IMG/VR virus record: IMGVR_UViG_3300030104_004476
Coordinates: 1-64,000 of that record
Reading direction: 5' to 3' (one strand)
DNA length: 64,000 nt
Source: a virus
In this document: positions 1-64,000 of the stretch, one piece after another
Layout: each line of letters opens with the position of its first letter
Position numbering within the stretch: the stretch's first letter is position 1
Made by a program: the position numbers and the translations under genes
Notes under the pieces: generated by a model
Told to the model about the DNA's origin: nothing
What the model saw: only the letters and a program-made list of their open reading frames with translations
Database searches by the model: none

Positions 1-150
1 GCTATTGAAACTATAGACGAAGGTTTATATGAATTAATAGGTAAAGATGAAGATGATCCAGATGGATTTTATGAAGACTACATGGAGTGTTTACCACATA
101 TAGTTAAGAATATAAGTAAATTTCAAAATATAGTAGATGAAGAAGATTAA
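1..150 (+). CDS. Small acidic phage protein, 5' truncated by window edge
   Basis: The reading frame is open from base 1 to a TAA at 148-150 and encodes the last 49 residues of a protein nearly identical to the 64-aa product at 61284-61478. The start lies outside the window. The product is acidic, with no signal peptide, membrane segment or recognised domain. It is the first member of the repeated early block, and the next frame starts inside its 3' end. Function is unknown; near-identity between copies argues that it is a real gene. Confidence 0.8.
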   Translation, partial: AIETIDEGLYELIGKDEDDPDGFYEDYMECLPHIVKNISKFQNIVDEED

Positions 151-283
151 AGAAATATTAAAAGATATGTTCACTTATGAACCTAATATAATTAAAAAAT
201 TAAAAGAATATGAGCAAAAAGAGAAAGCTGAACAGCAAAAATCCAAAGTACAAAACACAAGCAGAAATAAAAGCAACTACTAA
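137..283 (+). CDS. Small basic protein overlapping its downstream neighbour
   Basis: A 48-aa lysine/glutamate-rich frame begins inside the previous gene (14-nt overlap) and its last half overlaps the 210-368 frame in a different phase. The homologous frame at 61465-61599 is also open but shorter. In the shared 74 nt the copies differ at three bases, and all three change an amino acid here (V/I, S/G, Y/N) while being silent in the overlapping frame. The C-terminal half is therefore probably weakly constrained. Function is unknown and the case for translation is moderate. Confidence 0.5.
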   Translation: MKKIKEILKDMFTYEPNIIKKLKEYEQKEKAEQQKSKVQNTSRNKSNY

Positions 284-368
284 AGATGTTGACAAAAAGG
301 TGCTAATTAAAGAGCTAACAAGACAAGGTGTTAAAGGTGTTAAGGTATACGCTACATTTTACAAATAA
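210..368 (+). CDS. Conserved 52-aa basic protein
   Basis: This short basic protein (starts MSKKRKLNSKNPKYK) is identical at the protein level to the product of 61526-61684. Every nucleotide difference between the copies is silent in this frame, including those in the overlap with the 137-283 frame, which directly supports real coding and purifying selection. No known domain was recognised; the basic N-terminus followed by a probable alpha/beta segment could bind nucleic acid, but that is a guess. The promoter-like motif for the next gene begins three bases after its stop codon. Confidence 0.75.
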   Translation: MSKKRKLNSKNPKYKTQAEIKATTKDVDKKVLIKELTRQGVKGVKVYATFYK

Positions 369-370
369 AA

Positions 371-393
371 TACGAACACTAACGGATAATATA
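371..393 (+). promoter_or_regulatory. Early promoter-like motif (TACGA-N8-GGATAATATA)
   Basis: TACGA at 371-375, eight bases, then GGATAATATA at 384-393, preceded by an ACAAATAAAA stretch. Same spacing and flanks as seven other copies in the rightward region. It lies 15 bases upstream of the gene at 408. Confidence 0.7.
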
Positions 394-407
394 ATAAATT
401 AAATAAT

Positions 408-602
408 ATGAATATGAGTTACTGCAGGTTCGAGAACACAGAAAAGGACCTAACTGATTGCCTTTATGCAATAGAAGAAGGAGATTACACAGATTTATCT
501 TCTTATAGAGAAGAACAGGCTTTAAGAAGTTTGTTTGATACTTGTGAAGCAATACTTGATCACAAAGATGAAGTATTAGAAAAATTAAATGACAATAGCT
601 AA
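408..602 (+). CDS. Conserved small phage protein (MSYCRFENT family)
   Basis: A 64-aa acidic protein beginning MNMSYCRFENT, a start typical of a small protein family common in many unrelated phages and of unknown function. Translation could start at the first or third codon. The copy at 61921-62121 differs at only three positions over the first 61 residues, then diverges at the C-terminus. It is the first gene after an early promoter-like motif. No catalytic motif or membrane segment is visible. Confidence 0.8.
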   Translation: MNMSYCRFENTEKDLTDCLYAIEEGDYTDLSSYREEQALRSLFDTCEAILDHKDEVLEKLNDNS

Positions 603-613
603 TTAAATAAATT

Positions 614-850
614 ATGAGAAAAAACTTATGGCAAAAGCTTTCGCCTGATATGCGAGACAAAATTGAAAGCGTACAAAGCAAATATCCTACTATGTATATA
701 GATATTAAAGCTAACTTAGAAACTGAATCTTTTTGGGATGAGCTAAGTATCAACACTGTAAGTAATATATTAACTTTCACGGATACACCTTTATATACGG
801 TCAATAGTAATACGTGGAAATATGGAGATGGTATATTATGCGAAGATTAA
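614..850 (+). CDS. Unrecognised 78-aa early protein
   Basis: An ORF of 78 codons 11 bases after the preceding gene; its end overlaps the next start by 13 nt, so it sits in a tight operon. The sequence is mixed alpha/beta with several tryptophans and no recognised motif. At the same place in the right-hand block an unrelated 63-aa gene occurs (62123-62314), so this is a swappable cargo position inside an otherwise conserved early block. Function is unknown. Confidence 0.6.
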   Translation: MRKNLWQKLSPDMRDKIESVQSKYPTMYIDIKANLETESFWDELSINTVSNILTFTDTPLYTVNSNTWKYGDGILCED

Positions 851-945
851 TATATGACATGTACTATAAAGAAGAAATATCAATGGAAATTGCTATGAGA
901 TTATTAGATAAATTAACAGAATTAAGTAATAAAAGAAGGCGATGA
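838..945 (+). CDS. Conserved 35-aa helical peptide
   Basis: A 35-codon gene (starts MRRLIYDMYYKEEIS), largely helical and basic at both ends. It overlaps the previous gene by 13 nt, and its TGA stop overlaps the next start (ATGA). The copy at 62314-62421 has only conservative differences although the genes on its left side differ between blocks, so it is conserved independently. It resembles a tiny DNA-binding or adaptor peptide, but no family could be assigned. Confidence 0.6.
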   Translation: MRRLIYDMYYKEEISMEIAMRLLDKLTELSNKRRR

Positions 946-1334
946 GTACAAGAGCGCAAGTTAGATTCGCTACACGAGAAGAAGGAGTATCGTTTAGCGA
1001 ACACCCAAAAGTTATACACGCACAGTTTTATGTGCATCACGATGGTTATCCAGAAGGACTAGGTTTAGAGATAGCCGAGTCGTTAACTAAATATCAAAAG
1101 ATAATGCACTGGGAAATAGAAGAGTTGTTTACTAGACACAGCGATCTTGAATATGTATATTATGTATGGCAACACCCAATGAAAACTACGTGGATTAGTA
1201 TATTTGAAGAAAGATATAATAAAGACTTAACCAAGTCTGATAAGTGTATATTCGTAGGTGAACCAAGTAATCTTATAGATAAGTACAAAGAAAAACCTGA
1301 AAAGGTTGATCGAGACTACTTAGATTATGTATAA
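942..1334 (+). CDS. Conserved phage protein of unknown function (MSTRAQVRF)
   Basis: A 130-aa protein beginning MSTRAQVRFATREEG. It resembles a widespread phage family of unknown function with a conserved 'FYVHHDGYPEGLG' segment near residue 30 and a 'WISIFE' strand near residue 88. The start is fixed by an ATGA overlap with the upstream 35-aa gene. The right-hand copy (62674-63045) is almost identical until a different C-terminal tail. No membrane or signal segment; cytosolic. Family membership rests on the N-terminal pattern only. Confidence 0.75.
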   Translation: MSTRAQVRFATREEGVSFSEHPKVIHAQFYVHHDGYPEGLGLEIAESLTKYQKIMHWEIEELFTRHSDLEYVYYVWQHPMKTTWISIFEERYNKDLTKSDKCIFVGEPSNLIDKYKEKPEKVDRDYLDYV

Positions 1335-1346
1335 TTACAAACTAAA

Positions 1347-1369
1347 TACGGATGAAAAAGGATAATATA
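1347..1369 (+). promoter_or_regulatory. Early promoter-like motif overlapping a gene start
   Basis: TACGG, eight bases, GGATAATATA, with the usual ACAAACTAAA upstream flank. The motif ends three bases before an in-frame ATG at 1373. The same arrangement is kept at 63027-63049. If transcription starts just downstream, the message would be leaderless or nearly so. Confidence 0.6.
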
Positions 1370-1372
1370 ATT

Positions 1373-1627
1373 ATGACAGACGAACAATTAAGAAAACTAA
1401 TAGATGGTCTTGCTAATCAAATGGTAAAACGTATTTATGGCGTAACTGAAGAGCAAAGCCAAACTACGTTCTATGCAGACAGAGATGAAGATCACGCTAT
1501 GGGTGAGTTAGCTAGGCTAATGACACTATCAGCTATATACGAAGACAGAGAAGAATATGAAAAATGTGCTGCGATTAAAAAACATATAGATAAAATAAAT
1601 AAAATTATAGATAGATATGATGCGTAA
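1373..1627 (+). CDS. Small UVR-motif protein
   Basis: An 84-aa protein from the ATG at 1373 (an in-frame ATG at 1352 would add seven residues that lie within the promoter-like motif, so the inner start is preferred). Residues about 55-78 match the UVR motif of UvrB/UvrC and ClpC-type proteins (EDREEYEKCAAIKKHIDKIN), which mediates protein-protein contacts. The copy at 63053-63307 differs at three residues. It overlaps the ligase start by 11 nt, suggesting coupling with DNA ligation or repair. Its exact role is unknown. Confidence 0.7.
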   Translation: MTDEQLRKLIDGLANQMVKRIYGVTEEQSQTTFYADRDEDHAMGELARLMTLSAIYEDREEYEKCAAIKKHIDKINKIIDRYDA

Positions 1628-2468
1628 AAAACCAATGCTAGCATATCCAGTTAGCTCAAAACCAATTGATTACACCAAACCTGTATTTATGCAACCAAAG
1701 CTTGATGGTGTACGTTGTCTTATACAATATGACGGCACTGAAAGCCTTGTTGCTTATTCACGTACAGGTAAAGTATGGAAAAATATAAACCATATATTAT
1801 ATGACTTAATACCTTTTTTCAAAAAGTATCCTGATGTTATACTTGATGGCGAGCTATATAATCACGATCTAAAAGATGATTTTGAAACTATTATATCTAT
1901 TGTCAGAAGACAAAAACCAGATGACATAGACATGCTTAATTCGCGCGATCTTGTACAGTTTCATTGTTATGATTATATTCCTGGTCCAGCATTGCTTAAT
2001 GCTAAGTTTGATAGTCGTAATGTGTGGCTGAAAGCTGAGTTGCCACAAAGTTATTGTGTTAAACATGTATATACTACTAAAATAGAAGAAAGCCAAGCTA
2101 ATATTCAACATCAATGTAATTTAGATGAAGGCTACGAAGGTTCTATACTACGTATTAATACTGAATACCAATGCAAACGATCTCACAGTTTACGTAAGTT
2201 CAAAGACTTTTCTGACACTGAAGCTGTAATTACAGGCTGGGTTGAAGGTAAGGGTAAACGTGTAGGTACTATCGGTAAGTTTATGGCTATCGATGCTGAT
2301 GGTAATGAGTTCGGCATGCCAGTCATGGATAAATTCAAAAAGTTACAAACAATGTTTAAAGAAATGCAAGGTTGGGTTGGTCAAACAGCTACGTTTACAT
2401 ATTTTGAACGTACTAAAGCTGGCTCATACCGTCACCCATTATTTAAATGTATACGAAACTACGAGTAA
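1617..2468 (+). CDS. ATP-dependent DNA ligase, T7-like
   Basis: A 283-aa nucleotidyltransferase joining nicks in duplex DNA using ATP. Motif I KLDGVR (adenylated lysine) lies near residue 28, motif III LDGELY near 81, motif IV EGSILR near 176, and motif V-like LRKFKDF near 192. A C-terminal OB-fold-like region includes GKGKRVGTIGKF. It is shorter than T7 ligase (359 aa) but contains the full core. It starts inside the UVR-motif gene. A second, clearly diverged copy begins at 63297; the motifs and termini are conserved and the middle differs. It probably seals fragments during phage replication and recombination. Confidence 0.9.
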   Translation: MMRKKPMLAYPVSSKPIDYTKPVFMQPKLDGVRCLIQYDGTESLVAYSRTGKVWKNINHILYDLIPFFKKYPDVILDGELYNHDLKDDFETIISIVRRQKPDDIDMLNSRDLVQFHCYDYIPGPALLNAKFDSRNVWLKAELPQSYCVKHVYTTKIEESQANIQHQCNLDEGYEGSILRINTEYQCKRSHSLRKFKDFSDTEAVITGWVEGKGKRVGTIGKFMAIDADGNEFGMPVMDKFKKLQTMFKEMQGWVGQTATFTYFERTKAGSYRHPLFKCIRNYE

Positions 2469-2469
2469 T

Positions 2470-2952
2470 ATGAATATATTTTATTTAGACAAAGATCCAG
2501 TTAAAGCTGCTAAAGTACAGTATAACAAGCACGTAGTCAAAATGATACTTGAGTCGGCTCAGATGTTATGTACGGCTCATCATGAATTACTAGATGATCC
2601 TGATGTACCATACAAACCAGCTCATGTAAATCACCCATCAACAATATGGACTAGAAGTGATAATCATCATTACCATTGGTTATATGATCACATGCTGGCC
2701 TTAGGTGATGAGTATACTAAAAGATATGGTAAAACACATTTATCAATAATTAAATGTAAAGAAGCATTACGATTAGCACCTGTTAATATACCACATGTAG
2801 AGTTTAAACAACCTCCGCAGTGTATGCCAGATGAATATAAAGATAAATGTAGTATACAAGCTTATTGGAATTATTATATAGGTGAAAAACACATAGTAGT
2901 AAATAAAAACAAAGAAAAATTATATGAACAAAGACCTAAAGAAACGTATTAA
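2470..2952 (+). CDS. Conserved phage protein, possible DNA-repair-like family
   Basis: A 160-aa protein starting MNIFYLDKDPVKAA one base after the ligase stop; an upstream in-frame extension into the ligase gene is rejected. The 'KHVVKMILESAQML' helix, 'HVNHPSTIWTR' and 'PPQCMPDEYK' segments are hallmarks of a family common in marine phages. It may be related to pyrimidine-dimer glycosylase-like proteins, but I recall this only weakly and no catalytic residue can be assigned. Clustering with ligase fits nucleic-acid processing. Several histidines could bind metal. Confidence 0.7.
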   Translation: MNIFYLDKDPVKAAKVQYNKHVVKMILESAQMLCTAHHELLDDPDVPYKPAHVNHPSTIWTRSDNHHYHWLYDHMLALGDEYTKRYGKTHLSIIKCKEALRLAPVNIPHVEFKQPPQCMPDEYKDKCSIQAYWNYYIGEKHIVVNKNKEKLYEQRPKETY

Positions 2953-3067
2953 AAAGTTTAATAATATAAAATATGTTAAAGATAATTCTAAAAGAATTAT
3001 TATTGCAACATTAAGTGTTAATTCAGGTAGAGTATGGAGCGTGACAACAGCCCCTAAGAATAAATAG
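2924..3067 (+). CDS. Small basic 47-aa protein
   Basis: The frame opens 29 nt before the previous stop and ends at a TAG 10 bases before the next gene. The product is lysine-rich at its N-terminus (MNKDLKKRIKKFNNIK), followed by a short beta-like segment. No family was recognised. Part of the left arm of the dyad at 3041-3084 lies inside its 3' end, so regulation and coding overlap here. Confidence 0.5.
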   Translation: MNKDLKKRIKKFNNIKYVKDNSKRIIIATLSVNSGRVWSVTTAPKNK

Positions 3068-3084
3068 TAACAGGCTTATGTCAT
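3041..3084. promoter_or_regulatory. Long dyad spanning the start codon of the HTH gene
   Basis: Left arm TGACA-AC-AGCC (3042-3052) is mirrored by right arm GGCT-TA-TGTCA (3073-3083). The ATG of the 3078 gene lies within the right arm. Two further dyads with the same arms lie at 58821-58866 and 59349-59396. It could be a DNA operator or an RNA hairpin hiding the start codon. Confidence 0.65.
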
Positions 3085-3698
3085 ACGAAAGAAACCTAAA
3101 ATACCTAAATAATAATAGGATTACTTATAGGCGTTTACCTATAACTGATAAACCTACAATAGATACCAAAGAATACATGTTTTACGAAAACGGTACGCAT
3201 GAGTGCTATGAGTTATTCCGTTCGTCAGCAAAAATAACTACATATAAGTCTCTAAAATGGCACTTACTTGTTCTTTGGTATCTTAACCCTCAACTTGATC
3301 CTGATGACTTTAATAAGTTAGCAGAGGTTATATCTCATAAACCAAATGGTTTTGTAAGTTTTGAGTTGTCAGATAGAATATTAGATAAGATTATATATGG
3401 AGTTAGCATGGCTGATTTAGAGCGTCCACCAAAAAATAAATTACGTAAAGTTATATTTAAACCTTTTACTGGATTAACTAAAGAACAAAAATTATCTATC
3501 GTAGGATCATTAATAGGTGTAACAAATAAGATACATTCAGACGACATATATCAATGTATGATAGATACACATGACATAAATAAAAAGATTACAATAAAAC
3601 GGCTCTCTGAGCTTCTTAACGTATCACAACGAACTATACATAGACACATGTGTGAAGATTTAAAAAGAGAAAAAGAATTATTAAACCAACAATTATGA
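3078..3698 (+). CDS. HTH DNA-binding protein, candidate early regulator
   Basis: A 206-aa protein whose C-terminal part (about residues 168-200) forms a clear helix-turn-helix: ITIKRLSELLNVSQRTIHRHM, followed by a charged helix. The N-terminal 160 residues are not recognised and may be a dimerisation or replication-initiator-like domain. It overlaps the sigma-factor gene by 4 nt (ATGA), so the two are probably translationally coupled. A long dyad covers its start codon and recurs in the early/late control region, which suggests autoregulation and control of the switch (inference). Confidence 0.7.
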   Translation: MSYERNLKYLNNNRITYRRLPITDKPTIDTKEYMFYENGTHECYELFRSSAKITTYKSLKWHLLVLWYLNPQLDPDDFNKLAEVISHKPNGFVSFELSDRILDKIIYGVSMADLERPPKNKLRKVIFKPFTGLTKEQKLSIVGSLIGVTNKIHSDDIYQCMIDTHDINKKITIKRLSELLNVSQRTIHRHMCEDLKREKELLNQQL

Positions 3699-4447
3699 AA
3701 AAATATAACTCAAACAATTTCAGTAGATATAAAGTAGATGTTAAATCTTCTCAACCAACTAGTAAACATTATAGTGAATATACTAGAGATGAAATGGTTG
3801 CAAGGTTTTTACCATTAGTTGAAAATATTGCGCGTAAATTTAATAAAAGTGAATCATCAAGTGGTATATTATCTTTATCAGATATGATACAGTTTGGAAA
3901 TATAGGTTTAGTAAAAGCTGTTGATAAAATAGATTGGTTGAAATTAGGTCAATCAAACGATATCGAAAAAACACTAAAGTCATTTTTATCTAAACGTATT
4001 CGTGGAGCTATTCGTCGTGCTACAGATGCTAATCGTTCTGGTATGAGATTACCTGAGCATAAGCTTAACGAAATACGTAATGACTTTGAAAATCCTAATA
4101 ATTCAGAAATGTTTTTTAACTCAATGTTTCAAAGTATTGATTCAGGAGTAAACAACGATGAAAATCACGTGTATCAAATAGAAGATACATCAGGAGATCC
4201 AATGAAAAAAGAACACTTAGCTTATAAACTTCGTGACGTTATGTTACAATACTTAAATGATAAAGAATATAATGTTCTTTGCTTAAGCTTTGGTTTAAAC
4301 TGTGATAAGCTTTCTGCTAAACAGATCGCAGAAAAATTAGATATGAAAGGTAGTAGTTCTTATGTTCGTGTTTCACAGTTAAAAAAGCAGGCAATTGACA
4401 AATTAAAAAAGGTAATGGACTACTCGCAAGTAGTTGATTACCTGTAA
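3695..4447 (+). CDS. Sigma-70 family RNA polymerase sigma factor
   Basis: A 250-aa sigma factor. Region 2 lies at about residues 30-110, with the core-binding DMIQFGNIGLVKAVDKID segment and the 'RIRGAIRRATDANRSGMRLP' melting/recognition segment. Region 4 is C-terminal: 'YNVLCLSFGLNCDKLSAKQIAEKLDM' then an HTH. Sigma regions 1.1 and 3 look reduced. It should redirect host RNA polymerase to phage promoters. Given eight copies of one non-host promoter-like motif in the window and no phage RNA polymerase, it is the natural candidate for recognising that motif or the late variant. Confidence 0.85.
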   Translation: MKKYNSNNFSRYKVDVKSSQPTSKHYSEYTRDEMVARFLPLVENIARKFNKSESSSGILSLSDMIQFGNIGLVKAVDKIDWLKLGQSNDIEKTLKSFLSKRIRGAIRRATDANRSGMRLPEHKLNEIRNDFENPNNSEMFFNSMFQSIDSGVNNDENHVYQIEDTSGDPMKKEHLAYKLRDVMLQYLNDKEYNVLCLSFGLNCDKLSAKQIAEKLDMKGSSSYVRVSQLKKQAIDKLKKVMDYSQVVDYL

Positions 4448-4518
4448 GTTATACAAGTAAAATAAATTAAATTATTAATTTCTTATGTAATTATATATAA
4501 GAACAAACCATATACCAA

Positions 4519-5061
4519 ATGAAAGATTTAACCAAAAAATTAGCTGACATTCAAACTAAGCTAAAAGCAAAAAAATCTTCGTATAATTCTTTTGGAAAGT
4601 ACTACTTCCGTAAAGCCGAAGATATTCTTGAAGGTGTAAAACCTTTTTTATTACAACACAATGTTTATGTAACAACAACTGAAGAAATTGTTGGTATTGA
4701 ACCTGTACCAATGATGAAGACTACTGCTACTATTAGTGACGGCGAAAATGCTATACACGCCACAGCTATAGTGGGAGTTGACCTTGGTCAAAAAGGCATG
4801 CAGACGTCTCAACAGTTTGGGGCAGCATCTACCTATGGTAAAAAATATGCTCTTGGTAATTTATTTCTTATCGATGATACTGAAGATGCTGACGCTACCA
4901 ACAACCACGGTAAAGCTCAACAAGTTACAGTTAAGAAAAAAGCTAAGATAACTAAAGAGCAAATGGATAAAGCTGTTGAGTTCGTAAAAGGTGGAGGATC
5001 AGTTGAAGCTATTAAAAAGAAATACGAATTAACATCAGCGCAAATTAAACAACTAGCGTAA
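4519..5061 (+). CDS. ERF-family single-strand annealing recombinase
   Basis: A 180-aa protein. Residues 1-125 match the ERF superfamily (as in phage P22 Erf): 'KKSSYNSFGKYYFRKAEDILEGVKPFL' and 'QQFGAASTYGKKYALGNLFLIDDTEDAD'. The C-terminus is lysine-rich with a small helical domain resembling a SAP/HTH-like tail. ERF proteins anneal complementary single strands. It is followed with a TAATG overlap by a RecE-like exonuclease, forming a standard two-component recombination module. Preceded by about 70 bases of A/T-rich leader without a recognisable early motif. Confidence 0.85.
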   Translation: MKDLTKKLADIQTKLKAKKSSYNSFGKYYFRKAEDILEGVKPFLLQHNVYVTTTEEIVGIEPVPMMKTTATISDGENAIHATAIVGVDLGQKGMQTSQQFGAASTYGKKYALGNLFLIDDTEDADATNNHGKAQQVTVKKKAKITKEQMDKAVEFVKGGGSVEAIKKKYELTSAQIKQLA

Positions 5062-5795
5062 TGACGAAAGAAATTTATCATAGATTAAAAAACGACAAAG
5101 ACTACTACGGTGAGTTTGGTCAACAGTTTTTAAGCAATTCGGATATATCGACACTATTGAAAAATCCTAAAGACTTGCACAAACCAAGACCTAATAGTCC
5201 AGCGTTTTTAATTGGCGGTTATTTTCATACCGCAATACTTGAACCTCAAAAACTTAAAAGTTTTAAGATCGTTGAAGCTACAACTCGTAATACTAAGGCG
5301 TACAAAGAAATATCTGAAGGCGAAATGTGTTTACTTAAACACGAAGTTGACAAGGTAGAATTAATGACGCAGGTTATTATGGACAATGATGTTTGTAAAG
5401 ATCTTATTCAACCGGTACTAGGTCAAGTAGAATATGAAGAGCCACGTGTTGGTAAAATCCACGGTCAAATGTGGAAAGGTAAAGCAGATATAATTAACCA
5501 TGAAGAAAAACTTGTTATTGATCTAAAAACCACTGGTGATATAGATAGATTTCAATGGTCAGCTTCAAAGTATAATTATGATAGTCAAGCTTTCATATAC
5601 TCAACCTTATTTGGATACGAAATGCTATTCGTTGTAATCGACAAGGAGACGCATCAAATAGGTTTATTCGATTGTTCACCAGAGTTTTATAAACGTGGTG
5701 AAGAAAAAGTACGTAAAGCTTGTGATGCGTACGAGTTATTCTATCAAACAGAAGACTTTGACTACAAGCAACATTTATTAACTAAAACCCTTTAA
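5061..5795 (+). CDS. PD-(D/E)XK exonuclease, RecE-like
   Basis: A 244-aa nuclease of the RecE/exonuclease VIII C-terminal type. Residues about 135-155 contain the catalytic strand set 'GKADIINHEEKLVIDLKTTGD' (Asp ... Asp-x-Lys), and the QxxxY motif is seen in 'YDSQAFIYSTLFG' near residue 175. It would resect double-stranded ends to give 3' single strands for the ERF protein encoded immediately upstream (TAATG overlap). The length is typical of phage members of this family. Confidence 0.85.
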   Translation: MTKEIYHRLKNDKDYYGEFGQQFLSNSDISTLLKNPKDLHKPRPNSPAFLIGGYFHTAILEPQKLKSFKIVEATTRNTKAYKEISEGEMCLLKHEVDKVELMTQVIMDNDVCKDLIQPVLGQVEYEEPRVGKIHGQMWKGKADIINHEEKLVIDLKTTGDIDRFQWSASKYNYDSQAFIYSTLFGYEMLFVVIDKETHQIGLFDCSPEFYKRGEEKVRKACDAYELFYQTEDFDYKQHLLTKTL

Positions 5796-5806
5796 ACCAA
5801 AAAATT

Positions 5807-5998
5807 ATGGGAAGATCAAAAATGAAGACCTGTGGAATATCAGGCAAAAAATTCAAAGCTAACAGTGATAACTTTTATGCATCAAGTACTTCTACTGATG
5901 GTTTTCATAATTATCACAAAAGCTTTGACAACTTCAGACGCACTACAGGTGCTACTGTAAATCAATGTAGAAACTTAGTTAACCTAATTAATTCCTAA
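5807..5998 (+). CDS. Small protein with degenerate zinc-ribbon-like pattern
   Basis: A 63-aa protein. The spacing 'CGISGKKFKANSDNFYASSTSTDGFHNYHKSFDNFRR' recalls short zinc-ribbon nuclease-associated proteins (CxxC ... FY..S.S.DG ... C..C), but most of the metal-binding cysteines are missing. It lies between exonuclease and SSB genes in a tight operon. Function is unknown; a DNA-binding accessory protein is possible. Confidence 0.6.
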   Translation: MGRSKMKTCGISGKKFKANSDNFYASSTSTDGFHNYHKSFDNFRRTTGATVNQCRNLVNLINS

Positions 5999-6001
5999 TT
6001 T

Positions 6002-6313
6002 ATGGCGAGTATTATTAAAACAAGTATTAACCTTAATGAAATACCAAAAGATAAAATCTTTGTTGGTAAAAAAGGTAAATACTTACCGATTACAATTACA
6101 CTAAATGATGAACCGGATCAGTTCGGTAATCAAGGTCCTGTAGTTGTAGAGCAGACGAAAGAAGAGAGAGAAGCTAAGACTCCTAAAACATATCTTGGCA
6201 ATGTAAAAGTTGTATGGACTAACGGTACAAACGTTGACACAGCTCCTAGAGACGGTCAACCAGCTGCTCCAGCTCCAGCATCTCAACAAGTAGAAGAAGA
6301 CTTACCATTCTAG
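6002..6313 (+). CDS. Single-stranded DNA-binding-like protein with acidic tip
   Basis: A 103-aa protein with a beta-rich core (residues 1-80), a proline/alanine-rich linker and a C-terminal EEDLPF tip. An acidic tip ending in Pro-Phe is the partner-docking signature of bacterial and phage SSBs. It is placed between the recombination genes and the primase-helicase gene (one base before it), where SSB genes are expected. The OB fold itself cannot be confirmed by eye, so the call rests on tip and position. Confidence 0.7.
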   Translation: MASIIKTSINLNEIPKDKIFVGKKGKYLPITITLNDEPDQFGNQGPVVVEQTKEEREAKTPKTYLGNVKVVWTNGTNVDTAPRDGQPAAPAPASQQVEEDLPF

Positions 6314-6314
6314 T

Positions 6315-8027
6315 ATGAACGTACAAGACAGAGAGATCAATGGATTTGCGATTGACCAATTCAATCAGCATGACCTAGAAGTTGGGAAGACGCAGGGGAC
6401 TTGTCCTCTGTGTTCCCACACTAGGAAGCCCGAAAATAAGAAAGCTAAATGTGCTTCTTATGACTGGGAACGTGGTCTAGGCACCTGTCATAATTGTGAT
6501 ACTAGCTTTCAACTTCATACGTACCAACGTAAAGGCGCTAGTGAAAAGATTTACGCTCGACCACAAGTTGAGTTTAATCCTACTAGCACAAAAGTTGAAG
6601 AGTGGTTTGAACAACGCGGCATAACAAAACAAACTCTGACCGACCTACGTGTAGGTGAAGGTCAGGAGTTTATGCCTCAAACAGGTAAGTCAGAGAATAC
6701 CATTCAGTTTAATTACTACATGGGTGATCAATTGATCAACATTAAATACCGTGATGGTCGTAAACATTTTAAGCTTTATAAAGGGGCTGAAAAAGTATTT
6801 TACAATATCAATAGTATTGTTGGTTATGATGCTTGTGTCATAGTTGAAGGTGAGATGGACGTGCTTGCAATGCACGAAGCGGGAATTAAAAACGTAATAT
6901 CAGTACCTAATGGTGCTACGTTAAATTCAAACAACCTCGATTATTTAGATAATTGCATAGACTATTTTGATGACAAAGAAAAGATTATATTAGCAGTTGA
7001 TGCTGATGAAGCTGGACAAGCACTACGACAAGAGTTTATTCGCCGTCTTGGTGCTGAGGTTTGTTATCTAGTCGATTTCGATGATTGTAAAGACGCAAAC
7101 GATTATTTAGTTAAGTATGGAGCTGAAAAGCTTAGATATGTTATTGATAACGTCAGACCTGTACCTCTTGAAGGCGTGTCTACATTAAGAGATATTGAAG
7201 ATGAACTTAAAGACTTTGTTAAAAATGGTTTCAAGCCAGGATTTCAGATTGGCCTTAAAAACTTTGATAAAATATTTAGTACATACACTGGTCAGTTTAT
7301 TACTGTTACTGGTGTGCCTAGTAGTGGTAAGTCTGACTTTGTTGATCAAATGGTTGTGGGCTACAATCAATTATATGGCTGGAAAACTGCATACGCAAGT
7401 CCAGAAAATCAACCAGTATATCTCCACGCACACAAGTTAATGCGTAAGCATTGGCAAGATATGCCTGTAGTAGGAGATATTGGTGGTAATAAATGGGAAC
7501 AAGTTACCGAACACGTTAATGACAACTATTTCTTTATTGATATGGATAAATACAATTTAGAAGCAGTACTACGTAAAGGAGCTGAGCTTGTTAAGCGTAA
7601 AGGTATTAAATGTTTAGTTCTTGATCCATTTAATAAGATTAGAGACGTTAACGCAGCGTCAGACGATGTTAACCGTTATACGATGGATTATTTAGCTAAG
7701 ATTGAAGCTTTTTGTAAAAAGTATGATGTATTAACTTTCATTGTGGCACACCCAACCAAAATGTACAAAGGCCAAGACGGTAAAATGGAAGAGCCAACGA
7801 TGTACAATATCAAAGGTGGTGGTGAATGGTATGACGCTAGTTATCACGGTTTGTTAGTTCACAGAGACTATGAAGCTAAAACAACTAAGGTTAAAGTACT
7901 TAAAGTTAAGTTTCAAAATCTCGGTGAAAACGGCGCTGAGTCACACTTTACTTGGGAACCTCGTTCAGGAAGCTTTATACCCCTAGCCAGTGTTGAAGCT
8001 GAAGCTGAACCAATGCCTTGGGAATAA
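6315..8027 (+). CDS. Bifunctional DNA primase-helicase, T7 gp4-like
   Basis: A 570-aa replisome protein. N-terminal zinc-binding domain: CPLC ... CHNCD at about residues 30-60. TOPRIM primase domain: 'VIVEGEMDVLAMHEAG' near 180 and 'ILAVDADEAG' near 222. RecA/DnaB-type helicase: Walker A GVPSSGKS near 335, Walker B 'CLVLDPFNKI' near 435, and 'TFIVAHPTK' near 475. It should unwind DNA at the fork and lay primers. No DNA polymerase gene was found in the window, so it must work with a host polymerase or one encoded elsewhere. Confidence 0.93.
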   Translation: MNVQDREINGFAIDQFNQHDLEVGKTQGTCPLCSHTRKPENKKAKCASYDWERGLGTCHNCDTSFQLHTYQRKGASEKIYARPQVEFNPTSTKVEEWFEQRGITKQTLTDLRVGEGQEFMPQTGKSENTIQFNYYMGDQLINIKYRDGRKHFKLYKGAEKVFYNINSIVGYDACVIVEGEMDVLAMHEAGIKNVISVPNGATLNSNNLDYLDNCIDYFDDKEKIILAVDADEAGQALRQEFIRRLGAEVCYLVDFDDCKDANDYLVKYGAEKLRYVIDNVRPVPLEGVSTLRDIEDELKDFVKNGFKPGFQIGLKNFDKIFSTYTGQFITVTGVPSSGKSDFVDQMVVGYNQLYGWKTAYASPENQPVYLHAHKLMRKHWQDMPVVGDIGGNKWEQVTEHVNDNYFFIDMDKYNLEAVLRKGAELVKRKGIKCLVLDPFNKIRDVNAASDDVNRYTMDYLAKIEAFCKKYDVLTFIVAHPTKMYKGQDGKMEEPTMYNIKGGGEWYDASYHGLLVHRDYEAKTTKVKVLKVKFQNLGENGAESHFTWEPRSGSFIPLASVEAEAEPMPWE

Positions 8028-8299
8028 TGGCTTATGCTAAGCGTAAACCTTTCAAACCTGGTTATTACGACTGGACAAAAAAAGATTACAAGATAATTTC
8101 ATGGTGTATAAACAACAGTATAGCTTGTTGTGTTGTGCCAGCTCAAACCTTTAAAAAAGGTAAGGGTGATTTTCAAGTAGAAATAATTATTAATGGTAAA
8201 TCTAATTTAAGTCCATGTTTTATAAAAGACGAGGTATTAGTAAAACAAATGGAATATTATAAATATTATTATGACAAATACAATAAAAATACTAAATAA
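8027..8299 (+). CDS. Small basic protein of unknown function
   Basis: An ORF of 90 codons starting MAYAKRKPFKPGYYDW; its ATG overlaps the primase stop (TAATG), which is preferred over an in-frame ATG nine bases earlier inside the primase gene. Rich in Tyr and Lys, with a Cys pair (IACCVV) in the middle. No family was recognised. The next small frame begins within its last 29 nt. Confidence 0.6.
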   Translation: MAYAKRKPFKPGYYDWTKKDYKIISWCINNSIACCVVPAQTFKKGKGDFQVEIIINGKSNLSPCFIKDEVLVKQMEYYKYYYDKYNKNTK

Positions 8300-8408
8300 C
8301 AAAAGTATTATGCTTACTAGAAATGGTAAAACGTATATACTTGGTGAGATTAAAAATCCTAATACGGTAAAAGTATGGTATACGATAAATGGAAAACATT
8401 ATGCGTAA
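8271..8408 (+). CDS. Small 45-aa protein
   Basis: An ORF of 45 codons (starts MTNTIKILNNKSIML) filling the gap between the preceding small gene and the thymidylate-synthase-like gene and overlapping both. Predicted beta-rich with a 'NGKTYILGEI' hairpin. No family was recognised. The tight overlaps fit the operon style here, but evidence for translation is only contextual. Confidence 0.45.
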   Translation: MTNTIKILNNKSIMLTRNGKTYILGEIKNPNTVKVWYTINGKHYA

Positions 8409-9078
8409 TTCGTTTGAAAATGCTAATGCTGCCTTTCATGATTTATATTGGCGCATTGTTCGCGACGGTATTGATTTTGCTGGAACTAAAGCTTTATTTA
8501 ACGTAGGTTTTGAAATACAAAACCCTAGTTATTCTAAAATAGAAGATAGCAAAGTTAAACGTAAATGGTCACAAGAATACGCTGAAGCTGAATGGCAATG
8601 GTATTTATCTGGAGATCGTAATATAGCTAAACTTGGTGAGTTATATGGTAAAGTTCCTGAAATATGGAAGCGTATGGCTGACTGTAATGGTGATGTTAAT
8701 TCTAACTACGGTTGGCAATGGCAAAGACAAAACCAAATAGGTTATGTTATAAGTATGTTAGAGAAAAATCCAGATACTAGACAAGCTGCTATTAGTATAT
8801 ATGATTGCAAAGAGTGGAGTAAATATACAAACGATACCCCATGTACATACGCTGTACAGTTTACGGTTGTAGATAACAAGCTTAATATGTGTGTTGTAAT
8901 GCGTTCTAATGATCTCTGGTATGGTTTCTGTAACGATCAATATCAGTTTTCAAATCTGCAAATGTTAGTTGCAGAGGGAGCCGGATATGAACTTGGTACT
9001 TACTACCATTTTGCTCACAATTTACATTTATATAATGATAAATTACCAGAGCAAAAAGAAATGATGTATCACTTATGA
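8389..9078 (+). CDS. Thymidylate-synthase-fold enzyme, likely dCMP hydroxymethylase
   Basis: A 229-aa protein; an inner ATG at 8401 is also possible. The ThyA core is clear: catalytic Cys in 'DTPCTYAVQF', phosphate-binding Arg in 'RSNDLWYGF' exactly 20 residues later, and the C-terminal 'GTYYHFAHNLHLY'. Eleven residues after that Arg, where thymidylate synthases have the Asn (E. coli N177) that selects dUMP, this protein has Asp, as in T4 dCMP hydroxymethylase. The predicted product is therefore a modified dCMP, possibly for DNA modification. It overlaps the MazG-fusion gene by 4 nt. Substrate choice is inference. Confidence 0.75.
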   Translation: MENIMRNSFENANAAFHDLYWRIVRDGIDFAGTKALFNVGFEIQNPSYSKIEDSKVKRKWSQEYAEAEWQWYLSGDRNIAKLGELYGKVPEIWKRMADCNGDVNSNYGWQWQRQNQIGYVISMLEKNPDTRQAAISIYDCKEWSKYTNDTPCTYAVQFTVVDNKLNMCVVMRSNDLWYGFCNDQYQFSNLQMLVAEGAGYELGTYYHFAHNLHLYNDKLPEQKEMMYHL

Positions 9079-9878
9079 CATACTGTATATACCACATACC
9101 CGGTGTTAAAATCGGAGTAACAAATAATGTTAAAAGTAGAGTTGAAGAGCAGCAGGGTTATAGTGAAGGCGAATACGAGATACTAGAAATGTCTGACGAT
9201 ATAGAATATATATCTAAGCAAGAGTTATTTCTTCAAGCACACTATGGTTACAAGGTTGATCGACAACTATACAAAGATTTATTTAATAACAATTTTATAG
9301 AATTAAAAAATATGGATATAAACGTAACTGAAATGACCTCGACATTCCCATGTCCGGTCAACAAACTAAAGGGCAGGCTTATGGATAACGTAGGTATGTC
9401 ATGGAAGACGGGCGCTGGTCACGTAACGATCACAAAAGAATCTATCAAATGGATTATGAGTAATGCTAAGCCATCACAATACACACAAGACAGGTGTTAT
9501 GTGTATAACAAAGCTTTTGCTAGATGGTTTGATAATAATAAAGTTGATACATCTTGCGATACGCAGTGTGATGATTGTGGTGACGATATATTTAACTGTA
9601 TTAGAGAGTGGGCTAAAGAAAGAGGTTTGTATGAAAAAGGTGATACAAAAACTCAGTACATTAAGTTAATGGAAGAGACTGGCGAGATCGGTAGAGCTAT
9701 ACTTAAAAATGATACAGAACAAATCATTGATGGTATTGGCGATGCTGTAGTTGTATTAACTAACTTAGCAGAACTTGTAGGTGTACCTATCGAAGAGTGT
9801 ATACAAGAAGCTTACAACGTTATTAGTAAGCGTAAAGGTAAAATGATTAATGGAACATTTGTAAAAGATAACCAATGA
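9075..9878 (+). CDS. GIY-YIG nuclease-like domain fused to MazG-like pyrophosphohydrolase
   Basis: A 267-aa two-domain protein. Residues 1-75 resemble a GIY-YIG/T5orf172-type nuclease: YCIYHIPGVKIGVT with a following Arg (NNVKSRV) and a downstream Glu (SKQELFLQAHYG). The middle is unrecognised and contains a cysteine cluster (CDTQCDDC). Residues about 175-262 match MazG-like NTP pyrophosphohydrolases: 'KLMEETGEIGRAI', 'DGIGDAVVVLTNLAEL' and 'AYNVISKRKGKM'. MazG enzymes clean non-canonical dNTPs or lower ppGpp. The fusion is unusual. Start and stop overlap both neighbours by 4 nt. Confidence 0.7.
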   Translation: MTYCIYHIPGVKIGVTNNVKSRVEEQQGYSEGEYEILEMSDDIEYISKQELFLQAHYGYKVDRQLYKDLFNNNFIELKNMDINVTEMTSTFPCPVNKLKGRLMDNVGMSWKTGAGHVTITKESIKWIMSNAKPSQYTQDRCYVYNKAFARWFDNNKVDTSCDTQCDDCGDDIFNCIREWAKERGLYEKGDTKTQYIKLMEETGEIGRAILKNDTEQIIDGIGDAVVVLTNLAELVGVPIEECIQEAYNVISKRKGKMINGTFVKDNQ

Positions 9879-10186
9879 GTAGTAGAGAAATTAGCGCAGC
9901 AAAATCAGGGATTGCAGTATCAAAAAGATTTGACTTTCGCGACCCTGTAGTTTACCACGTTTGTGAAGAGTTTGTTAAACGATCAGATTTAGGTTTTGAA
10001 AAGTATGGCCAAACGCTACATCACGAACGTACAACTGGTATTAAAGACTTACATGGATATTTAAAAGATATTCAAGAAGAGCTTATGGATGCGATATTGT
10101 ATATACAAACTGCACGTGAAGAGCTACGTGATTTATCTGAAGAAGCTTTAATACAAAAGTTTAACGACGATGAAGAAGCGTTTTAA
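9875..10186 (+). CDS. MazG-like all-alpha NTP pyrophosphohydrolase-like protein
   Basis: A 103-aa helical protein. 'GFEKYGQTLHHE...DLHGYLKDIQEELMDAILYIQTAREEL' follows the short phage MazG-like/dUTPase-like pattern, in which helices carry E-x-x-E and D residues that bind Mg-NTP. The usual EExxE is only partly evident, so activity is uncertain. It overlaps the fused MazG protein gene by 4 nt and the resolvase gene by 17 nt. Together with RNR and the ThyA-fold enzyme it forms a nucleotide-metabolism cluster. Confidence 0.65.
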   Translation: MSSREISAAKSGIAVSKRFDFRDPVVYHVCEEFVKRSDLGFEKYGQTLHHERTTGIKDLHGYLKDIQEELMDAILYIQTAREELRDLSEEALIQKFNDDEEAF

Positions 10187-10628
10187 ACGTAAACGAGGTC
10201 CAGTCAGAGCTAAAAAGGTTACGTACGATGGTATAACCTTTGCTTCTGGCCTTGAGAAATATATGTACATTGCTCTTCAAAAAGCTAAAATAAAAACAGC
10301 TTACGAAGGTATGACATACGAGATATTTCCAGGGTTTATGTTTGATAACGAAAGTTACGAACGTCAAGCAAATGGCAAAGGCGATCTTGTTAACAGAGGA
10401 GGTAAAAAAATCCTTGGTATTAAGTATACTCCTGATTTTATTGGGCTTACAGATAATGTTATTATTGAGTGTAAAGGTCGTGCAAATGATACGTTTCCGA
10501 TGCGTTGGAAATTGTTTAAAAAATACGTTAAAGACAATATTCCCCATGTAACTTTATATAAACCTCAAAATCAAAAGGAGTGCGACAAAGTAGTAGAATT
10601 AATCTTAAAAAAACGAAATGAAAGATAA
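10170..10628 (+). CDS. T7 endonuclease I-like / DUF1064 nuclease
   Basis: A 152-aa PD-(D/E)XK nuclease. The acidic active-site residues can be aligned with T7 endonuclease I: Glu in 'ASGLEKYMY' (about residue 29), Asp in 'YTPDFIG' (about 91), and Glu-x-Lys in 'IIECKGRA' (about 101-103). The N-terminus is strongly basic (KKRFKRKRG). Such enzymes resolve branched DNA before packaging and degrade host DNA. DUF1064 is the usual label for phage homologues. It is followed by a small overlapping gene. Confidence 0.8.
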   Translation: MKKRFKRKRGPVRAKKVTYDGITFASGLEKYMYIALQKAKIKTAYEGMTYEIFPGFMFDNESYERQANGKGDLVNRGGKKILGIKYTPDFIGLTDNVIIECKGRANDTFPMRWKLFKKYVKDNIPHVTLYKPQNQKECDKVVELILKKRNER

Positions 10629-10758
10629 TTGGAATTTAAGCTTTGGAACATTTCCAGGGTTATTGTTTGGCATGAGAACATACAAAGAAGAATCTAAGGA
10701 CAATCATGTAATATATTTAGGTTTCTTAGATATTTGTTTAACTATTTATAAATACTAA
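10618..10758 (+). CDS. Conserved 46-aa hydrophobic phage protein
   Basis: A 46-aa ORF overlapping the resolvase stop by 11 nt and ending two bases before the RNR gene. The 'FGTFPGLLFGMRTY' and 'HVIYLGFLDICLTIYKY' segments recall a short protein found in many phages beside nuclease genes. It has moderately hydrophobic stretches but no clear transmembrane helix. Function is unknown. Confidence 0.6.
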   Translation: MKDNWNLSFGTFPGLLFGMRTYKEESKDNHVIYLGFLDICLTIYKY

Positions 10759-10760
10759 TA

Positions 10761-12620
10761 ATGAAAGATATATTGTCGGATATTACCGTACATATGAAGT
10801 ACGCTAAATATATTCCTGAATTAAATAGGAGAGAGACTTGGGAAGAACTTGTAACTCGAAATAAAGAGATGCATCAAAAAAAATACCCGAAGTTAGCTGA
10901 CGATATTGAGAACGTATATAAGTTAGTTTATGCTAAGAAGGTTTTACCTTCTATGCGTAGTCTACAGTTCTCAGGTAAGCCAATTGAATTATCACCAAAT
11001 AGATTGTACAATTGTTCATATTTACCTGTAGACTCTATAGACTCTTTTAATGAGTGTATGTTCTTATTGTTGTCTGGATGTGGCGTTGGTTATTCAGTAC
11101 AACATCATCATGTAAAGCAACTACCATCAATTATTAAACCATTTGATAAGCGTGAAAGACGCTTTGTTATTGGTGATAGTATTGAAGGTTGGTCTGATGC
11201 TATTAAAGTTTTAATCAAGTCTTATTTAGGCTCTAAGAGATCATCTAAAATAAAGTTTGATTATTCTGATATTAGACCAAAAGGTGCAAGGCTTGTGACT
11301 TCTGGTGGTAAAGCTCCAGGACCTCAACCATTAAAAGAATGTTTATTGAAAATTCAAGGTATATTAGATGCAAAAGAAGATGGATCAAAACTCACAACTT
11401 TGGAAGCTCATGATATTATTTGCCATGTTGCTGATGCTGTACTTGCAGGCGGCATTAGACGGGCAGCTTTAATATCGTTGTTTTCAGCTTATGATGAAGA
11501 AATGATTTCTTGTAAATCAAGTAATTGGTGGGAAACAAACCCGCAACGTGGTAGAGCTAACAACTCAGCTGTACTTATCAGACACAAAATCACAAAAAAG
11601 TTTTTTATGAACTTATGGAAACGTATTGAGTTGTCTGGTTCAGGTGAACCTGGTATCTACCTTAATAATGATAAAGACTGGGGAACTAATCCTTGTTGTG
11701 AAATAGCTTTACGTCCTTATCAATTTTGTAACTTATGTGAAGTAAACGTTTCAGATATAATAGATCAAGACGATCTTAACACTAGAGTTAAAGCTGCTGC
11801 GTTTATAGGTACACTACAAGCTGGTTACACAGACTTTCATTATTTAAGAGAAATATGGAGAGAGACAACAGAAAAAGACGCTCTTATAGGTGTGTCAATG
11901 ACAGGGATAGGGAGTGCCGTTGTGCTCCAAATGGATATGAAGGCAGCTGCAAGTATCGTAAAAAGAGAAAACACAAGAGTAGCAAAGCTAATAGGGATAA
12001 ATAAAGCTGCACGCACAACATGTGTTAAACCTGCAGGGACAACTTCTCTGGTACTTGGAACTTCATCTGGTATTCATGCGTGGCATAATGATTATTATAT
12101 CCGTAGACTACGTGTAGGGAAGAATGAAGCAATATATTCGTATTTATCAATGCATCTTCCTGAATTAGTTAAGGACGAGTATTTCAGACCACACGATACT
12201 GCTGTGATCGAAATACCACAACAATCGCCAAAAGGTTCTATTGTCCGAACTGAGTCCGCGTTTGATTTACTCGAGAGAGTTAAACAAGTTTCTGAAGAAT
12301 GGGTTACACCAGGACACAGAACAGGAAGCAACACTCACAATGTATCTGCTACAATATCTTTAAAAGAAGATGAGTGGGACAAAGCTGGTGAGTGGATGTG
12401 GAACAACCGTGATTGCTACAACGGTTTATCAGTATTACCTTATGATGGTGGTACATATACTCAAGCTCCTTTTGAAGATATATCTAAAAAGGAATATGAT
12501 GAGCGTATGAAACACTTATCCATAGTTAATCTTGAGAATGTGGTAGAACTAAATGATAATACAGATCTATCAGGTGAGTTAGCTTGTGCCGGTGGATCTT
12601 GCGAAGTAACAAGCTTATAA
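10761..12620 (+). CDS. nrdJ: Class II (adenosylcobalamin-dependent) ribonucleotide reductase
   Basis: A 619-aa monomeric reductase converting ribonucleotides to deoxyribonucleotides. Redox-active Cys is in 'YNCSYLPVDSIDSFNE' (about residue 90). The thiyl-radical Cys and catalytic Asn/Glu are in 'TNPCCEIAL' (about 310). The phosphate-binding 'VKPAGTTSLVLGTSSGIH' is near 420. A C-terminal relay pair CAGGSC lies near residue 612, with the four-residue spacing of Lactobacillus RTPR. No NrdB-like subunit gene adjoins it, consistent with class II. B12 dependence requires host cobalamin. It supplies dNTPs for phage replication. Confidence 0.9.
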   Translation: MKDILSDITVHMKYAKYIPELNRRETWEELVTRNKEMHQKKYPKLADDIENVYKLVYAKKVLPSMRSLQFSGKPIELSPNRLYNCSYLPVDSIDSFNECMFLLLSGCGVGYSVQHHHVKQLPSIIKPFDKRERRFVIGDSIEGWSDAIKVLIKSYLGSKRSSKIKFDYSDIRPKGARLVTSGGKAPGPQPLKECLLKIQGILDAKEDGSKLTTLEAHDIICHVADAVLAGGIRRAALISLFSAYDEEMISCKSSNWWETNPQRGRANNSAVLIRHKITKKFFMNLWKRIELSGSGEPGIYLNNDKDWGTNPCCEIALRPYQFCNLCEVNVSDIIDQDDLNTRVKAAAFIGTLQAGYTDFHYLREIWRETTEKDALIGVSMTGIGSAVVLQMDMKAAASIVKRENTRVAKLIGINKAARTTCVKPAGTTSLVLGTSSGIHAWHNDYYIRRLRVGKNEAIYSYLSMHLPELVKDEYFRPHDTAVIEIPQQSPKGSIVRTESAFDLLERVKQVSEEWVTPGHRTGSNTHNVSATISLKEDEWDKAGEWMWNNRDCYNGLSVLPYDGGTYTQAPFEDISKKEYDERMKHLSIVNLENVVELNDNTDLSGELACAGGSCEVTSL

Positions 12621-12635
12621 CTAAAAATAATTATT

Positions 12636-13046
12636 ATGAAGAAAATTGTAATGAGTTTTGCTTTAGCTGTACTTTGTACGCTTGGAGTTAATGCTCAAGC
12701 TCAAGGTGACTGGTACGTAGGTACTGGTGACATCGCTAATACCGCTTGGACAGAGTGGTCAATAGCACCAACAGTAGGTTATGGATTAACTGATAACTTA
12801 ATGGTTGGATTAAATGTTTCACAAGCAGATTCAACTGCTGATATGCAAGTTGACTTACACGCTAGGTACTTTATGAATACTTGGTTTTTGTATGCAGAAA
12901 CAACTGGAATAGACACTGACAACTTAAAAGTTGGTGCTGGTAAAATGTTTAGCTTTCACAAAGCAGTTTACGTTGATCCAAAAGTTGTTTATGACTTAAC
13001 TGAAGAAACAGTAAATTTAACCTTAGGCGTTGGACTTAAGTTTTAA
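12636..13046 (+). CDS. Outer-membrane beta-barrel protein with Sec signal
   Basis: A 136-aa protein with a Bacteroidota-type signal peptide (MKKIVMSFALAVLCTLGVNA, cleavage near residue 20-23). The mature part is an alternating-hydrophobicity beta barrel with short turns ending in a C-terminal aromatic (GVGLKF), as expected for BAM-inserted outer-membrane proteins. At about 115 mature residues it could form a small 8-strand barrel. It is encoded in the early/middle strand, away from virion genes, so it may alter the host surface (for example superinfection exclusion); this role is inferred. Probably host-derived. Confidence 0.75.
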   Translation: MKKIVMSFALAVLCTLGVNAQAQGDWYVGTGDIANTAWTEWSIAPTVGYGLTDNLMVGLNVSQADSTADMQVDLHARYFMNTWFLYAETTGIDTDNLKVGAGKMFSFHKAVYVDPKVVYDLTEETVNLTLGVGLKF

Positions 13047-13074
13047 TACAATTTAATTTTAAAAATATAATTTT

Positions 13075-13266
13075 ATGGATACATTAAACAACAAAATGGA
13101 CGGAATGATGAAAACATTAATTTCAACTGCTATTGATGTAGAAAAGTTTGCGCAAGGCAATAAGTCTGCAGGAACTAGAATACGTCAAGCTATGCAAGAG
13201 ATTAAATCTTTAGCTCAAGATGTTCGAGTAGATGTACAAGCAATCAAAAACAAAGAGCTTGTTTAG
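13075..13266 (+). CDS. Bacteroidota-type histone H1 / Hc1-like protein
   Basis: A 63-aa protein. The central 'GNKSAGTRIRQAMQEIKSLAQDVR' helix-turn-helix pattern is the signature of the short Hc1-like (histone H1-like) proteins of Flavobacteriia and relatives (typically GNKxAGTRxRxxxxELKxLAQ). The long lysine/alanine-rich tail of chlamydial Hc1 is absent, as in many Bacteroidota members. It is the last gene before the convergent terminator. It probably compacts DNA or modulates the host nucleoid or phage transcription. Confidence 0.75.
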   Translation: MDTLNNKMDGMMKTLISTAIDVEKFAQGNKSAGTRIRQAMQEIKSLAQDVRVDVQAIKNKELV

Positions 13267-13282
13267 ATAGCTATATAATAAA

Positions 13283-13297
13283 CGATAATCATTATCG
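13283..13297. promoter_or_regulatory. Perfect 15-bp palindrome
   Basis: CGATAAT-C-ATTATCG: 7-bp arms around one base, in the convergent intergenic region. This could be a protein-binding site. It is too A/T-rich and lacks a T tract to be a terminator on its own. Confidence 0.4.
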
Positions 13298-13328
13298 CTA
13301 CGTATAAAGCTTTAGTGATGTCAATTTT

Positions 13329-13368
13329 ACGGTCCATAGGGTATTAATTACCTTATGGGCCGTTTTTT
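13329..13368 (+). terminator. Intrinsic terminator at the early/late convergence
   Basis: A ~15-bp stem (ACGGTCCATAGGGTA paired with TTACCTTATGGGCCGT, two G-U wobbles, short loop) followed by six Ts at 13363-13368. It ends rightward transcription after the histone-like gene. No T tract is present on the opposite strand, so leftward messages may stop less efficiently. Confidence 0.85.
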
Positions 13369-13393
13369 ATATCAACAAATTGTTAAGAAATTG

Positions 13394-13795
13394 TTACTTT
13401 ATCTTCCTACTTAAGGTAGCTCTATCGGCTCTTCGCATAGTAACATCTGCCGTGTGACCACTACCAACTCTAATTAAGAACGTATAATCGCTAACTGTTT
13501 TAAAAATACCTCTAGTACTTTCGTATGTTGTTATAGTAGATCCCGGATTAAAAGCGTTAGTCAAAACATCTTCGTCATCCCACACAAATGTAGATCCAAC
13601 TGGAATTGGTATTTCTTTTAAAATAAAAACTGCTCCTGTTGTTGCGGTTCCGTTGTGTAGTGACTTTGGGCCCACTACTAAATCAAAAGTTATATCTTCA
13701 TTATCGGTATTAGATACTATCATACCTAAAATACCTTCTTTAGCAACGTCTACAAAACTGTCCCCGCTTAGTGATATTGTATCTATCTTTGCCAT
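13394..13795 (-). CDS. Putative small virion protein, beta-rich
   Basis: A 133-aa protein, last gene of the leftward late unit. No signal peptide. It is beta-rich and Ser/Thr-rich; 'GMIVSNTDNEDITFDLVV' and 'KEIPIPVGSTFVWDDEDVL' resemble the small jelly-roll/Ig-like proteins encoded with tail or head-fibre genes in marine phages. It lies one base from the next gene upstream. The assignment as a structural protein is contextual. Confidence 0.5.
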   Translation of the reverse strand: MAKIDTISLSGDSFVDVAKEGILGMIVSNTDNEDITFDLVVGPKSLHNGTATTGAVFILKEIPIPVGSTFVWDDEDVLTNAFNPGSTITTYESTRGIFKTVSDYTFLIRVGSGHTADVTMRRADRATLSRKIK

Positions 13796-13796
13796 A

Positions 13797-14300
13797 TTAT
13801 GCTATTCTATATATAGTTATTTGGTCAATCCCTGCATGACTTACTACAAATCTGAAAAGACCAGTTGAATTAGCTACAACAACCATGTTCCCAACTAACG
13901 TTACGTTAGCCCCAGCTGATAATGTTAAAGAGTAGGTTGCAGATGCTAAGTTGATTATAGGTACATCTGCGTTTTGGTAAAATTCTGTAAATCCAAATTG
14001 AGTTATTATTTGAGCAGCTGTAGGTGTTGGTTTGATTCTACTCGCGGTTGGAGTTATTGTTAATATACCAGGCTCTAAATCTCTTGCGTCAATAGCCGCA
14101 GTATCATCATCAATAGCTATACCAGCTATAGCTTTTGGGCTAATTATCATTTTACCCGATTGATCAATATTAAGACCATTAACCTTACCTTGAGAAGATG
14201 CTTTACTTCTATTTATAAAAAATTCTTTATCGACACGAAAATTATGGGTTTGAACCTCTTTTCCTATGTAGTTAAATCCTTTTGCTTTTTTTCTTGCCAT
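13797..14300 (-). CDS. Putative virion protein
   Basis: A 167-aa protein. The basic N-terminus (MARKKAKGFNYIG) is followed by 'KVNGLNIDQSGKMIISPKAIAGIAIDD' and a C-terminal beta-sandwich ending 'LFRFVVSHAGIDQITIYRIA'. No recognised domain. It is embedded in a run of small Ser/Thr-rich late genes with nearly no intergenic space. Probably a virion surface or fibre accessory protein. Confidence 0.5.
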   Translation of the reverse strand: MARKKAKGFNYIGKEVQTHNFRVDKEFFINRSKASSQGKVNGLNIDQSGKMIISPKAIAGIAIDDDTAAIDARDLEPGILTITPTASRIKPTPTAAQIITQFGFTEFYQNADVPIINLASATYSLTLSAGANVTLVGNMVVVANSTGLFRFVVSHAGIDQITIYRIA

Positions 14301-14303
14301 ATG

Positions 14304-14804
14304 CTATAAATCATATGCTATGAGTATATCTACAGCACAAGCTGAACTATTTGCTTTTAGCTGTACTTCGTCCGCTGTTGCTGTTAAACCAGCTACATTT
14401 GAAGTTCCTTGAACAACGTCGGTTGCTGCGACGGTTGTTGACGCGTTGTTATCAAACACTAAGCTAGTGAAATACGCAGCCTCACCAGGTAGTATTTTAT
14501 AGTTAACTTGCTTGTTAGTTGCAGCATCACTTAGCTGTAACGTTACAAAGTTACTACCATCAGTATTTCTAAATCGCATATATTTAAACTTAGCAGAGTC
14601 ATATAGACCCATCCCAACTGTTGCACCAGAAGAAAACTTCGCAACTTGGGTAAACGCTGTGCCTATGCTTAGCGTAGTGTCTGTAAAAGCATCAACATCC
14701 TCAATGTTTAAATCGTCAGAAGTACCAGACGTAGTGTAGTTGTATTCAAAACCACCTGAACTTACGTTTATATTTTCTGTTATACTTAATGTTAATGTTC
14801 CCAT
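14304..14804 (-). CDS. Putative virion surface protein of the MATLT paralogue group
   Basis: A 166-aa beta-rich protein. Its start (MGTLTLSITENINV) and the 'YKILPGEAAYFTSLVF' motif resemble the two tandem genes at 15285 and 15670 (IRVGEFAFFP, LGAGEFAFFP), so it is probably a longer paralogue. The repeated plan is a Thr/Ser-rich N-terminal strand, an 'IxLxN..D' core strand, then a GExAxF turn. No signal peptide. A role in decorating the virion is inferred from late-strand placement. Confidence 0.5.
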   Translation of the reverse strand: MGTLTLSITENINVSSGGFEYNYTTSGTSDDLNIEDVDAFTDTTLSIGTAFTQVAKFSSGATVGMGLYDSAKFKYMRFRNTDGSNFVTLQLSDAATNKQVNYKILPGEAAYFTSLVFDNNASTTVAATDVVQGTSNVAGLTATADEVQLKANSSACAVDILIAYDL

Positions 14805-14815
14805 GTCTTTTTTAT

Positions 14816-15283
14816 TTAATCGTGATCAATATATGTTATTGTCACCTCTTCGTTTAGTTCTATAGCTTTTGCAATTGCTGGATAAATCCTTTTATAAGCA
14901 TTACCACTTTTGCCAATAAACCCATCTTTAATGATGACATTGTTTTCCTGCGAGTCTCCAACCAAAAGACACCCAGCAGTATGCTCGTCAGTGTTTCCAG
15001 TGTGTATAAGAATATACTCAAAGTTAGGAACATCAGTGATATGAAGCATACCACGGTGAAAACCACCATATTTTTTAGTATACCTAGCGTTAAACCCACC
15101 TTCTTTTCTTAGTTCAATATTGTATGTGCCTGCCGGTACACGCGTTTCACCCTTAACTTTAAGAGCTCTACGCTCGTCCTCAAGTGTATAACAAAGAAAC
15201 TTTCTTCCAAGATCGCTTATTTTAAAAAGTAATCCAGAAGTAGAATCTTGTTGAGAACTAAATCTTAATACTTCTAGTTTCAT
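14816..15283 (-). CDS. DUF5675 protein, candidate peptidoglycan-active enzyme
   Basis: A 155-aa protein matching the DUF5675 pattern: 'LEDERRALKVKGETRVPAGTYNIELR', 'GGFHRGMLHITDVPNFEYILIHTGNTDEHTAGCLLVG', then 'SGNAYKRIYPAIAKAI'. The conserved His-x-Gly-Asn plus Ala-Gly-Cys arrangement resembles the His/Cys active site of L,D-transpeptidase (YkuD)-like enzymes, although the fold relationship is not proven. No other endolysin is recognisable in the window, so it is the leading candidate for cell-wall cleavage or modification. It lacks a signal peptide and would need the holin. Confidence 0.6.
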   Translation of the reverse strand: MKLEVLRFSSQQDSTSGLLFKISDLGRKFLCYTLEDERRALKVKGETRVPAGTYNIELRKEGGFNARYTKKYGGFHRGMLHITDVPNFEYILIHTGNTDEHTAGCLLVGDSQENNVIIKDGFIGKSGNAYKRIYPAIAKAIELNEEVTITYIDHD

Positions 15284-15284
15284 A

Positions 15285-15650
15285 TTATACGTTAGCTACG
15301 TATTGTGCATATTCAACTACACAAGCCGCAGTCTGTGCTTCAGCAGTAATTGCTTGAGAACTATAAAGAGGAAAGAAAGCAAATTCTCCTACTCTTATTT
15401 TAAGCTTAGCATCTCCTCCAAGAAGAACTTGAACCCAAGAAGCTGAGTTGCTTGATGAAATAACCTTCATGTATACATAAGAAAAAGAACTATTAGAAGC
15501 TAAAACTGCTTGAGCAGATCCAGTAGCAATAGATTTTCTTGATATATTTGTAGAAGCTGTTACGCTCAACGAATCAGTTGAAGATATAGAAAGCGCGTCA
15601 CTAGCTACGTCAGAGCTTGTTAGCGTAAGTGTTGGTGTTAGTGTTGCCAT
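15285..15650 (-). CDS. Small Ser/Thr-rich structural paralogue A
   Basis: A 121-aa protein starting MATLTPTLTLTSSD, nearly the same N-terminus as its neighbour at 15670-16038 (MATLTPTLTLTSTD). Both carry a central 'VYMKVISS/ILLKNLSS' strand and a 'GEFAFFP' motif near residue 90. Tandem duplication followed by divergence is evident. No signal peptide and no catalytic motif. Probably a small virion decoration or fibre protein, by analogy with similar tandem genes in marine phages. Confidence 0.55.
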   Translation of the reverse strand: MATLTPTLTLTSSDVASDALSISSTDSLSVTASTNISRKSIATGSAQAVLASNSSFSYVYMKVISSSNSASWVQVLLGGDAKLKIRVGEFAFFPLYSSQAITAEAQTAACVVEYAQYVANV

Positions 15651-15669
15651 AATTTTTAATTGTTATTTA

Positions 15670-16038
15670 TTAAGCTACTTCAAATAATAATACTTCCATT
15701 GCTGGCGTGCCAGAGTCAGCATCGTAAACTAGATCTTCATCTGATGCCCAAGGGAAAAACGCAAATTCTCCTGCTCCTAGTTCTAAAACATTAGCTGAAC
15801 CAGTTGCTCCAAGTCTAATATAAATTTTTTCAGCAGTAGTAGAGCTTAAATTTTTAAGTAATATGTATGATTTACCGTAATCTGCCGCGGCTAAAAAAAC
15901 AGCAGCAGTCGTTGATGTTTCCACCGTAGCAGACAATACATCGCCAGCTGTAGTAAGCGAATCAGTCAAAGAAAGACTCAACGAGTCAGACGTAGCGTCC
16001 GTACTAGTAAGTGTTAGTGTTGGTGTTAATGTCGCCAT
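15670..16038 (-). CDS. Small Ser/Thr-rich structural paralogue B
   Basis: A 122-aa tandem paralogue of 15285-15650; the identical 10-residue start and the 'LGAGEFAFFPWAS' motif are shared while the middle has diverged. It lies directly downstream (on the minus strand) of the T9SS-type protein gene. Beta-rich and acidic. Probably a virion surface protein; the function is not known. Confidence 0.55.
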   Translation of the reverse strand: MATLTPTLTLTSTDATSDSLSLSLTDSLTTAGDVLSATVETSTTAAVFLAAADYGKSYILLKNLSSTTAEKIYIRLGATGSANVLELGAGEFAFFPWASDEDLVYDADSGTPAMEVLLFEVA

Positions 16039-16039
16039 G

Positions 16040-18802
16040 TTATTTAGTTTTAATAATTTTTCTGTTAATTTTTATTTTGTTATATTCAATAGTTATATTG
16101 TATACACCAGGAGCTAATATAGATACATCTAAGGTATTTGTATTAGTTTTGTTTATAACTATGTCCCCTAATAAATTATAAACTCTTAGATCAACTTTTT
16201 TATTTACGTATATATAATCACTTGTAGGATTAGGATATGTAATTATTTCATTTCTAAATTCTAATATGTTAGTAGGGCCACTCCAACCATCTTCACAATA
16301 CTGATAAAGCTCTACACAAGTGTTATCCCAAGATATATCACAACAATATTGATCTATTTCTATTACCCAAGCAAAACACTCATTAGGAAGAGTATATATG
16401 TCACCAATAGCACAACCAGCAGAATAATAACACGAACTGTCCGCCACGTTAGCATTGATATTGTAATTAAGAGCGGTCGGATCAGTGCAGCCAAACAAAG
16501 GGTAAATACAGCTACCATTATCAGTATTTGCATTATCGTCGTAATTAAGTGCTGTGCTGTCTGTACATCCATAATAAAAAGGTATACAACTTCCGTTGTC
16601 TGTGTTTGCTAGTGGGTTATAATTAAACATGGTATTATCTGTGCAACCAAAGACAACTTCTATACATGAGCCATCGTCTGTGTTTGCCAGAGCGTTGTAA
16701 TTGAAAGCTGTAACATCCATACAACCTAAAACAACATCATAACAACTACCGTCGTCAGTGTTAGCTAACGAGTCGTAGTTAAAAGCTACAGGATCTGTAC
16801 ACCCGTAGTAGTATGCTATACACGTATCCGAAGCGGTAGCCAGCGAATCGTAGTTAAACGCGGTGGGGTCCATACATCCGTATACGAAAGATATACAGCC
16901 CCCATTGTCTATATTTGCTACAGGGTCAAAGTTATACATAGTGCTGTCAGTACACCCCCAAATAGCTAAAGTCTGACAAGAGTTGTCGTCATAATCTGCT
17001 ACAAAGCCTTGAGTGTAAAATTCAAGATATGCAGACGATGTACAACCAGGATTATAATAACAACTGCCATCTTCTGTGTTAACAGTGCTATCGTAGTTTA
17101 CAGCTAGAAAATCTGTACAACCATAAGTAAATGGTTCACAATAATCTCCACAATAAGGTAAAGCTGTATATGTATTCCAAAATGGAGCATCAAATGATTG
17201 TAAAGCTCCTTGCCCATTGTTTTCAAAAGGATTAGTTCCTTCTGCTAATAAAGTATCTCCTAATGAGTTTATTAAATAAAATGAGTTATGCCATGTTTGA
17301 AACTGTACTTCTTCAGGTGGTGTTTGTGGTCCACCGATTTCAAAGTAATAAACTTCAACAGGTTTATCTGAGTCTAGTATTAAAGGAAAATCATTTAATA
17401 AATTACCTGGACCCATTGTAAACGTACCAAGAGCTATACCACTTTGATAAACTCCTAAATATGAATTACCCCAACCATCTCCAGCGGCGTCACCTATATA
17501 TAAAGTATAATCACAGTCTGGAATTATATCATTAATAGTAGCGTTAGCATTATAGTTGTAAAACTCAGGATCAGTACATCCGTAAATATGTAGAGTAGTG
17601 CAACTTCCATCATCTTCAGTTGCTTCTATATTATATTCAACATAATCATCATCAGTACAACCTAATACTGTAGGCTCTACAAAACAATCAGCACCTTGCT
17701 GTAAACCTGAATAAGTTACATTACCAAAAGCTGGATTACTTAACTCCCATATAGTGTCTCCATTACAATCAAATATAACAACATAACCATTTAAAACTCC
17801 TCCTGCCATACCATCACCATAACCATCTGTTAGTATAAGTTCAAAGCCAGATTGTTGAACACAAAAGTCGTAAGTATATGTTTTACCTATATCGTTAAAG
17901 TTATACTCGCCAGATGAAGCTTGTCCTATTATACCAGCGCTATTCATTGTCCAACCAGTTTCACCAGGCCAATTATCAAGAGTAATCTGCATTGTTATTT
18001 GGTGTTGAGTAGCGGTATCACACACTGTACCGGTACAGCTACCATTGTCTACTGTAGCCCATGGATTATAAGTAGGTTGCGTTGGATCTGTACAACCTGG
18101 TATACAAGGATCTGGTGTAAAGTATATAGTATCTGAAAAAGAGCTATCAGCAAACTCTAAAACCATATAGTGTTCTTCCTCCCAGTTCGGAGGCATTTGC
18201 CCTGGTCCTACTGGAGCAGCAAAGTTATTATAACCGTTAGAAGCTGCCCATAATCCTGACCAAGTAAAGTTATATCCGTTTTCTGTACTAAGATGTAGTT
18301 TTGTAACATCACAACCTGTGTTTTCCAAAGCTGTCCACCACTCAAAAACTATAGCAGACTGACTACCCCAACAAAGTTGATAAGCATTAGTACTATCAAC
18401 TCCTTGACAAGGTTCAGACACTGGTGGAGCACAAGGCGCGATAAATAAGTTTTCTACAAGTTCAGAACCAAAGTTACCGTAAGCTTGCATTAGAGTTCCT
18501 TGACAAGTGTTTTTAACTACAAACGAACCATCAACTCCTCCCCATTGACTTGCTCCAAGACCATCTCCATAAGAGTCTTTTAAGTGTATTTCGTAATTAC
18601 CAGAAGGTAGATTAACAGTATCATCATAAATAGTGTTTTCAATCATACCTTCTTGACTCTGCGCTATAGTATCGTTGTTAGAGTCAATTATATACCAAGA
18701 TGTTTCTACTGGATAATTATCAGTTAGTAAAACAATATTTACCCAAGAGCTTTGCGCGAAAGCAATGTTAATTAAAAATAAAAATGTAATTAATTTTTTC
18801 AT
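16040..18802 (-). CDS. Secreted cysteine-repeat protein with T9SS type A sorting domain
   Basis: A 920-aa exported protein. A signal peptide occupies residues 1-17 (MKKLITFLFLINIAFAQ). About twelve repeats of the form GCTDPTAFNYDSLANTDDGSC follow, seven of them consecutive near the C-terminus, mixed with larger Asp/Gly-rich beta domains containing 'DSYGDGLG/DGYGDGMAGG' loops that may bind calcium. The last ~75 residues form a Por-secretion tail (YPNPTSDYIYV ... VYNLLGDIV ... LAPGVYNITIE ... IIKTK). That tail directs proteins through the Bacteroidota type IX secretion system, so the phage product should be released or anchored on the host surface. Confidence 0.88.
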   Translation of the reverse strand: MKKLITFLFLINIAFAQSSWVNIVLLTDNYPVETSWYIIDSNNDTIAQSQEGMIENTIYDDTVNLPSGNYEIHLKDSYGDGLGASQWGGVDGSFVVKNTCQGTLMQAYGNFGSELVENLFIAPCAPPVSEPCQGVDSTNAYQLCWGSQSAIVFEWWTALENTGCDVTKLHLSTENGYNFTWSGLWAASNGYNNFAAPVGPGQMPPNWEEEHYMVLEFADSSFSDTIYFTPDPCIPGCTDPTQPTYNPWATVDNGSCTGTVCDTATQHQITMQITLDNWPGETGWTMNSAGIIGQASSGEYNFNDIGKTYTYDFCVQQSGFELILTDGYGDGMAGGVLNGYVVIFDCNGDTIWELSNPAFGNVTYSGLQQGADCFVEPTVLGCTDDDYVEYNIEATEDDGSCTTLHIYGCTDPEFYNYNANATINDIIPDCDYTLYIGDAAGDGWGNSYLGVYQSGIALGTFTMGPGNLLNDFPLILDSDKPVEVYYFEIGGPQTPPEEVQFQTWHNSFYLINSLGDTLLAEGTNPFENNGQGALQSFDAPFWNTYTALPYCGDYCEPFTYGCTDFLAVNYDSTVNTEDGSCYYNPGCTSSAYLEFYTQGFVADYDDNSCQTLAIWGCTDSTMYNFDPVANIDNGGCISFVYGCMDPTAFNYDSLATASDTCIAYYYGCTDPVAFNYDSLANTDDGSCYDVVLGCMDVTAFNYNALANTDDGSCIEVVFGCTDNTMFNYNPLANTDNGSCIPFYYGCTDSTALNYDDNANTDNGSCIYPLFGCTDPTALNYNINANVADSSCYYSAGCAIGDIYTLPNECFAWVIEIDQYCCDISWDNTCVELYQYCEDGWSGPTNILEFRNEIITYPNPTSDYIYVNKKVDLRVYNLLGDIVINKTNTNTLDVSILAPGVYNITIEYNKIKINRKIIKTK
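16425..16960 (-). repeat. Tandem ~66-bp coding repeats (GCxDxxxxNY..A..D.GSC)
   Basis: Seven consecutive degenerate repeats encode cysteine-paired units in the T9SS-type protein. Repeat unit and period are clear in translation; at the DNA level they are diverged, which argues against very recent expansion. Confidence 0.8.
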
Positions 18803-19128
18803 TAAAACTTGTTCATTATTAGTTCGTCAATATAATCTTGTATTTCTTCTCTAGTAGCAGCCATTTTAAAGCTAAGATCTGCTTGAAAACGTTTTACCTC
18901 TTCACCATCGTCAAATATAATAATGGTAGGTACAATCGCTATCTCGTATTCACTCTGTACTTTAGCATCGTCAATACTCATTGATTTCTTTTTAGCATCA
19001 GATATTTTGCTAAACCACTCAACACCGTTAGCTTTGTTCCAACTAGCGTTAAAATGATAAGCTTCAACCTGAGAAAATGCCGATGTACATAACAACGACA
19101 TTAGTATTAAATTATAGTATTTTTTCAT
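18802..19128 (-). CDS. Exported thioredoxin-fold protein lacking the CxxC
   Basis: A 108-aa protein with a signal peptide (MKKYYNLILMSLLCTSAFSQ). The mature part follows the thioredoxin plan: beta strand 'VEAYHFNASWNKANGVEWF', where the redox CxxC (AEWCGPC in thioredoxin) is replaced by Asn-Lys-Ala-Asn; then 'YEIAIVPTIIIFDDGEEVKRF', with the cis-Pro loop intact; and a C-terminal helix. It should be redox-inactive and may bind another exported protein. Its start overlaps the neighbouring gene's stop, and its own stop overlaps the T9SS-type protein start, so the two are coupled. Confidence 0.65.
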   Translation of the reverse strand: MKKYYNLILMSLLCTSAFSQVEAYHFNASWNKANGVEWFSKISDAKKKSMSIDDAKVQSEYEIAIVPTIIIFDDGEEVKRFQADLSFKMAATREEIQDYIDELIMNKF

Positions 19129-19403
19129 TATTTTAATTGATCAATTTTATCTTCCATTCTAATCATACGCTCTTCTATTTTTTCCACATTTTTTTCTGTG
19201 TTTAATATGGACTGGCGTACATTTTGATCTTTCATATCGAACTCCATGCGAGTAATATCTGGAGCTGGTAACTCCTTAGCTTCTGATATATCAGCCTGCA
19301 ATGTAAACCACATACCAATAAGTGTAGCCATTGCAAAGCCTATACCTATCAATGTTTTAATGCTTATGTTAAAGCCAGTGTCTTCGTTTAATTCTTTTGT
19401 CAT
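19128..19403 (-). CDS. Single-pass membrane coiled-coil protein
   Basis: A 91-aa protein with one transmembrane helix at about residues 17-38 (TLIGIGFAMATLIGMWFTL), a short linker, and a C-terminal coiled coil (VRQSILNTEKNVEKIEERMIRMEDKIDQL). This topology is seen in phage holin-like or spanin-like proteins and in small membrane anchors. It lies in the exported-protein cassette between the outer-membrane protein and the thioredoxin-like protein. A role in lysis or envelope contact is plausible, not proven. Confidence 0.6.
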   Translation of the reverse strand: MTKELNEDTGFNISIKTLIGIGFAMATLIGMWFTLQADISEAKELPAPDITRMEFDMKDQNVRQSILNTEKNVEKIEERMIRMEDKIDQLK

Positions 19404-19406
19404 TTG

Positions 19407-20438
19407 TTAAAATATTATGTAGTTTATTCCAAACTTAAAATCATACCACTCTCTGTTCCAGTATTTATTGTATTTACCCTCAGCAAATAAACCAAGGCTT
19501 TTGTTTAGTTTATAACCAAGTATTAGTCCTCCTGAGTAATCGTACCATTGTTCTCCGTTATTAAAGTTGTGGTAAGAATATTGACCACCGTCATCATAAT
19601 GATAAGGCATTAAATTACCCCAAGAGTGTAACCAAAAGTTTTTTTTATAGTGGTAAAAATCAAAACCTAAAACAATAGAGTATTGCCATTGGTTAGGTAA
19701 TTCGTTTCTTTTTTTATCTACATAATCTTTTAAAACAGTAGGAATAATGACCTTTTCCCACACCTCTGCGCTAGTTGCAACAATATTTCCATTTGGATCT
19801 TTGTATTCTGATTCAAATACATCAATATCATATCCTTCTTCAATAGCTAGTTGTGTATAATGAACATGACCGGTTTCTAAACGCCAATCAGCTAATGGAT
19901 CATAGCCGTATGGTTCTGCTAATCTTGTAACGCCACCAAAGTTAAATGATAGTTTTTTCTTACCATTTAGTCTAAACCTTTGAGTGGCTTCATAATATTC
20001 TATATCTGCAAAACCATCTTTAACATATTCTACTTTAGATAACCATTTATCTCTTACGTATCTTACGAAATGTTGTTGATCAAGATACTCAACACCTTCT
20101 TGTCTTTTGTAATCTATTTCAAAAAGGTATTCAAAAGGTGACAACCCGACTGTAGCGGCGTCTCCATATGCAGACTCTGTGCCATCTTTAAATTTGCTAA
20201 CATCTTCATATTGAAAACGTTTTATCTTGCGGATACCCATTGTTAACGAGTAATCGTAAGGTGTGAACACAGTATCGTAGTTTAATATACCATCTTGAGT
20301 ATTATAAACATCATCGTTAGCTAACGAAGTTCCACCATTTGCAGCAACGTAAAATGTTGAAAATTTAAACGCTTTTTTAAATTGAGCGCTAGCTGTAAAA
20401 CAACAAATAGTTAGTATTAGTATTAGTATTTTTTTCAT
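19407..20438 (-). CDS. Outer-membrane beta-barrel protein with signal peptide
   Basis: 343 aa from the preferred start MKKILILILTICCFTASAQ; an ATG six codons upstream would spoil the signal peptide. The mature part contains many amphipathic strands rich in Tyr/Phe/Trp, with long acidic loops, and ends in strands 'SLGLFAEGKYNKYWN' and 'YDFKFGINYIIF', with the terminal Phe typical of outer-membrane barrels. It is encoded in the late strand next to other exported proteins. A porin-like or surface-altering role is likely. Closest relatives are probably host-type proteins. Confidence 0.65.
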   Translation of the reverse strand: MKKILILILTICCFTASAQFKKAFKFSTFYVAANGGTSLANDDVYNTQDGILNYDTVFTPYDYSLTMGIRKIKRFQYEDVSKFKDGTESAYGDAATVGLSPFEYLFEIDYKRQEGVEYLDQQHFVRYVRDKWLSKVEYVKDGFADIEYYEATQRFRLNGKKKLSFNFGGVTRLAEPYGYDPLADWRLETGHVHYTQLAIEEGYDIDVFESEYKDPNGNIVATSAEVWEKVIIPTVLKDYVDKKRNELPNQWQYSIVLGFDFYHYKKNFWLHSWGNLMPYHYDDGGQYSYHNFNNGEQWYDYSGGLILGYKLNKSLGLFAEGKYNKYWNREWYDFKFGINYIIF

Positions 20439-20471
20439 ACTTATTAAATTACACATTTAATCGAGTGTTTA

Positions 20472-23400
20472 CTAGTCATGATAGTGGCATCTTTTCTTTG
20501 GTTTTTTAACCATTACTTTACATCTAAAACCATCAGACTTTATCTTAGTACAACGTTGTTGTGATTTTTTCTTTTCTTCTTTTTTCTTTTCTTTTATTAA
20601 CTTTTTAGCTTCGTCAACTTCTTTTCTAGTGTCAATACCTAAGCTCCACTGATCCCAACCAAGTCCAACAGCTACTCTTTGCCAAGTTTCGTTATCTTGA
20701 TTAAGCGCTTCTTTCATGTTGTCGATCTTCCTAAAACCTCTGTCAAGTGGTAAGTTAGTAGTAGCAGACACAACATTTCCAACAGCATCCCATACCGGAT
20801 TTTCTAAGTCAAAAGTACTCATCTCACCCATAACTTCTCTGTTGTACTTATATGTCTTAGTAGCACTGTAAAGTTTACGAGACTTAGAACCTATTGGTGG
20901 TGAAACATTTAAAGCGTCTACTAATACATTACCATAATCAGCTCTACTTTTCTTTTCGCTTTCTTGTATAAATCTATTTATAACATTTTTAAGTGTAGAT
21001 ACTACTGCTCCAGCCAAACCAGAACCACGTAGTAGTGAATCAATCATACCATTTAAAGTACGTTGTACTTTTTTATCTATTTCATCTTGCTCTGGTTTCT
21101 CATCATCAAATGCTAAAGCAAATATAGCAGACTGCAAACTTGAGAATATTATGTTTTGTATAGCTCCATAATATATTATTCTTGAAACATTACTTCTCCA
21201 GTCACCTCTACCAGCTGTTAAATCTCCAGCTGCTTTTTTAATCAAACGAGCGTACTGCATAGGTGTATTAGCAAACGCTAGTATTATACGACCAAGTGAC
21301 GATGCTTGTTGTTGTGATATACGATCAGGTCTAGCAGACTGCTGAGTTTCTTCAGCGATTTCCATAAAGTCTTCCATCGCTTGAGCTTCAGCTTCAGTTT
21401 GATCTAAACCTTGTTTAACGTATTTTTTAACTCTGTTTCTATAGTACGTAGAACCACCTGATGCAATAGCAAAGCTATCTGCAATTTGCGTAGGTAAGAA
21501 ACCTACTTTAAGTAAGTATTGTAAAGCAGCTTTCGCTTTGTTAGTAGCTCCAGCTACAGCACTAGCTATTTCAGCTTCGTTTATATTTGTTTGAAGTCCA
21601 GCACGTCTTTGTTTTAAAAAGTCTGAGTTAAATAAAAACGTAAAGTCTTTCCAATATTGTTTTTGATTAGCAAAAGCTTTAGCAGCTGCAAATATATTAT
21701 TATCTTCAAAGTTAATAAAGTTAACTGTAGATAAAGTCTGTAGTACAGCAGATCTAGCATTAAAGAACATGATAGCACCAACAGAGTTGTTAACCCAGTT
21801 GTTCCAAGCACCTTCAATACGACCCATACCTTTAGCTCTGTTAGTACCGTTTTCCATACGCCAAAGCATATTTTCTAACGCCTCTCTAAAGTTTGATCCA
21901 TACGTAGCTTCTATTTTGTTTAAGTTTTCAGGTGAAAATATTATTTCAACATTTTCTTTCCACTCAGCTAGGTATTTTTTACGACCCTGCTTATTAACTA
22001 CGTTTTGAAGATCAGAAGCTATACTCTCTACACTCCAGTATTCACCAGGTTCTATATATCCTTCTTTTTGCTTAGATATTTTCCCTATAGTATCAGCATA
22101 AGTTCTAAGATCTTGATCTGCTTTAACCGTGTTTGATAAAAAAGTAATATCACGCTTAGACAAACCTGGTATATCAAAACCTGCTTTATCCCAAAGATAA
22201 ACTCTAACAGCATTATCAAACGTAAAACCACTATCATCAATCATCTTACCTAGCTTCTTAGCTACTTTTGGTAACTCTTTACGTAAAGCTTTATGATCGT
22301 CAAGTATTGACTGACGAGCCTCTTTCATATCTCTATCAGCTCTAGCAAAAGGTTTAATTAAGGCTTTATTAAAAAACTCTAAGTCTTTATTACCTTGCTC
22401 ACCTTTACCAACAAAGTATCTTAATAAACCTGAAAAGTCATCAGCAGACGGCGGTACAAAGAACGTAAATCTACCTATGTTTTTACCACGCTTTTGAGCA
22501 CCTATTCTTGAGAATATTTTTTCAGCACCAACACCTTTAGTACGTTGAAGCATTTTATTAAAATCAGAGTTTAAATCTTTACTGAATTTAATTTTAGCTT
22601 GAACAGATTTACCTTTAATGTCTAGTTGATCAAACACGTGTTTAACAGCTTCAACATTAGGTAGGGCATCGTCTACAAAGTACATATCATTATAGCCTTC
22701 AGCATACTTATCTAGCATCCAAGCAGCTTTAGCATCACCAGAGCTATTACCCAAACCTGTTATATTTTCAAAAGGTATATCTATATCTTTAGTTTTTAAC
22801 CACTCGTGTATTGCTGGAGCAGCTTCAGCAGGTCTAGCTGTTAGTATAAATACATTTTTATTACCATACTTCTTAATTTGATTTTTTATCTTTTGAAGTA
22901 ATGGTCCATCAACGCCACCTCTAACGTTTACAAAGTCTGTAAAATCAAACTCGTAACCATCAGCAGCAAACTTAGGACCTTGTAAAGGCCAATCACCAGA
23001 CGATATTCTTTGCACATTATCACCTTTTTTAGCTATAATAAAGTTTTCACCATCTATAATCAACGTTTCATCAAAGTCAAACGTAGACATACCTCTAGCC
23101 GCTTTACTGTACATATTAACAGATCTAGCGTTAGATATAACCTCGCTAAGCTTTGAGTTTGTAGAACTTAATTCTTTTGAAAATTTTATATCAGCTATGC
23201 TTTCTATTAATGTTTCATTAGCTTTAGCTATATCTTTTATATTATTTACATTAAAAACTTCAGCTCCTGTTTTATTTAGTGTTGGAAAAAATATTGTATT
23301 TAAATCTATAGGTTTTCCAGTATTTATTGGCGCATATTTAGTGCCTACAGCTGCTAATCTAACTATAGCAATTAAACCCATAGGTATATTGTCTAATTCA

Positions 23401-26400
23401 CCTTTTAATATTCTAGGTACTATTGAATCATAAAAAACGTTAGGCATAACATTTTTCATACCTGAAGCGTTTATATTATCATCGGCTTCAAGCGTAATAG
23501 AAAGCTGCATGTAAGAAGCTTTTAAAATTTTTGCAAAATCATCAACTTTACCCTCTACAGCTGCATCTAAACCTTTTTTAACAACGTTGTTCTGTGGTTT
23601 TGTATGCTCTTCTCTAGACTCAACATTATATAAAGGATTTTTTTTGTTACCATCTTTTATAGTATAACCCATATATGGTGCTAATATTCTAGCAAACGTG
23701 CCCATATTATTGCTAGTGTCTAAAGTAAACTCTGCAAAAAACCATTTATCATTTTTATTTTCTTTTAAGTAAACTTCTAAATCTTTAAAAAAGTCTATAA
23801 TTATATCAAGTCTTTTTTCTTGTTGTTTTACAAAATCTTTATTGTTAAATATATCAACACCGTTAATTTTGTCTAACAACTGTCCTGTTTTGTGGTATTT
23901 AACCCTAGATTTTGTTAAGTTATCTTTTAAATAGCCATTTTTACCTTCTTTTACTAACTCTGCAAACTGCGCGTCTGTTTGAAAAAACCCTGCTCTTACG
24001 ACACCACCAGCCATTGTTACTTTTATTATATCTCTATGTTTAGGATATTTAGCTAAAAATTTATTAGCTATTTCAGATCCTGCTTCTAAAAAAGTTTTAC
24101 CATTTTTGTAGATAGCGTCTAAATCTCTTTCACCAAGATATACTTTATCTTTTTCAGCTTTTTGAACGTTTATTTTTGGTATGTTAGTACCATGTTTTTT
24201 TATAGGATTATATGTAAAACTACTAGCGTTTTCCGTTAAATCTTTGCTAAACATAACTTCAGACATACCACTACGTATTCTAGCTAGTGATGGATCTGTT
24301 TTACGAAGTTCTTGATTAGTAATTGTTTTACCAAGTAAGTCTGCGAGCGCTATAATTCTAGCCGATGTGTTTCTATTGCGCGTAGGTTTACCGTCAATAA
24401 TATCTACTAATGCCAAAAACTCAGCGTCTTTAATATTAGTACGCTTAACTTGGCCTTTTAAACCAGCGGCTGTTTTAGCTCTAGTTTCTTTTTGTGTATA
24501 TAAAGCTTGTAGTACAGTTCTAGGTACACCAGTAGCTTGACCTTCAACATCAAAACCTTGTGGTAAAGCATCAATAACTAACTGAGCATTTTTGTTAAAC
24601 CAGCGCTGTGCATTAGCAACTTCAGCTGTTGTTAAATTAGCTTTACTTTTAATCTTAGCTGGTGATATACCTAACAACTCTCCTACGGCGTTTGTAGCGG
24701 CATTAGGGACACTTTTAAAGCTCGTTAATGTATTAGGATCTATATTAGCATCAGACACCTCAGACGCAACCTTATCAGCTATATTTAACTCACTAGCTAA
24801 TACTTTAGCTTTAGTTTTTCTTTCAGGCTGTTGCTCAACTGTTTGTTCAGCTGCAACACCTCTAGCTTCTGTTACGTCTTCTTCAAACTCTGTCTTGAGT
24901 ATTCTGTTACCGGCTTCAATAGAACGTGCTGGTAAGAATTTATTTATATAAGCAGCTAAAGGTACACCAGACTCAGGCTTGTACTCTCTAATAAGATCAA
25001 ATATACCTCTTTTACCAGTTTCTATTTCATCAATAACTAGCTGTTCATCATAACCAGGTACATCTCTAAATCTTCTAGCTATACGAGTGGTAATAGGTTT
25101 AAACGCTTCTAATATATCAAATAGACCAGCTTCACCTTGTTGTTCATATACTTGTTGTACTCTATCAGAAGCTTCTTTAGAGAACTGAACTCTAGTGTCT
25201 AGTGGACCAGGTTGTTTACTTCTTATCTCTTGAATTATTTGGTTTTTCTTTATATCGCTTATGTCAGCTAAAGTTAGTTGATCATTTTTAACTTTGTTAG
25301 CTATACCTACTAAAAACTTAATAGCGTCTTTTTCACTAGCTAAGTCAATATCAATATCAGTAGCTTCTTCAGTACCCTTATGTATTAAGTGCGCTAATAC
25401 ACCTCCAAATTGAGTATTTTTCTTAGCGTTTAAGTTTATATTACCAGCCCCAACCTCTTCAAAGAAAACAGCAACAACCTCAGATTCTTTTAGCGATCCA
25501 TCTGCATTTCTCTCAGCAAGTTTTATCACTCTATTGTAAGCGTCTCTGTTGTTTTCTTTTGTCCAAGCTAATACAGCATCTGACAACGGCTTGTAAAGCT
25601 CAGGTTTAAGCCCTATAGCATCAGCAAAAACAACATGTTGAAGTTCGTGTGTCTTGGTTTCTAACCTATCAGCTTCAGCCATATTCTGAACGTTAATTAC
25701 AGAAACAGGTTTTCCATCAGGCCCAGGCGCCATAAAGCCATGAGCTCCATTTTCAATTTCTTCTAAAGCTTCTGCAAGCGCCTCTCCTTCTAAATTTTTA
25801 TTTACAAAGTCTATACTTTGCTGTTTCGTGTTGTGAACAACTAAAGTATTTCTAACGCCTCCTTTTTCAACTTTATTTTTCTTTTTAATATCCTTGTTTA
25901 TCTGTTCGGTATTAAAAAGTACTCTAGTTTTATTTTCAATTTGCTCTACGCTAGGGTCAGATATACCATCTACCTCTAACAAATCTTTTAAAGCTTGATC
26001 TTCTAATCTTTTTACTTCAGCTTTATTTTCGTTTCTAAATTTATAAATTTGCCAAGGACTATTCCAAGTTTTTTCTTTTTTAAACTCGTTTAAACCGTTT
26101 TCTATAGCGTCAAACTCAGTTTTTAACTCTAGTAATTTCTTATCTTTAAGAGCGTCAGGCATAACTTGATCTTCTAGTATCTTGTTAGCCTCTATTCTTA
26201 TATCCTCTTGTCTAACTATAGCGCTGGTAAATTCTCTTTTAGCTCTAGCAGATACTGTTTGAGCTTTACCTTCTAAAGTTTCCACTTCTAGATTTATAAG
26301 CTCTTGCAACTCTTCTATTCTACCTTCGTTTTCTTGTACTATCTCTTTTCTTCTAGTATCGTTTAGTGGAGAGTATAATCCGTTTTGAAGTTTTTTATTA

Positions 26401-28643
26401 AACGAAGCTAAGTCGGTTTGCTCTTCTCTTAAGTTTCTTAACGTTTCCTTTTGCTTAGCATCTGAAAACTGAGATAGATAAATACCTTTCGCGACTGGAA
26501 CAGATCCCATTGTGGTACCAAACATATAGCCAGTAAATCGAGAGTGATTCATGTCCTGACTCCAAGGTCTACCGTTTAAAAGGTTTTGAAAGCCTGTTGT
26601 TAAAGCCTCACCTTCTCCTTCAGCAATTACACCTAAAACACCCTTGGTGGTGATCATGTTGTTTTTAACATAACTATCAACACCTTTACCAAACAAGTCG
26701 TTTTTGGCAACGTTATTGGCTAGCGCTCTTTTTGCGTTTCTCAGCAACATATAAGTAGGAGCAGCACCAAAGACAACCTCAGCGCCTGCTGCGCCTAGTG
26801 ATGTAAAGTATTTTTTAGCTTTACTAGTCTGAATTGCTCCTGGCAGCTTTTCTTCTTGAACCATATCTTGGTATTGACTACCAAAACTTGAAGTACCAAT
26901 AATTCCCCAGCCAGCAGGTGTTGATAATGCTGCAAATATAGAAATTTGATTAGCAAGTTCTTGTGTCGCAAATGATCCAAAGTTTTCTAAAGATGAAAAA
27001 GCATCATCAAAAGATACGTCTTTTCTGTAAGACTCTCTTATGTTTTGTATTTTGTCTTTAAAATCTTGTGTACCCTGTTCGTCAACACTAGGGTCTCCAA
27101 ATAGTTTAGAAGTACCATAACCAGCATCCACAGCTAATTCTACAAATCCTAAACCAGCATCAACAAAAAATTCTTCTACACCGTTATAATTTCTTTTTAC
27201 TAAATCTAATTGATCTGGTAGAGCTTCTATAAACCCTTTATCCACATTGGAGATAACATCGTTGCTAACAGCCATGTAGTTGTTGTACATCTCATTGTAC
27301 TCTTTGTAATCTTTTTGATATTGATTATAAACGCTTTCAGGTATCATCCTACCGTTTTCAAGAGTTACAAGCTCTTCGCCCGGCTGCATTTCAGTACCAG
27401 TGTAGTCGTAATCTTCACTCTCAAATCTTTGTAAAGCTATATCTAATTTTTTTCTTAATGCACCTGTTTCTAATTTGTTAGCTAAAGATTCTGCATATAC
27501 AGTTTTTGAAGCATACTCTCTTTGGTATTCGCTAAGACCTAGTTCTATGTTATTTTTTAATTGTTTTTTTAAATCAGAGGATATAAACTCAAAGTCATCA
27601 AGCTCTTCTAGCTTTTGGTCAGTATTTTTAATCCAAGTTTCTTTTTTAGCTTCAGCAACTAGTACTTCTTTAGCTTTTATTTCAATCTCCTCTTTTGAAG
27701 GGTTCGCTTGTACTCCTCCTAAGGCGTCAAAAGCTTGCTTTAGTTCTTTTTCGTAAGGTTGTGTAGTTTTAATTATCTCTCTAGTTGGAGTTGAAAACTT
27801 AACATCCATACCTCCTCCTTGAAAAACTTTTCTTGTCTCTGTTTTAGGAGCAAATATATCTATATCGTTACCAAATTCATCTTTAGGAAAAAACTTATCG
27901 TTAATTTCTTTTAGTTGCGTAGAATCTGGAGCGTTATCAGCAAGGAACTTTTTACTACTTATACTTCTTTCTGCTCTACTTTTAGAATATAAAGCATCTG
28001 TTTCAGTTGTAGTGTTTTTATCAATAAAAGATATTAAGCTATTATAAGCGTTTTCTTTTCTTGAATTTATATTATCGTGCTTAGCTACTAAACTTTTTTC
28101 TGTAGAGTTTAAAGATGCCAAACCAGCGCTCTCTCTTTTTTCAAGAGCCATTTTTGTTCTTGTGTCAGGAGCTGTATACTCAGCACCTATATTAAACTCA
28201 ATATCTATTTCTTTTTCATTAGGAGCTAGAATCTTAACAGCATTAAAAGATTTTATATCATCTTTAAATATATTAGTTGTTTCAAACTTGAAACCTGGAT
28301 ACTTAATACTTAAATCGTCAATAGCATCGCTATCACTTTTGTCAAAAAAGCTATAATCTTTTTGTTGAGTTATTTTTCCAGTTAAAGGATCTGTAACGTT
28401 ATAAGTAAGCCAATTATGCTTATCTTTTACGTCATCGAACGGTACATCCAAAGAAGTATCTTCCAAGTTGGATGCCGAAACGTCGAGTGCTGTAGCCTCT
28501 GACGCCACAGCCACACCCGGCTCCGCAACGTCGTTTGTCTTTCCCTCGTTGTTAGCATTATATTGCTCAATAACTAACTTTATGTTTCCTTCTGGCTCGC
28601 CAGCGTCTAACATACGCTGAACAATAGCTTGTAATTCTTCCAT
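20472..28643 (-). CDS. Giant multidomain internal virion protein (2723 aa)
   Basis: The largest gene in the window. Visible parts: long coiled-coil/helical N-terminal third with a hydrophobic stretch near residues 580-720; a zincin-like HELQH at residues 999-1003; a HAD-type phosphatase-like domain with DFDETL at about 1856 and 'VFILTARPAEAA' after it; alpha-rich C-terminal region with hydrophobic helices; and a terminal Cys/His cluster (RCTKIKSDGFRCK ... RCHYHD) likely to bind zinc. FSK(E/D)(L/A) recurs at residues 1154, 1465, 1821 and 2020, between modules. It resembles large polyvalent/ejected proteins of podoviruses. No polymerase motif was seen. Confidence 0.75.
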   Translation of the reverse strand: MEELQAIVQRMLDAGEPEGNIKLVIEQYNANNEGKTNDVAEPGVAVASEATALDVSASNLEDTSLDVPFDDVKDKHNWLTYNVTDPLTGKITQQKDYSFFDKSDSDAIDDLSIKYPGFKFETTNIFKDDIKSFNAVKILAPNEKEIDIEFNIGAEYTAPDTRTKMALEKRESAGLASLNSTEKSLVAKHDNINSRKENAYNSLISFIDKNTTTETDALYSKSRAERSISSKKFLADNAPDSTQLKEINDKFFPKDEFGNDIDIFAPKTETRKVFQGGGMDVKFSTPTREIIKTTQPYEKELKQAFDALGGVQANPSKEEIEIKAKEVLVAEAKKETWIKNTDQKLEELDDFEFISSDLKKQLKNNIELGLSEYQREYASKTVYAESLANKLETGALRKKLDIALQRFESEDYDYTGTEMQPGEELVTLENGRMIPESVYNQYQKDYKEYNEMYNNYMAVSNDVISNVDKGFIEALPDQLDLVKRNYNGVEEFFVDAGLGFVELAVDAGYGTSKLFGDPSVDEQGTQDFKDKIQNIRESYRKDVSFDDAFSSLENFGSFATQELANQISIFAALSTPAGWGIIGTSSFGSQYQDMVQEEKLPGAIQTSKAKKYFTSLGAAGAEVVFGAAPTYMLLRNAKRALANNVAKNDLFGKGVDSYVKNNMITTKGVLGVIAEGEGEALTTGFQNLLNGRPWSQDMNHSRFTGYMFGTTMGSVPVAKGIYLSQFSDAKQKETLRNLREEQTDLASFNKKLQNGLYSPLNDTRRKEIVQENEGRIEELQELINLEVETLEGKAQTVSARAKREFTSAIVRQEDIRIEANKILEDQVMPDALKDKKLLELKTEFDAIENGLNEFKKEKTWNSPWQIYKFRNENKAEVKRLEDQALKDLLEVDGISDPSVEQIENKTRVLFNTEQINKDIKKKNKVEKGGVRNTLVVHNTKQQSIDFVNKNLEGEALAEALEEIENGAHGFMAPGPDGKPVSVINVQNMAEADRLETKTHELQHVVFADAIGLKPELYKPLSDAVLAWTKENNRDAYNRVIKLAERNADGSLKESEVVAVFFEEVGAGNINLNAKKNTQFGGVLAHLIHKGTEEATDIDIDLASEKDAIKFLVGIANKVKNDQLTLADISDIKKNQIIQEIRSKQPGPLDTRVQFSKEASDRVQQVYEQQGEAGLFDILEAFKPITTRIARRFRDVPGYDEQLVIDEIETGKRGIFDLIREYKPESGVPLAAYINKFLPARSIEAGNRILKTEFEEDVTEARGVAAEQTVEQQPERKTKAKVLASELNIADKVASEVSDANIDPNTLTSFKSVPNAATNAVGELLGISPAKIKSKANLTTAEVANAQRWFNKNAQLVIDALPQGFDVEGQATGVPRTVLQALYTQKETRAKTAAGLKGQVKRTNIKDAEFLALVDIIDGKPTRNRNTSARIIALADLLGKTITNQELRKTDPSLARIRSGMSEVMFSKDLTENASSFTYNPIKKHGTNIPKINVQKAEKDKVYLGERDLDAIYKNGKTFLEAGSEIANKFLAKYPKHRDIIKVTMAGGVVRAGFFQTDAQFAELVKEGKNGYLKDNLTKSRVKYHKTGQLLDKINGVDIFNNKDFVKQQEKRLDIIIDFFKDLEVYLKENKNDKWFFAEFTLDTSNNMGTFARILAPYMGYTIKDGNKKNPLYNVESREEHTKPQNNVVKKGLDAAVEGKVDDFAKILKASYMQLSITLEADDNINASGMKNVMPNVFYDSIVPRILKGELDNIPMGLIAIVRLAAVGTKYAPINTGKPIDLNTIFFPTLNKTGAEVFNVNNIKDIAKANETLIESIADIKFSKELSSTNSKLSEVISNARSVNMYSKAARGMSTFDFDETLIIDGENFIIAKKGDNVQRISSGDWPLQGPKFAADGYEFDFTDFVNVRGGVDGPLLQKIKNQIKKYGNKNVFILTARPAEAAPAIHEWLKTKDIDIPFENITGLGNSSGDAKAAWMLDKYAEGYNDMYFVDDALPNVEAVKHVFDQLDIKGKSVQAKIKFSKDLNSDFNKMLQRTKGVGAEKIFSRIGAQKRGKNIGRFTFFVPPSADDFSGLLRYFVGKGEQGNKDLEFFNKALIKPFARADRDMKEARQSILDDHKALRKELPKVAKKLGKMIDDSGFTFDNAVRVYLWDKAGFDIPGLSKRDITFLSNTVKADQDLRTYADTIGKISKQKEGYIEPGEYWSVESIASDLQNVVNKQGRKKYLAEWKENVEIIFSPENLNKIEATYGSNFREALENMLWRMENGTNRAKGMGRIEGAWNNWVNNSVGAIMFFNARSAVLQTLSTVNFINFEDNNIFAAAKAFANQKQYWKDFTFLFNSDFLKQRRAGLQTNINEAEIASAVAGATNKAKAALQYLLKVGFLPTQIADSFAIASGGSTYYRNRVKKYVKQGLDQTEAEAQAMEDFMEIAEETQQSARPDRISQQQASSLGRIILAFANTPMQYARLIKKAAGDLTAGRGDWRSNVSRIIYYGAIQNIIFSSLQSAIFALAFDDEKPEQDEIDKKVQRTLNGMIDSLLRGSGLAGAVVSTLKNVINRFIQESEKKSRADYGNVLVDALNVSPPIGSKSRKLYSATKTYKYNREVMGEMSTFDLENPVWDAVGNVVSATTNLPLDRGFRKIDNMKEALNQDNETWQRVAVGLGWDQWSLGIDTRKEVDEAKKLIKEKKKEEKKKSQQRCTKIKSDGFRCKVMVKKPKKRCHYHD

Positions 28644-28652
28644 ATTTGATTA

Positions 28653-29984
28653 TTATTGTAGGTATTTGTTGATTAACGCTTGTGCTTCGGCATTTTGTGT
28701 TCTTGTTGGGAAACTTATACCAGCGCCACCATAGTTCACTGTAGTAAATCCGGCTGGCCTATCAGAATCTGTATCTATATCTTTTAAATCATAATCTTTT
28801 GGAAGACCAGTAAATATTTTAAACTCTTCTTCAGTCATTTCTTTAGCAGCGTCACCTGGTGTACCAAATTTATCAGTGATAAAATACTTGTTATCTTTTT
28901 TAGTTACATATCTATATTTGTCACCATCTTTATCTGAAACTATAGAAAGAAGTGTTGGTTGACCCGTAGTTACTTTTGCTGCAAAATCTGCAAAATCTGG
29001 TTTGAAACTTCTTGGTCGCCCCGTACCGTCCGCTGCTTTCTTAGGTAGATTTTCGTCAAAACGCTCTTTACCTTCGTCCATCATTAATCTTTTCCACTCT
29101 TCTTTTAAAGCTGTAGGATCTTTTCTGTACTCTTCTTTTAACTCTTCTAAACGTAGTTTTCTATCTCCTTCGTTTTCAAAAGTTTCACCTTTGCTAGCTA
29201 AGTAAGCATCAGCAAAATTAAAGTCTGCTATATCATCAAATAACAAAGACATAAAGTCTGGATGATTACTAAGTTTATTAACAGCTGTTTGAAGCTCTTG
29301 TTTTAACTTACCATCCCAATTATCACCTATTTTAGCTCTATTAGCAATATGTGTTAAAACACCACTTGACTGCTCAACACCTTGCTCCCATACTTGTAAA
29401 GGAGCTTTATAATCACTTAAACGAACTAAATCACCAGTAATAGCGTCTCTTGTATATATACCAGGATCTTTACCTTCAGGATTATATTCAAAGTTTTGAG
29501 CAACCTTAGCATCATTTAGTATAACATCGTTAACACCTTCTGCAACAGAATTAGCTTTAGAAAAAGTTTTACCGCTTGAGTTTAAAATAACATCGTAGTA
29601 AGCAGCGTCAGATGCCCAAGCGTCTAAATCTGACATAGCCTCGTTCATTAGTTCAGCAGCTTCTTGTTTAGCTTTTTTACCTTTAAATATTCCATAAGAA
29701 CCTTGGTTGCCTTTAGCAAATTCTTCTTTACCTTTATCTAATACTGCTTGAAGCTTTCTTCTAGCTTCAGGATCTTTTGTCATTTTTAAAATTGCTGAAG
29801 CTTTAGCTTCAAAGTTTTCTTCGTTAGCTTTCTTTTTTTCTTTTATTTTTTTGCCAACTTTTACTAACCCTACGCCTATGTTTGCACCAGCTTGAACTAT
29901 AGCGTTTGCAACTTCGCTTTTATCTACAGTCGCGTACTGAGACTGATACATTCTTCTTGCTGATCCTATTAAATCTACTGCCAT
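28653..29984 (-). CDS. Putative internal virion protein
   Basis: A 443-aa largely helical protein starting MAVDLIGSARRMYQSQYATV. Lys/Glu-rich helices lie at about residues 45-130 and 260-315, with a C-terminal region ending 'NYGGAGISFPTRTQNAEAQALINKYLQ'. No recognised catalytic motif. Its position between the gp14-like protein and the giant protein matches the internal-core or ejection-protein cluster of T7-like phages (order gp14-gp15-gp16), so a gp15-like role is inferred. Confidence 0.6.
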   Translation of the reverse strand: MAVDLIGSARRMYQSQYATVDKSEVANAIVQAGANIGVGLVKVGKKIKEKKKANEENFEAKASAILKMTKDPEARRKLQAVLDKGKEEFAKGNQGSYGIFKGKKAKQEAAELMNEAMSDLDAWASDAAYYDVILNSSGKTFSKANSVAEGVNDVILNDAKVAQNFEYNPEGKDPGIYTRDAITGDLVRLSDYKAPLQVWEQGVEQSSGVLTHIANRAKIGDNWDGKLKQELQTAVNKLSNHPDFMSLLFDDIADFNFADAYLASKGETFENEGDRKLRLEELKEEYRKDPTALKEEWKRLMMDEGKERFDENLPKKAADGTGRPRSFKPDFADFAAKVTTGQPTLLSIVSDKDGDKYRYVTKKDNKYFITDKFGTPGDAAKEMTEEEFKIFTGLPKDYDLKDIDTDSDRPAGFTTVNYGGAGISFPTRTQNAEAQALINKYLQ

Positions 29985-30002
29985 GTTGTTTGTTTTAAAA
30001 TT

Positions 30003-30671
30003 TTAATCCGAACCTGTTGAGGTACTTGGACCAAAGTCCATGTTTGATATAGCCGCAGAACCAATTTGTCCAACAGCACCAATTATTCCAGCGGTAGCAC
30101 TTTGTCTATTTTGAGCTTGTTGTGCCCCTTGCGCTTGTATTGCTGCAACTTCTTCCATGCTCATACCAAGCATTGTTTGCATCCTGTTTAATTCAAACTG
30201 TTGCTTTGCTCTTTGACCTTCTGCTTCAGCTTGAGCTTGTGCCATTTGTATATTTTGTTCTTGCCTCCCTATGTCAGCAGAAATTTGTCTTTGTGCTTTT
30301 GCCGCTTGTCTAGCTAAACCAGTTGCTAAAGCAGCTGCACCAGCTCCGCTAGTACCACCTCTTAAACTTTCTAATATATTCGCTTGGTTTTGAGCAAGTT
30401 CTTGCTGTTGTATTTGAGCAGCTTGTAAGTTTACTGTAGCATCTTCGTATGGATTTGTATATTGAAAATCATAATCTTGATACTGCTGCATTAATTCGTC
30501 TCTTCTTTCTAAAGCTGGAGCTAGTTGCGCGTCTAGTCTTTCCTGAGCTTTTCTAGCTGCCCTTCTATTAAGCGCGCCACCAGCTAAACTTCCAACAGCT
30601 CCGATTATTGCAGCGCCAACTATTGGAGCAATTTTATAAGGTGAGTTTTTTGTTAATGTTCCTTTTGCCAT
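30003..30671 (-). CDS. Internal core protein, T7 gp14-like
   Basis: A 222-aa protein. A glycine-rich membrane-active N-terminal segment (about residues 13-32: IVGAAIIGAVGSLAGGAL) is followed by an Arg/Gln/Ala-rich helical region with many 'AQ' pairs, and a second glycine/alanine stretch near residue 195. This composition is typical of T7 gp14-like ejection proteins that form a channel across the envelope. It is followed by two more candidate ejected proteins. Confidence 0.65.
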   Translation of the reverse strand: MAKGTLTKNSPYKIAPIVGAAIIGAVGSLAGGALNRRAARKAQERLDAQLAPALERRDELMQQYQDYDFQYTNPYEDATVNLQAAQIQQQELAQNQANILESLRGGTSGAGAAALATGLARQAAKAQRQISADIGRQEQNIQMAQAQAEAEGQRAKQQFELNRMQTMLGMSMEEVAAIQAQGAQQAQNRQSATAGIIGAVGQIGSAAISNMDFGPSTSTGSD

Positions 30672-30711
30672 ATTATTGAATTATATCATTAATAATTACA
30701 CTTATAACTGT

Positions 30712-31113
30712 TTATTTACTACTTTCTGCAACTTCCATACCTACACTATACAACTCAGCAGCGTCCGTAGAATCATTAACAAATTTTACTTGCGCATAAT
30801 AACCTAAAACTGCAGACATGTTATGTTCATTGTTTTTAGTAAAGAACACGTAATCATTTTGTGTAGGCATTGCAAAGTTATATGTTGTATCACCTATTAC
30901 ATTATTAACAACTATAGCGTACGTTGTTGCTGAGATGTTTACAAAAGATTCTATAAGACCCATGAATATAACATTGTCTAAACTAGAGTTTGTACCACCA
31001 CTTTCTCCAGAAGCGCCAGATAAGTCACCACTATCTATATAGTATATACTATCACCAACTGATGCTCCAGTTAGTTGTGGATCTGTATTAAAAGGTATAG
31101 TTATTAAAGCCAT
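30712..31113 (-). CDS. Putative small structural protein
   Basis: A 133-aa beta-rich protein (MALITIPFNTDPQLTGASVGDSIYYID), Ser/Asp-rich, with 'NSLDNVIFMGLIESFVNISATTYAIVV'. No motif was recognised. It lies between the gp14-like gene and the BACON-like fibre gene, preceded by a short A/T-rich gap, and is presumably a minor tail component. Confidence 0.5.
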   Translation of the reverse strand: MALITIPFNTDPQLTGASVGDSIYYIDSGDLSGASGESGGTNSSLDNVIFMGLIESFVNISATTYAIVVNNVIGDTTYNFAMPTQNDYVFFTKNNEHNMSAVLGYYAQVKFVNDSTDAAELYSVGMEVAESSK

Positions 31114-31133
31114 ATTTTATTTATTAATTAAAT

Positions 31134-34100
31134 TTAAACATCAAATCTTAGATTAAAACTAACAAATGTTGTTCCATTTTGATGAGTAACATCAAATGAA
31201 ATTATTCTACTACCAGGGTCTTGTGAAAGATGATTAAAACTTAAGCTAACAGTAGCTGTTCCACCGCTAACTGATATACTATTAGAAGCTAACCAGTCTG
31301 GATTTCCTAGAGACCAATTGAAACCTCCATCCGCAGTATCTACGTTCGCAACGTCAACAAGGGTTGGAGCGGTGTTACCATTGTAAGTAAAGTTTAAGTC
31401 TATAGCCATAAATTGATCATTGAGCTCTTGTGCTGAACTTTCTGATGCTTGAAGACTATAAAATGCCATACCACTAGTACTAGAAATACCTTGATTTATA
31501 ATAGCCATGTTTGTATTTCCATCCCAGATTAAAGTAGGTACTGTTGCTTCTTGTATAATAGTAATTAAATCATTTTGATTAGTCGCACTGTTTGGTAATC
31601 CTAATTCATTCAAAGTATCACCACTTACTCCACCGTTCCATATAGCTAATTTTGCTTCTCTATTACTACCGGTAAAGTTAGGTTCTAATACAAGTTTTAT
31701 ATGATGCTGTTTACCAACAGTGTTGCCATCAAAAACTATCTCCGATCCCGCAGCTACACTATCAACGGTTAAGAAATTATTAGAATCACTAATAGTGGGT
31801 TCAAACAATGTATACACTCCATCTATTACTTGAGCAAGACCTTCTTTGTATATTTTTACAGTAGGTGTTGCTGTACCATTAGCTCTACAACCTACTTGAA
31901 CATTACTTAAATCATCAGATTCATCAACAGTTTTAGAAACTTGACCTGGACTAAAACCAGCAAACACTTTAGCTTTTTGTTTTATCGTAATTATATCATC
32001 AGCGGTGCTAGTTGACGAATCATTATTTAATGGATGAAAACCTTTTATTTTAAAATATCTATCAATAGGAAATTCTTTTTGCCAAGACTCATCTTGACCT
32101 AAAACAGCAAAGTTTTCACTTATATTAAAGCGTATTTCATGATTTACGTCTTGGACTAAAGATTCAACACCGGCAGCGTTGGTTTGAGTAAGGCTAGATA
32201 AATAAACAGCATTTAGATTTGAAATCCAAGACGAGTCTACTTCTCCCAATTGTTCACTACTACCACCTATCAATTGAACAGTAAAGTCTAACTCTGGGTT
32301 ATTAAACCATGTTATTGGATAATCATAATCATAAACACTAGCTGTTAAACCTGCACTAGAATTACTTTCCCAATAAGTACCAGTTGTTCCAACAGAATTA
32401 CCATATAACTCTACTAGCTGAGAAGTATCACTAACCTCTAGTTCTCCAATAGTGTTATTAACAGTACTATTAGTAAAAGTTGCTGTACCGTTAGCTAAAT
32501 CACCTGAGATAAGTCTAAAGTCAAACGTGTGAACTGTAACGTCATATCCAGCAACTTGAACTACTTTAAAAGTATCACTTACCGCATTGTTTGTGGGATG
32601 TATAACTGTAATTGTTGCTGATCTTTCAGAACCAGTGTTATTTTGAGTCACGGTAAAGTTATTTAAGGCTTCATATTGACTTGAAAAAGTAGCATCATAG
32701 TCAACTGAAGTTGCAGAAAAATTAATCCAATCTGGAGTAGCTGCTGTTGCATCGTCAACAAGTACTAAAGAGTATCCATCACTGCTATCAAAATCTTCAG
32801 GACTAGCATACGTTAATATTGTTTGTATAGAAAACGTATTACTAAAATCATATGCTAACTTATAAGTTGTGCCATTGTTTGTCGTAGTTCCTAAAAAACC
32901 TACATCAGTCCAAGGTTGCAAGTTACCAGCAGTGGTAAGAAAACCAACGTCAAAAAATTGTTCAGCCCAACCGTTATCAGTAACTTCTTGATCATAATTA
33001 ATATTGGTAACTGTAAAAGATCCATATAAATTAACACTATCACCAAGTTCTTGATAAATAGTAATAGAATCATTAGGTACACCACTTGTATTGGTGTCTG
33101 AAGTTATACTTAACGTTGCTTCAAGCTGTATGCCAAATATGTTAGCATCAGCAGAAATAGCCACAGCGCTACCATTAAGCCAAGTTACGTCATTTATAGT
33201 AAGCCATTGTGGAGAGTTTGCAGGGAATGTTACAGCTGCTGTAAAAGGACCTAGATTATTTGTAACAGGCAAACTTACACCACCACCATTAGGTTCCATG
33301 TGGTAATAACCAGTGTAAAACTCACATACACCTATTTGAGAGTCTGTAAATATATCTATGTAGTTGTTGTCATCAATAAAACCGTCGATATTAGGAATAT
33401 AATCTATAACAACTCTTCTACCAATTGTACCATCATCACCTTCATATGAAATACTATATTGCGACAACTCTGATGCTGGAACATCGAGGTTTATTGATGG
33501 ATTAGTTCCAATTGGAAAGAAAACATCTCCATTAGCAGTAAACGTAAAATCTACAAGAGAAGTAGATATACTAGGAACAATAACAGCTGAAACATTTAAA
33601 ATTAAATGGTTTATAGTAGCAGCATCACTCATTGTTGCGTTACCTAGTCCAATATAAGAACCAGGGTTATCAGCAAACTGTAAAAAACCATCTCCACTAA
33701 ATGGATTAAAGTTGCCTATAATCCCAACGCTTCCACTCCAAAGTACACCTGACTGAACAGCTACAGGATCTAAGCTTAAAGCAAATGTTGTAGTAACTCC
33801 AGATGATATTGTTAAAGCAGAAGAATCAAAATTAATAGTTCCTGTAACTGTATTAGAACTACCGTAAGCTGTACCAGTATCTGCAAAAGTAATACTAGTT
33901 ATGTAGTCGGTTAAAACTAAAGCTAACGCAGAAAACTGTTCTGCTGCTATAGTATTACCACTTGCTGGCGTTATAGTAAATGTACCAGTGCTAGGTAGTG
34001 CAGAAATATTGTAAGAAGAAAATCCAGTTGAAGACCAATTTGTACCACCAGTTACTGTTATAATAATGTTACCACCTAAAACAGGTGTTGTACCAGAAAC

Positions 34101-34316
34101 AGAAGGTGTTCCAGAAATAGTACCTATACCTTGAACAGAAAACTCTTCAAAATCTACATTACCACTAGCAGAGCCAGCATCAGCTGCGTTTGTAAAAGTC
34201 GTAGCTTCTCCTTTTAAGTAATTAAACCACTTACCTTCTTTTTTAACAAACTCATCAACCTTGCCTGACTGTAAGTCGGTAATAATCTTTTCTACATACC
34301 ATCCGTTAGTTGCCAT
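31134..34316 (-). CDS. Tail fibre/adhesin with BACON-like repeats
   Basis: A 1060-aa, strongly beta, Asn/Thr/Ser-rich protein with few Cys and no signal peptide. Several ~90-residue units end in the BACON-like pattern of a 'WL/WI' strand, then '(S/E)R.A.I.V.H.(T/N)..' and '...ITI.Q': for example PDWINFSATSVDYD ... GSERSATITVIHP, and the C-terminal PDWLASNSISVSGGTATVSL ... RIISFDVTHQNG. BACON domains bind carbohydrate or mucin-like ligands and occur in tail proteins of Bacteroidota phages, including crAss-like phages. A host-surface-binding fibre is the best reading. Confidence 0.65.
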   Translation of the reverse strand: MATNGWYVEKIITDLQSGKVDEFVKKEGKWFNYLKGEATTFTNAADAGSASGNVDFEEFSVQGIGTISGTPSVSGTTPVLGGNIIITVTGGTNWSSTGFSSYNISALPSTGTFTITPASGNTIAAEQFSALALVLTDYITSITFADTGTAYGSSNTVTGTINFDSSALTISSGVTTTFALSLDPVAVQSGVLWSGSVGIIGNFNPFSGDGFLQFADNPGSYIGLGNATMSDAATINHLILNVSAVIVPSISTSLVDFTFTANGDVFFPIGTNPSINLDVPASELSQYSISYEGDDGTIGRRVVIDYIPNIDGFIDDNNYIDIFTDSQIGVCEFYTGYYHMEPNGGGVSLPVTNNLGPFTAAVTFPANSPQWLTINDVTWLNGSAVAISADANIFGIQLEATLSITSDTNTSGVPNDSITIYQELGDSVNLYGSFTVTNINYDQEVTDNGWAEQFFDVGFLTTAGNLQPWTDVGFLGTTTNNGTTYKLAYDFSNTFSIQTILTYASPEDFDSSDGYSLVLVDDATAATPDWINFSATSVDYDATFSSQYEALNNFTVTQNNTGSERSATITVIHPTNNAVSDTFKVVQVAGYDVTVHTFDFRLISGDLANGTATFTNSTVNNTIGELEVSDTSQLVELYGNSVGTTGTYWESNSSAGLTASVYDYDYPITWFNNPELDFTVQLIGGSSEQLGEVDSSWISNLNAVYLSSLTQTNAAGVESLVQDVNHEIRFNISENFAVLGQDESWQKEFPIDRYFKIKGFHPLNNDSSTSTADDIITIKQKAKVFAGFSPGQVSKTVDESDDLSNVQVGCRANGTATPTVKIYKEGLAQVIDGVYTLFEPTISDSNNFLTVDSVAAGSEIVFDGNTVGKQHHIKLVLEPNFTGSNREAKLAIWNGGVSGDTLNELGLPNSATNQNDLITIIQEATVPTLIWDGNTNMAIINQGISSTSGMAFYSLQASESSAQELNDQFMAIDLNFTYNGNTAPTLVDVANVDTADGGFNWSLGNPDWLASNSISVSGGTATVSLSFNHLSQDPGSRIISFDVTHQNGTTFVSFNLRFDV

Positions 34317-34317
34317 A

Positions 34318-37300
34318 TTATAATTCTTTTGATTGAGTTCCTTCGTAATTAACCGTCTTAAATAGTTTTACAGATCCAGACGCTTCATTAAACAATGCTG
34401 TTAGTGTAGAAGTGTTTTGTGTACCGTAAAAGTTACACCTATCTTCACTTAAAGAGTTTGGATGATGTAACCACATTTTCCCAGATTTAAAAGTATAATA
34501 AGAATTACTTAAAGATTCACCACTTTCAGGTGTAAATGATTTAAAACTTGTCCAACCTTTAGAATCTTCACTAAAGCTCAATGTGTATACATTTTTAGTA
34601 TTACCAGAAGACACTACTGAGTGTATAGTTATGTTATATTCGTTTTTCTTTCCATCATAACTACCTATTAATGCTTGGCCGTTTATTAAATTATCATTAA
34701 ACCAATCTGTCATACCAGCGTTTGATATAGCTGTTATTCCATCTCTTGACAATCTACATACTGCACCTCTATCTCTATCTGTAAAATATATTCTATATTC
34801 TTCTACAGCAAAAGATTCTGGATTTTTAGATATACCATAATCACCGACAAATGGTATAGCTTGACCAAGTACAGCTGTAGATGATAATAATTGCTGATTA
34901 CCATCAGCGTTAAATAAAGCATCTTTGTTAGCTAATATTTTTATTACTTTACTTTCACAAAAAGCAATAACATCTCCTTGTCTAGTATATAGTTTTTGTA
35001 TACTACCGTATTCAGAGTTTAATTTTTTAGTTATATCTTCAGCTAATAAAAACTCATTATATCTTGATACATTAGATTCTTCATTATATATTTGAGAGAA
35101 TATTATATCGTTTTGTTTGGTAACTTCAGCATAATCAGCATCAGCTAAAGAAGCTTTAAAACCACTTTGTTTACCAACTGATGAGTATGGATATAAAACA
35201 CCAGCATTAAAATCATCTCTAATTCTATCAGATTCTACACCATTACCAAAAGCATAACAATTAAACCAAGGTAAACGTATATCTAAATCTGCAAGTGAAA
35301 GAGGTGAATATGTAACTGGATGAGTAAATGGATATATTTCTAACGTTGAAGTTCCAGCAACATGAGTTGATGTTACATAAGCACTTACATAAGAACTTCT
35401 AGTAGTAAAAATACCATCTCCAGTATAAAAATAAACTTTAAGTGGGTTATTGTTGCTAGCGGTAATATAACTTGGAAGAGGTTCGCTTAATGAGATTTTA
35501 CAATAACCATCTTTAGATTCTGCTCCAAATACGTTTAAAACACTTGGCTTGTAATTTTGCCAATCTTCTTGAGCAGCATTAGAAATATTAGGAAATCCGT
35601 TTAACGTAAGATCAGCTATTTCTTGCCCAGGACCTTTTAAATTAAGTTTATTACCTTTTTTGATATACATCTTAGCATCCTTCTCGTTTAAGTATATAGG
35701 ATAAGCTTGACTTATTTCGTAAAATAAATCTAAATCAATTCTTCTAGGTGTTTCTACTTCAAACACTGCACCATTACCAACCTTTTCTGTTGAGTTTAAA
35801 CCTTGATCAGCATCTCCTGTTTCTTCCAAATACTGTGCTACCTCTGTGTCTGCCATTATTTTTACGAAGAACTTTCCATCAATTTCTTCTGCTGTTGCAG
35901 GTATTGTTAAAGCACCAAGAGAGAAAGCGGTTTCATCAATGTCTTCAGTTTCAGGATCGTCCTGTGTTTTTCTTGGAGTATCCACTATGTCTAAAATCCT
36001 CCAACTAGCGTTAGCATCGGTTACAGCATTGTTTGTGCCATGTTCCTTTTTAAGTACTAACGCATCTTCTAGTTTTACTTTATTTCTTTCATTTGAACTA
36101 AAAGCTAACCAAACAAACTGAGATAATGATTCGTTATCTTGATCTACTGGATATGCTTTATATAAAGGTATATTATAGTATTCTTTCGCAATTTCTTTTA
36201 TAAATACCTTATAATACTTAGCCCAATAAGGAGCATTGTTTTTTATGCTTAATCTAACTCTATTAACTCTATCGCATTTATCTTTAGGTAAACCTTGTAT
36301 TTGAGATTCATCTATTAAAACTGTAGATTCTCTACCATAATCATCTAAGTATACAATACCTGTTTGATAAGTTCTGCTAGACTTTACAGACTCGTAAGCT
36401 TGTTGGGCAACAACTTCTATTTCGGTAGATGGAGCAGATGTTATTTGAAGAGATGCATTTCTGGACTGAAAACCAAAGTTAGCATCACTTGGACACGATC
36501 CGTTAAAAAGATCATCAGTAATGTCTACACCACCTGACTGCTGAATGTTGTTCACTGGATCGAAAGAGTCTTGTGTGCTTACATATGAATAAGGATAAGG
36601 TATACAAAAACAAATTATTTCTCCAGCTGCAAGTTGTACCGTTGTTTCTGGTAAGTTTAAAGTAACTCCACCTACAAAACTAGCTCCACCAGTGTCTGAT
36701 AACGTTAGAAGTTGTGGATCATTTTCATCAGCTATACTCGTTGTTGTATGAGAAAAAGCTCTACCACCATAATTAAGAGCTTTTGGTCTAGTTAACGTAC
36801 CTCTAGCTAAAATAACATTTGAGTTAAGCTGATTTTTTACTTGATACCTAGGTCTGTATGTTGGACTAAGAATATCACTACCTCCCGTGACATCGTTTCC
36901 AGCCTGCTCAAAATCATTAGCAGTTAAGTTTGGTACTCCATTCGTGTCACACTTTGCGATACATAAAGCGATATTAAACAATTCACTTGTATAACTATAA
37001 TCGCCTAACGTGCCTGATGACACAGTGCTTTCTGAATACATTATATCGTTATACCCTACTTCAATAGTACCTTTAAAAGTGTAACTACCAGCGTGTGGCG
37101 CTGTGTAAAAAGGTCCTTTTGGTTGATTTATATCATTATCTATAAAATGGCCTTGCGTATTATCATAGTTTGAACCTGGATCTCCAGAAGGTCCTTCAAT
37201 ATATGCGTTTATACCACAATTTACTATTGGCACTGATTTATCTGTTATAGATCCTCCATGAACGACATCTATATTATCATCTGTTGAAGCGAATGAGGAG

Positions 37301-39636
37301 TCAATTTTAGTTATTCTACCATGTTGTACTTGGTTACTAGGAGAAGGAAAAGTCCACTTGTAATCTGAGTTCCACTGTTCACCAAGTAAGAAACCAGGTG
37401 GAATTGGATAAGTTGTGTAAGGATATGTAAATTCAATGTTTGGAGCCCAACCAACATCTATTATATTAGCTGAAAAAATTGTAGTTTTAAAATCATCAGG
37501 ATAAACTGTTGTATCAAAAAATTGTTTAATAGAAGGTGTTATCTCTTGTAAATTACCGTCTAATAAATTATACCCTTCTGTATAGTTGCCAAATAGTAAT
37601 CTAGAAGAAGAAAACTCTTGAGATACAGCTTTTTTAGGTACTCCATCAAAAATCCTTGTTAATTGAGATGATGGTAGTGTTGATCCAAATATTTCAGAAT
37701 CTATAACTATAAAGCCATCATATGTTGTTCCGTTAGCTTGGTAAAACGAAGATCCTCTTTTTATATTTTTAACAATGTAAACATTATCTGAATTACTTTC
37801 TTTAAATAATATTTCAACCTCTTTTACATCTCTTGGTATGTTTGTTGGAACAAAGTCAGATATTTCTACGCTTTTTAACTTGTTAACCATACCGTTGTTA
37901 AAACCAGAGACACTATTATAAGCATATATACCAGGTTGAAATACAGCTCTTGAATATGGTGATATACAAGAGTGTTCATTGTTAGCGTATTTGTATCTAT
38001 ACGCAAAGTATAAAAATCTTTCTGGATATATTGCGTCTTTTTCTCTCAAAGACGCTATCCAAGTTTCATCACCAAATGGAACTATCTGGTTAAAACTTCC
38101 AGTTCCAACTCCATCATCATCAAGCACTTCTTCGTCAACAAAATACGTTGAGGGCACGTCAAGTAGTTCTATTTTAAATACGCTAAAATCATCACTATTA
38201 GCACTTAATATTGTATTAAATGTTTCTATAATTTGGCAAGTTACTACAGCACCACTTTCAGCACCTGTAAGCTCTAACACATCACCTTCACGCCAATTAA
38301 CCCTATGTACGCTAGATTCTATAAAAAAAGAAGTACCTGGCGACATTAATTGATTTAAAACACCTTCACTTTCATCAACAAAAGAAAAAGGAAGTCCCAT
38401 CTCATCACCTACCGCTGCACTTGATCCTTCAAGATCATTTATTTTTAAAACAGGGGAGATTACACTATCAACATAAGTTATATACGATGGTATTTCAGCA
38501 CCAAACATTGCTCCAAAACCTTGAGATATTGGTACTGGTTTACGTTTTGTAAAAATTGGATTTATTACTGGTGGCTCAAGAGGATTAGGTCTTATAACCG
38601 TTATATGTTTTTCTTCTAATAGACCAGCAACTTCAGTTCCGTCTTTTAACGTATATCTAATAAACGAGTGTCTATGTATAGAAGTTGTAGAAGGCAATTG
38701 AGATTGCTTATCTTTAAAGTGTTCAATTACTATTCTCTTTGGTTCTGTTCTACCGTCTGTAAAAAATAAAATATCATCTTCAAAGTTTATACCAGTAATA
38801 GTTGTATGAGAAGGTGTATTACTAGAAGGAGTTCCAGTTACGTTAGATTCTGATTCAGTGCTACCAAGTTTAAAATTTAATATTCTATCACTTGTAAATT
38901 TAAAAACAAAACCTGAGTCTTTTAATTCTTGATTGTAAAAAATATCCCCTGTTGGGATAGTGGTTGTAACTACCACATCAGCATTTGAATCAAGTGTAGA
39001 ACTAACACCGTTTACTCTAATGTCTTGGCCTGCGTATATATCAAAACCATCTGGTCCAACTAATTGAACACGCATTCCTTTTCTAATGCCTTTTGGTACG
39101 TATAAATTAACACTATCATTATTAAACGCTGTTGCAGCTATTGTATCTTTATCTACGTTTGTAATAATGCCATCTTGACTATCTTGTATGTCCGCTTCAC
39201 TACGAACTTCAAAAACATCAACAACTAGTGGATATGTATCTCCAGTTTCTGATACTTGAGAAGGTTTCCACTCTGATATAACATCTGATATTACACCGGT
39301 ATATCTAACACCTGTAGCGTAGCTACCATCTACAGCTAAGTCACTAGCTTTATGTATAAAGTTGAAAATAGTTTTAGAAGCTTCATCTGCATGAGATCCT
39401 ACTGTAATAGCATTATTGCTAATACTAGTACCCATGAAAGTAACTCCGGCTTGACCTGCATGAGCTTGGGTTACTTGAGCGTTACCCTTTATATTTTGAA
39501 CAGTTCCAACCTCTTCGTTTTCAGACGTAGATACTTCAATGTTTAAAGCGTCTCGATACTCACCATTAGGTACCAGACGCTCATCGAAGTCCTTGTTCAT
39601 TCGACCTCGTATAAAATTGTGCTTTAATTCTGGCAT
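34318..39636 (-). CDS. Tail tube/stabilisation-like protein (1772 aa)
   Basis: A large beta-rich virion protein. The N-terminus 'KHNFIRGRMNKDFDERLVPNGEYRDALNIEVS...GTVQNIKGN' matches the beginning of the 'stabilisation'/T7 gp12-like tail proteins seen in crAss-like and other Bacteroidota podoviruses. The rest is composed of beta domains with several aromatic repeats and a propeller-like C-terminal part (for example 'DRDRGAVCRLSRDGITAISNAGMTDW'). It would form the tail hub or nozzle below the portal. Adjacent genes upstream are candidate connectors. Confidence 0.7.
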   Translation of the reverse strand: MPELKHNFIRGRMNKDFDERLVPNGEYRDALNIEVSTSENEEVGTVQNIKGNAQVTQAHAGQAGVTFMGTSISNNAITVGSHADEASKTIFNFIHKASDLAVDGSYATGVRYTGVISDVISEWKPSQVSETGDTYPLVVDVFEVRSEADIQDSQDGIITNVDKDTIAATAFNNDSVNLYVPKGIRKGMRVQLVGPDGFDIYAGQDIRVNGVSSTLDSNADVVVTTTIPTGDIFYNQELKDSGFVFKFTSDRILNFKLGSTESESNVTGTPSSNTPSHTTITGINFEDDILFFTDGRTEPKRIVIEHFKDKQSQLPSTTSIHRHSFIRYTLKDGTEVAGLLEEKHITVIRPNPLEPPVINPIFTKRKPVPISQGFGAMFGAEIPSYITYVDSVISPVLKINDLEGSSAAVGDEMGLPFSFVDESEGVLNQLMSPGTSFFIESSVHRVNWREGDVLELTGAESGAVVTCQIIETFNTILSANSDDFSVFKIELLDVPSTYFVDEEVLDDDGVGTGSFNQIVPFGDETWIASLREKDAIYPERFLYFAYRYKYANNEHSCISPYSRAVFQPGIYAYNSVSGFNNGMVNKLKSVEISDFVPTNIPRDVKEVEILFKESNSDNVYIVKNIKRGSSFYQANGTTYDGFIVIDSEIFGSTLPSSQLTRIFDGVPKKAVSQEFSSSRLLFGNYTEGYNLLDGNLQEITPSIKQFFDTTVYPDDFKTTIFSANIIDVGWAPNIEFTYPYTTYPIPPGFLLGEQWNSDYKWTFPSPSNQVQHGRITKIDSSFASTDDNIDVVHGGSITDKSVPIVNCGINAYIEGPSGDPGSNYDNTQGHFIDNDINQPKGPFYTAPHAGSYTFKGTIEVGYNDIMYSESTVSSGTLGDYSYTSELFNIALCIAKCDTNGVPNLTANDFEQAGNDVTGGSDILSPTYRPRYQVKNQLNSNVILARGTLTRPKALNYGGRAFSHTTTSIADENDPQLLTLSDTGGASFVGGVTLNLPETTVQLAAGEIICFCIPYPYSYVSTQDSFDPVNNIQQSGGVDITDDLFNGSCPSDANFGFQSRNASLQITSAPSTEIEVVAQQAYESVKSSRTYQTGIVYLDDYGRESTVLIDESQIQGLPKDKCDRVNRVRLSIKNNAPYWAKYYKVFIKEIAKEYYNIPLYKAYPVDQDNESLSQFVWLAFSSNERNKVKLEDALVLKKEHGTNNAVTDANASWRILDIVDTPRKTQDDPETEDIDETAFSLGALTIPATAEEIDGKFFVKIMADTEVAQYLEETGDADQGLNSTEKVGNGAVFEVETPRRIDLDLFYEISQAYPIYLNEKDAKMYIKKGNKLNLKGPGQEIADLTLNGFPNISNAAQEDWQNYKPSVLNVFGAESKDGYCKISLSEPLPSYITASNNNPLKVYFYTGDGIFTTRSSYVSAYVTSTHVAGTSTLEIYPFTHPVTYSPLSLADLDIRLPWFNCYAFGNGVESDRIRDDFNAGVLYPYSSVGKQSGFKASLADADYAEVTKQNDIIFSQIYNEESNVSRYNEFLLAEDITKKLNSEYGSIQKLYTRQGDVIAFCESKVIKILANKDALFNADGNQQLLSSTAVLGQAIPFVGDYGISKNPESFAVEEYRIYFTDRDRGAVCRLSRDGITAISNAGMTDWFNDNLINGQALIGSYDGKKNEYNITIHSVVSSGNTKNVYTLSFSEDSKGWTSFKSFTPESGESLSNSYYTFKSGKMWLHHPNSLSEDRCNFYGTQNTSTLTALFNEASGSVKLFKTVNYEGTQSKEL

Positions 39637-39638
39637 AT

Positions 39639-40517
39639 TTAGTGCTTAATATGTTTAGACTTACCTCTTAAAATTTGAGTAATTTCTTCTAATTTAATAT
39701 TTGATAACCTTAATTTAGCTTGTCGTTTAGCAGCAAAAGCCTCTCTACGTAATCGTAAAACTATACTCTGAGGCATATTAGCTCTAGTAGAAACAATCGC
39801 ATAAGCAATATGTTTGTACATAGCTTCTTCAGCGAACTTATGAACTTGCATTTCTGCATCTGTTCCAAGGCTATCACTTATGTATTTAAGTATTACAGTT
39901 TTTCCAGAAATATTAGAACTAAAGTGAATGAATCCTCTTAGTTCATCAATATAAAAAGATCCGTTAACTTGAGCGTGTTGTGGATCTAATCCATATCTCT
40001 CTCCAACTAATAAATCATAATCATCATCATCATAACTGTCTTGATTTTCAGAAGGAGTAGCGCTTTCGTAGTTTGTTGATGTATCAGACTCTGTTGTTAA
40101 CACTAACTCATTGTTAGTAAATGTATAATAAGGAGAAGCACCATCCGTTGTTTGTGCTAAATTAGATGGATTGCTAGTTTTAGATGTAGGATAAATAATG
40201 TGCTCAATACCAGAACTATCTGACCACGTTAATTTAACATAGTTAACATAATCTTGTGGTAAAGGCATAGCTAACGTGCTAGGAACTTCTATCTCATAAG
40301 CTTTAGTAGACTTAAATGTGTCAAAGCTTAATTCTTGCAAAGCTCTTTGCGCATGAAACGCTACGTCTGCTCTTTTTATTTTAGATATAATCTTATCTTC
40401 TCCTACGTAGGCTAGTACAAATTGATTTATAACGTGTTCTAAAGAAGTAAATTGATAACCTCCTAAATTGCTACCAGCGTAATACGCCGCCCCTGTTACG
40501 TTGTCTAATAATCCCAT
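39639..40517 (-). CDS. Putative head-tail connector / tail tubular protein
   Basis: A 292-aa mixed alpha/beta protein. 'LEHVINQFVLAYVGEDKIISKIKRADVAFHAQRALQELSFDT' near residues 28-70 is the helical start of gp4/gp11-like connector proteins ('RALQELS.D'). The C-terminus has basic helices (LRLRREAFAAKRQAKLRLSNIKLEEITQILRGK). It lies between the capsid cluster and the tail hub gene, the classic place for a tail tubular protein A-like adaptor. Confidence 0.6.
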   Translation of the reverse strand: MGLLDNVTGAAYYAGSNLGGYQFTSLEHVINQFVLAYVGEDKIISKIKRADVAFHAQRALQELSFDTFKSTKAYEIEVPSTLAMPLPQDYVNYVKLTWSDSSGIEHIIYPTSKTSNPSNLAQTTDGASPYYTFTNNELVLTTESDTSTNYESATPSENQDSYDDDDYDLLVGERYGLDPQHAQVNGSFYIDELRGFIHFSSNISGKTVILKYISDSLGTDAEMQVHKFAEEAMYKHIAYAIVSTRANMPQSIVLRLRREAFAAKRQAKLRLSNIKLEEITQILRGKSKHIKH

Positions 40518-40521
40518 TTAG

Positions 40522-41241
40522 TTATATTTTTTCTTGTTGAATGTCATTCGCTTCTTCTCGTTGAATTGCTTGAGCTAAGGTAAAATCTTTCATCATGATT
40601 CCAGCTAATACCAATATTCTATTAACCAAGTTAACCTCTTCTGATTCGTGTAACTCAAAGTTTGTAGATGTTCCTGAGTTGTATATAGATACACCACTAG
40701 TTATAATATATCCCCAAGCCGCAAGTGCAGGTTTAGCTATATAGTGACAGTTTATTGTTGAGGTGGAATATGCTGGAGAACCAGAACTCGGATATAGTTG
40801 TATTTTAGAATCTTCTCTATTTACGTAAACCGGTCTAGAAGCGCTAGGAGCATAAAGCGCTGATTGAACCATAAGTTCAACCTCTTTGTTAGTTACTTTT
40901 TCTACTCTAATACTATTAGTTCCATTGTTATAAAAAACAGTACCCAATCTATATACATCTGTAGGTAGGGTAGCTGTCGCTCCTGATACCGCACTCATAT
41001 CAGTATGGTCTTTTTCAAAGAATGAAATTTTTTCTTCTAATATATTTAGCATATCAGAATACTCAGTATCATTACCGTGTGATCTGCCAAATTGATTTAT
41101 ATCGTAGAAGTATTGCTCAAATATATCCATCTGAGCTTGATTGGCAAGTATATTAAACTCTTGCGGAGTAATATAACCTCTTTGTTCTTTATTAGCTATT
41201 GTTAATACTCTTTGGTAAACTGTGTTTATATTTACTGCCAT
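40522..41241 (-). CDS. Putative head-completion/connector protein
   Basis: A 239-aa protein starting MAVNINTVYQRVLTIANKEQRGYITPQEFNILANQAQMDIFEQYFYD. This EF-hand-like 'GYITPQEFNILANQAQ' N-terminal pattern is common in connector-region proteins of marine podoviruses. A beta-rich middle follows, then a C-terminal helix (ILVLAGIMMKDFTLAQAIQREEAND). It is preceded by a strong hairpin. Role inferred from the neighbourhood. Confidence 0.55.
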   Translation of the reverse strand: MAVNINTVYQRVLTIANKEQRGYITPQEFNILANQAQMDIFEQYFYDINQFGRSHGNDTEYSDMLNILEEKISFFEKDHTDMSAVSGATATLPTDVYRLGTVFYNNGTNSIRVEKVTNKEVELMVQSALYAPSASRPVYVNREDSKIQLYPSSGSPAYSTSTINCHYIAKPALAAWGYIITSGVSIYNSGTSTNFELHESEEVNLVNRILVLAGIMMKDFTLAQAIQREEANDIQQEKI

Positions 41242-41257
41242 TTATTTTATTTTTTAT

Positions 41258-41293
41258 AGTTAAGCAACCACCCCAAAGAGTGGCTGCTCTACT
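41258..41293 (-). terminator. Strong hairpin between capsid-cluster genes
   Basis: Nine-base arms AGCAGCCAC and GTGGTTGCT (one A/C mismatch), 8-base loop, with outer AGT/ACT pairs, just below the stop at 41302 on the minus strand. The downstream tract is A-rich rather than T-rich, so it may be an RNA processing or attenuator hairpin rather than a full terminator. Confidence 0.6.
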
Positions 41294-41301
41294 ATAGGTG
41301 A

Positions 41302-42156
41302 TTAATTATTTAATCTTTTTTCAATATTGGAGTATATCTCCATCCCTTCATCAGTCTTAAACCAAGCGGCTAAAGCAGTATAAGGGTGCTCGTCAAACGG
41401 AACATTCATTAACTTTCTGTTGTTAGAACCCCAAGAAAAAGTTCTTTGATCAGAAGATAATTTAATGATACCAAGTTCGGTAGCTTTAATACCAAAGTTT
41501 CTAAGTTGAACATTGTCATCAGAAGCTAACTCTAAAAACAAAGCAGGATTATTTCTAGCAAACACTAGTAAATCTCTTTTAAGTTCTTTAGAGCTCATCT
41601 TAGATACCTCAGAACCTTTTTCTACACGTATAATAGCTTCAGCCATATCAATATCCATTTCTCTAGCAGCTAAAATAGCGTCAGCTTCCATTTCCAACGT
41701 TTCTATTTGTGTTTCAGCTACAGCTTCAGGTTTGTGTTCATAAAAAATATTTCCACTGTGAGGGTGATACAAAGATAAAAGTTTTTGTAAAACTGTTTTT
41801 TGTTTTTCTACAAACAACACTCCGTTTCTAAAAACAACATGCTCTAATCTTTGGTCTCCTTGCATTTCATCAACAAAAGGAGTTCTTTGATTTTGACAAT
41901 ACTTAAGTTCTCTTTCGTAACCTTTTTCTTCGTCAAAATAATATATGCCATTTGTTCTTAGCATATACGATAACGGTTTCTTATTTCCTTTCAAATAATA
42001 AACTCTATCTTTTATTTCCCAACTAGGTTTTTTAGGTTCAACTTTTTTAGATTCAACTTTTTTAGGTTCAACTTTTTTAGGTTTTGCTGTTTCAACAACT
42101 GGTGTTTCAACAACAGGTACATCTACCTCTTTTTTTGTTTCTTGTTTTTTAGCCAT
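41302..42156 (-). CDS. Putative head-associated protein with Lys/Pro/Glu repeat linker
   Basis: A 284-aa protein. Residues 1-45 hold a low-complexity linker with VEPKK/VESKK repeats. Residues 46-110 are beta-rich (SWEIKDRVYYLKGNKKPLSYML ... YYFDEEKGYEREL). The C-terminal half is helical and acidic (ETLEMEADAILAAREMDIDMAEAIIRVEKGSE). It is the first gene after the major-capsid terminator. Similar genes next to capsid genes occur in marine phages with unknown role; a head-decoration or connector function is possible. Confidence 0.5.
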   Translation of the reverse strand: MAKKQETKKEVDVPVVETPVVETAKPKKVEPKKVESKKVEPKKPSWEIKDRVYYLKGNKKPLSYMLRTNGIYYFDEEKGYERELKYCQNQRTPFVDEMQGDQRLEHVVFRNGVLFVEKQKTVLQKLLSLYHPHSGNIFYEHKPEAVAETQIETLEMEADAILAAREMDIDMAEAIIRVEKGSEVSKMSSKELKRDLLVFARNNPALFLELASDDNVQLRNFGIKATELGIIKLSSDQRTFSWGSNNRKLMNVPFDEHPYTALAAWFKTDEGMEIYSNIEKRLNN

Positions 42157-42185
42157 AATATAATATATAATAAAATTAATAAAAT

Positions 42186-42215
42186 AAAAGGCCGAGGCCG
42201 AAGCCCCGGTCTTTT
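42186..42215 (-). terminator. Intrinsic terminator after the major capsid gene
   Basis: On the minus strand: AAAAG-A-CCG-G-GGC, TTCG tetraloop, GCC-T-CGG-C-CTTTT, followed by a T/A-rich run. A UUCG-capped GC-rich hairpin with flanking A and T tracts, in a strongly AT-rich genome, is a clear terminator. It probably limits read-through from the highly expressed capsid gene. Confidence 0.85.
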
Positions 42216-42224
42216 AAAAATAGT

Positions 42225-43715
42225 TTACTTCATCAACATAAAGTTGTTAGCACCTTGAGTGATCAAACATCTTTCAGTTAAGAAATGTAATTGCATCGCA
42301 TCTAAAGCAGATGTAGAAGCACCAACAGAACCAGTAACCCAAGTTTTCATTCTTCGGTCATCAGTTTGTGAAGCGCGGTAACGAACGTGTAAGAACGGAC
42401 GTTTTATGCTACTACCTACAGTTTGATCATAAACTGAAGAAGTACCAGCAGGAATCATAACTCCTCTGATAGCATTAGCGCTAGCAGCGTCATTAATACC
42501 ACCTCTTGTTGCTTTGTCATTTAAGTATCTGAAGTCAGACTTGTAGAAGTCATAAGATCCACGACGGAATCCAGTAAAACCTAAATTTAAAGCCATATCT
42601 TCAGAGTTGTCAAATACACCGTAAGATGTACCACCAGCTCCGTAAGAATTCATAGAAGCTAACATGTCATCAATAGCCAAGCTTGTAGCACGGTTAACGA
42701 ACATCATGTATTCTTCAATAGCACCTTGCTTGTCAAATTCAGCAAGTATTGCATCAAACTCAGCTAAGTCAGTAGCAGCATTAACACCAGTTACACCAGA
42801 AGTAACATTACCTCTTGAAGTAATAGCAGCAAATAAACCTTGAGTACCAGTTGAATCACCAGCAGTTCCCAAGAAATTATCAACAGCGTCAGTACCATGA
42901 ACACCAAGCTCACCTTCTAACATTGCCATTTCAATATAATCAGTGAAACGAGCACGAGTATCAGCTTCAGCTTTCAAGTACCATAAGTAACCTGATTGTC
43001 CAGCTTCAGTAGATACTTCAACCCAACCAATTCTAGATGCATCAGAACCTGATACTTCGTAGTAATCTTTCATTATAATTGGCTTGTTAGTATAAGATTT
43101 AAAGCTTGGCTCGTTAGCGCCTCTAGTGTCAGCTTCAGCTGCAGCAGCACTAAGGTATTTTTTACCTTTTGCATATTCTGAACCATAAACCATAATAACA
43201 CAATCAGTTTTTGCATCAGTAATTGCAGAACAATCAGCTACACCATAAGGCGCTAGTTCTACAACGTTACCATCAACCTCAGTAACTAAAGCTTTAATAA
43301 CAGATTCTGGGTTAGCAACGATAACAGTATCGTTAACTCTAATACCATGTGAACCTGAAGTATAATCAGCGTTAGTGTCAATATGATCAGTAATAGTAAC
43401 TTTACCACCATTAAGTGATCCGTTAATATTACCATTGTTGTCAGTCATTGTACATGTATATGAAAGATGTAATCTTCCTTGTTCAGACCATACTACTTGA
43501 TCAGCAGTCATAGCCTCTTCAGCACCTACTTGAGATAAGAAACCTGAAATAGTTCTCGGTCCGAAAACTTCAGCTTCTTTTTCCATTAGGTCTGGTACGT
43601 ATTGTTGACCCCAACCTGCGTTTGAAGCAGATGAAAGGTCTAAATAGTTTGTAGATAGTGTTTGCTGTATTGAAGCAGGTGTACTATTCAACAAACCTCC
43701 TGCAGTAATTGCCAT
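42225..43715 (-). CDS. Major capsid protein (HK97-fold type)
   Basis: A 496-aa protein. The N-terminal 'TPASIQQTLSTNYLDLSSASNAGWGQQYVPDLMEKEAEVFGPRTISGFLSQVGAEE...DQVVWSEQGRLHLSY' pattern is characteristic of major capsid proteins in a large group of uncultured marine phages; the later spine-helix-like region 'TDLAEFDAILAEFDKQGAIEEYMMFVNR' and the P-domain-like C-terminus fit an HK97 fold. Length and the order scaffold-capsid-terminator support the call. It has its own terminator downstream, consistent with very high expression. Confidence 0.85.
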   Translation of the reverse strand: MAITAGGLLNSTPASIQQTLSTNYLDLSSASNAGWGQQYVPDLMEKEAEVFGPRTISGFLSQVGAEEAMTADQVVWSEQGRLHLSYTCTMTDNNGNINGSLNGGKVTITDHIDTNADYTSGSHGIRVNDTVIVANPESVIKALVTEVDGNVVELAPYGVADCSAITDAKTDCVIMVYGSEYAKGKKYLSAAAAEADTRGANEPSFKSYTNKPIIMKDYYEVSGSDASRIGWVEVSTEAGQSGYLWYLKAEADTRARFTDYIEMAMLEGELGVHGTDAVDNFLGTAGDSTGTQGLFAAITSRGNVTSGVTGVNAATDLAEFDAILAEFDKQGAIEEYMMFVNRATSLAIDDMLASMNSYGAGGTSYGVFDNSEDMALNLGFTGFRRGSYDFYKSDFRYLNDKATRGGINDAASANAIRGVMIPAGTSSVYDQTVGSSIKRPFLHVRYRASQTDDRRMKTWVTGSVGASTSALDAMQLHFLTERCLITQGANNFMLMK

Positions 43716-43743
43716 AATTTTGTAATTTTAAATGTTAAATTAA

Positions 43744-44946
43744 TTATTTGTTTTTTCTAATTTTAAACTTGTAATCAGAAGAATCATTACCTACAACTCT
43801 AACTTTAACGCCGCTTGCCTCAAACGTTTTATGGTTTTGACGTGGTGACATATCTACGTTTTTAGATTTAGCAACACTTTGTTTTAAAGCATCAGCTTTA
43901 CCTTGTTCGTAGAAGTGTTGAGCTATAATATCAGCATTCATAGCTGCGTGAAGTGCTTTATGATAACCTTTAGCATCTGACATTGTACCATCTTCATTCA
44001 AAAACTTTTTGACAAAGTTGTTAATGTCGCTTTGAGTATTTTTCACTTCTACAGCATTTTTAACATTAAATCTATACTTTTTTTCTCCGACTTTATATTC
44101 AAAACCTTTGAATTTGTCGTTAAAGACATTAGCTGTCTTTTTATCAAAAACAGATTTAGCTGTTTTTTGCTGAGCTTGAGTTTCCTCCGACTCCTTGTTG
44201 TAACGATTGAAAAAATCTACAGCTTTTTGTTGCTCAGTCGTGAGCTTCGATCCAGCTTTGATTTCTTCGTAATATTTAGACTTTTGCCCGTCTAAGTAGG
44301 CTTTAGCCTCGGCAACTTGCTCTTTTAAGGCTATTTTCTTTTTTCTAATATCTTTCTCATCATCTTCTTCTTCATTATATGAGAAGTTTTCTTCCATTAA
44401 GAAAGCTCTTTCTTCTGCATCTAGATGAGGTTTTGTTATTTTGTAATATTCTTGCAACGCTGTAAGATTATCCATTTTATTATAATCTTGGTTTAATCTT
44501 ACGTAATCATTAATATCACCACCTGTTTCCTCCATAAAGTCTATTAACTTTTGGATATTTTCGGGTAGTGGTTCACCAGTCTCTTCAGCTTCTGCTATTG
44601 CTTTTTCTACAGTTTCAACTGCTTCTTCAACTTCTACTTTTTCTTCTTCGGTTATTTCTTCTACTACTGGTACCTCTTCTTGTACTTCTCCTTCCGATTG
44701 TATTTCTTCTTGTTTTTCTGCGGTGTCGGTACTTTCATCGACTCTAACCACTCCCGTGTCGTTAGCTGTATCGTCTGTAGTTTCTTTTGGTTCTTCTGGT
44801 TTTTCATCTTCTTCCGTTGCCGGTGGTTTACTTAGATCTACCTTGTATACGCTATCGTCTCCAGCAGATTCAAATTTACTTTCATCAACACTCTGTGTTG
44901 TTTCTTCTTGTTGAACTTCTTCAACGTTTTCCATTTCTTGTTCCAT
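43744..44946 (-). CDS. Scaffolding protein, acidic
   Basis: A 400-aa highly acidic, coiled-coil-rich protein. Residues 1-150 are Glu/Thr/Val-rich and probably disordered; residues 165-300 form charged helices (LKEQVAEAKAYLDGQKSKYYEEIKAG); the C-terminus is basic (VRVVGNDSSDYKFKIRKNK), as expected for capsid-binding scaffold tails. It lies directly upstream of the major capsid gene and downstream of the portal gene in transcription order. No protease domain is visible. Confidence 0.75.
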   Translation of the reverse strand: MEQEMENVEEVQQEETTQSVDESKFESAGDDSVYKVDLSKPPATEEDEKPEEPKETTDDTANDTGVVRVDESTDTAEKQEEIQSEGEVQEEVPVVEEITEEEKVEVEEAVETVEKAIAEAEETGEPLPENIQKLIDFMEETGGDINDYVRLNQDYNKMDNLTALQEYYKITKPHLDAEERAFLMEENFSYNEEEDDEKDIRKKKIALKEQVAEAKAYLDGQKSKYYEEIKAGSKLTTEQQKAVDFFNRYNKESEETQAQQKTAKSVFDKKTANVFNDKFKGFEYKVGEKKYRFNVKNAVEVKNTQSDINNFVKKFLNEDGTMSDAKGYHKALHAAMNADIIAQHFYEQGKADALKQSVAKSKNVDMSPRQNHKTFEASGVKVRVVGNDSSDYKFKIRKNK

Positions 44947-44976
44947 AATATAAAATATAAAAAATTAAGTGTTTGT

Positions 44977-47397
44977 TTACTTAGGTTCAAATGCACCTAA
45001 ATTAAATCCGCCACCAAGTATATCATTACCTGCTGACTCGAACTTTTTAGGTGAACCACCTGTTTTTCTTTGTTCTATAAGCTCACTTTGTTGTGAAGCT
45101 TGTATTTTAGTTCTTTCATCTTTACGATCTTCTTTAGATTTATCTCTATCAGACAAACCTTTTGACTCCATATTTTTAATCTGCATGTTATAGTTAAACT
45201 CTAACTCCATTAGTTGTTTTTTCAACTCTGCTTCTTGATTTAACTTACCAGCATCCAACTGCGCTTTAAATTGTTCTAACTGCATTTTACTTTGAACTAA
45301 AGCTTGTTCTTTTTGCGCTTCAATCTGTGCAGCAGCTTGTGCAGCTTGAGTATTAGACTGAGTTTGCATTTGAATATTTTGCTGTTGAATAGCTCTATCG
45401 TTTTCTGCTTTTTGTTTTCTTCTAAGTTTTAAAAGTTGATTAGCTAGCTTTACGCTTCTTATCTCTCTAATATCAATAGCATCTTCTAAATTTATATTTT
45501 CTTTAGATAACGCCATTTGAATATTATTTTCAAGCATAGCTTTTTCTTCTTCGTCAGGTGTTAATTCTAAGAATATACCAAAGTCGTAAAGATATAATTC
45601 TGACATTTCATCTAAAGTAGCAGCGTTGTGAACACCGATAGCTTGAATAAAAGCATCTTTTGTTGGAGAATACTCTAGTATATCGGATATTCTAAGTGAT
45701 AAACATTCTGCAACTTCAGTTGTTAAATATAATCCAGATTGTAAAATGTGTCTTGTAGCAGTATTTGAATTAGCCGCAGCTATTTTCTGAATTCCAACTA
45801 AAGCGTTTTTATCAGGAGTGCTACCGTCTCTAGCTTCATTTAACCCGGTCACATCTCTAATCATTTGCAAGTAATAATTGTATGTGCTAATTAAGCTTTG
45901 CATTTTATTACCGCCACTACCACTGGTAATTTCTTGAATAGGTACTCGACCAGGATTACCTTCACCAAGTTCGTTCATTGATCTACCGATAACTGAACCA
46001 GTTTGGAAGAACATATTTAAAGCTTCTTGCGGGTTATAGTTTGTTCCGTTACCAAGATCAACTTCTGCTAAACCATCAGCATCAAGATAAACTCCATCTG
46101 GAACCATTCTTGACATTACTTGTTGTAGTTTTAAATGAGTTAGTTGAATCATATCAGCAAAGCCAGTTATGCGTCCAACTAAAGATTCAATTTTACCATT
46201 ATAAATTCTAGGAGCTACAATTTGATAATTCATTTTAACTTTAGTAAAATCACTTTTTGGTCTCATCATATTTGATACCATTTCCCATTTAAGCAATTTA
46301 TCAGTACCAAGAATTAAAGCTCCATCATAAAGACACTCTACTTGTCTTTGTAGTTTTGTAAAATCACCTTCTAAGTTTTCAGGTGGATTAAATGTATCAT
46401 TTTTTTCAATAGCCTTACTAGCACCAGTTCCAGTTTCTTTTACTTTATAAACCTCGTTCATATAGGTTTTATAATTAAAATAAAGAACCGCTACTTTATT
46501 AACATCAGTTTCATTACGATTTCTTTTATAATCACTTCTATAAGGACTATTATATTTTATAATATCTTCTAACTCTTCTTCTCCTAAGTGTGGAAATTGT
46601 TTGACAAGTTCGTTAATTGGTATTTCTTTAACTTCTCCTACGTAGTATATATCGTCAAAATATGGAGAGTCTGTATGTGAATAAACAAGCTGAGCTGGAT
46701 CAACATACTCTACAACCGCACCTTGAGAAGTATTAAATGATGTTTTAGTAGCACCAATACCTAATACTGTTAGGTCGTAGAAAAATCTTTTTTTAATTTG
46801 TTCGTATCTACTACCTTCTAATAAAACGTTTATAGCTTGCTCTTCTGCTAGCTCTACAGCCTGTTTATAGTTCAACTGCATATGTAGTTGTAACTCTTCT
46901 TCTGTTTCTGGAAGTGTAGCCGGATCATTTTCATACATGTTGATACCAAAAGTAGCAGCAACTTTATCATTGTATTCTCTAGTTCTCATGTCTAATAATA
47001 TAGACTCCATGTATTCAGTGCGTTTTGCTACGCCATATGGATCTTGAGAATAAGCTTTAATATCGTAAGTTCTTTCAGCTATACCGTTTACTACTATGTC
47101 TACAAATTTAGGAATAATTGGAACAGGTTTCCAATCTAAATTAAGATACGATAAATCACCATTAATAGATAACTCATCTTTATATTTTTGAATTGATTGT
47201 TCTCCACGAGCGTAGAGTCTTAATCTGTGGAAGTCGTTTTTAATACTTCTATACCTACTGTTAGCAAAGTTTCTTTCGTTATTAAACCATTCTTGCTCTA
47301 TACCTTTAGCAACTTTTAAACCGTATTCGTAACTTATTTTCTCTAAGTCACTAACTACTTGACTTGGGAAATAATTTTTTACAACTGACTCAGCCAT
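44977..47397 (-). CDS. Portal protein
   Basis: An 806-aa protein with a typical podovirus-type portal N-terminus: 'DFHRLRLYARGEQSIQKYKDEL...DLSYLNLDWKPVPIIPKFVDIVVNGIAERTYDIKAYSQD' (residues ~55-120), close to that seen in portals of Bacteroidota phages. The long Gln-rich C-terminal barrel-like helix (QQQNIQMQTQSNTQAAQAAAQIEAQKEQALVQSK, about 680-760) fits the portal barrel. It ends with a disordered tail. It is encoded between terminase and scaffold. The dodecameric portal forms the DNA entry channel. Confidence 0.85.
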   Translation of the reverse strand: MAESVVKNYFPSQVVSDLEKISYEYGLKVAKGIEQEWFNNERNFANSRYRSIKNDFHRLRLYARGEQSIQKYKDELSINGDLSYLNLDWKPVPIIPKFVDIVVNGIAERTYDIKAYSQDPYGVAKRTEYMESILLDMRTREYNDKVAATFGINMYENDPATLPETEEELQLHMQLNYKQAVELAEEQAINVLLEGSRYEQIKKRFFYDLTVLGIGATKTSFNTSQGAVVEYVDPAQLVYSHTDSPYFDDIYYVGEVKEIPINELVKQFPHLGEEELEDIIKYNSPYRSDYKRNRNETDVNKVAVLYFNYKTYMNEVYKVKETGTGASKAIEKNDTFNPPENLEGDFTKLQRQVECLYDGALILGTDKLLKWEMVSNMMRPKSDFTKVKMNYQIVAPRIYNGKIESLVGRITGFADMIQLTHLKLQQVMSRMVPDGVYLDADGLAEVDLGNGTNYNPQEALNMFFQTGSVIGRSMNELGEGNPGRVPIQEITSGSGGNKMQSLISTYNYYLQMIRDVTGLNEARDGSTPDKNALVGIQKIAAANSNTATRHILQSGLYLTTEVAECLSLRISDILEYSPTKDAFIQAIGVHNAATLDEMSELYLYDFGIFLELTPDEEEKAMLENNIQMALSKENINLEDAIDIREIRSVKLANQLLKLRRKQKAENDRAIQQQNIQMQTQSNTQAAQAAAQIEAQKEQALVQSKMQLEQFKAQLDAGKLNQEAELKKQLMELEFNYNMQIKNMESKGLSDRDKSKEDRKDERTKIQASQQSELIEQRKTGGSPKKFESAGNDILGGGFNLGAFEPK

Positions 47398-47399
47398 AT

Positions 47400-49619
47400 T
47401 TATTGTTTAATTATTTGTGAAGTAGTACCAGTGTTTTTGTATCTAGCAATACTTATATTTAATTTTGGTTTTTCAACTTTATTATTTGGTACATACAAGT
47501 GTCTATTGCAAGCCATTATAGCTAAACCAGAACTTATAGAGGCATCAAACTTTGTTCTCTTATTTATGTCAAATTTACTCCAATCATTTAACAACTCGTT
47601 AAAGTAAAGTGTTCCATATGTACCATCTTGCAATAATCCAACATGGTCATTAATGTACATTTCAATAGCAGCTGCGTGAGCTTGCTTAATGTCTTCACTT
47701 GAGTTTGGTATACCTCCAACTTCTTTTTCTGCTGTAGATAATTTATTCCAAACTTTATCTGGTCTATTCATACTAAAACCTCTATACCCTCTTCTTCTTA
47801 AGTAGTATAGTAATCTTGGTTTATTGTTCTCTGCAAGTATTGGCATGCCATAAAATACTAGAGCCATTAATACATCTTCAAAAAATATTTCTGCGGTTTG
47901 TGGTCTAGCTAGGTATTCTAAAAAAAATGTGTTAGCAGGAGCATTTTCCATACTAAACTTCGTTAATCCATGTAACGCTCCTTTAGAGCCTTTACCATCC
48001 ACAGTACCGCTAATATCGTAACTATCACAACCGAACGCACCAACGTGTTCGTTTCCTGGGTACTTAATTCCATTTTTTAATATCACTCTATTTTGTAGGC
48101 TAGCAGGCGGTGCCCAACTTATTTTAAATCTTCCGTTAGGATCTGGATTAAAAATAACTTGTGTATCTTTTACTCCATTTGCCCATTGGAAGTTTCCTAC
48201 ATTTAATACTGAAGAGTTTTTATTCCCTTCGTTATAGTCTATTTGCTCGTATATTTTAACAAGATTAAATAAGCTATTTTTTGTTTCATCTCTAAACGCG
48301 TGCTCTTCAGTTCTTGGAAACTGTCGGTAAAACTCGTTCAAAGCATCTTGATCATCTTTTAATCCATCAACTTCATTCTGCCAGTTTTCTATAACACCAA
48401 CTTCTATTAGTTCACTATCTGGTCCGAACACATCATCACTTGGACTATCAAAGACTGGATTTCCGTATCTATCAATAAATCCTTCATAGTTCCACTCCAT
48501 TGGGATAAACAAAGAATATAAACCAGACTTTGTCTGTCCATTTCTATTTCGCTTTGTAACATTTGAATCATTGTAAAGCTTTTTAAAATTATCTCCTCCT
48601 TTGTCTAAAGCGTTTGATGTTGATCCCATCATACACTTGCCAATAATTCTACTACCTAATCTTAAGCACGTTTTTGTAACACGCCAGTTATTTAATATAT
48701 TATCAGGTCTCTCCCACTTGCCAGATTCATCGTGTACTAATAGTGCTAATTTTTCACCATCATAACTGTTGTCACCAGTGTTCTTCCAATCTATTGTTGT
48801 ATCCAATCCTTTAAGCTCTTCCAGCTTTTCTTTGGATGCTATTTTCTTACGAGTAAATTTACTCGCTGGAACTCTATACGCTAGTTCAGTTTTAGGTCGA
48901 TCCATACCATCTTGGATCGGTTTAAAAAAGAAAGGATAGTTTATAGATATAGGCACAACTTTGTCTGTAAACATCTTTTTAGCATCGCTACCTGTTTTAG
49001 ATAGCATTCCATATCTACTATCACTCGAAATAGTAGCTAAGTTAACCGCTTCTGCAGAACTCATAAAAGAAAACCCTGAACGCCTATTTTTAAGATAACA
49101 CATTCCGTAGCATCTTTTGTCAGCTTTACACGCTTCCCAAAATATAAAGAACAATCTGTTAGCCTCTCTAAAATCTGGAGCGCCAACATCAATTTTACTC
49201 CATTGTAAATACATATAATGTGTTCCAACTATATAAGTATCTACTCCATTGTTTTTAAACCAAAATCCTTCTTCTCTCCGTTTGAACTCTTCATCAATAT
49301 AATCATACCATCTTTCCTTCTGCTCTTCTGGATAATCTCTCCAGTCAAATATATTTTTTAATTTAGATAATTCTTTAGGATATTTTATTTTTTCCCACTT
49401 GTTTAACTCTGTCTTATACACTTGCCCTGGCACTCTTGGCAACGCAATTCGCAAATTTTGGATTTCATATATTTCACCAATTTGTCCAGTTTTTGATATA
49501 ACGATAATATCATGTTCTTTATTGTATCCATATTCCCATTTACGTTTTTTGTTAAGTCGACTTATTGTAGTCTTCTTAACTGGTTCAATTATTTTATATA
49601 AACTTTGCTCGTAACTCAT
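47400..49619 (-). CDS. Terminase large subunit
   Basis: A 739-aa packaging ATPase-nuclease. Adenine-binding/N-terminal region: 'EGFWFKNNGVDTYIVGTHYMYLQWSKID'. Deviant Walker A 'YLKNRRSGFSFMSSAEA' near residue 180. Walker B 'LALLVHDESGKWE' near 290. C-motif 'CMMGSTSNA' near 330. RNase H-like nuclease domain with Asp in 'VGAFGCDSYDISG' near 530. It overlaps the putative small-subunit gene by 4 nt (ATGA) and is followed by the portal gene after two bases. Confidence 0.9.
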   Translation of the reverse strand: MSYEQSLYKIIEPVKKTTISRLNKKRKWEYGYNKEHDIIVISKTGQIGEIYEIQNLRIALPRVPGQVYKTELNKWEKIKYPKELSKLKNIFDWRDYPEEQKERWYDYIDEEFKRREEGFWFKNNGVDTYIVGTHYMYLQWSKIDVGAPDFREANRLFFIFWEACKADKRCYGMCYLKNRRSGFSFMSSAEAVNLATISSDSRYGMLSKTGSDAKKMFTDKVVPISINYPFFFKPIQDGMDRPKTELAYRVPASKFTRKKIASKEKLEELKGLDTTIDWKNTGDNSYDGEKLALLVHDESGKWERPDNILNNWRVTKTCLRLGSRIIGKCMMGSTSNALDKGGDNFKKLYNDSNVTKRNRNGQTKSGLYSLFIPMEWNYEGFIDRYGNPVFDSPSDDVFGPDSELIEVGVIENWQNEVDGLKDDQDALNEFYRQFPRTEEHAFRDETKNSLFNLVKIYEQIDYNEGNKNSSVLNVGNFQWANGVKDTQVIFNPDPNGRFKISWAPPASLQNRVILKNGIKYPGNEHVGAFGCDSYDISGTVDGKGSKGALHGLTKFSMENAPANTFFLEYLARPQTAEIFFEDVLMALVFYGMPILAENNKPRLLYYLRRRGYRGFSMNRPDKVWNKLSTAEKEVGGIPNSSEDIKQAHAAAIEMYINDHVGLLQDGTYGTLYFNELLNDWSKFDINKRTKFDASISSGLAIMACNRHLYVPNNKVEKPKLNISIARYKNTGTTSQIIKQ

Positions 49620-49891
49620 TTCGATCTGCCTTCCGCGAAACCTTTAAATACTCTGTCTTCTTTCTTTTCAGATGTCTTTCTTTCCAAAAGACTTTCTTCT
49701 TCTTGTATACGGTTGAGTATTTCAAATGCATCAAATATAGCTAGTTTTTTAGTAGCTGCAGCATTCTTTAGTCTATCTGCTGATATATCATCATCAGAAT
49801 CTACAATAGCTTCTTTAGCTACCTTAATCAGTTCTTCAACCGCTTTGTGCCCAGCTTGGATTATACTCTTCTTCGTCTCCTTGATATTCAT
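49616..49891 (-). CDS. Candidate terminase small subunit
   Basis: A 91-aa helical protein directly upstream of, and overlapping by 4 nt, the terminase large subunit gene. An 'ISADRLKNAAATKKLAIFDAFEILNRIQEEESLLE' helical core and a basic C-terminus are consistent with small DNA-binding/oligomerising terminase subunits. No clear HTH is visible, so the call rests mainly on gene order, size and helix content. Confidence 0.55.
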   Translation of the reverse strand: MNIKETKKSIIQAGHKAVEELIKVAKEAIVDSDDDISADRLKNAAATKKLAIFDAFEILNRIQEEESLLERKTSEKKEDRVFKGFAEGRSK

Positions 49892-50426
49892 ATTTAATTG
49901 TAATAAATTTAGATAGTGCTCTATACATCCTCACTCCATCCACAATAAACTCATAAGTTGATACAGGGTCAAAACCTACTAGATCACCAACTTCAGCTAT
50001 TCCATCAGAATACTTTACAATTCCAAGTAAAGGTCTTTCTGATTCAACATTAAATTGATCAACTGCTTTTAACGGTTGAACAAAGCAGTATCCAGATATA
50101 GTTTTCCAATTATCATTTCTTTTATATAAAAATATTTGATCTTGTTGGATTATATACTTATTATCTTTAAAGTAACTTTTACTGTTTCTTTCAACGCCTT
50201 TAACATCGTGCCATCTTCTAAAAACGTTATGATGAACTAAAATAGTATCACCTTCTTTAATATAAGTATTGTTTATTCTAGGGGTACTAAGTACTTTAGC
50301 TTCTCTATTAACGTACTGATGATTAAAAATCTCTGTATTAACTATTAACTTTACGTCTTTAATATCAACTGTATTATTGTATCTTTCGCCTTTAGGCTCA
50401 ATTACAAAACCATATATACTTTTCAT
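49836..50426 (-). CDS. Tandem GroES-fold-like protein
   Basis: A 196-aa protein that appears to hold two GroES-like beta-barrel halves. First half: 'KEGDTILVHHNVFRRW' followed by 'KYIIQQDQIFLYKR'. Second half: 'GYCFVQPLKAVDQF...GIVKYSDGIAEVGDLVGFDPVSTYEFIVDGVRMYRALSKFITIKYE'. Each repeats the co-chaperonin layout: strand, 'vGD.V.f' roof strand, then a 'dG..yr....I' terminal strand. The canonical mobile loop (GGIVL) is not visible. With a true GroES and GroEL nearby, it may assist capsid or terminase folding; this is inference. Confidence 0.45.
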   Translation of the reverse strand: MKSIYGFVIEPKGERYNNTVDIKDVKLIVNTEIFNHQYVNREAKVLSTPRINNTYIKEGDTILVHHNVFRRWHDVKGVERNSKSYFKDNKYIIQQDQIFLYKRNDNWKTISGYCFVQPLKAVDQFNVESERPLLGIVKYSDGIAEVGDLVGFDPVSTYEFIVDGVRMYRALSKFITIKYEYQGDEEEYNPSWAQSG

Positions 50427-50647
50427 TAGTATTCTAGGTTGTATTCTACAGAAACTGCCATATTTTTATTAAAGTCTTTCCAAGGTAAAACATTTTTATC
50501 TTTTCTAATATAAACAGAAAATTTAGTTTCCTCTTCTATAATATCACAAATAGTATGACCACCATACACTTCTTGCCCCACAGCATAGTGCATAGCGTCA
50601 TTTTTATAATCTTTACCGATACTAATCTTTCTTATCAGCTTTGCCAT
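50426..50647 (-). CDS. Small conserved phage protein
   Basis: A 73-aa beta-rich protein: 'YAVGQEVYGGHTICDIIEEETKFSVYIRKDKNVLPWKDFNKNMAVSVEYNLEY'. It overlaps its downstream neighbour by one base and the upstream gene by 26 nt. This pattern recurs beside terminase genes of marine Bacteroidota-type phages. A KOW/SH3-like small barrel is possible. Function is unknown. Confidence 0.55.
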   Translation of the reverse strand: MAKLIRKISIGKDYKNDAMHYAVGQEVYGGHTICDIIEEETKFSVYIRKDKNVLPWKDFNKNMAVSVEYNLEY

Positions 50648-50915
50648 CTTCTTCGTATTTTATAGAGCCATCTTGAATATTTACGTTTGTAGTACCGTAA
50701 TCTTTTTGAAACTCCTCTTGAAGTCCTTGTAGTAAGCTCTGTAGTTCATTAGCGGTGTGCAGAATATTGTGTTTCTGCATTTCAATAGATCCTAATTCTA
50801 TTTTAGTTCTATTAATTCCGCTAACAGCTTTCTGCATACGCTCTAGCTGCTGATCTGTAATTTTTTCCGCACGGGGTTTTAAGTCCACCGTTTTAGGGGT
50901 CTTTCTTTTTGCCAT
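50622..50915 (-). CDS. Coiled-coil protein
   Basis: A 97-aa protein. Residues 14-75 form a predicted coiled coil (DQQLERMQKAVSGINRTKIELGSIEMQKHNILHTANELQSLLQGLQEEFQKDYG), followed by 'NVNIQDGSIKYEEDG' and a charged tail. Its start is preceded by five AATTT repeats. Possibly a tail or assembly accessory; no enzyme motif. Confidence 0.55.
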   Translation of the reverse strand: MAKRKTPKTVDLKPRAEKITDQQLERMQKAVSGINRTKIELGSIEMQKHNILHTANELQSLLQGLQEEFQKDYGTTNVNIQDGSIKYEEDGKADKKD

Positions 50916-50940
50916 AATTTAATTTAATTTAATTTAATTT
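50916..50940. repeat. Five tandem AATTT pentanucleotides
   Basis: Five exact AATTT units form most of the 40-bp gap between two late genes, immediately upstream (minus strand) of the coiled-coil gene start. The number of units could vary by slippage and change spacing to the start codon. Confidence 0.8.
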
Positions 50941-50955
50941 GTTATATAGTTAGCT

Positions 50956-51747
50956 TTATTGCTCAAAGCCAAGTGTTACTGTAATAGGTGTTGCGTTTAT
51001 TAGCTCATCATTATTTGCTACAGGAACCGCGTTATTTGCAGTTAATGTAATTGAAGTTTCTGCTACTGATGAAACAGTACCAAGTGCAGTATCTTGATCA
51101 TGAATATAAACAATATCACCAGGTTGAAAAGCTTTTCTAGCATCTACTGTATCTACCGCTATAAGCGGTATAGTATCACCACCAGGAGCGCCAGAAGCGT
51201 AGTTTGCTAATACTCCTGTAGAGAAATCAAAAGCTCCACCAGCAAAAGCTGCTACATATAATTTGTCATATCCAACGTTTGCTCCTGAACCAGGTTGTCC
51301 TTCTATTACTATAGGAAACTGAACACCGTTAGCACCAGCAGCGTTAGCTATAAACATAGTTCCAAAAGCACCTCCTATTACATACCCTGCTCCAGTTGCA
51401 CTTGCTTCAAACTTAACAGCTCCAACATAAAGTGATGGTAACTCAAAGCATCCAGTCATAACGGAGTTTTCTTCACCTAGAGTTGTAGGCGCTGTACCGT
51501 CTGCTTGCCCTTTAGCAAAAACTAACCACCAATCTTTATTTGCTTGCGCTCCACCATCTTCACCGACCATATATGCGGTAGCGTTTACCAATTTTTTAGA
51601 TCCTCTTGGAACATCTACTGCGTGCCAATCAAATAGTATATCACCAGATGCAAACGGCGCATCTGTTTTGCTACTTCCGATTAATTTAGATATGTCTCCA
51701 TGTACTAAGTCGGGTTTAAATACTCTTTGAAAATATTTGCTTGCCAT
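50956..51747 (-). CDS. Putative virion structural protein
   Basis: A 263-aa Gly/Ala-rich, beta-rich protein (MASKYFQRVFKPDLVHGDISKLIGSS). The C-terminal part 'FQPGDIVYIHDQDTALGTVSSVAETSITLTANNAVPVANNDEL' resembles a small barrel domain with 'GD.V.i.d....GTV.sv....itL', as in phage head-decoration or tail proteins. It is the first gene after the lysis-like pair. No signal peptide. Probably a capsid accessory protein. Confidence 0.5.
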   Translation of the reverse strand: MASKYFQRVFKPDLVHGDISKLIGSSKTDAPFASGDILFDWHAVDVPRGSKKLVNATAYMVGEDGGAQANKDWWLVFAKGQADGTAPTTLGEENSVMTGCFELPSLYVGAVKFEASATGAGYVIGGAFGTMFIANAAGANGVQFPIVIEGQPGSGANVGYDKLYVAAFAGGAFDFSTGVLANYASGAPGGDTIPLIAVDTVDARKAFQPGDIVYIHDQDTALGTVSSVAETSITLTANNAVPVANNDELINATPITVTLGFEQ

Positions 51748-51751
51748 AATT

Positions 51752-52144
51752 TTATTTTTTTACTTTTTCAAGGCTACGTCCTCCGAAGTAAGCCCCAATT
51801 ACTGTTATTAATACTAGTTGAAGAAGGTCTACGTACGAGTCCTTCACGTTAAAGTTAATTGCACCAGCATCAATAAATATTAATAGCATCGTGCATACTA
51901 TTAAGAATACTAACGTCATTGGACGTACGTTCTTACTAAGCCATGAATCTGACTTTAAATCTGCTTCCCAACGAGCTGTGATATTCTTTTCCATCTCAAC
52001 TTCGTAGTTAGCAATTAATTCTTTTATTTTTCTTTCAGCTTCGAGCTTCTCTTCTTTAGATGTAGTTAAGTTATCTAAGACTCCACCAACGTTCTTTACA
52101 AGATCAGCAGCGCCACCCGAAAACATTTTAGTTAATATACTCAT
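51752..52144 (-). CDS. Holin-like membrane protein (3TM holin family)
   Basis: A 130-aa protein. The N-terminal amphipathic/helical cytoplasmic region (LEAERKIKELIANYEVEMEKNITARWEADL) is followed by 'SWLSKNVRPMTLVFLIVCTMLLIFIDAGAI' and 'YVDLLQLVLITVIGAYFGGRSLEKVKK'. This matches the 3TM-type phage holin pattern (W..SKN.RP..L.F ... GA.FGGRS.EK). It should permeabilise the inner membrane at lysis. It overlaps by 4 nt a second small membrane protein gene, suggesting a holin/antiholin-like pair. Confidence 0.75.
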   Translation of the reverse strand: MSILTKMFSGGAADLVKNVGGVLDNLTTSKEEKLEAERKIKELIANYEVEMEKNITARWEADLKSDSWLSKNVRPMTLVFLIVCTMLLIFIDAGAINFNVKDSYVDLLQLVLITVIGAYFGGRSLEKVKK

Positions 52145-52359
52145 TTAGTTTTTACTTTTTCAAACGAACTAATACCAAAGCAACCTAACGTAACCCATAC
52201 AAATGAATTATAAACAACTTCATTTATAATTAAATCTTTATCAGCTAAAACGCTAGTACCAAGATCAGCTACGGCAAACAATACCATAACTACAAACGAA
52301 GCAAATCCTACTACGTTCTTTTCGTTAATTTCGTTTTTATCTTTAAATAAACTCCACAT
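52141..52359 (-). CDS. Small membrane protein paired with the holin
   Basis: A 72-aa protein with two predicted transmembrane helices (about 15-35 and 48-65) separated by a short charged loop; the end 'GCFGISSFEKVKTK' is similar in layout to the holin C-terminus. Encoded immediately upstream of, and overlapping, the holin gene (ATGA). Likely an antiholin or auxiliary holin. No catalytic motif. Confidence 0.6.
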   Translation of the reverse strand: MWSLFKDKNEINEKNVVGFASFVVMVLFAVADLGTSVLADKDLIINEVVYNSFVWVTLGCFGISSFEKVKTK

Positions 52360-52360
52360 A

Positions 52361-52756
52361 TTATATTTTGTTTGCTTCCCAAGGAAGTTCTTTGCTACCT
52401 TCTTGATGTTTCTTACCGGTATGTGGATCTATAATAAATCCATTAATTCTTTTCCAGCTTTCACCTTTATAGTAGACGTTGTTATCATCATAAGTTTCAA
52501 CACCTAGCTTCATAGCTGTTATATGCTGCATCTCATGCCTCATAGCTTGATGTAGCATAGGATCTTCTGGATGCATTTTTTTGCTTATGTAAATAGATCC
52601 ATCCATATTGGCTTCGGCTAATATACCTTCACCTAAATCTTTTTTAAACACAGGTGTTCCAGGAATAACTTCGTTTTTAGTTCTAAACTTGAACTTACTT
52701 TCAACGTTACCACTTTTTGCTTTTAATCCTTTTGATGAACCTAGTTTAAATGCCAT
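52361..52756 (-). CDS. Zincin-like HExxH protein
   Basis: A 131-aa protein with 'LHQAMRHEMQHITAMKLG' around residue 75: a HEMQH zinc-protease motif preceded by a long helix, and strand 'EANMDGSIYISKKM' before it, as in small metallopeptidases. A downstream acidic residue could complete the zinc site. It sits one base from each neighbour in the lysis/regulator region. It may process virion proteins or act in lysis; the function is not established. Confidence 0.55.
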   Translation of the reverse strand: MAFKLGSSKGLKAKSGNVESKFKFRTKNEVIPGTPVFKKDLGEGILAEANMDGSIYISKKMHPEDPMLHQAMRHEMQHITAMKLGVETYDDNNVYYKGESWKRINGFIIDPHTGKKHQEGSKELPWEANKI

Positions 52757-52757
52757 A

Positions 52758-53198
52758 TTATCTTTCTGGATCTTTAATCATATCATCAATAGCTTTATTG
52801 TAAACTTTATCAGTATATGATTTGTTATTGTAGAATATGCTTCGGTCTGATGTCGGTAGGTCTTCCTCCCCGAGAAGAATACGATATATTCTACTTATTA
52901 ACTGGCTGCACTTAAATGAAGTCTTATAAACGCTATACTTTATCGTAGTACGATTTCTATGTCGCCAAACTTCTATCCAGCCTTCTTTTCTAAGACGTTC
53001 CCACCTTTCTTTATCCCAAGAATAAGTGTATGTACCGTCTATAAATTCTTGTCTTGTAAAACGCTTCTTACAGTCTAAATAAACTAATAATTCTAAGTCA
53101 GCGTCTTTTAACCCGTAAGTCTTACAGGCCCACTTTCGTGTGAGCCTGTAGTACTTAAGGATCTGTAATTCACGAATATCGTGACTAGTTAATCTCAT
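52758..53198 (-). CDS. MarR-like winged-helix protein
   Basis: A 146-aa protein with a predicted winged helix: 'LTRKWACKTYGLKDADLELLVYLDCKKRFTRQEFIDGTYTYSWDKERWERLRKEGWIEVWRH', i.e. helices, recognition helix and beta wing as in MarR-type regulators. The C-terminus is helical and basic. It may regulate late transcription; it lies inside the late operon. No ligand site can be inferred. Confidence 0.6.
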   Translation of the reverse strand: MRLTSHDIRELQILKYYRLTRKWACKTYGLKDADLELLVYLDCKKRFTRQEFIDGTYTYSWDKERWERLRKEGWIEVWRHRNRTTIKYSVYKTSFKCSQLISRIYRILLGEEDLPTSDRSIFYNNKSYTDKVYNKAIDDMIKDPER

Positions 53199-53204
53199 TT
53201 AAGA

Positions 53205-53621
53205 TTAGTCAGCAGTTTCAGAGTGCTCAATCACGTGTATACCAGATACACCAGTGATACCAACTCCAGTAACAGCATCAAAAACATCAATCATACCAGA
53301 GATATGAGGTTGTCCATAGATTTTGTTAACTAAATCTGTTAAAGCTGCTTTTTGAGTGTTAACAGTAGTAAGATCTAAAACAACAATGTCATTGTAATCT
53401 GCAGAAGCATCATCAGCATCTCCAGCACCTCCTGCTTGTTTTGCTTTTGGTTTGAAGAACAGAGACAATCTATCATCGTCATCAGATACAGCCCCACCTA
53501 AAGCAGAATCACCAGCACAAGCGCCCATGAAAGAAGAAGCAGGATATATTGTTGATCCTGAAACCTCATCGTGATCGTCTGTTAACGTAGCACTTTGTCT
53601 AAAGTATAAATACCTTTCCAT
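53205..53621 (-). CDS. Putative small structural protein
   Basis: A 138-aa acidic protein (MERYLYFRQSATLTDDHDEVSGSTIYPASSFMGAC) with an Asp-rich middle (SDDDDRLSLFF, GDADDASADYND) and a beta-rich C-terminus. A similar small gene near capsid genes occurs in marine phages. No recognised domain. Followed on the minus strand by the HExxH/regulator/lysis genes and preceded by a 122-bp A/T-rich gap. Confidence 0.5.
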   Translation of the reverse strand: MERYLYFRQSATLTDDHDEVSGSTIYPASSFMGACAGDSALGGAVSDDDDRLSLFFKPKAKQAGGAGDADDASADYNDIVVLDLTTVNTQKAALTDLVNKIYGQPHISGMIDVFDAVTGVGITGVSGIHVIEHSETAD

Positions 53622-53743
53622 TTTTAAATAGTTTTTAATAATTAATAAATAATTTGTTTAAGATTTTATGTTTAAGGATTTTGGGTTAAGGTTTATGTTT
53701 AATCTACATAAGTAGTTATTACATACTTTACTTGATAATAAAC
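53622..53743. other. A/T-rich gap with degenerate GTTTAAG/ATTTT direct repeats
   Basis: 122 bp between groES and the next late gene. It holds three imperfect repeats built from GTTTAAG, ATTTT and TATGTTTAA. No terminator hairpin or early-promoter motif is seen. It may contain a late promoter or be a scar of gene loss. Confidence 0.4.
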
Positions 53744-54001
53744 CTATTCTACTAAAACTACATCGCGGCCTCTTATTACTTGGTACATTGTATCTTTCCA
53801 CGTAATTCCATGTCCAGCGTGTTTATCATAGTGTACTACATCTCCATCTTTTAATCCTTGTACTAAATTACCTGTAGAAATGATAGTAGCCTTTATATAC
53901 CTATTATCTTCGTCTAGGTTTTCTGTTAAGATTAAACCACCAATTTTCTTTGGTCCTATCTTTTCTTTTTCTACTACTATATAATCGTTAACTGCCTTCA
54001 T
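53744..54001 (-). CDS. groES: Co-chaperonin GroES
   Basis: An 85-aa co-chaperonin lid protein, slightly shorter than bacterial GroES (~97 aa). It has an N-terminal strand 'DYIVVEKEKIG', the mobile loop with 'GGLILTEN' (consensus GGIVL), a roof region, and a C-terminal 'GITWKDTMYQVIRGRDVVLVE', matching the conserved 'Y.i....DilaVv' end. It is encoded after groEL on the minus strand, overlapping it by 14 nt, which is opposite to the usual groES-groEL order. It should cap the phage GroEL or a host one. Confidence 0.85.
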   Translation of the reverse strand: MKAVNDYIVVEKEKIGPKKIGGLILTENLDEDNRYIKATIISTGNLVQGLKDGDVVHYDKHAGHGITWKDTMYQVIRGRDVVLVE

Positions 54002-55553
54002 TTATTCTAATGTTTGAAATTACACAATCTGCAGAGATAATAGTTGAAACAACACTAACTGCATTTTTCAGGGCTGATTTAGTAACAAGTACAGGATCTA
54101 CGATGCCTGATTGTATCATATCTACAAACTCTCCAGTGATAACATTCATTCCTTCACCTTCTTTCATATCTAAATTACACATTAATCCTGCATTGTCTAA
54201 TATAGTGTTGTATGGAGCTTTTATAGCTTCAAGAAGTAATTCTTCACCGACGGAGTCGGAGGAAATTTTTTGAGAAGCATTAAGTAATACTACACCACCG
54301 CCAGGAACAATACCTTCTTTTAATGCAGCTTTGGTAGCGTAAATAGCATCTTCTACTCTATCTCTTTTCTCTTTCAACTCTACCTTAGAGTCAGCACCTA
54401 CGTTGATTATACCCACAGAGCCTGATAACATAGCTAATCTCTGCTCAAGTTTCTTTTTCATGAAACCGTTTTTTTCATCAGCAATTTTTTTAGCAACTTC
54501 ATCAATCCTTTCTCCTATCTTCTCATTTATTTCGTCAAGAGTTATCACTGTACTCTTGTCATCTGTAGTAGCAAACTCAGCTTCTCCTAAATAGTCAACA
54601 CTAATAAGATCTAAATCATCACCTAGCTCTTCATTTATAACGGTAGCGCCAGTTAATATAGCTAAGTCCTCAGTAGCATCTTTCTTAGTAGGACCGAAAC
54701 CTGGTAAATCAATAATATTAACTTTAATATTACCTTTAACTTTGTTCATCAGTAAAGCAGATTTAACTTGTTGCGCGACAGGTGCTACAATAAGTAAAGC
54801 TCTACCTTGTTTAATAACATATTCTAATATTGATTGTATTTTACGGATGTTAGGGATTTCAGAAGATACTATAAGAATTAAAGGATTTTCTAGCTCACAT
54901 TTATGTTTCTCTGTGTTTGTAACGAAATGTGGAGAAGTTAATCCACAATCTACTTGAACACCATCTACTAGTTCAACATAAGTTTCTTCAGTTTCTGATG
55001 TTTCCATCAATACTACACCATCTTTACCTACTTTAGTATAGGCTTCTGCAATAATTTGTCCCAAAGTTTCATCATTATTACATGAAATCGATGAGACACT
55101 TTGAAGCATATCTCCTTCTACGCTAACAGCTACTTTGTCTAAGTATTCATTAATTTTTTTAAGCCCAGAATTTATACCTGATTTTATTTCTCTGATAGAT
55201 TCTCCACTATATTTGGGATCATTAACTGTTTTTAACAAAGATTCAGCTAGCACAGTCGCTGTAGTAGTTCCATCACCTGCTTCTTTTACTGTATTTTGAG
55301 CAGCTTCTTTAATAAGTGTTGCTCCTAAGTTTTCAACAGGATCAAATAACACAACAGATTGTGCTACTGTAACTCCATCTTTTGTAATTACTGGATTTCC
55401 ACGTGCGTCTTCGTAGATTACGCATTTCCCCGAGGCTCCGAGGGTTGATTTTACTGCTTTTGCTAGTTTTTCTACACCAGCAATTACTTTTTGTTTTGCA
55501 GAATCGCCAAAGTTTAGATCTTTGACAATTTCGCTTGGTAAATTGTATTCCAT
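53988..55553 (-). CDS. groEL: Chaperonin GroEL (60 kDa)
   Basis: A 521-aa chaperonin. Equatorial-domain ATPase motifs are intact: 'STLGASGKCV' (STLGPKGR in E. coli), 'TKDGVTVA', 'EAGDGTTTATVLAESLL' with the hydrolytic Asp, 'VEDAIYATKAALKEGIVPGGGVVLL' (equivalent of D398 and the G-loop), so ATP cycling is likely preserved. The apical domain is present. The Gly-Gly-Met tail of bacterial GroEL is missing. Probably folds capsid or other phage proteins. It forms a translationally coupled pair with groES. Confidence 0.92.
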   Translation of the reverse strand: MEYNLPSEIVKDLNFGDSAKQKVIAGVEKLAKAVKSTLGASGKCVIYEDARGNPVITKDGVTVAQSVVLFDPVENLGATLIKEAAQNTVKEAGDGTTTATVLAESLLKTVNDPKYSGESIREIKSGINSGLKKINEYLDKVAVSVEGDMLQSVSSISCNNDETLGQIIAEAYTKVGKDGVVLMETSETEETYVELVDGVQVDCGLTSPHFVTNTEKHKCELENPLILIVSSEIPNIRKIQSILEYVIKQGRALLIVAPVAQQVKSALLMNKVKGNIKVNIIDLPGFGPTKKDATEDLAILTGATVINEELGDDLDLISVDYLGEAEFATTDDKSTVITLDEINEKIGERIDEVAKKIADEKNGFMKKKLEQRLAMLSGSVGIINVGADSKVELKEKRDRVEDAIYATKAALKEGIVPGGGVVLLNASQKISSDSVGEELLLEAIKAPYNTILDNAGLMCNLDMKEGEGMNVITGEFVDMIQSGIVDPVLVTKSALKNAVSVVSTIISADCVISNIRINEGS

Positions 55554-55576
55554 TTTTAATTAAATTTAATTAGATT

Positions 55577-55690
55577 TTATTTAAATACTTGTATTATTCC
55601 AGCTATAGCTATATAATATAGAAATGCCGTAAATAATAAACCGATCCAGCCAATAATGGCTGAACCGATTAATTTTAATTTATTCATCAT
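55577..55690 (-). CDS. 37-aa single-pass membrane peptide
   Basis: A short frame (MMNKLKLIGSAIIGWIGLLF...) with one 20+ residue hydrophobic helix and short basic ends. Its start overlaps the upstream stop (GATGATGAATAA). It lies between the 55680 gene and groEL. Small holin-like or membrane-anchoring peptides have this form. It is supported by position and composition only. Confidence 0.5.
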   Translation of the reverse strand: MMNKLKLIGSAIIGWIGLLFTAFLYYIAIAGIIQVFK

Positions 55691-55934
55691 CGAATGTTTT
55701 GACAACTTTTGGTCCTTTCGTAGCTTCTAACTTCTTTGTAAAGTGTTCTACAGACCCGTCAATTGCAGATTCTGCTCCTGAAAGCGTCTCTCTACGTGTA
55801 ACATCGTGCCAAGTATTAGTTTCTGGGTTTGAGGCCTCAGTTTGATAGTAACCATTTGGTAATTGAGTTATCCTCCAGTTTGACTTTTTGGATAAATGCT
55901 CCCATTGCTTTTTGGTTTTCTCATTCACTTTCAT
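55680..55934 (-). CDS. Small conserved protein of unknown function
   Basis: An 84-aa product from the ATG at 55934, preceded by a purine-rich GGTGGCG; an in-frame ATG 45 bases upstream would add a Thr-rich leader. 'KQWEHLSKKSNWRITQLPNGYYQTEASNP.TNTWHDVTRRETLSGAESAIDGSVEHF' is a mixed alpha/beta fold seen in marine phage proteins of unknown function. Encoded between the basic-protein cluster and the chaperonins. Confidence 0.55.
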   Translation of the reverse strand: MKVNEKTKKQWEHLSKKSNWRITQLPNGYYQTEASNPETNTWHDVTRRETLSGAESAIDGSVEHFTKKLEATKGPKVVKTFDDE

Positions 55935-56026
55935 TTCGCCACCAGTTGTTGTAGTGGTCTGGTAATATAGGTACGTCATAATAATTTGGTTTTAGGTTAA
56001 TAACGTGGGTATCGGTGTTTCCGATA

Positions 56027-56287
56027 TTATTTTTTCTTCTTCATCTTCATCTTCATAGCTGAAGCTTTTTTCATCTCCATAGCGGATTTTTTAAGCATCA
56101 TAGCAGATTCTTTTTTAAGCTTCATTGCAGATTTTTTCATCTTCATTGCTCCTGCTTCTTTTTTAGCTATTTCTTTAACTAAATTAGCTGGTAAGTTTGC
56201 TTTTTGTTTAGCTGTAACTTTCATAGCTGATTTTTTAGCAATTTTCATAGGGGCTTTTTTAGCCATTTTCATTGGTGCCTTTTTCAT
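56027..56287 (-). CDS. Lys/Met/Ala repeat protein
   Basis: An 86-aa low-complexity protein made of degenerate (K)KSAMKMK/KAPMK repeats; over 40% Lys and rich in Met and Ala, with an internal non-repetitive segment (KANLPANLVKEIAKKEAG). Extremely basic, possibly DNA-condensing or RNA-binding like a protamine or histone tail. Such 'KKSAMKMK' proteins recur in uncultured marine Bacteroidota phages. One base after the PAP2 gene. Function is unknown. Confidence 0.65.
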   Translation of the reverse strand: MKKAPMKMAKKAPMKIAKKSAMKVTAKQKANLPANLVKEIAKKEAGAMKMKKSAMKLKKESAMMLKKSAMEMKKASAMKMKMKKKK

Positions 56288-56288
56288 T

Positions 56289-56831
56289 TTAAATTTTGTT
56301 TTTTATATGTTTAAACATTTCTTTACCTAACTTCTCGCCTATTTTACCGTCTGACTTATAGTGGGCGCGAGCAACTCTTCTACTATAAGATATATTTTCT
56401 GCTGCCTTTTTAAAAGCTTTTGATGCTTTTGGATATTTGTCAGCTAAAACATTACCTATCAACACTGCCTGTGTTGAGTGACCTGAAGGATATGATGGTG
56501 TTTTCATAGATTCCATCTCGTAGTCCTTCATAGTTATCTTTAGCTTTTTAGCAGATACCTTAGGTCTAGGTCTATTAAAATGTTTTTTCAATTTTATTAT
56601 TACCGGTGCAGAGTCTTTTATTAAATCTTCTACTAGTTTTTTGTCGTAGTTTTTAATATTATTTTCTTTAGCAACTTTCTTAAACACAGCGCTAATATTG
56701 TCAAACTTTTTTACAAAGCTTTTGTTCAAAGGTATTTTATTAAGCTCTTTAACTTCTTGCATTGTTTCAAAAGAGTTATCGCCGGGCGGCTTCATCTTTT
56801 TAAACTTAGATATGTCAAAATCTTTAAACAT
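56289..56831 (-). CDS. PAP2-superfamily phosphatase
   Basis: A 180-aa protein with a complete PAP2/haloperoxidase-type active site: KLKKHFNRPRPK (K-x6-RP, about 95-105), 'SYPSGHSTQA' (about 125-135) and 'SRRVARAHYKSD' (SR-x5-H-x3-D, about 155-166). PAP2 enzymes dephosphorylate lipid phosphates, inositol phosphates or nucleotides. No transmembrane helices or signal peptide are seen, so it resembles soluble members. It overlaps the next gene by one base. The target is unknown; nucleotide or phospholipid phosphate are both possible. Confidence 0.85.
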   Translation of the reverse strand: MFKDFDISKFKKMKPPGDNSFETMQEVKELNKIPLNKSFVKKFDNISAVFKKVAKENNIKNYDKKLVEDLIKDSAPVIIKLKKHFNRPRPKVSAKKLKITMKDYEMESMKTPSYPSGHSTQAVLIGNVLADKYPKASKAFKKAAENISYSRRVARAHYKSDGKIGEKLGKEMFKHIKNKI

Positions 56832-57106
56832 TATGCTTCACCACATTTTTTACTAGGATTACTAACTTGCACCCAGTTTTCTTTTTGAAACCAATCGCGA
56901 AGTGTAGCGCCTTTTTTACGAACATTTTTAACAAATGATTTACTAGATCTTTTATATTTACCTTTACTAGCTGCAGATCTTTTAGCACGAATAACCTTTT
57001 CACGTTCTTCTTTTGACATGCTCAATACCTTGTCTTTAGGTAGGCATACTTTTTTAGTACCACCACCTTTTACTTTTTTAAACGGATTATCCTTTTGTTT
57101 GTACAT
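56831..57106 (-). CDS. Small basic protein with DWFxxENWV...KKCG C-terminus
   Basis: A 91-aa lysine-rich protein. The central region (KRSAASKGKYKRSSKSFVKNVRKKGATL) is basic; the C-terminus 'RDWFQKENWVQVSNPSKKCGEA' is a signature shared with small proteins of marine phages and large eukaryotic DNA viruses. Its TAA/ATG overlaps the PAP2 gene by one base and the previous gene by 20 nt. Possibly nucleic-acid binding. Confidence 0.6.
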   Translation of the reverse strand: MYKQKDNPFKKVKGGGTKKVCLPKDKVLSMSKEEREKVIRAKRSAASKGKYKRSSKSFVKNVRKKGATLRDWFQKENWVQVSNPSKKCGEA

Positions 57107-57554
57107 GTTGTGCTTTTAATTGTTTCTTTGCCAATCTAGCAAGTCTTGCTTGTTCCATTTTACCCATAACCTTAGCTCTCTGTTCTAATACTGTTAGTAT
57201 TTGTATTTTACGAGCGTAAGGTTTATTTATTCTTTTTACTTTAGCTATTGTTTTTCTAGCATCAGCTACTGTAGCAAACTTAATACTTACTGTATCTTTT
57301 GGATTTTCGTCAGTATATAGTCTTCTACCGCTACCTTTTGGCTTTTTACCAGTTCCAACTTTAGGATCTGATTTCTTTTTGTTAGGTGTAGGCCTGTTAG
57401 TTTGCATGTTTATAAACCAATTACATAGTTGTTTGTCTCTTGGCGTAGCATTAGGCCTATTTTTAAGCTTTTTGCACTTTTCTATAGTAACGTCACCGCC
57501 ATATATTTTAGCGATACGCGCTTTTAACACACCTCTATACGCTTTTTGTGCCAT
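57087..57554 (-). CDS. Basic 155-aa protein of the late basic cluster
   Basis: A protein with an N-terminal cysteine-containing region (EKCKKLKNRPNATPRDKQLCNWFINM), a Lys/Pro-rich linker (KKKSDPKVGTGKKPKGSG) and a conserved C-terminal block 'RRLYTDENPKDTVSIKFATVADARKTIAKVKRINKPYARKIQILTVLEQRAKVMGK'. The C-terminal block resembles a compact helical domain seen next to similar small basic genes in marine phages. Function is unknown; strong positive charge suggests nucleic-acid association. Confidence 0.55.
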   Translation of the reverse strand: MAQKAYRGVLKARIAKIYGGDVTIEKCKKLKNRPNATPRDKQLCNWFINMQTNRPTPNKKKSDPKVGTGKKPKGSGRRLYTDENPKDTVSIKFATVADARKTIAKVKRINKPYARKIQILTVLEQRAKVMGKMEQARLARLAKKQLKAQHVQTKG

Positions 57555-57910
57555 TATTTCTTTTTACCTAATCTTTTACGTACAATATCCATAGTTTTAC
57601 GCATTTTAGCTGCATACTTAGGATCTTTATTACGCCTAAACACAACTTGTTGGTTCAAACTACTTATAATTTTAGATAAATTACCTTTTCTTGACTTAAT
57701 TAGCCAAGAAGCTAGTCCCGATGCTGATAAATCTCTAAACTTACCTTTGGCATCAGGTGCGTCAGACTCTTTAAACTCACCCATACGCTTATTCATAGGT
57801 GAATTTATAGCACTTTGCAACTTGTCAGCTTGTTTAGCATGTGTTTTACTAGCTTTTTTAAGCTCTGTAATAACCTGCTTTATCTTATTGTTATTTAACT
57901 TAAATGCCAT
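57554..57910 (-). CDS. Basic protein sharing an N-terminal helix with its neighbour
   Basis: 118 aa. Residues 10-35 (ITELKKASKTHAKQADKLQSAINSPMNKR) match residues 8-35 of the upstream neighbour's product (SKELKKASNLHAGQADKIEAMLESTSSPLKK), showing a shared module. The C-terminal part 'LSASGLASWLIKSRKGNLSKIISSLNQQVVFRRNKDPKYAAKMRKTMDIVRKRL' is a distinct conserved domain. It overlaps the neighbouring gene by one base on each side. Confidence 0.6.
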   Translation of the reverse strand: MAFKLNNNKIKQVITELKKASKTHAKQADKLQSAINSPMNKRMGEFKESDAPDAKGKFRDLSASGLASWLIKSRKGNLSKIISSLNQQVVFRRNKDPKYAAKMRKTMDIVRKRLGKKK

Positions 57911-58161
57911 TACTTCTTTTTGCCTCCTCCAAACTTACTTGGACCACCTGCTCTAGTACATCTTACGCCCCAACCTGACGCATAAGCACTAGGCCAAACT
58001 TTAAATTTACGTTTTGCAGCAGCTTTACAAGCGGCAGATATTTTTTTAAGAGGACTAGAAGTAGACTCTAGCATTGCTTCTATTTTATCTGCTTGACCAG
58101 CATGTAAATTACTAGCTTTCTTAAGCTCTTTTGATATTTTTTTTAGTTTCTTTTTGCTCAT
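57910..58161 (-). CDS. Basic protein with shared ELKKAS helix and WPSAYASGW domain
   Basis: 83 aa. The N-terminal shared helix (ELKKASNLHAGQADKIE) is followed by 'ISAACKAAAKRKFKVWPSAYASGWGVRCTRAGGPSKFGGGKKK', a Cys-containing motif found in proteins of marine phages and giant viruses ('KRKF.VWPSAYAS'). It could bind zinc with its paired Cys. Function unknown. Encoded with a one-base overlap to the next gene. Confidence 0.6.
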   Translation of the reverse strand: MSKKKLKKISKELKKASNLHAGQADKIEAMLESTSSPLKKISAACKAAAKRKFKVWPSAYASGWGVRCTRAGGPSKFGGGKKK

Positions 58162-58166
58162 AACAC

Positions 58167-58541
58167 CTAATATTTACCTCTAACTCCTTTTGGGTTAGAT
58201 TTAGTTGAACCACCTTTTCCAGCCCATAAATTTTTACATGCCCAATAGCTAGCTGTTAGTTTACTTTTCTTTTGATCACATTTATGTCTAGCTCTAAAAC
58301 TTTTTCTAGCTGCAGCAGAATAATTATGACCATATCCTGTAGCTCCAAAGTGTATTATCTTTTCTTGGCCATCCTCACAAGCTTTAACAACCTTTTTCTT
58401 TTCAGGTTTTGGAGATCTACGAGGCTTATTACAAGCCATCTTACTCTTGTCAAGTTTTTTAAATCCACTACCTATACCACTAGCTCTACGTCTACCACAG
58501 CTGGTAACTGGAAATGGATGATTTTTTTGAGTATATGCCAT
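58167..58541 (-). CDS. Cys/Lys-rich protein resembling DUF5754
   Basis: 124 aa. 'EKIIHFGATGYGHNYSAAARKSFRARHKCDQKKSKLTASYWACKNLWAGKG' follows the pattern recalled for DUF5754 (IxFG..GY.....A..R..F.ARH......T..YW....LW), which occurs in cyanophages and giant eukaryotic viruses. Several cysteines are spaced for metal binding. The N-terminal third (CGRRRASGIGSGFKK) is basic. One-base overlap with the upstream gene. Domain assignment is from memory. Confidence 0.6.
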   Translation of the reverse strand: MAYTQKNHPFPVTSCGRRRASGIGSGFKKLDKSKMACNKPRRSPKPEKKKVVKACEDGQEKIIHFGATGYGHNYSAAARKSFRARHKCDQKKSKLTASYWACKNLWAGKGGSTKSNPKGVRGKY

Positions 58542-58783
58542 TATCCTTCTTTTTTAGTTCCTTTACCAAAATTGCCTCTATTGTTTTTTACAGAAACTAG
58601 AACTAGTTTTCCATTTTTATCATGATGTATATCTTTATTACGAAGATTAAACCCACTTTTCTTAAGTCTTCTACGTTCCACTTGATTCTCCGCTTTTTTT
58701 TGTTTACGAGCGGTAGTCATAGCGAAAACTGTATCTCTCTTCTTCTTAGCAGCTGCTGCTTTTGGTGATAGTTTCTGTGCCAT
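58541..58783 (-). CDS. First gene of the late unit: small basic protein
   Basis: An 80-aa Lys/Arg-rich protein. 'RRRLKKSGFNLRNKDIHHDKNGKLVLVSVKNNRGNFGKGTKKEG' resembles the DxxHxxG..V..S...N...G..... pattern of small HNH-like or 'NRGNxGKGTKxE' proteins common in phages. It starts the leftward unit, about 130 bases downstream of a candidate promoter. Role unknown; an HNH-like fold cannot be confirmed. Confidence 0.6.
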   Translation of the reverse strand: MAQKLSPKAAAAKKKRDTVFAMTTARKQKKAENQVERRRLKKSGFNLRNKDIHHDKNGKLVLVSVKNNRGNFGKGTKKEG

Positions 58784-58820
58784 ACTCTTATTATTACTTG
58801 TTAGGTGAATATCTTAAAAG

Positions 58821-58866
58821 TATGACAATAGCTTGTTACTAATACTTCTTAATAGGCTTATGTCAC
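58821..58866. promoter_or_regulatory. Long dyad, late side of the control region
   Basis: Left arm TGACA-AT-AGC (58823-58832), right arm GCT-TA-TGTCA (58856-58865), 43 bp end to end. Same arm pattern as at 3041-3084 and 59349-59396. It lies 40 bases from the first late gene start. Confidence 0.6.
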
Positions 58867-58914
58867 TAAAATTATATTGTAAATGTATATAGTTTGTATA
58901 GCCCCCACCTATCT

Positions 58915-58934
58915 GATACCCAACGTGTTACGTA
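58915..58934 (-). promoter_or_regulatory. Diverged leftward promoter-like motif (TACGT-N8-GGGTATC)
   Basis: On the minus strand TACGT, exactly eight bases, GGGTATC. It keeps the spacing and layout of the early motif (TACGA-N8-GGATAAT) but differs in sequence. Placed about 130 bases upstream of the late operon; a candidate late promoter. Confidence 0.45.
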
Positions 58935-59028
58935 AAATCGTTTTATATAACGCCACGGGCCCCCTTTTATATATATTTGTATAGAATTTTTTACCTTTTT
59001 GTTTTATATTATATATATACAAACTAAC

Positions 59029-59050
59029 TACGAAACGTTTTGGATAATAT
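59029..59050 (+). promoter_or_regulatory. Early promoter-like motif 1
   Basis: TACGA (59029-59033), eight bases, GGATAATAT (59042-59050), preceded by ACAAACTAAC. Leader of about 30 bases to the start of the gene at 59080. Confidence 0.7.
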
Positions 59051-59079
59051 CTATGTAAATAATCTAATAAATAAACATT

Positions 59080-59292
59080 ATGCAATTAACTAAAAAAAGA
59101 TTTGTAATTAGCAAATCACTAATCGGAAAAAATGTAGTAATTACTTTCACTACTAAAAAAGGTACATTCACTTATAATCATGACGATGTGTATTCTATTA
59201 ATCAAGAAAAACTAGAGTCGATGGAGTGCTTCCAGAAATATGGTAACTATACTAATAGTAATAACTTACCTACTTGGGCTCGACTTTCATAA
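59080..59292 (+). CDS. First rightward gene, 70-aa phage protein
   Basis: A 70-aa basic protein: 'KKRFVISKSLIGKNVVITFTTKKGTFTYNHDDVYSINQEKLESMECFQKYGNYTNSNNLPTWARLS'. The W/'YGNYTNSNNLPTWARL' tail recalls a family of small early phage proteins. Function is unknown. It follows an early promoter motif, and a hammerhead ribozyme begins at the base after its stop codon, so its mRNA 3' end is likely created by ribozyme cleavage. Confidence 0.7.
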   Translation: MQLTKKRFVISKSLIGKNVVITFTTKKGTFTYNHDDVYSINQEKLESMECFQKYGNYTNSNNLPTWARLS

Positions 59293-59342
59293 GTAATACT
59301 GATGAGACTTCAATAGTCGAAACTACCTCGGTAGTCTATTAC
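59293..59342 (+). ncRNA. Type I hammerhead ribozyme
   Basis: All conserved core elements are present in order. Stem I 5' strand GTAATA (59293-59298); CTGATGA (59299-59305); stem II GACT/AGTC with loop TCAAT; GAAA (59319-59322); stem III ACTAC/GTAGT with a CTCG loop; cleavage triplet GTC ending at 59336; stem I 3' strand TATTAC (59337-59342), a perfect complement. Predicted self-cleavage is after C59336. The ends lie in stem I, hence type I. It immediately follows the stop codon at 59292 and precedes a long dyad. Confidence 0.85.
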
Positions 59343-59348
59343 AAAACA

Positions 59349-59396
59349 GTGACAAGAGCCTATTACTATCTCTTTACTTAGTAGCCTTATGTCACA
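59349..59396. promoter_or_regulatory. Long dyad behind the hammerhead ribozyme
   Basis: Left arm TGACA (59350-59354) plus AGCC, right arm TGTCA (59390-59394), 45 bp end to end, with further A-T and G-C pairs between. It belongs to the same three-member family as 3041-3084 and 58821-58866. As RNA it would form an imperfect hairpin just after the ribozyme. Confidence 0.6.
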
Positions 59397-59415
59397 CTAT
59401 TAAAAGAATTAAATT

Positions 59416-59520
59416 ATGTTTGCACTAGAATTATTAACTCAACTTATTATTTTCACTACTATTTTTTATTTAATAGAAAAATATGTTATAAAGAAAGACA
59501 AGTCGCGCAGTAACTCCTAA
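59416..59520 (+). CDS. 34-aa membrane peptide
   Basis: A short frame (MFALELLTQLIIFTTIFYLIEKYVIKKDKS...) with one transmembrane helix and a basic C-terminus. It lies between the dyad and the next early promoter motif. Such membrane micro-proteins are frequent among phage early genes; the role is unknown. Confidence 0.5.
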   Translation: MFALELLTQLIIFTTIFYLIEKYVIKKDKSRSNS

Positions 59521-59569
59521 CAATTATTATTCACTAAACGATTTACCTACTTTTAACTTACAAACTAAA

Positions 59570-59592
59570 TACGACTTAAACTGGATAATATA
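59570..59592 (+). promoter_or_regulatory. Early promoter-like motif 2
   Basis: TACGA, eight bases, GGATAATATA, with ACAAACTAAA flank; 13 bases before the start at 59605. Confidence 0.7.
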
Positions 59593-59604
59593 ATAAACTT
59601 AAAT

Positions 59605-59832
59605 ATGAATAAATTAACTAAAAATCAACTTAACATTATTACCTTAAATAATAAAACTTACATACCTTTCAAACTACATCAATTACCTTCATACTTCAAT
59701 GAAATACCGATGTCTGAAACGTTCAACTTAAAAGGTTATACTTATGTTAACTTGACTGAATTAAAATCATTCAACAAAGATATTACTACACTTAATAGTA
59801 AACTCGATGGTCAATACTCATCATCAAAATAA
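59605..59832 (+). CDS. Unrecognised 75-aa early protein
   Basis: A 75-aa protein (MNKLTKNQLNIITLNNKTYIPF), Asn/Leu-rich, mixed alpha/beta, with 'KGYTYVNLTELKSF' in the middle. No domain recognised. It is monocistronic between two early promoter-like motifs. Confidence 0.6.
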   Translation: MNKLTKNQLNIITLNNKTYIPFKLHQLPSYFNEIPMSETFNLKGYTYVNLTELKSFNKDITTLNSKLDGQYSSSK

Positions 59833-59843
59833 TACAAAACAAA

Positions 59844-59866
59844 TACGATTACTATTGGATAATATA
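59844..59866 (+). promoter_or_regulatory. Early promoter-like motif 3
   Basis: TACGA, eight bases, GGATAATATA; an ~80-base leader follows to 59945, containing a candidate RNA pseudoknot. Confidence 0.7.
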
Positions 59867-59883
59867 ATTGTAATAAATAAAGC

Positions 59884-59925
59884 CCAGTTAGTTCAGTATT
59901 TCCTGGTAAATCAAAGATGAATACT
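59884..59925 (+). promoter_or_regulatory. Candidate H-type pseudoknot in a 5' leader
   Basis: CCAG (59884-59887) can pair with CTGG (59903-59906), and AGTATT (59895-59900) with AATACT (59920-59925), interleaved as in an H-type pseudoknot with an A-rich third loop. It lies directly after promoter motif 3. The 4-bp stem is weak. It does not match the preQ1-I or SAM-II consensus as I know them. Confidence 0.35.
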
Positions 59926-59944
59926 AAAAATTAAATAAATTATT

Positions 59945-60145
59945 ATGACTAAATTAAACAACTTAAAGTACCATCACAACTATGCAAAGCAGTACGGCGA
60001 CACAGATATTCAGGTGTCTTACTTAAATAAAATTACTGACTATTTTGCTCAAGAATTATACGGTGAGTTTGGCTACGATACTTGTAGTAATGATGAGAAG
60101 TTTATTGTAATGAGCGAAACTATTAAACTATTACAAAATGACTAA
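59945..60145 (+). CDS. Unrecognised 66-aa early protein
   Basis: A 66-aa acidic helical protein (MTKLNNLKYHHNYAKQYGDTDIQVSYLNKITDYFAQELYGEFGYD). No domain recognised. The only early gene here with a long structured leader. It overlaps the next gene by 8 nt. Confidence 0.6.
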   Translation: MTKLNNLKYHHNYAKQYGDTDIQVSYLNKITDYFAQELYGEFGYDTCSNDEKFIVMSETIKLLQND

Positions 60146-60296
60146 GCAAGAAATACAAGATAAGTTAAAAGACTTACGTCAACAACAGCAAGCTTCTGCT
60201 AACGAAAGAGTGTTTAAAATAGGTGCTTCAATAGTTAACGCTAAAGTTACTAAGTTAATTGAAAAATACGAAAATAAATTAAATAAATTAAAGTAA
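60138..60296 (+). CDS. 52-aa helical protein
   Basis: Short frame (MTKQEIQDKLKDLRQQQQASANERVFKIGASIVNAKV) with amphipathic helices that could form a coiled coil. It overlaps the preceding stop by 8 nt and precedes the next gene by one base. Function is unknown. Confidence 0.5.
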   Translation: MTKQEIQDKLKDLRQQQQASANERVFKIGASIVNAKVTKLIEKYENKLNKLK

Positions 60297-60297
60297 T

Positions 60298-60402
60298 ATG
60301 AAGTTTACTTGGCATCAATATGGAATAAGTGTTACTATTAACGAACAAGACGAAGTAACATTGAAAAAACTAGAAGAAGAAGAATTAGATAAATATCACT
60401 AA
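60298..60402 (+). CDS. 34-aa acidic peptide
   Basis: Short frame (MKFTWHQYGISVTINEQDEVTLKKLEEEE...). One base after the preceding stop and one base before the next start, so probably in one operon. Mixed strand/helix, acidic C-terminus. No family recognised. Confidence 0.45.
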   Translation: MKFTWHQYGISVTINEQDEVTLKKLEEEELDKYH

Positions 60403-60403
60403 T

Positions 60404-60481
60404 ATGACACCAGTAGATTTAACAGTATACCTTATATTTTGGTACTTTGGAGTTGCTCTTTATAGAAAATGCAAAAAGTAA
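60404..60481 (+). CDS. 25-aa membrane micropeptide
   Basis: A 25-codon frame (MTPVDLTVYLIFWYFGVALY...) consisting of a single hydrophobic helix with a short basic tail. Tightly spaced after the previous small gene. Phages often encode such membrane micropeptides; support here is only composition and spacing. Confidence 0.4.
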   Translation: MTPVDLTVYLIFWYFGVALYRKCKK

Positions 60482-60493
60482 ATACAAATTAAA

Positions 60494-60516
60494 TACGATT
60501 ACTTTTGGATAATATA
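60494..60516 (+). promoter_or_regulatory. Early promoter-like motif 4
   Basis: TACGA, eight bases, GGATAATATA with ACAAATTAAA flank; about 20 bases before the start at 60538. Confidence 0.7.
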
Positions 60517-60537
60517 TATGACAAAAGCTTATTAAAT

Positions 60538-60753
60538 ATGAATAATTATTGTAGATGTGGTGAGCCCGTACACCCAGTTAGAATTAAATACGGGTATAAA
60601 ACTTGCGTACAATGTAGTGGTATCGAGCGTGTTGCTTGTGCTCCACTAACTAATCACAAGACAGGCAATACAATACAAATAGTGTCGCAAGCACAATCAG
60701 CTGCGCTAATAAAAGCAGGTAGTCGTAAAGGTTACGGTACTTGTCTTAAATAA
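60538..60753 (+). CDS. Zinc-finger protein, DksA/TraR-like motif
   Basis: 71 aa from the ATG at 60538; an in-frame TTG upstream lies inside the promoter motif and is rejected. 'YCRCGEPVHPVRIKYGYKTCVQCSG' is a four-cysteine zinc finger like those of DksA/TraR (C..CG..I...R...G...C..C). The C-terminal 'NHKTGNTIQIVSQAQSAALIKAGSRKGYGTCL' is a conserved phage tail. DksA-like proteins bind RNA polymerase secondary channel, so it may tune host transcription early. That role is inference. Confidence 0.65.
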   Translation: MNNYCRCGEPVHPVRIKYGYKTCVQCSGIERVACAPLTNHKTGNTIQIVSQAQSAALIKAGSRKGYGTCLK

Positions 60754-60762
60754 TTAAATAAC

Positions 60763-61287
60763 ATGGAATATATGTCAACAGAAATTAGATCAGCGCGAGA
60801 AGCAATGACTATCTTCAAGATACTAGGTATCAAAGAGATTACAACAGATCGCCAACGTAAAAACGGTACTCAAGTATTTGAACTACCAATTAAGCAAATG
60901 TATCAAAACTTATTGCCAAAACCTTTGCGTTTTGCTACATATAAAGCAGGTTATGTTAGAAACGTAAGTCCTTATAACTCAAGTCCTTACCAAATTAACA
61001 AGACTAAAAAGCGACCAGCAGGTACAAATGGCTATCACTTTGAAACAATAGAGCGTATACTAATACCAAGCTGGGAAGAGCGATTAATATACTTAGCTAA
61101 GTTTATTATCAAAAACTACTACCAAAAACCTACATACTTGATGAACGACTATGTTATCGAGTGTTTAAAGCAAGAGCGCGAAGTAAATAATGATGCGCTG
61201 CAATGGGGTTACTTTGTTAATCCAGAATCTACACCAGTAGACGATATAAAAGTAATTATTAACGGACATAGATATAATTTATCATGA
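60763..61287 (+). CDS. Unrecognised 174-aa early protein
   Basis: 174 aa; a second ATG at 60772 (MSTEIRSAREAMT) is an equally good start. It has 'REAMTIFKILGIKEITTDRQRKNGTQVFELPIKQMYQNLLPKP' and a basic middle (NKTKKRPAGTNGYHFETIERILIPSWEERLIYLAKFI). No domain was recognised. Its last codons overlap the next gene (ATGA). Basic character suggests nucleic-acid binding. Confidence 0.65.
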   Translation: MEYMSTEIRSAREAMTIFKILGIKEITTDRQRKNGTQVFELPIKQMYQNLLPKPLRFATYKAGYVRNVSPYNSSPYQINKTKKRPAGTNGYHFETIERILIPSWEERLIYLAKFIIKNYYQKPTYLMNDYVIECLKQEREVNNDALQWGYFVNPESTPVDDIKVIINGHRYNLS

Positions 61288-61478
61288 GTAAAACATTAGA
61301 AGAAATAATAAAAATAGTATCAGAAAGAGCTATTGAAACTATAGACGAAGGTTTATATGAATTAATAGGTAAAGACGAGAGTGATCCAGATGGATTTTAT
61401 GAAGACTATATGGAGTGTTTACCACATATAGTTAAGAATATAAGTAAATTTCAAAATATAGTAGATGAAGAGAATTAG
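61284..61478 (+). CDS. Small acidic phage protein (full-length copy)
   Basis: A 64-aa acidic helical protein (MSKTLEEIIKIVSERAIETID...), the full-length homologue of the truncated gene at position 1. It overlaps the upstream gene by 4 nt and the next small frame by 14 nt. No domain recognised. It marks the start of the right-hand copy of the repeated block. Confidence 0.7.
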   Translation: MSKTLEEIIKIVSERAIETIDEGLYELIGKDESDPDGFYEDYMECLPHIVKNISKFQNIVDEEN

Positions 61479-61599
61479 AAAAATATTTAAGTACGAACCT
61501 AAAATTATTAAAACGCTAAAAGAATATGAGCAAAAAGAGAAAGCTGAACAGCAAAAATCCAAAATACAAAACACAGGCAGAAATAAAAGCAACAACTAA
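61465..61599 (+). CDS. 44-aa basic protein overlapping the next frame
   Basis: Homologue of 137-283 (MKRIRKIFKYEPKIIKTLKEYEQ). It is four residues shorter and more diverged than its overlapping neighbour. In the overlap, substitutions relative to the left copy all alter this product while remaining silent in the neighbour, so this C-terminus looks weakly constrained. Real translation remains uncertain. Confidence 0.45.
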   Translation: MKRIRKIFKYEPKIIKTLKEYEQKEKAEQQKSKIQNTGRNKSNN

Positions 61600-61684
61600 A
61601 GATGTTGACAAAAAGGTGCTAATTAAAGAGCTAACAAGACAAGGTGTTAAAGGTGTTAAGGTATACGCTACATTTTATAAATAA
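61526..61684 (+). CDS. Conserved 52-aa basic protein, second copy
   Basis: Protein identical to that of 210-368 despite nucleotide differences, hence under purifying selection. The stop codon TAA ends exactly where the structured-RNA candidate begins; its last base is shared with the RNA's first stem. Function unknown, basic N-terminus. Confidence 0.75.
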   Translation: MSKKRKLNSKNPKYKTQAEIKATTKDVDKKVLIKELTRQGVKGVKVYATFYK

Positions 61685-61858
61685 ACGAGGTGAGGGTGGT
61701 AGCGCGTGAGATGTGTATGTAGTGAATTGGCTCGACTAGTGATAGCAACGAAACTACAATCTTACTCACTTGGCAGAACGGCAGGATAAAGCAAAAGAGA
61801 TAACAGACCACAGGCATGTGCTTGAAACTCAATGAACCACACCTGCCCGACCTCGTTT
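61684..61858 (+). ncRNA. Structured RNA candidate, ~175 nt
   Basis: The ends close in a long interrupted helix: AACGAGGT with ACCTCGTT, AGG with CCT, GTGGT with ACCAC. Inside are GTGAG/CTCAC, GTAGT/ACTAC and CACA-GGCA-TGTG hairpins. GC content is higher than the surroundings, the 3' end is T-rich, and no reading frame fits. The whole element is absent from the homologous site at 368-370. It is not a tRNA, tmRNA or RNase P RNA by its motifs. Orientation as + RNA is inferred from context. Confidence 0.6.
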
Positions 61859-61873
61859 TATTTACAAATAAAA

Positions 61874-61896
61874 TACGAACACTAATGGATAATAAT
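61874..61896 (+). promoter_or_regulatory. Early promoter-like motif 5
   Basis: TACGA, eight bases, GGATAATAAT; counterpart of 371-393. It begins 15 bases after the structured-RNA candidate and precedes the gene at 61921. Confidence 0.7.
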
Positions 61897-61920
61897 ATAA
61901 ACCAAATAAAATAAACCAAT

Positions 61921-62121
61921 ATGAATATGAGTTACTGTAGGTTTGAGAATACAGAAAAAGACCTAAATGATTGCCTTTATGCAATAGAAGAAGGAGATTA
62001 TACAGATTTATCTTCTTATAGAGAAGAACAAGCTTTAAGAAGTTTGTTTGATACTTGCGAAGCAATACTTGATTACAGAGATGAAGTATTAGAAAAATTA
62101 AACTACCAAAAAAACCAATAA
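61921..62121 (+). CDS. Conserved small phage protein (MSYCRFENT family), second copy
   Basis: 66 aa; homologue of 408-602, identical at most of the first 61 positions, with a different C-terminal end (…LNYQKNQ). First gene after an early promoter-like motif. Function unknown. Confidence 0.8.
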   Translation: MNMSYCRFENTEKDLNDCLYAIEEGDYTDLSSYREEQALRSLFDTCEAILDYRDEVLEKLNYQKNQ

Positions 62122-62122
62122 T

Positions 62123-62314
62123 ATGAAAGACGGTATATATGAAAGCGATAACGCTAGATACTTTGTGCAAAACGGCAAAGTACTTATGAACTTAAAAGGT
62201 ATTGGCTGGTACAAAACAACTAAACATTTTAACTTCGGTAAATGGGTATCAGAGTTAAGCTCTGCAATGAGTGTTAATTTTGACAATGCTTATTTAACAG
62301 CAAAGCAGTGGTAA
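62123..62314 (+). CDS. 63-aa protein occupying a variable slot
   Basis: 63 aa (MKDGIYESDNARYFVQNGKVLMNLKGIGWYKTTKHFNFGKWVSELSS), mixed alpha/beta. It replaces the unrelated 614-850 gene of the left block at the same position, one base after its upstream neighbour, and its stop overlaps the next start. No domain recognised. Confidence 0.6.
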   Translation: MKDGIYESDNARYFVQNGKVLMNLKGIGWYKTTKHFNFGKWVSELSSAMSVNFDNAYLTAKQW

Positions 62315-62421
62315 TGAGAAGGTTAATATATGATATGTATTACAAAGAAGAAATATCTATGGACATAGCAATGAGACTATTAGATAAATTAACAGAACTT
62401 TCAAATAAAAAACGAAGATGA
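62314..62421 (+). CDS. 35-aa helical peptide, second copy
   Basis: Homologue of 838-945 with conservative differences (MRRLIYDMYYKEEIS...). Start overlaps the previous stop (TAATG) and its stop overlaps the next start (ATGA). Conserved in both blocks although flanking genes differ, supporting its reality. Confidence 0.6.
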   Translation: MRRLIYDMYYKEEISMDIAMRLLDKLTELSNKKRR

Positions 62422-62684
62422 CGGGAGAACAAATAGAAAATTATATTATCAACGAACTTGATAGTGAACCAAGACACAACTGCGAGGCTTTAGCAGAAGC
62501 CATAAACCATATAGCTAATGAAGTTGAATATGACTCATTTGCTCTTATGCAGTTGTTATTAGAAAATAAACCAATAAATGCCTTGCATACACATAGCTAC
62601 GGCTTTCACACGGCTAACGGTAGGTCGCTAATTGAAGGTATGCAAAATGCTTATTATACCGAAGTACAATTTTATGTCGACTAG
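62418..62684 (+). CDS. Block-specific 88-aa protein
   Basis: 88 aa acidic helical protein (MTGEQIENYIINELDSEPRHNCEALAEAINHIANEVEYDSFAL). Absent from the left block, where the 35-aa gene runs straight into the 130-aa gene. It overlaps both neighbours (4 and 11 nt), so its insertion preserved coupling. No family recognised. Confidence 0.6.
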   Translation: MTGEQIENYIINELDSEPRHNCEALAEAINHIANEVEYDSFALMQLLLENKPINALHTHSYGFHTANGRSLIEGMQNAYYTEVQFYVD

Positions 62685-63045
62685 AGCACAAGTTAGATTT
62701 GCTACACGAGAAGAAGGAGTATCGTTTAGTGAACACCCAAAAGTTATACACGCACAGTTTTATGTGCATCACGATGGTTATCCAGAAGGATTAGGTTTGG
62801 AAATAGCTGAGTCATTAACTAAATATAAAAAGATAATGCACTGGGAAATAGAAGAGCTGTTTACTAGACACGGCGATCTTGAGTATGTGTATTATGTGTG
62901 GCAACACCCAATGAAAACTACATGGATTAGTATATTTGAAGAAAAATATAACGAAGATTTGACCAAGTCTGATAAGTGTATATTCGTAGGTGAACCAAGT
63001 AATCTTATAGATAAATACAAACCTAATACGAATGAGCAAGGATAA
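62674..63045 (+). CDS. Conserved phage protein (MSTRAQVRF), second copy
   Basis: 123 aa starting MSTRAQVRF at 62674; an upstream in-frame extension within the preceding gene is not conserved in the left copy and is rejected. Very similar to 942-1334 until the C-terminus (YKPNTNEQG). Function unknown. Confidence 0.75.
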   Translation: MSTRAQVRFATREEGVSFSEHPKVIHAQFYVHHDGYPEGLGLEIAESLTKYKKIMHWEIEELFTRHGDLEYVYYVWQHPMKTTWISIFEEKYNEDLTKSDKCIFVGEPSNLIDKYKPNTNEQG

Positions 63046-63049
63046 TATA
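63027..63049 (+). promoter_or_regulatory. Early promoter-like motif 8 overlapping two genes
   Basis: TACGA, eight bases, GGATAATATA. It overlaps the end of the preceding gene and ends three bases before the ATG at 63053, as in the left copy. Confidence 0.6.
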
Positions 63050-63052
63050 ATT

Positions 63053-63307
63053 ATGACAGATGAACAACTAAGAAAATTAATAGATGGTCTTGCTGATCAA
63101 ATGGTAAAACGTATTTATGGTGTAGCTGAAGAGCAAAGCCAAACTACGTTCTATGCAGACAGAGATGAAGACCACGCTATGGGTGAGTTAGCTAGGCTAA
63201 TGACACTATCAGCTATATACGAAGACAGAGAAGAATATGAAAAATGTGCTGCGATTAAAAAGCATATAGATAAAATAAATAAAATTATAGATAAATATGA
63301 TGCGTAA
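63053..63307 (+). CDS. Small UVR-motif protein, second copy
   Basis: 84 aa from ATG at 63053; three substitutions relative to 1373-1627. UVR motif at residues ~55-78 (EDREEYEKCAAIKKHIDKIN). The start at 63032 is possible but lies within the promoter-like motif. It overlaps the ligase start by 11 nt. Confidence 0.7.
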   Translation: MTDEQLRKLIDGLADQMVKRIYGVAEEQSQTTFYADRDEDHAMGELARLMTLSAIYEDREEYEKCAAIKKHIDKINKIIDKYDA

Positions 63308-64000
63308 AAAACCAATGCTAGCTTATCCAGTTAGCGACAAACCGATAGATTATACCCAACCTGTATTTATGCAACCAAAGCTTGATGGTGTGCGTTGTCT
63401 TATACAAGCAGAAAAGCTACCATTTGATATGGGCTACGAACCAGTAGCTTATTCACGCACAGGTAAACAGTGGTTAAACATTGAGCATATACTACAAGGT
63501 CTTAAACCTTTCTTTCAAGCTAACCCTAATGTTATACTCGACGGTGAGTTATACAATCATGACTTAAAAGATGACTTCGAGCAGATTATTTCTTGTGTTC
63601 GTAAAACTAAGCCAACTGAAGAACATAGAGCTCAATCAAAAGAGCTTGTACAGTTTCACTGTTATGATATTGTAGATGAAGATGCTGTGTTTGACTGGCG
63701 TGCTGATTTTATCGGCGATGAACTAGAAGAATCTTACTGTGTAAAGCACGTAATGACTACTTACAATATTGATAGCGAAAAACAAGCTAAAGATATTCAT
63801 CAAGCTAATCTTAATAAAGGTTATGAAGGTTCTATTGTTCGTTTAAACGACACATATCAATGCAAGCGTTCACATAGCTTACGTAAGTTCAAAGACTTTC
63901 ACGATGCTGAAGCTACACTAACTAGCTGGGTCGAAGGTAAGGGCAAGCGTGTCGGTACTATTGGCAAGTTCATAGCTGTCGATACTGATGGTAATGAGTT
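63297..64000 (+). CDS. ATP-dependent DNA ligase, second copy, 3' truncated by window
   Basis: The first 234 codons of a ligase homologous to 1617-2468, with motif I KLDGVR, motif III LDGELY, motif IV EGSIVR and motif V-like LRKFKDF all kept. The region between motifs I and IV is clearly diverged and carries a short insertion (AEKLPFDMGYEP), while both termini and the motifs are conserved. Divergence is much greater than in the neighbouring small genes, pointing to recombination or a different strain. Runs off the right edge of the window. Confidence 0.85.
   Translation, partial: MMRKKPMLAYPVSDKPIDYTQPVFMQPKLDGVRCLIQAEKLPFDMGYEPVAYSRTGKQWLNIEHILQGLKPFFQANPNVILDGELYNHDLKDDFEQIISCVRKTKPTEEHRAQSKELVQFHCYDIVDEDAVFDWRADFIGDELEESYCVKHVMTTYNIDSEKQAKDIHQANLNKGYEGSIVRLNDTYQCKRSHSLRKFKDFHDAEATLTSWVEGKGKRVGTIGKFIAVDTDGNE

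Follow-up and report, generated by a model that had tools for sequence, protein, structure and literature searches.

What binds three long and closely related inverted repeats in the DNA of a podovirus, one of which covers the start codon of a gene for a helix-turn-helix (HTH) protein, and which genes do they control? The DNA analysed here (the window) comprises 64,000 nt of the 66,408-bp parent IMG/VR virus record IMGVR_UViG_3300030104_004476. The terminase shares 65% identity with its counterpart in the Manatee Spring podovirus MW202828 and about 46% with the terminases of Flavobacterium elemo phages, a kinship that places the virus in a clade of the Bacteroidetes-phage type, which should not be read as a host assignment. 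A preliminary description of the window had pointed out three long dyads, and all of them were found at the positions given there. Measured from TGACA through TGTCA, dyad A (3042-3083), dyad B (58823-58865) and dyad C (59350-59394) span 42, 43 and 45 bp, respectively; with the outer TG and CA included, they measure 46, 47 and 49 bp. Dyad A (3040-3085, plus strand) is a pair of inverted half-sites that extends over the start of the HTH gene (3078-3698, plus strand; 206 amino acids), whose ATG does lie inside the right arm, as part of ATGTCA. Dyad B (58821-58867, minus strand) is situated immediately upstream of a putative leftward late promoter, while dyad C (59348-59396, minus strand) lies among early genes, and the conserved late-type promoter was not found beside it. 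As had been described, the ATGTCA of dyads B and C is present without a gene, for it opens just 10 and 4 codons there.

The three dyads follow the general form TGTGACANNAGCC-N-GGCTWATGTCACA, i.e., two inverted half-sites of about 20 bp each within 46-48 bp, and the better-conserved half-site reads TGTGACANTAGCCTRTTACTA. The pair of arms said to be common to them recurs at all three sites, except that the third right arm is AGCCTTATGTCA rather than GGCT-TA-TGTCA. Within the window, the pattern TGACANNAGC-N20..28-CTTATGTCA matches in exactly three places, compared with 0.00 in 100 dinucleotide shuffles; as this pattern was picked after the sites had been seen, conservation is a stronger argument than the shuffle count. 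Single half-sites or arms, when searched alone, showed no excess over shuffles, and hence only their paired arrangement is informative. The polarity of dyads B and C is opposite to that of dyad A: it is on the minus strand that they align with the plus-strand sequence of A, with the AGTAAYAGGCT half beside the gene. A fourth copy is present beyond the window, at positions 64254-64299 of the parent record; by its position, it is the counterpart of dyad A in a divergent repeat of the start of the record. The end of the window (61329-64000) repeats positions 1-2311 with about 79-94% identity at an offset of 61.3-61.7 kb, and this divergent copy of the early region probably reflects differences between strains at the point where the ends of a circular or terminally redundant genome meet.

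Viral contigs encode 47 relatives of the HTH protein (52-95% identity), and in 46 of these dyad A, with a length of 46 or 47 bp, covers the start codon of the HTH gene. Because its right arm spells ATGTC, the HTH protein begins with Met-Ser in all 46. The sole exception, locus L042, has kept the HTH gene and lost dyad A; its protein starts with Met-Asn, and one distal dyad is retained. According to the preliminary description, the absence of the dyads from otherwise similar phages that conserve the HTH gene would speak against its proposal; the outcome was the reverse, given that 46 of the 47 relatives keep dyad A and L042 keeps a distal copy. To judge from these sequence comparisons, the dyads represent a single 46-48 bp element that is conserved in a clade of Bacteroidetes-type podoviruses.

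Is this element recognized as DNA, or does it act as a hairpin in the transcript? In the window, the left arm of dyad A is traversed by the 3' end of a 47-codon open reading frame (2924-3067, plus strand; ending ..SVTTAPKNK stop), and in the relatives it coincides with the ends of different upstream reading frames, in different frames, or lies where there is no open reading frame of at least 30 codons (15 of 47). The left arm is thus kept across differing frames and outside coding regions, which argues for its conservation as DNA. Watson-Crick matches between the arms are as frequent as expected from independent columns, and a formal count found pairing in 87.0% of the cells as compared with 86.6% in shuffles, 136 of 500 of which scored as high. 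Compensatory base-pair changes between the arms were not detected across the aligned sites. Instead, either half-site may carry A or G at position 7 and C or G at position 12, independently of the other, and at the variable pair 7/44, A.C mismatches are as frequent as G.U pairs. A translational operator acting on the RNA, which the preliminary description had offered as an alternative, would have a transcript hairpin at dyad A hide the HTH start codon, with a protein or the folding itself controlling translation. The ATG is placed in the stem of the predicted mRNA fold at A (-10.3 kcal/mol in the window, where z is -1.4; in relatives, z goes down to -4.4), and the arm contains the start codon in 46 of 47 relatives; however, covariation is absent, an Rfam search of the window at the gathering threshold gave no match, and dyads B and C are away from start codons, with B located upstream of a promoter. 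We therefore regard an RNA operator as very improbable, although a secondary, minor effect of the hairpin at A on translation may exist. From the independent variation of the arms, the lack of compensatory changes and the preservation of the left arm irrespective of frame, the dyad is best understood as a pair of DNA half-sites and not as an RNA hairpin.

The element also recurs at some distance from the HTH gene. One or two more dyads, 4.5-9.2 kb upstream of dyad A, are present at each of the 30 loci for which 9.3 kb or more of upstream sequence is available, and these distal dyads are inverted relative to A. Nearly all of the 41 distinct distal dyads have the asymmetric half (TTACT) on their leftward side, as next to the HTH gene in dyad A; a few are turned round, for example, those of L018-L020 and L022. 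In a strict pattern scan of viral contigs, 105 of 124 matches have a spacing of 42-43, whereas the same scan of contigs from cellular genomes yielded a flat spread of spacings and random-looking hosts; the cellular matches were for this reason taken to be mostly chance occurrences. Partial contigs of further relatives carry a dyad copy that has on one side a hairpin following a capsid-region gene and on the other the beginning of the next gene, and one nearly full record of this group possesses the HTH gene together with four dyads. The corresponding place of the window (42157-42224, minus strand) has no dyad; what lies there between the capsid-region gene and the one after it is a hairpin resembling a terminator, together with an A+T-rich stretch resembling a promoter. 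The possibility that A and B/C flank an invertible segment was also considered and set aside, as there was no link to a recombinase.

Several inverted copies around a divergent region, and an HTH gene that is located among replication genes (ligase, ERF and primase-helicase nearby), could suggest a role of the dyads in replication, partition or recombination (as origin iterons, parS-like sites or targets of a recombinase), with the HTH protein as an initiator or accessory factor. We deem this highly unlikely: dyad B stands in a fixed register with a bipartite promoter, a capsid-region gene is preceded by extra copies in other relatives, and searches with the HTH protein matched neither a recombinase nor an initiator.

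The promoter in question is defined by a bipartite motif, T(T/G)TAA-N16-GTRANWAT, that recurs downstream of B-type dyads and begins 4 to 8 nt after their GTC. It is present at 32 of 198 dyad sites (shuffled mean 0.94, maximum 4), and the spacing is exactly 16 nt in 24 of these 32; as the motif was derived from the same sites at which it was counted, the fixed spacing is the telling part of this result. A looser match to the -10-like element was found at 58 of 126 B-type sites, where shuffles gave 5.9 on average, versus 3 of 72 A-type sites. The motif is absent at many B- and C-type sites, including dyad C of the window. At dyad B, the putative late promoter consists of a -35-like element, TTTAA (58818-58814, minus strand), and, 16 nt downstream, the -10-like element GTAATAAT (58797-58790, minus strand). 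If the latter is set at about -14 to -7, the centre of dyad B would come to lie near -60, a usual place for an upstream activator. Dyad and bipartite motif are found at a fixed distance from one another, as one would look for in a regulator site of late promoters. The first gene of the leftward late cluster (58541-58783, minus strand; 80 amino acids) has its ATG only 7 nt past the -10-like element, a distance that varies in the relatives, and the late mRNA from this promoter may have little or no leader. A late-type promoter downstream of dyad A was considered as well, given that TAATAATA is present there in the same register in the window; this stretch is, however, coding (three Asn codons), and, with -10-like matches at just 3 of 72 A-type sites, the candidate was rejected.

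The arrangement at dyad B bears on the direction of the control. The location of dyad A, over the beginning of the HTH gene itself, would suit an HTH protein that only represses, at A, B and C alike, and that holds off the late genes until a later event removes it. Dyad B, however, stops 5-6 nt before the -35-like element and leaves the promoter uncovered, a placement more usual for activation, and we consider a pure repressor to be rather unlikely.

Which protein, then, fills these sites? The HTH protein, with a predicted C-terminal HTH near residues 169-191, is the likely ligand. Pfam HTH_11 was matched with an E-value of 1.8e-4 and 21.8 bits, which is below the gathering score of 25. The AlphaFold model of the protein has a mean pLDDT of 88, and its residues 148-206 align with DNA-binding HTH domains (VIA-align), with a modest best Z of 6.5 that pertains to the HTH part only. 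A Foldseek search of the model against the PDB yielded no significant match, a comparison of the protein's profile with PDB sequences gave nothing below an E-value of 0.01, and a fold search of BFVD returned one unnamed relative (A0A516MIB4, E 2e-12). The stop codon of the HTH gene is overlapped by the start of a gene for a phage sigma-70-type factor with regions 2 and 4 (3695-4447, plus strand), a possible partner at late promoters.

Among records of at least 50 kb, the dyad is present in all 39 that yielded the HTH gene, while in 14 such records from the MW202828-like and elemo-like clades no full HTH homologue was found and the dyad is present in none; the elemo record NC_055854, likewise without a dyad, contains a weak match to part of the HTH protein outside the HTH (E 7e-5). 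These gene-less records form separate clades, and the co-occurrence of the HTH gene and the dyad is thus phylogenetically confounded. The sigma-70-type gene moreover has the same distribution as the HTH gene and the dyad in the 26 records searched. As the HTH gene, the sigma gene and the dyad travel together by clade, their co-occurrence does not choose between the two proteins.

A different ligand, be it the phage sigma factor, a polymerase modified by the phage or some protein of the host, might accordingly bind the dyads and leave the HTH protein to do something else; the sigma gene matches the dyad in its distribution no less exactly than the HTH gene, and dyad B abuts a promoter. Nevertheless, dyad A is positioned at the start of the HTH gene and not at that of the sigma gene, and the promoter motif is missing beside most A- and C-type dyads. 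Inverted 20-bp half-sites three helical turns apart are also unlike the promoter element of a sigma factor, which counts against a sigma ligand. While such a ligand deserves to be kept in mind, we view it as unlikely; the position of dyad A over the HTH start and the symmetry of the dyad favour the HTH protein. The shared DNA operator envisaged in the preliminary description, through which the HTH protein would control its own gene and the early/late switch region, is hence backed by conservation, gene co-occurrence, the fixed spacing of the half-sites and the register between dyad B and the late promoter, while binding by the HTH protein itself is likely rather than certain, given that the sigma gene is distributed alike.

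We consider it fairly probable that A, B and C are operator copies and that the HTH protein, as their likely ligand, activates the late promoter at B and represses its own operon at A; the sites, their conservation, the independent variation of the arms, the register with the promoter and the co-occurrence with the HTH and sigma genes are results of the analysis, whereas the identity of the binding protein, what it does at A and at B, and any function of C are inferences. The early genes, including those for the HTH protein and the sigma factor, would be transcribed first. The HTH protein would then accumulate and bind the two inverted half-sites as a dimer or higher oligomer. By filling dyad B, it would activate leftward late transcription, perhaps together with the phage sigma factor, and by filling dyad A, over the start of its own HTH-sigma operon, it would repress that operon. 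Dyad C, among the early genes, may help in the early shut-down or form a bridge to B. More tentatively, the locus could represent an undescribed early/late switch of a large Bacteroidetes-type podovirus clade, in which a new family of HTH proteins and a co-transcribed sigma factor act jointly at late promoters, with the dyad as the upstream activator site, and in which the copy of the dyad over the start codon of the regulator limits both proteins; this is quite possible, although we would stop short of calling it probable.

The kind of mechanism proposed here is known from phi29 p4, P2 Ogr and Mu C. The early phi29 protein p4 recognizes imperfect inverted repeats situated between early and late promoters of divergent orientation, switching on the late promoter and repressing the early ones, and its pseudo-symmetric sites, of which one half is stronger, follow the consensus CTTTTT-15 bp-AAAATG that is read through A-tracts by a non-HTH fold (PMC3100819). 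Inverted-repeat sites with one better half, in the setting of what would likewise be an early/late switch, are shared with the podovirus studied here, but its half-sites are longer and GC-containing and do not match the p4 consensus. Furthermore, in contrast to phi29, the site covers the start codon of the regulator itself, and a phage sigma gene is part of the same operon. P2 Ogr and P4 delta activate several late promoters through the dyad TGT-N12-ACA, and Ogr is a small zinc-finger protein (CX2CX22CX4C); this signature is absent from the alignment of the HTH protein, and the dyad described here is more than twice as long (PMC3931495). By its site sequence, the system is hence neither of the phi29 p4 nor of the P2 Ogr type. 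Mu C is an HTH-type late activator that binds just upstream of the -35 region, and both the type of regulator and the placement of its site resemble those proposed for dyad B; sequence and length of the site differ, and the available part of the Mu C source contains no autoregulatory site over its own start codon (PMC4461284). The late promoters of phiEco32 and 7-11 depend on phage sigma factors (GTAAtg-16-aCTA in 7-11), with gp79 as a co-regulator in phiEco32. The bipartite late promoter with its 16-nt spacing and the presence of a phage sigma gene are reminiscent of 7-11, with the reading of the promoter by this sigma factor being putative; the host group is a different one, and no upstream dyad is reported for either phage in the accessible portion of that work (PMC8948821).

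The literature searched contains no description of the dyad site, the late promoter or late-gene control in this podovirus clade, and the site, the promoter and the protein family appear to be undescribed. If the proposal is true, dozens of uncultured phages gain a candidate regulator with its operator and late promoter, and the 47-position model of the dyad would serve as a sequence handle for late promoters in contigs without culture.

Two further sets of repeats were observed. A 51-nt early-promoter-like motif, ACAAACTAAATACGA-N6..8-GGATAATATAAT, is present in eight copies on the plus strand of the window (358, 1334, 59016, 59557, 59831, 60481, 61861 and 63014), mostly just 5' of small early genes, and in the relatives L019, L022, L024 and L046 a dyad lies directly upstream of it. 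In the elemo phage record NC_055854 (L300, 4100-4180), two copies of TTGTTTACATTTT, separated by about 55 bp, shortly precede the gene of gp54, which is the elemo protein weakly similar to the HTH protein; this pair possibly represents that phage's own operators.

Follow-up and report, generated by a model that had tools for sequence, protein, structure and literature searches.

A set-wise variable early promoter code and a candidate injected sigma module in crAss-like phages

The early genes of cultured crAss-like phages are transcribed by an RNA polymerase that the phages inject (PMC10136315), and cargo proteins reside in the capsid of a crAss-like phage (PMC10172136). In the Crassvirales that carry such a virion polymerase (phi14:2 gp66; the crAss001 cargo proteins gp47, gp49 and gp50), the late strand encodes a giant protein behind the muzzle region, at the location of the cargo proteins, the early genes occupy the opposite strand, and early transcription is presumed to be set by the injected factor. 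Another described group is that of the zincin polyvalent proteins, which are injected effectors whose own protease is believed to process them, and whose theme includes the jump-starting of transcription and fusion to N4-type polymerases (PMC5512222). Our search of the open-licence literature turned up no early promoter code of a crAss-like phage, no description of a virion-delivered sigma factor, and no mention of the motif analyzed here in either annotations or papers.

The window, that is, the whole 64,000-nucleotide stretch of DNA that was analyzed, covers 64.0 of the 66.4 kb of a viral contig (a record of 66,408 bp). Structural genes occupy the minus strand from 13.4 to 58.8 kb, and replication genes and small early genes are found on the plus strand. 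The muzzle protein matches the Pfam family crAss_MUZ (E 2.9e-21), and the portal protein is 42-53% identical to those of a Manatee Spring phage genome, Maribacter phage Panino and Elemovirus. Its muzzle protein, its conserved portal and TerL proteins and its two opposed gene blocks identify the window as a crAss-like phage. It shares with the Crassvirales that carry a virion polymerase the muzzle and portal homologs, the giant late-strand gene after the muzzle region and the opposed early strand; it differs from them in that its giant protein has a zincin motif and a module resembling sigma domain 2, and in that we found no polymerase motif or domain in it. The first 5.2 kb of the record (1-5200) return at its end (61329-66408) with 79-94% identity and an offset of 61,328. 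In sister contigs the ends overlap at unrelated positions, by 73-139 bp (99-100% identity) or by 2-4 kb (about 91%), and diverged end copies of one region are also present in the records of G001 and G004. Because these overlaps fall at arbitrary points, the genome is best read as circular, with a size of about 61.3 kb, and the tail of the window as a sister strain that was reached when the assembly ran round the circle.

The initial annotation reported eight copies of a rigidly spaced motif on the plus strand, and this description was exact. TACGR-N8-GGATAAT has eight sites in the window with zero mismatches, all on the plus strand, against 0.015 expected from first-order Markov shuffles, and there is no further exact match on either strand of the window. 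A 25-bp form that includes the upstream flank, ACAAA-N5-TACGR-N8-GGATAAT, likewise occurs eight times, and a blind gapped word-pair search of the early region ranks TACGA-N8-GGATA first. With two mismatches permitted the pattern is not above chance in the window, and the signal therefore resides in the exact sites. The eight sites had been treated as independent. However, the pairs 371/61874 and 1347/63027 each show one promoter in two strains, since the tail of the window, where the record wraps round the circular genome, belongs to a sister strain; the eight sites therefore represent six promoters. Their placement just before small early genes was also correctly described, with the exception that the sites at 1347 and 63027 abut the next ATG so closely that its A is the predicted +1, which would make these messages leaderless, and that the second of these sites also lies partly within the 3' end of the ORF before it.

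Table 1. Coordinates of early promoters and of genes and protein segments discussed in the text
Feature	Coordinates	Strand	Details
Early promoter	361..397	+	ACAAATA (361-367), TACGA (371-375), GATAAT (385-390), predicted +1 A at 397; other-strain copy of 61874
Early promoter	1337..1373	+	ACAAACT, TACGG (1347-1351), GATAAT (1361-1366), predicted +1 at 1373; other-strain copy of 63027
First early promoter, adjoining the divergent region	59019..59055	+	ACAAACT, TACGA (59029-59033), GATAAT (59043-59048), predicted +1 G at 59055
Early promoter	59560..59596	+	TACGA at 59570, predicted +1 A at 59596
Early promoter	59834..59870	+	TACGA at 59844, predicted +1 G at 59870
Early promoter	60484..60520	+	TACGA at 60494, predicted +1 G at 60520
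Early promoter	61864..61900	+	TACGA at 61874, predicted +1 A at 61900
Early promoter	63017..63053	+	TACGA at 63027, predicted +1 at 63053 = A of ATG (leaderless)
Conserved box of the divergent late-strand promoter	58876..58887	-	TACATTTACAAT here, usually TATATTTATAAT
Protein of 206 aa with C-terminal HTH, possible co-factor	3078..3698	+	always directly before the sigma gene
Stand-alone phage sigma, 250 aa (rival reader)	3695..4447	+	Sigma70_r2, r4, r3.0-like RIPEHKLNEIR
Giant late protein, 2723 aa; zincin-type polyvalent, candidate injected factor	20472..28643	-	last gene of the structural operon
Zincin metallopeptidase motif HELQH	25635..25649	-	aa 999-1003 of the giant protein
Sigma domain-2-like part, candidate -10 reader	24888..25193	-	aa 1151-1252; AlphaFold, structure searches, profile match
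Rest of the sigma module	24204..24887	-	aa 1253-1480; predicted structure, partly of good predicted confidence

Enrichment of the motif in related genomes, which had been proposed as a check, is evident. A search with an early protein (60763-61287) gathered 23 related viral contigs, and all 60 copies of TACG-N9-GGATAA in them lie on the early strand; among other spacings there were none at 4-8 and 10-14 and one at 15. When the sites are aligned, ACAAA spans -36 to -32, TACGA -26 to -22 and GATAAT -12 to -7, with a G at -13 and a purine as the +1 base. This purine, 7 bp after GATAAT, is present in 213 of the 217 sites, and the histogram of ORF-start ATGs peaks at the +1 base (27/198), as expected for leaderless messages. 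The ACAAA flank that had been noted is invariant, and the motif extends further than was described, to a near-invariant purine. The pair ACAAA-N19-GATAAT occurs one to eight times per genome on the early strand in 16 of 18 genomes, with at most 0.1 occurrences expected by chance, and the remaining two genomes (G002 and G020) carry diverged forms of it. Contigs without TACGA keep this pair at an unchanged distance. Because the pair persists where TACGA is missing, TACGA, which had been taken for a core element, is better understood as an added spacer element of one clade within an otherwise ordinary arrangement.

This arrangement consists of a -35 and a -10 element with 17 bp between them, a single gap length across most genomes, and a purine located some 7 bp downstream of the -10 element. 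Judged on sequence, it is the layout of a sigma70-type promoter (-35 ACAAA, 17 bp, -10 GATAAT, purine at +1), in which the predicted +1 of several genes is the A of the start codon. The earlier statement that these are not Bacteroidota sigma-A promoters also holds, as the -10 element is GATAAT and the sites have GGATAATATA where the -7 box of the flavobacterial sigma-A consensus, TAnnTTTG (PMC9723704), would lie. The promoter motif is absent from the cultured relatives MW202828, Panino and Elemovirus. Several A2-type contigs, examined round their ends or in part only, have no promoter cluster, probably because their early region is missing or outside the examined stretch. In the early region of the related circular phage MW202828 (L009 43300-50000, L010 5000-15851), the perfect palindrome GTGTCGTTAACGACAC is repeated about 15 times; many copies directly precede small early genes, and this operator-like repeat perhaps serves the repressor annotated in that phage.

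Whole promoter sets switch jointly between related phages. TACAA replaces TACGA as a set in G004, AGATAAT is the set in G012 and G018, and in G006-G008 AGATAAT occurs without TACGA. Other genomes have ACGAA instead of ACAAA (G020), (A)TATATT instead of GATAAT (G002), or ACAAACAAA without TACGA (G024-G028), and promoter variants are mixed in G001 and G010. The fact that the sites of a genome change together suggests that the reader is encoded by the phage and differs from one phage to another, and it agrees with the earlier proposal of a phage-specific transcription system. Shared ancestry accounts for part of this pattern, since across 18 genomes the capsid protein shows the strongest correlation with promoter distance (0.75) and the whole giant protein reaches just 0.23.

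The best candidate for the reader is part of the giant late protein, which these phages probably inject. Every near-complete relative encodes one giant per genome, with a conserved C-terminal third preceded by exchangeable modules, and in the giants examined a regular expression finds HExxH followed by variable modules. The likeness to zincin polyvalent proteins extends to very large size, multidomain composition, late expression, FSK-like repeats and module swapping; the difference is that the word "sigma" is absent from the text of the survey of those proteins, which mentions no sigma domain (PMC5512222). A [VIM]xFSK-like motif is repeated between the modules of the giants (e.g. RVQFSKEAS, VMFSKDLTE, DIKFSKELS) and possibly marks processing sites, and a HAD-like FDFDETL segment lies further along the protein. 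In the cultured Elemovirus the giant gene, whose similarity to the one in the window is weak, is annotated as "structural protein".

The module that follows the zincin motif (aa 1150-1480) has a large family of relatives in viral contigs (187 matches); no relative was found among 50,697 phage records or in the genomes of 84,980 species of bacteria and archaea. Searches for a sigma factor by sequence alone, using single sequences or profiles against PDB, Pfam and a sigma HMM, yielded no usable match. An AlphaFold model built from 62 sequences has a pLDDT of 77.5, and its residues 2-103 match sigma domain 2: all 50 structural matches listed are sigma factors, headed by E. coli sigma70 (Z 8.8, 2.7 A over 90 residues). 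Foldseek matched the module to isolated domain 2 of SigE and SigA (probability 0.98), and a profile-profile comparison with phage sigmas is in register, with a weak E-value of 0.0025. The module is thus predicted, from its modeled structure, to carry the sigma domain 2 fold. Structure search found no sigma domain 4 or other -35 reader in the giant, and the C-terminal part of the module is without an assigned fold; this part may read the -35 element or contact upstream DNA.

Contigs that were selected solely by the presence of the module in their giant include ten with early promoters, and 46 of the 49 early sites in these contain GGATAAT. Position -13 is G-dominant in all 17 genomes with the module subtype versus two of nine with other giants (Fisher 5e-5, a value that ignores kinship). 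If the module reads the promoters, a sigma-2 domain is predicted at the same place in the giants of AGATAAT phages, despite the lack of sequence similarity. The D-type (G008-type) giant of an AGATAAT phage is without detectable sequence similarity to the module; its model, based on four sequences, has a pLDDT of 57, and about 70 in the relevant part. The best 28 structural matches to it are all sigma factors, cover residues ~25-145 behind the zincin motif and reach Z 7.2. This giant may also fold as sigma domain 2, although our confidence in this is low because unrelated helical folds can reach the same Z. Several genomes count against the association: G016 keeps GGATAAT although its sigma-2 half has diverged, G004 uses GGATAAT without the module subtype, and G061 and G064 have a common C-terminal domain but do not share the upstream element.

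The initial annotation offered two readers, a phage sigma factor and a virion-injected factor. The 250-aa protein of the early operon is a true sigma factor with r2, r3.0-like and r4 regions, and its nearest solved relative is FliA/sigma-28, whose -10 element, GCCGATAA, resembles GGATAAT. It is encoded in 22 of 30 contigs, near-complete ones included, and has only distant matches in cultured phages. Together with the host core enzyme it could read the promoters as a self-reinforcing early or middle class, kick-started by a host promoter or by packaged sigma. This was our favorite candidate at the outset and it was demoted by alignment against the promoter types. The gene evolves much faster (49-69% identity) than its neighbors, the recombination genes (55-86%) and the primase-helicase (75-95%). 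The correlation of its distances with promoter distances is among the lowest (0.16, against 0.75 for the capsid protein), and its lineages do not follow promoter type. Its r2.3-3.0 region is identical in G008 (GATAAT) and G002 (TATATT), as well as in G013 (TACGA, GGATAAT) and G007 (no TACGA, AGATAAT), and its r4 recognition helix is identical in G020 (ACGAA) and G001 (ACAAA). Since the DNA-reading regions do not differ between phages with different -10 elements, the 250-aa sigma is probably not the reader of the early promoters; moreover, its gene lies inside an operon driven by these promoters, and the protein therefore cannot act first unless it is packaged. We consider its role as early reader rather unlikely. 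It seems more likely that it serves another gene class, perhaps through the strongly conserved divergent late promoter TATATTTATAAY, whose box hardly varies where the early promoter does. The injected factor is the better supported of the two proposed readers, given the sigma-2 module in the giant, and the phage sigma gene fails to explain the variation.

A co-activator acting with host RNA polymerase and a host sigma, in the manner of T4 MotA, would place the recognition of TACGA elsewhere, for example in the HTH protein that invariably precedes the sigma gene, and the switches would then reflect differences in activator or host. TACGA does lie within the spacer, a segment in which a sigma factor contacts few bases, and types D and E have unusual HTH-protein residues in common. 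However, the HTH protein does not clearly track the promoter types and was dropped as a reader, the -10 element and the base at -13 switch as well, which an upstream activator would not explain, and GATAAT is not a flavobacterial sigma-A box; our comparison thus makes this reading improbable. TACGA followed by GG at a fixed distance also recalls the T7 promoter (TAAATACGA...GG), and cultured crAss-like phages do deliver an RNA polymerase by injection (PMC10136315); on this reading, a T7-like polymerase or a giant virion polymerase would recognize a compact promoter (cf. TAATACGACTCACTATAGGG) and start at GG. The spacing, however, is one base shorter than in T7-type promoters, GG is not conserved (AG, TG and TATATT types exist), and the conserved purine and the position of the ATG fit a start 13 bp after GG. 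The large proteins of the clade contain no DxDxDGD motif, the giant-protein signature of the Crassvirales virion polymerase; a search for Rpb1-type polymerase gave no match while its control was positive in 14 of 14 genomes; and PF00940 (T7-type polymerase) gave no match either, which is a weak test because its control was positive nowhere. With no polymerase found and GG not conserved, this candidate was also dropped as very improbable. That the motif is an operator or a signal for RNA processing or translation would agree with its closeness to start codons and with the palindromic operator-like repeat that precedes early genes in MW202828. It is hardly credible for a motif that is not palindromic, has no paired arms, is confined to a single strand and has a 36-bp footprint with -35/-10/+1 spacing.

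The reading that we favor, with modest confidence, is that the sigma module of the giant protein reads the early promoters in this crAss-like clade, in which no RNA polymerase gene was detected. The motif, its layout, its set-wise switching, and the sigma-2 fold and its position were computed here. Under the proposed mechanism, the giant zincin polyvalent protein would be made late and packaged, and it would enter the next host by injection together with the DNA. The sigma-2-containing module behind the zincin motif could then join the host core RNA polymerase and direct it to the early promoters. This would activate the early operon, among whose genes is that of the stand-alone sigma, which would serve a later class of genes. 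The giant has a zincin motif and a sigma-2 module, and neither a motif nor a domain of a polymerase was found in it, so that RNA synthesis would fall to the host enzyme. The promoters resemble those of FliA/sigma-28 and of phage sigmas (phiEco32 type; T4 gp55) in their -35/-10 layout and GATAA-type -10 element, and a stand-alone phage sigma is present here as well; the differences are that the proposed reader is a sigma-2 module in a giant late protein and that the promoter code differs between sister phages.

A further step, to which we give slightly less than even probability, is that this clade swapped the injected RNA polymerase for an injected, exchangeable sigma module within a zincin polyvalent protein, so that exchange of the module rewrites the whole early promoter code. 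The promoter and its candidate reader address the question of how crAss-like phages without a virion polymerase seize transcription, and the pairing is testable because sister phages differ in their promoter/reader combinations and start sites are predicted. If the reading is true, the injected module would be a virion-delivered sigma, and the clade would offer a naturally occurring collection of orthogonal sigma/promoter pairs that work with the RNA polymerase of Bacteroidota.

Several other properties of the genome were observed. The divergent region (58900-59020) contains G/C-rich tracts, with minus-strand runs such as GGTGGGGGC and GGGGGCCC, in a genome that is otherwise AT-rich, and the interval between early and late promoters is much longer in G004 and G001. 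A 180-base, G/C-richer insert (61686-61861) lies before the promoter at 61874 and is missing from the other-strain copy (358-371); it has no Rfam or tRNA match, and Rfam and tRNA scans overall returned nothing. A 1060-aa BACON-domain protein (31134-34316, minus strand) directly adjoins the muzzle gene. Finally, a 920-aa late-strand protein (16040-18802, minus strand) ends in a C-terminal type IX secretion sorting domain (Por_Secre_tail), which is unusual for a phage, and relatives of this protein are encoded in nine other genomes.

Follow-up and report, generated by a model that had tools for sequence, protein, structure and literature searches.

In the first 64,000 nucleotides of a 66,408-base viral record (IMG/VR IMGVR_UViG_3300030104_004476; this stretch is referred to as the window), we found a complete type I hammerhead ribozyme (HH) at positions 59293–59342 of the + strand, immediately behind the stop codon of a gene for 70 amino acids. 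We consider it likely that this is a working hammerhead that serves to separate this gene from the one that follows.

Anatomy of the hammerhead and its surroundings

On re-reading of the letters, all invariant elements of the hammerhead core (C-U-G-A-N-G-A, G-A-A, A15.1-U16.1, and H17) were found to be present in the window HH, together with three helices in type I order that are backed by covariation across relatives and by a strain-level change in stem II. Given that TAA at 59290–59292 ends the 70-aa open reading frame (ORF), stem I begins on the next base and the predicted cut lies 44 nt past the stop. The features of the region are as follows.

59041–59052, + strand: promoter-like motif TGGATAATATCT, found by pattern search upstream of the first early ORF; putative function
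59080–59292, + strand: 70-aa ORF that opens the early gene cluster on this strand (stop codon TAA, 59290–59292)
59292, + strand: A, final base of the stop codon and conserved flanking A of stem I
59293–59298, + strand: stem I, 5' strand, GTAATA (read from the sequence)
59299–59305, + strand: catalytic core C3 to A9, CTGATGA (read from the sequence)
59306–59318, + strand: stem II, GACT/AGTC, closed by the pentaloop TCAAT (consensus of the class, U-N-A-N-U)
59319–59321, + strand: core G12 A13 A14 (GAA)
59322–59335, + strand: stem III hairpin, ACTAC-CTCG-GTAGT (A15.1 to U16.1)
59336, + strand: C17; cleavage predicted between 59336 and 59337, a position given by the hammerhead fold
59337–59342, + strand: stem I, 3' strand, TATTAC; predicted 5' terminus of the downstream RNA after the cut
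59349–59395, + strand: conserved hairpin GTGACA...TGTCAC between the predicted cut and the next ORF (alignment and fold)
59416–59520, + strand: 34-aa ORF MFALELLTQLIIFTTIFYLIEKYVIKKDKSRSNS, first gene past the predicted cut, starting 79 nt after it
59605–59832, + strand: following early ORF (75 aa), with a promoter-like motif of its own (59582–59593)

A first-pass annotation had described a complete type I hammerhead right behind a stop codon, with its core elements and three perfect stems. The letters are as it described them, and the identification was confirmed by the sequence, by a held-out covariance model, and by conservation at the site (see below). As regards its view that the pattern would hardly arise by chance, the bare scan was not decisive: 40 copies of the window generated by a first-order Markov model yielded four looser type I candidates in total, one of them with at least 15 pairs. 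Loose type I candidates arise by chance about once per ten windows, and the case therefore rests on comparison.

A covariance model trained on 52 sequences (R1) detected no second hammerhead anywhere in the 66,408-base record, and a script detected none of types II or III in the window. Prophage HH clusters have at least two HHs that flank genes within a single phage region, an arrangement that is present in other phage lineages and not in the window. The site also differs from retrozymes and eukaryotic type I repeats, in which HHs lie in tandem non-coding mobile repeats, in that a single HH is situated between two ORFs.

The 52-nt HH is its own RNAfold minimum, at −10.7 kcal/mol. With at least 12 nt of upstream coding sequence added, RNAfold, which leaves aside tertiary contacts and co-transcriptional folding, prefers a TCGACT/AGTCGA pairing and gives stem I a probability of about 0. 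The competing strand TCGACT was considered as a conserved switch and rejected, being absent from some relatives.

The motif TGGATAATATCT recurs at 59582 and 59856, and, with up to one mismatch allowed, the promoter-like motif has 10 matches in the window as against 3.2 expected. A promoter-like motif TGGATAATATAA is repeated before early ORFs (59041, 59582, 59856, 60506, and others), and a sigma-like factor is encoded by the same phage at 3695–4447. No PHROG family was found for the 70-aa ORF. The hairpin at 59349–59395, the interior of which is conserved (GTTACTA, ACTTAA, and CCTAATG), gave no match in Rfam and is possibly a new structured element. The 34-aa ORF probably encodes a single-span membrane protein, with the span judged by eye, and ORFs that resemble it come after the same element in many relatives. 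This ORF is below the usual ORF cut-offs and was not listed in the first-pass annotation, which likewise missed the hairpin.

The proposal that the ribozyme would cut the early mRNA and so split the first gene from those downstream is supported with regard to placement. Because the ORF at 59605 has its own promoter-like motif, the cut would mainly separate two genes and not the whole early region. Covariation, conservation at the site, and the placement of relatives with respect to stop and start codons all favor a presumptive cut between genes.

Scores with Rfam and with lineage-specific models

A scan of the whole window at the Rfam gathering scores yielded no match, and the window HH is below the curated gathering score for each of RF00163, RF00008, and RF03152. 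The top-scoring Rfam model was RAGATH-1-hammerhead (RF03152), with 24.5 bits (gathering score, 56.3; E = 0.3) at 59263–59341. The covariance-model search suggested in the first-pass annotation thus gave nothing at the gathering score and a sub-threshold hammerhead match. Among 16 HH-bearing loci, no HH reached the Rfam gathering score. We also prepared a model from 46 HHs of other phages, with the neighbourhood of the window left out (R2), and this model scored the window HH at 68.1 bits (E = 1.3e-15, a rough value obtained with a short calibration).

A compact subclass in viral contigs

A pattern in which the core and stem II (GACT/AGTC) were fixed and stems I and III were left free had at least 119 matches in viral contigs, whereas a similar pattern had a single match in the genomes of 84,980 species of bacteria and archaea. 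This lone bacterial match is in a contig of a Verrucomicrobia metagenome-assembled genome that carries four HHs in a row and is probably viral. The compact subclass is thus common in viral contigs and nearly absent from bacterial genomes.

The 91 unique matches had been picked on the core and stem II alone; 87 of them had a stem III, and 94% of these 87 also had a 5-bp stem I, compared with 6.6% (maximum, 16%) after shuffling of the partners. Stem I is represented by 45 different sequences. The comparison with shuffled partners suggests that the HH structure is under selection, with the loci having been selected by one stem II sequence and related phages not being independent. A pairing figure of 99.7% for HHs picked by our scanner is not independent, because the scanner demands pairing, and the fair covariation test is that with the 91 matches chosen without stem I.

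The subclass has a recognizable signature: the variable pairs of stem I are preceded by A-G and succeeded by C-A, an A-U pair lies beside the core, and loop II reads U-N-A-N-U. The flanking A residues are conserved in 139 and 126 of 146 HHs, respectively, and, together with the U-N-A-N-U loop, hint at a tertiary contact between stem I and loop II. The bases upstream of the HH show no conservation beyond position −7.

Placement at gene ends and arrays in other phages

A stop codon of an ORF was located between −60 and +30 nt of the first HH base for 150 of 158 HHs with flanking sequence, with a median offset of 0, compared with 199 of 790 random controls and 37 of 158 antisense controls; this set was cleared of near-identical HHs only, so that related phages contribute repeatedly. 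The 150 stops comprised 74 upstream of the HH (mostly a few nucleotides away), 50 in stem I, and 26 in the core or stem II, and some HHs sit tens of nucleotides beyond the stop. The next ORF began a median of 27 nt after the predicted cut. The HHs mark gene ends with near-base precision and on the coding strand.

Other lineages carry arrays of two to nine HHs. All HHs were on a single strand in each of the 69 multi-HH loci among the matches listed, with a median spacing of 539 nt, and neighbouring HHs were separated by different ORFs and not by repeats. Where an array has a type III HH (types found by script), this HH leads in 18 of 20 cases, the 20 arrays falling by eye into about 11 related groups and thus not being 20 independent cases; most type III HHs lie about 10 to 26 nt before the start codon. 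The operon of L089 is punctuated by nine HHs, and that of L015 is also punctuated. In L108, a type II HH, four type I HHs, and then Pistol ribozymes occur at successive gene ends. The three Pistol ribozymes that extend this array (L108 5688–6813) are above the Rfam score; two are directly behind gene ends and the third (6749–6813) is within a called ORF.

The same site in relatives of the window phage

The record encodes a terminase, portal protein, primase/helicase, sigma factor, ribonucleotide reductase, and GroEL. The closest annotated terminases are those of an uncultured podovirus (65%) and of Flavobacterium elemo phages (46%), and megablast with 14 kb against phages gave no match. A phage-encoded GroES and GroEL pair, which elemo phages have as well, is located at 53744–55553 of the window.

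Relatives of the 70-aa ORF were found at 72 loci in viral contigs, 71 of which were classified. An HH lies directly at the stop codon in 15 of the 71; the sequence of stem III is altered in some of these relatives with pairing retained, and the stop codon drifts by a few nucleotides yet stays within 3 nt of stem I. The GTGACA...TGTCAC hairpin is downstream of the 70-aa gene in 34 loci, with an HH preceding it in seven, a TGTATAGCA element follows the ORF in 11 of the 71, an intrinsic terminator occupies the same site in two, and the remaining loci have none of these elements. A few of the element-less loci show tRNA-like letters by eye, with ARAGORN calling no tRNA there. At L127, L142, L152, L171, and others, the TGTATAGCA element is repeated beside a GC-rich hairpin in place of the HH. 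When the phage group of the window was sampled by GroEL, an HH was present in five of 80 loci. At the boundary of the 70-aa gene, the HH is thus interchangeable with several other 3'-end elements. It is rare and single in this phage group and therefore dispensable, and its substitution at the same site by terminators or hairpins suggests that what counts is the formation of a defined 3' end on the mRNA.

Hammerheads were also found in cultured phages. In the elemo phage elemoA_7-9A, whose host is Flavobacterium sp. BAL314, a type I HH lies between gp69 and gp67 (NC_055852 17290–17347, minus strand, with the predicted cut about 6 nt before its 3' end) and a type III HH before gp62 (19084–19138). 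All 68 elemo records retain the two regions. Stem II of the type I HH is GACT/AGTC in elemoA_7-9A and GGTT/AACC in three other elemo alleles, so that two base pairs are altered on both sides among near-identical phages; one elemo allele differs also at the free core position N7. A CDS annotated on the opposite strand, gp68 of NC_055852 (L194 17275–17382), overlies the elemo type I HH and is probably spurious. Type I HHs occur in addition in Pelagibacter phage Jormungand (near 38,219–38,279) and in Methylophilales phage MEP301, in which the annotated gp02 ends inside the HH, in stem II.

Proposed role and alternative explanations

The motif with its covariation and placement was observed, as were its conservation and its replacement at the site; the reading of the window HH as a gene separator adds cutting and end chemistry by analogy with the hammerhead family. 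A promoter upstream of 59080 would give rise to an RNA containing the 70-aa gene, the ribozyme, the hairpin, and the 34-aa gene. The ribozyme would fold after transcription and cut after C59336. Given that a type I cut leaves the body of the ribozyme on the upstream mRNA, this molecule would end 44 nt past its stop codon with a terminal hairpin, that of stem III, and a C bearing a 2',3'-cyclic phosphate, whereas the downstream mRNA would begin with a 5'-OH, 79 nt ahead of its ATG. The gain might be early mRNAs that are separately stable and separately translated, with ends on which the decay machinery of the host acts poorly; such a stability benefit, which we put forward more cautiously than cutting and end chemistry, is the most likely one. 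Gene separation has against it the rarity of the HH in the phage group of the window and the alternative pairing preferred by RNAfold. A ribosome halted at the abutting stop codon would also mask stem I, and a 5'-OH end may speed decay, as for glmS mRNA and RNase J in Bacillus.

The same masking underlies the main rival, a translation-gated switch, in which a ribosome at an abutting or overlapping stop codon would mask stem I and the core and block the cut, so that linkage of the genes would depend on how strongly the first is translated. In 76 of 150 cases the upstream ORF terminates within stem I or the core, with most others terminating a few nucleotides away, the annotated end of MEP301 gp02 is inside stem II, and the stop at the window site shifts without leaving the immediate vicinity of stem I, all of which would suit a switch. 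Tightly packed phage genes would give equal spacing without one, however, the HHs tens of nucleotides beyond the stop do not conform, and the upstream competing strand is missing from some relatives; we regard a switch as unlikely. Repression of the downstream gene, through a cut that yields a 5'-OH RNA that decays, would follow the example of glmS in Bacillus, a self-cleaving ribozyme whose 5'-OH RNA is degraded. Although such an outcome thus has a precedent in bacteria and the ribozymes do lie upstream of the start of the next gene, repression seems very unlikely, in that all genes except the first would be destroyed in the arrays of L089, L015, and L108, the median of 27 nt from the cut to the next ATG corresponds to a normal leader, and type III HHs are found in the leader of the first gene in many arrays.

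A functionless relic of a decayed or mobile ribozyme would be compatible with the patchy presence of the HH in the phage group of the window, but the core and stems are perfect, compensatory changes occur between strains, position and strand are fixed, and neighbouring HHs flank different ORFs and not repeats, which leaves this explanation a slim chance. Least probable of all is the formation of circular mRNAs, in which excised single-gene RNAs would be re-ligated, successive HHs of an array sharing stem I so that the ends of a unit pair. The ends of adjacent units indeed pair at no fewer than five of six positions in 69% of cases, versus 24% between phages. Once search bias is removed, however, stem II is as similar within arrays as is stem I, so that duplication explains the shared stem I; in addition, no RtcB or RNA_ligase match was found in 14 phage records including that of the window, and the window holds a single HH.

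Beyond gene separation at the window site, the ribozymes might together constitute a general punctuation system of early operons in several unrelated phage lineages, a joint reading that we advance tentatively, at somewhat less than even chances. In such a system, a type III HH would trim the leader of the first gene, and a type I HH, type II HH, or Pistol ribozyme behind nearly every stop codon would split the entire early transcript into mRNAs of one gene each, bearing 5'-OH and 2',3'-cyclic phosphate termini. Maintained by selection would be the act of cutting and not any single ribozyme class, and stops inside the ribozyme would couple cutting with translation.

The role of prokaryotic and phage hammerheads has been named an open question in the field (PMC6155905). 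It becomes directly testable with the cultured Flavobacterium elemo phages, Jormungand, and MEP301 and with natural compensatory alleles. The placement of HHs has now been measured, at gene ends, on the coding strand, and with ribozyme types that can replace one another; all HHs in the loci tested escaped detection at the Rfam scores.

Relation to known self-cleaving RNAs

The window HH shares with Hammerhead_1 (RF00163, clan CL00010) the core, the arrangement of the stems with the open end at stem I, and the predicted cut after H17. The subclass described here differs in its 6-bp stem I capped by G-C with flanking A residues and in its 4-bp stem II with a U-N-A-N-U pentaloop, and it scores below the Rfam threshold. 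RAGATH-1 (RF03152) has in common with the window HH the GACU start of stem II and the GAAAC...GUC stretch, whereas the conserved 5' hairpin and A-rich linker of that model have no counterpart in the window and the alignment is weak, with one pair.

Clustered HHs of types I to III that flank single genes in prophage-like DNA of Agrobacterium were described by Perreault et al. in 2011 (PMC3088659), who showed cutting in vitro and in E. coli and had already proposed processing into single-gene mRNAs. In contrast to those clusters, our cases are mostly free phage genomes of several host groups, with HHs that abut stop codons and type III followed by type I; one lineage mixes in Pistol ribozymes, and there is a single HH in the window. 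Ribozymes are also known to be associated with one another and with genes of Mu-like phages (PMC10085705). Pistol (RF02679), which is found at gene ends in the HH array of L108, has the same end chemistry but a different fold and is absent from the window.

The theta (HDV-like) ribozymes of gut phages are thought to process RNA 3' ends, namely those of tRNAs (PMC10879173); they are also self-cleaving RNAs of phages but differ in fold and substrate from the HHs described here. The only tRNA-linked HH seen here belongs to a viral cluster with about 20 tRNAs (L029 and L036), and in L029 (2595–2672) this type I HH occupies exactly the space that separates tRNA-Asp from tRNA-Gly.
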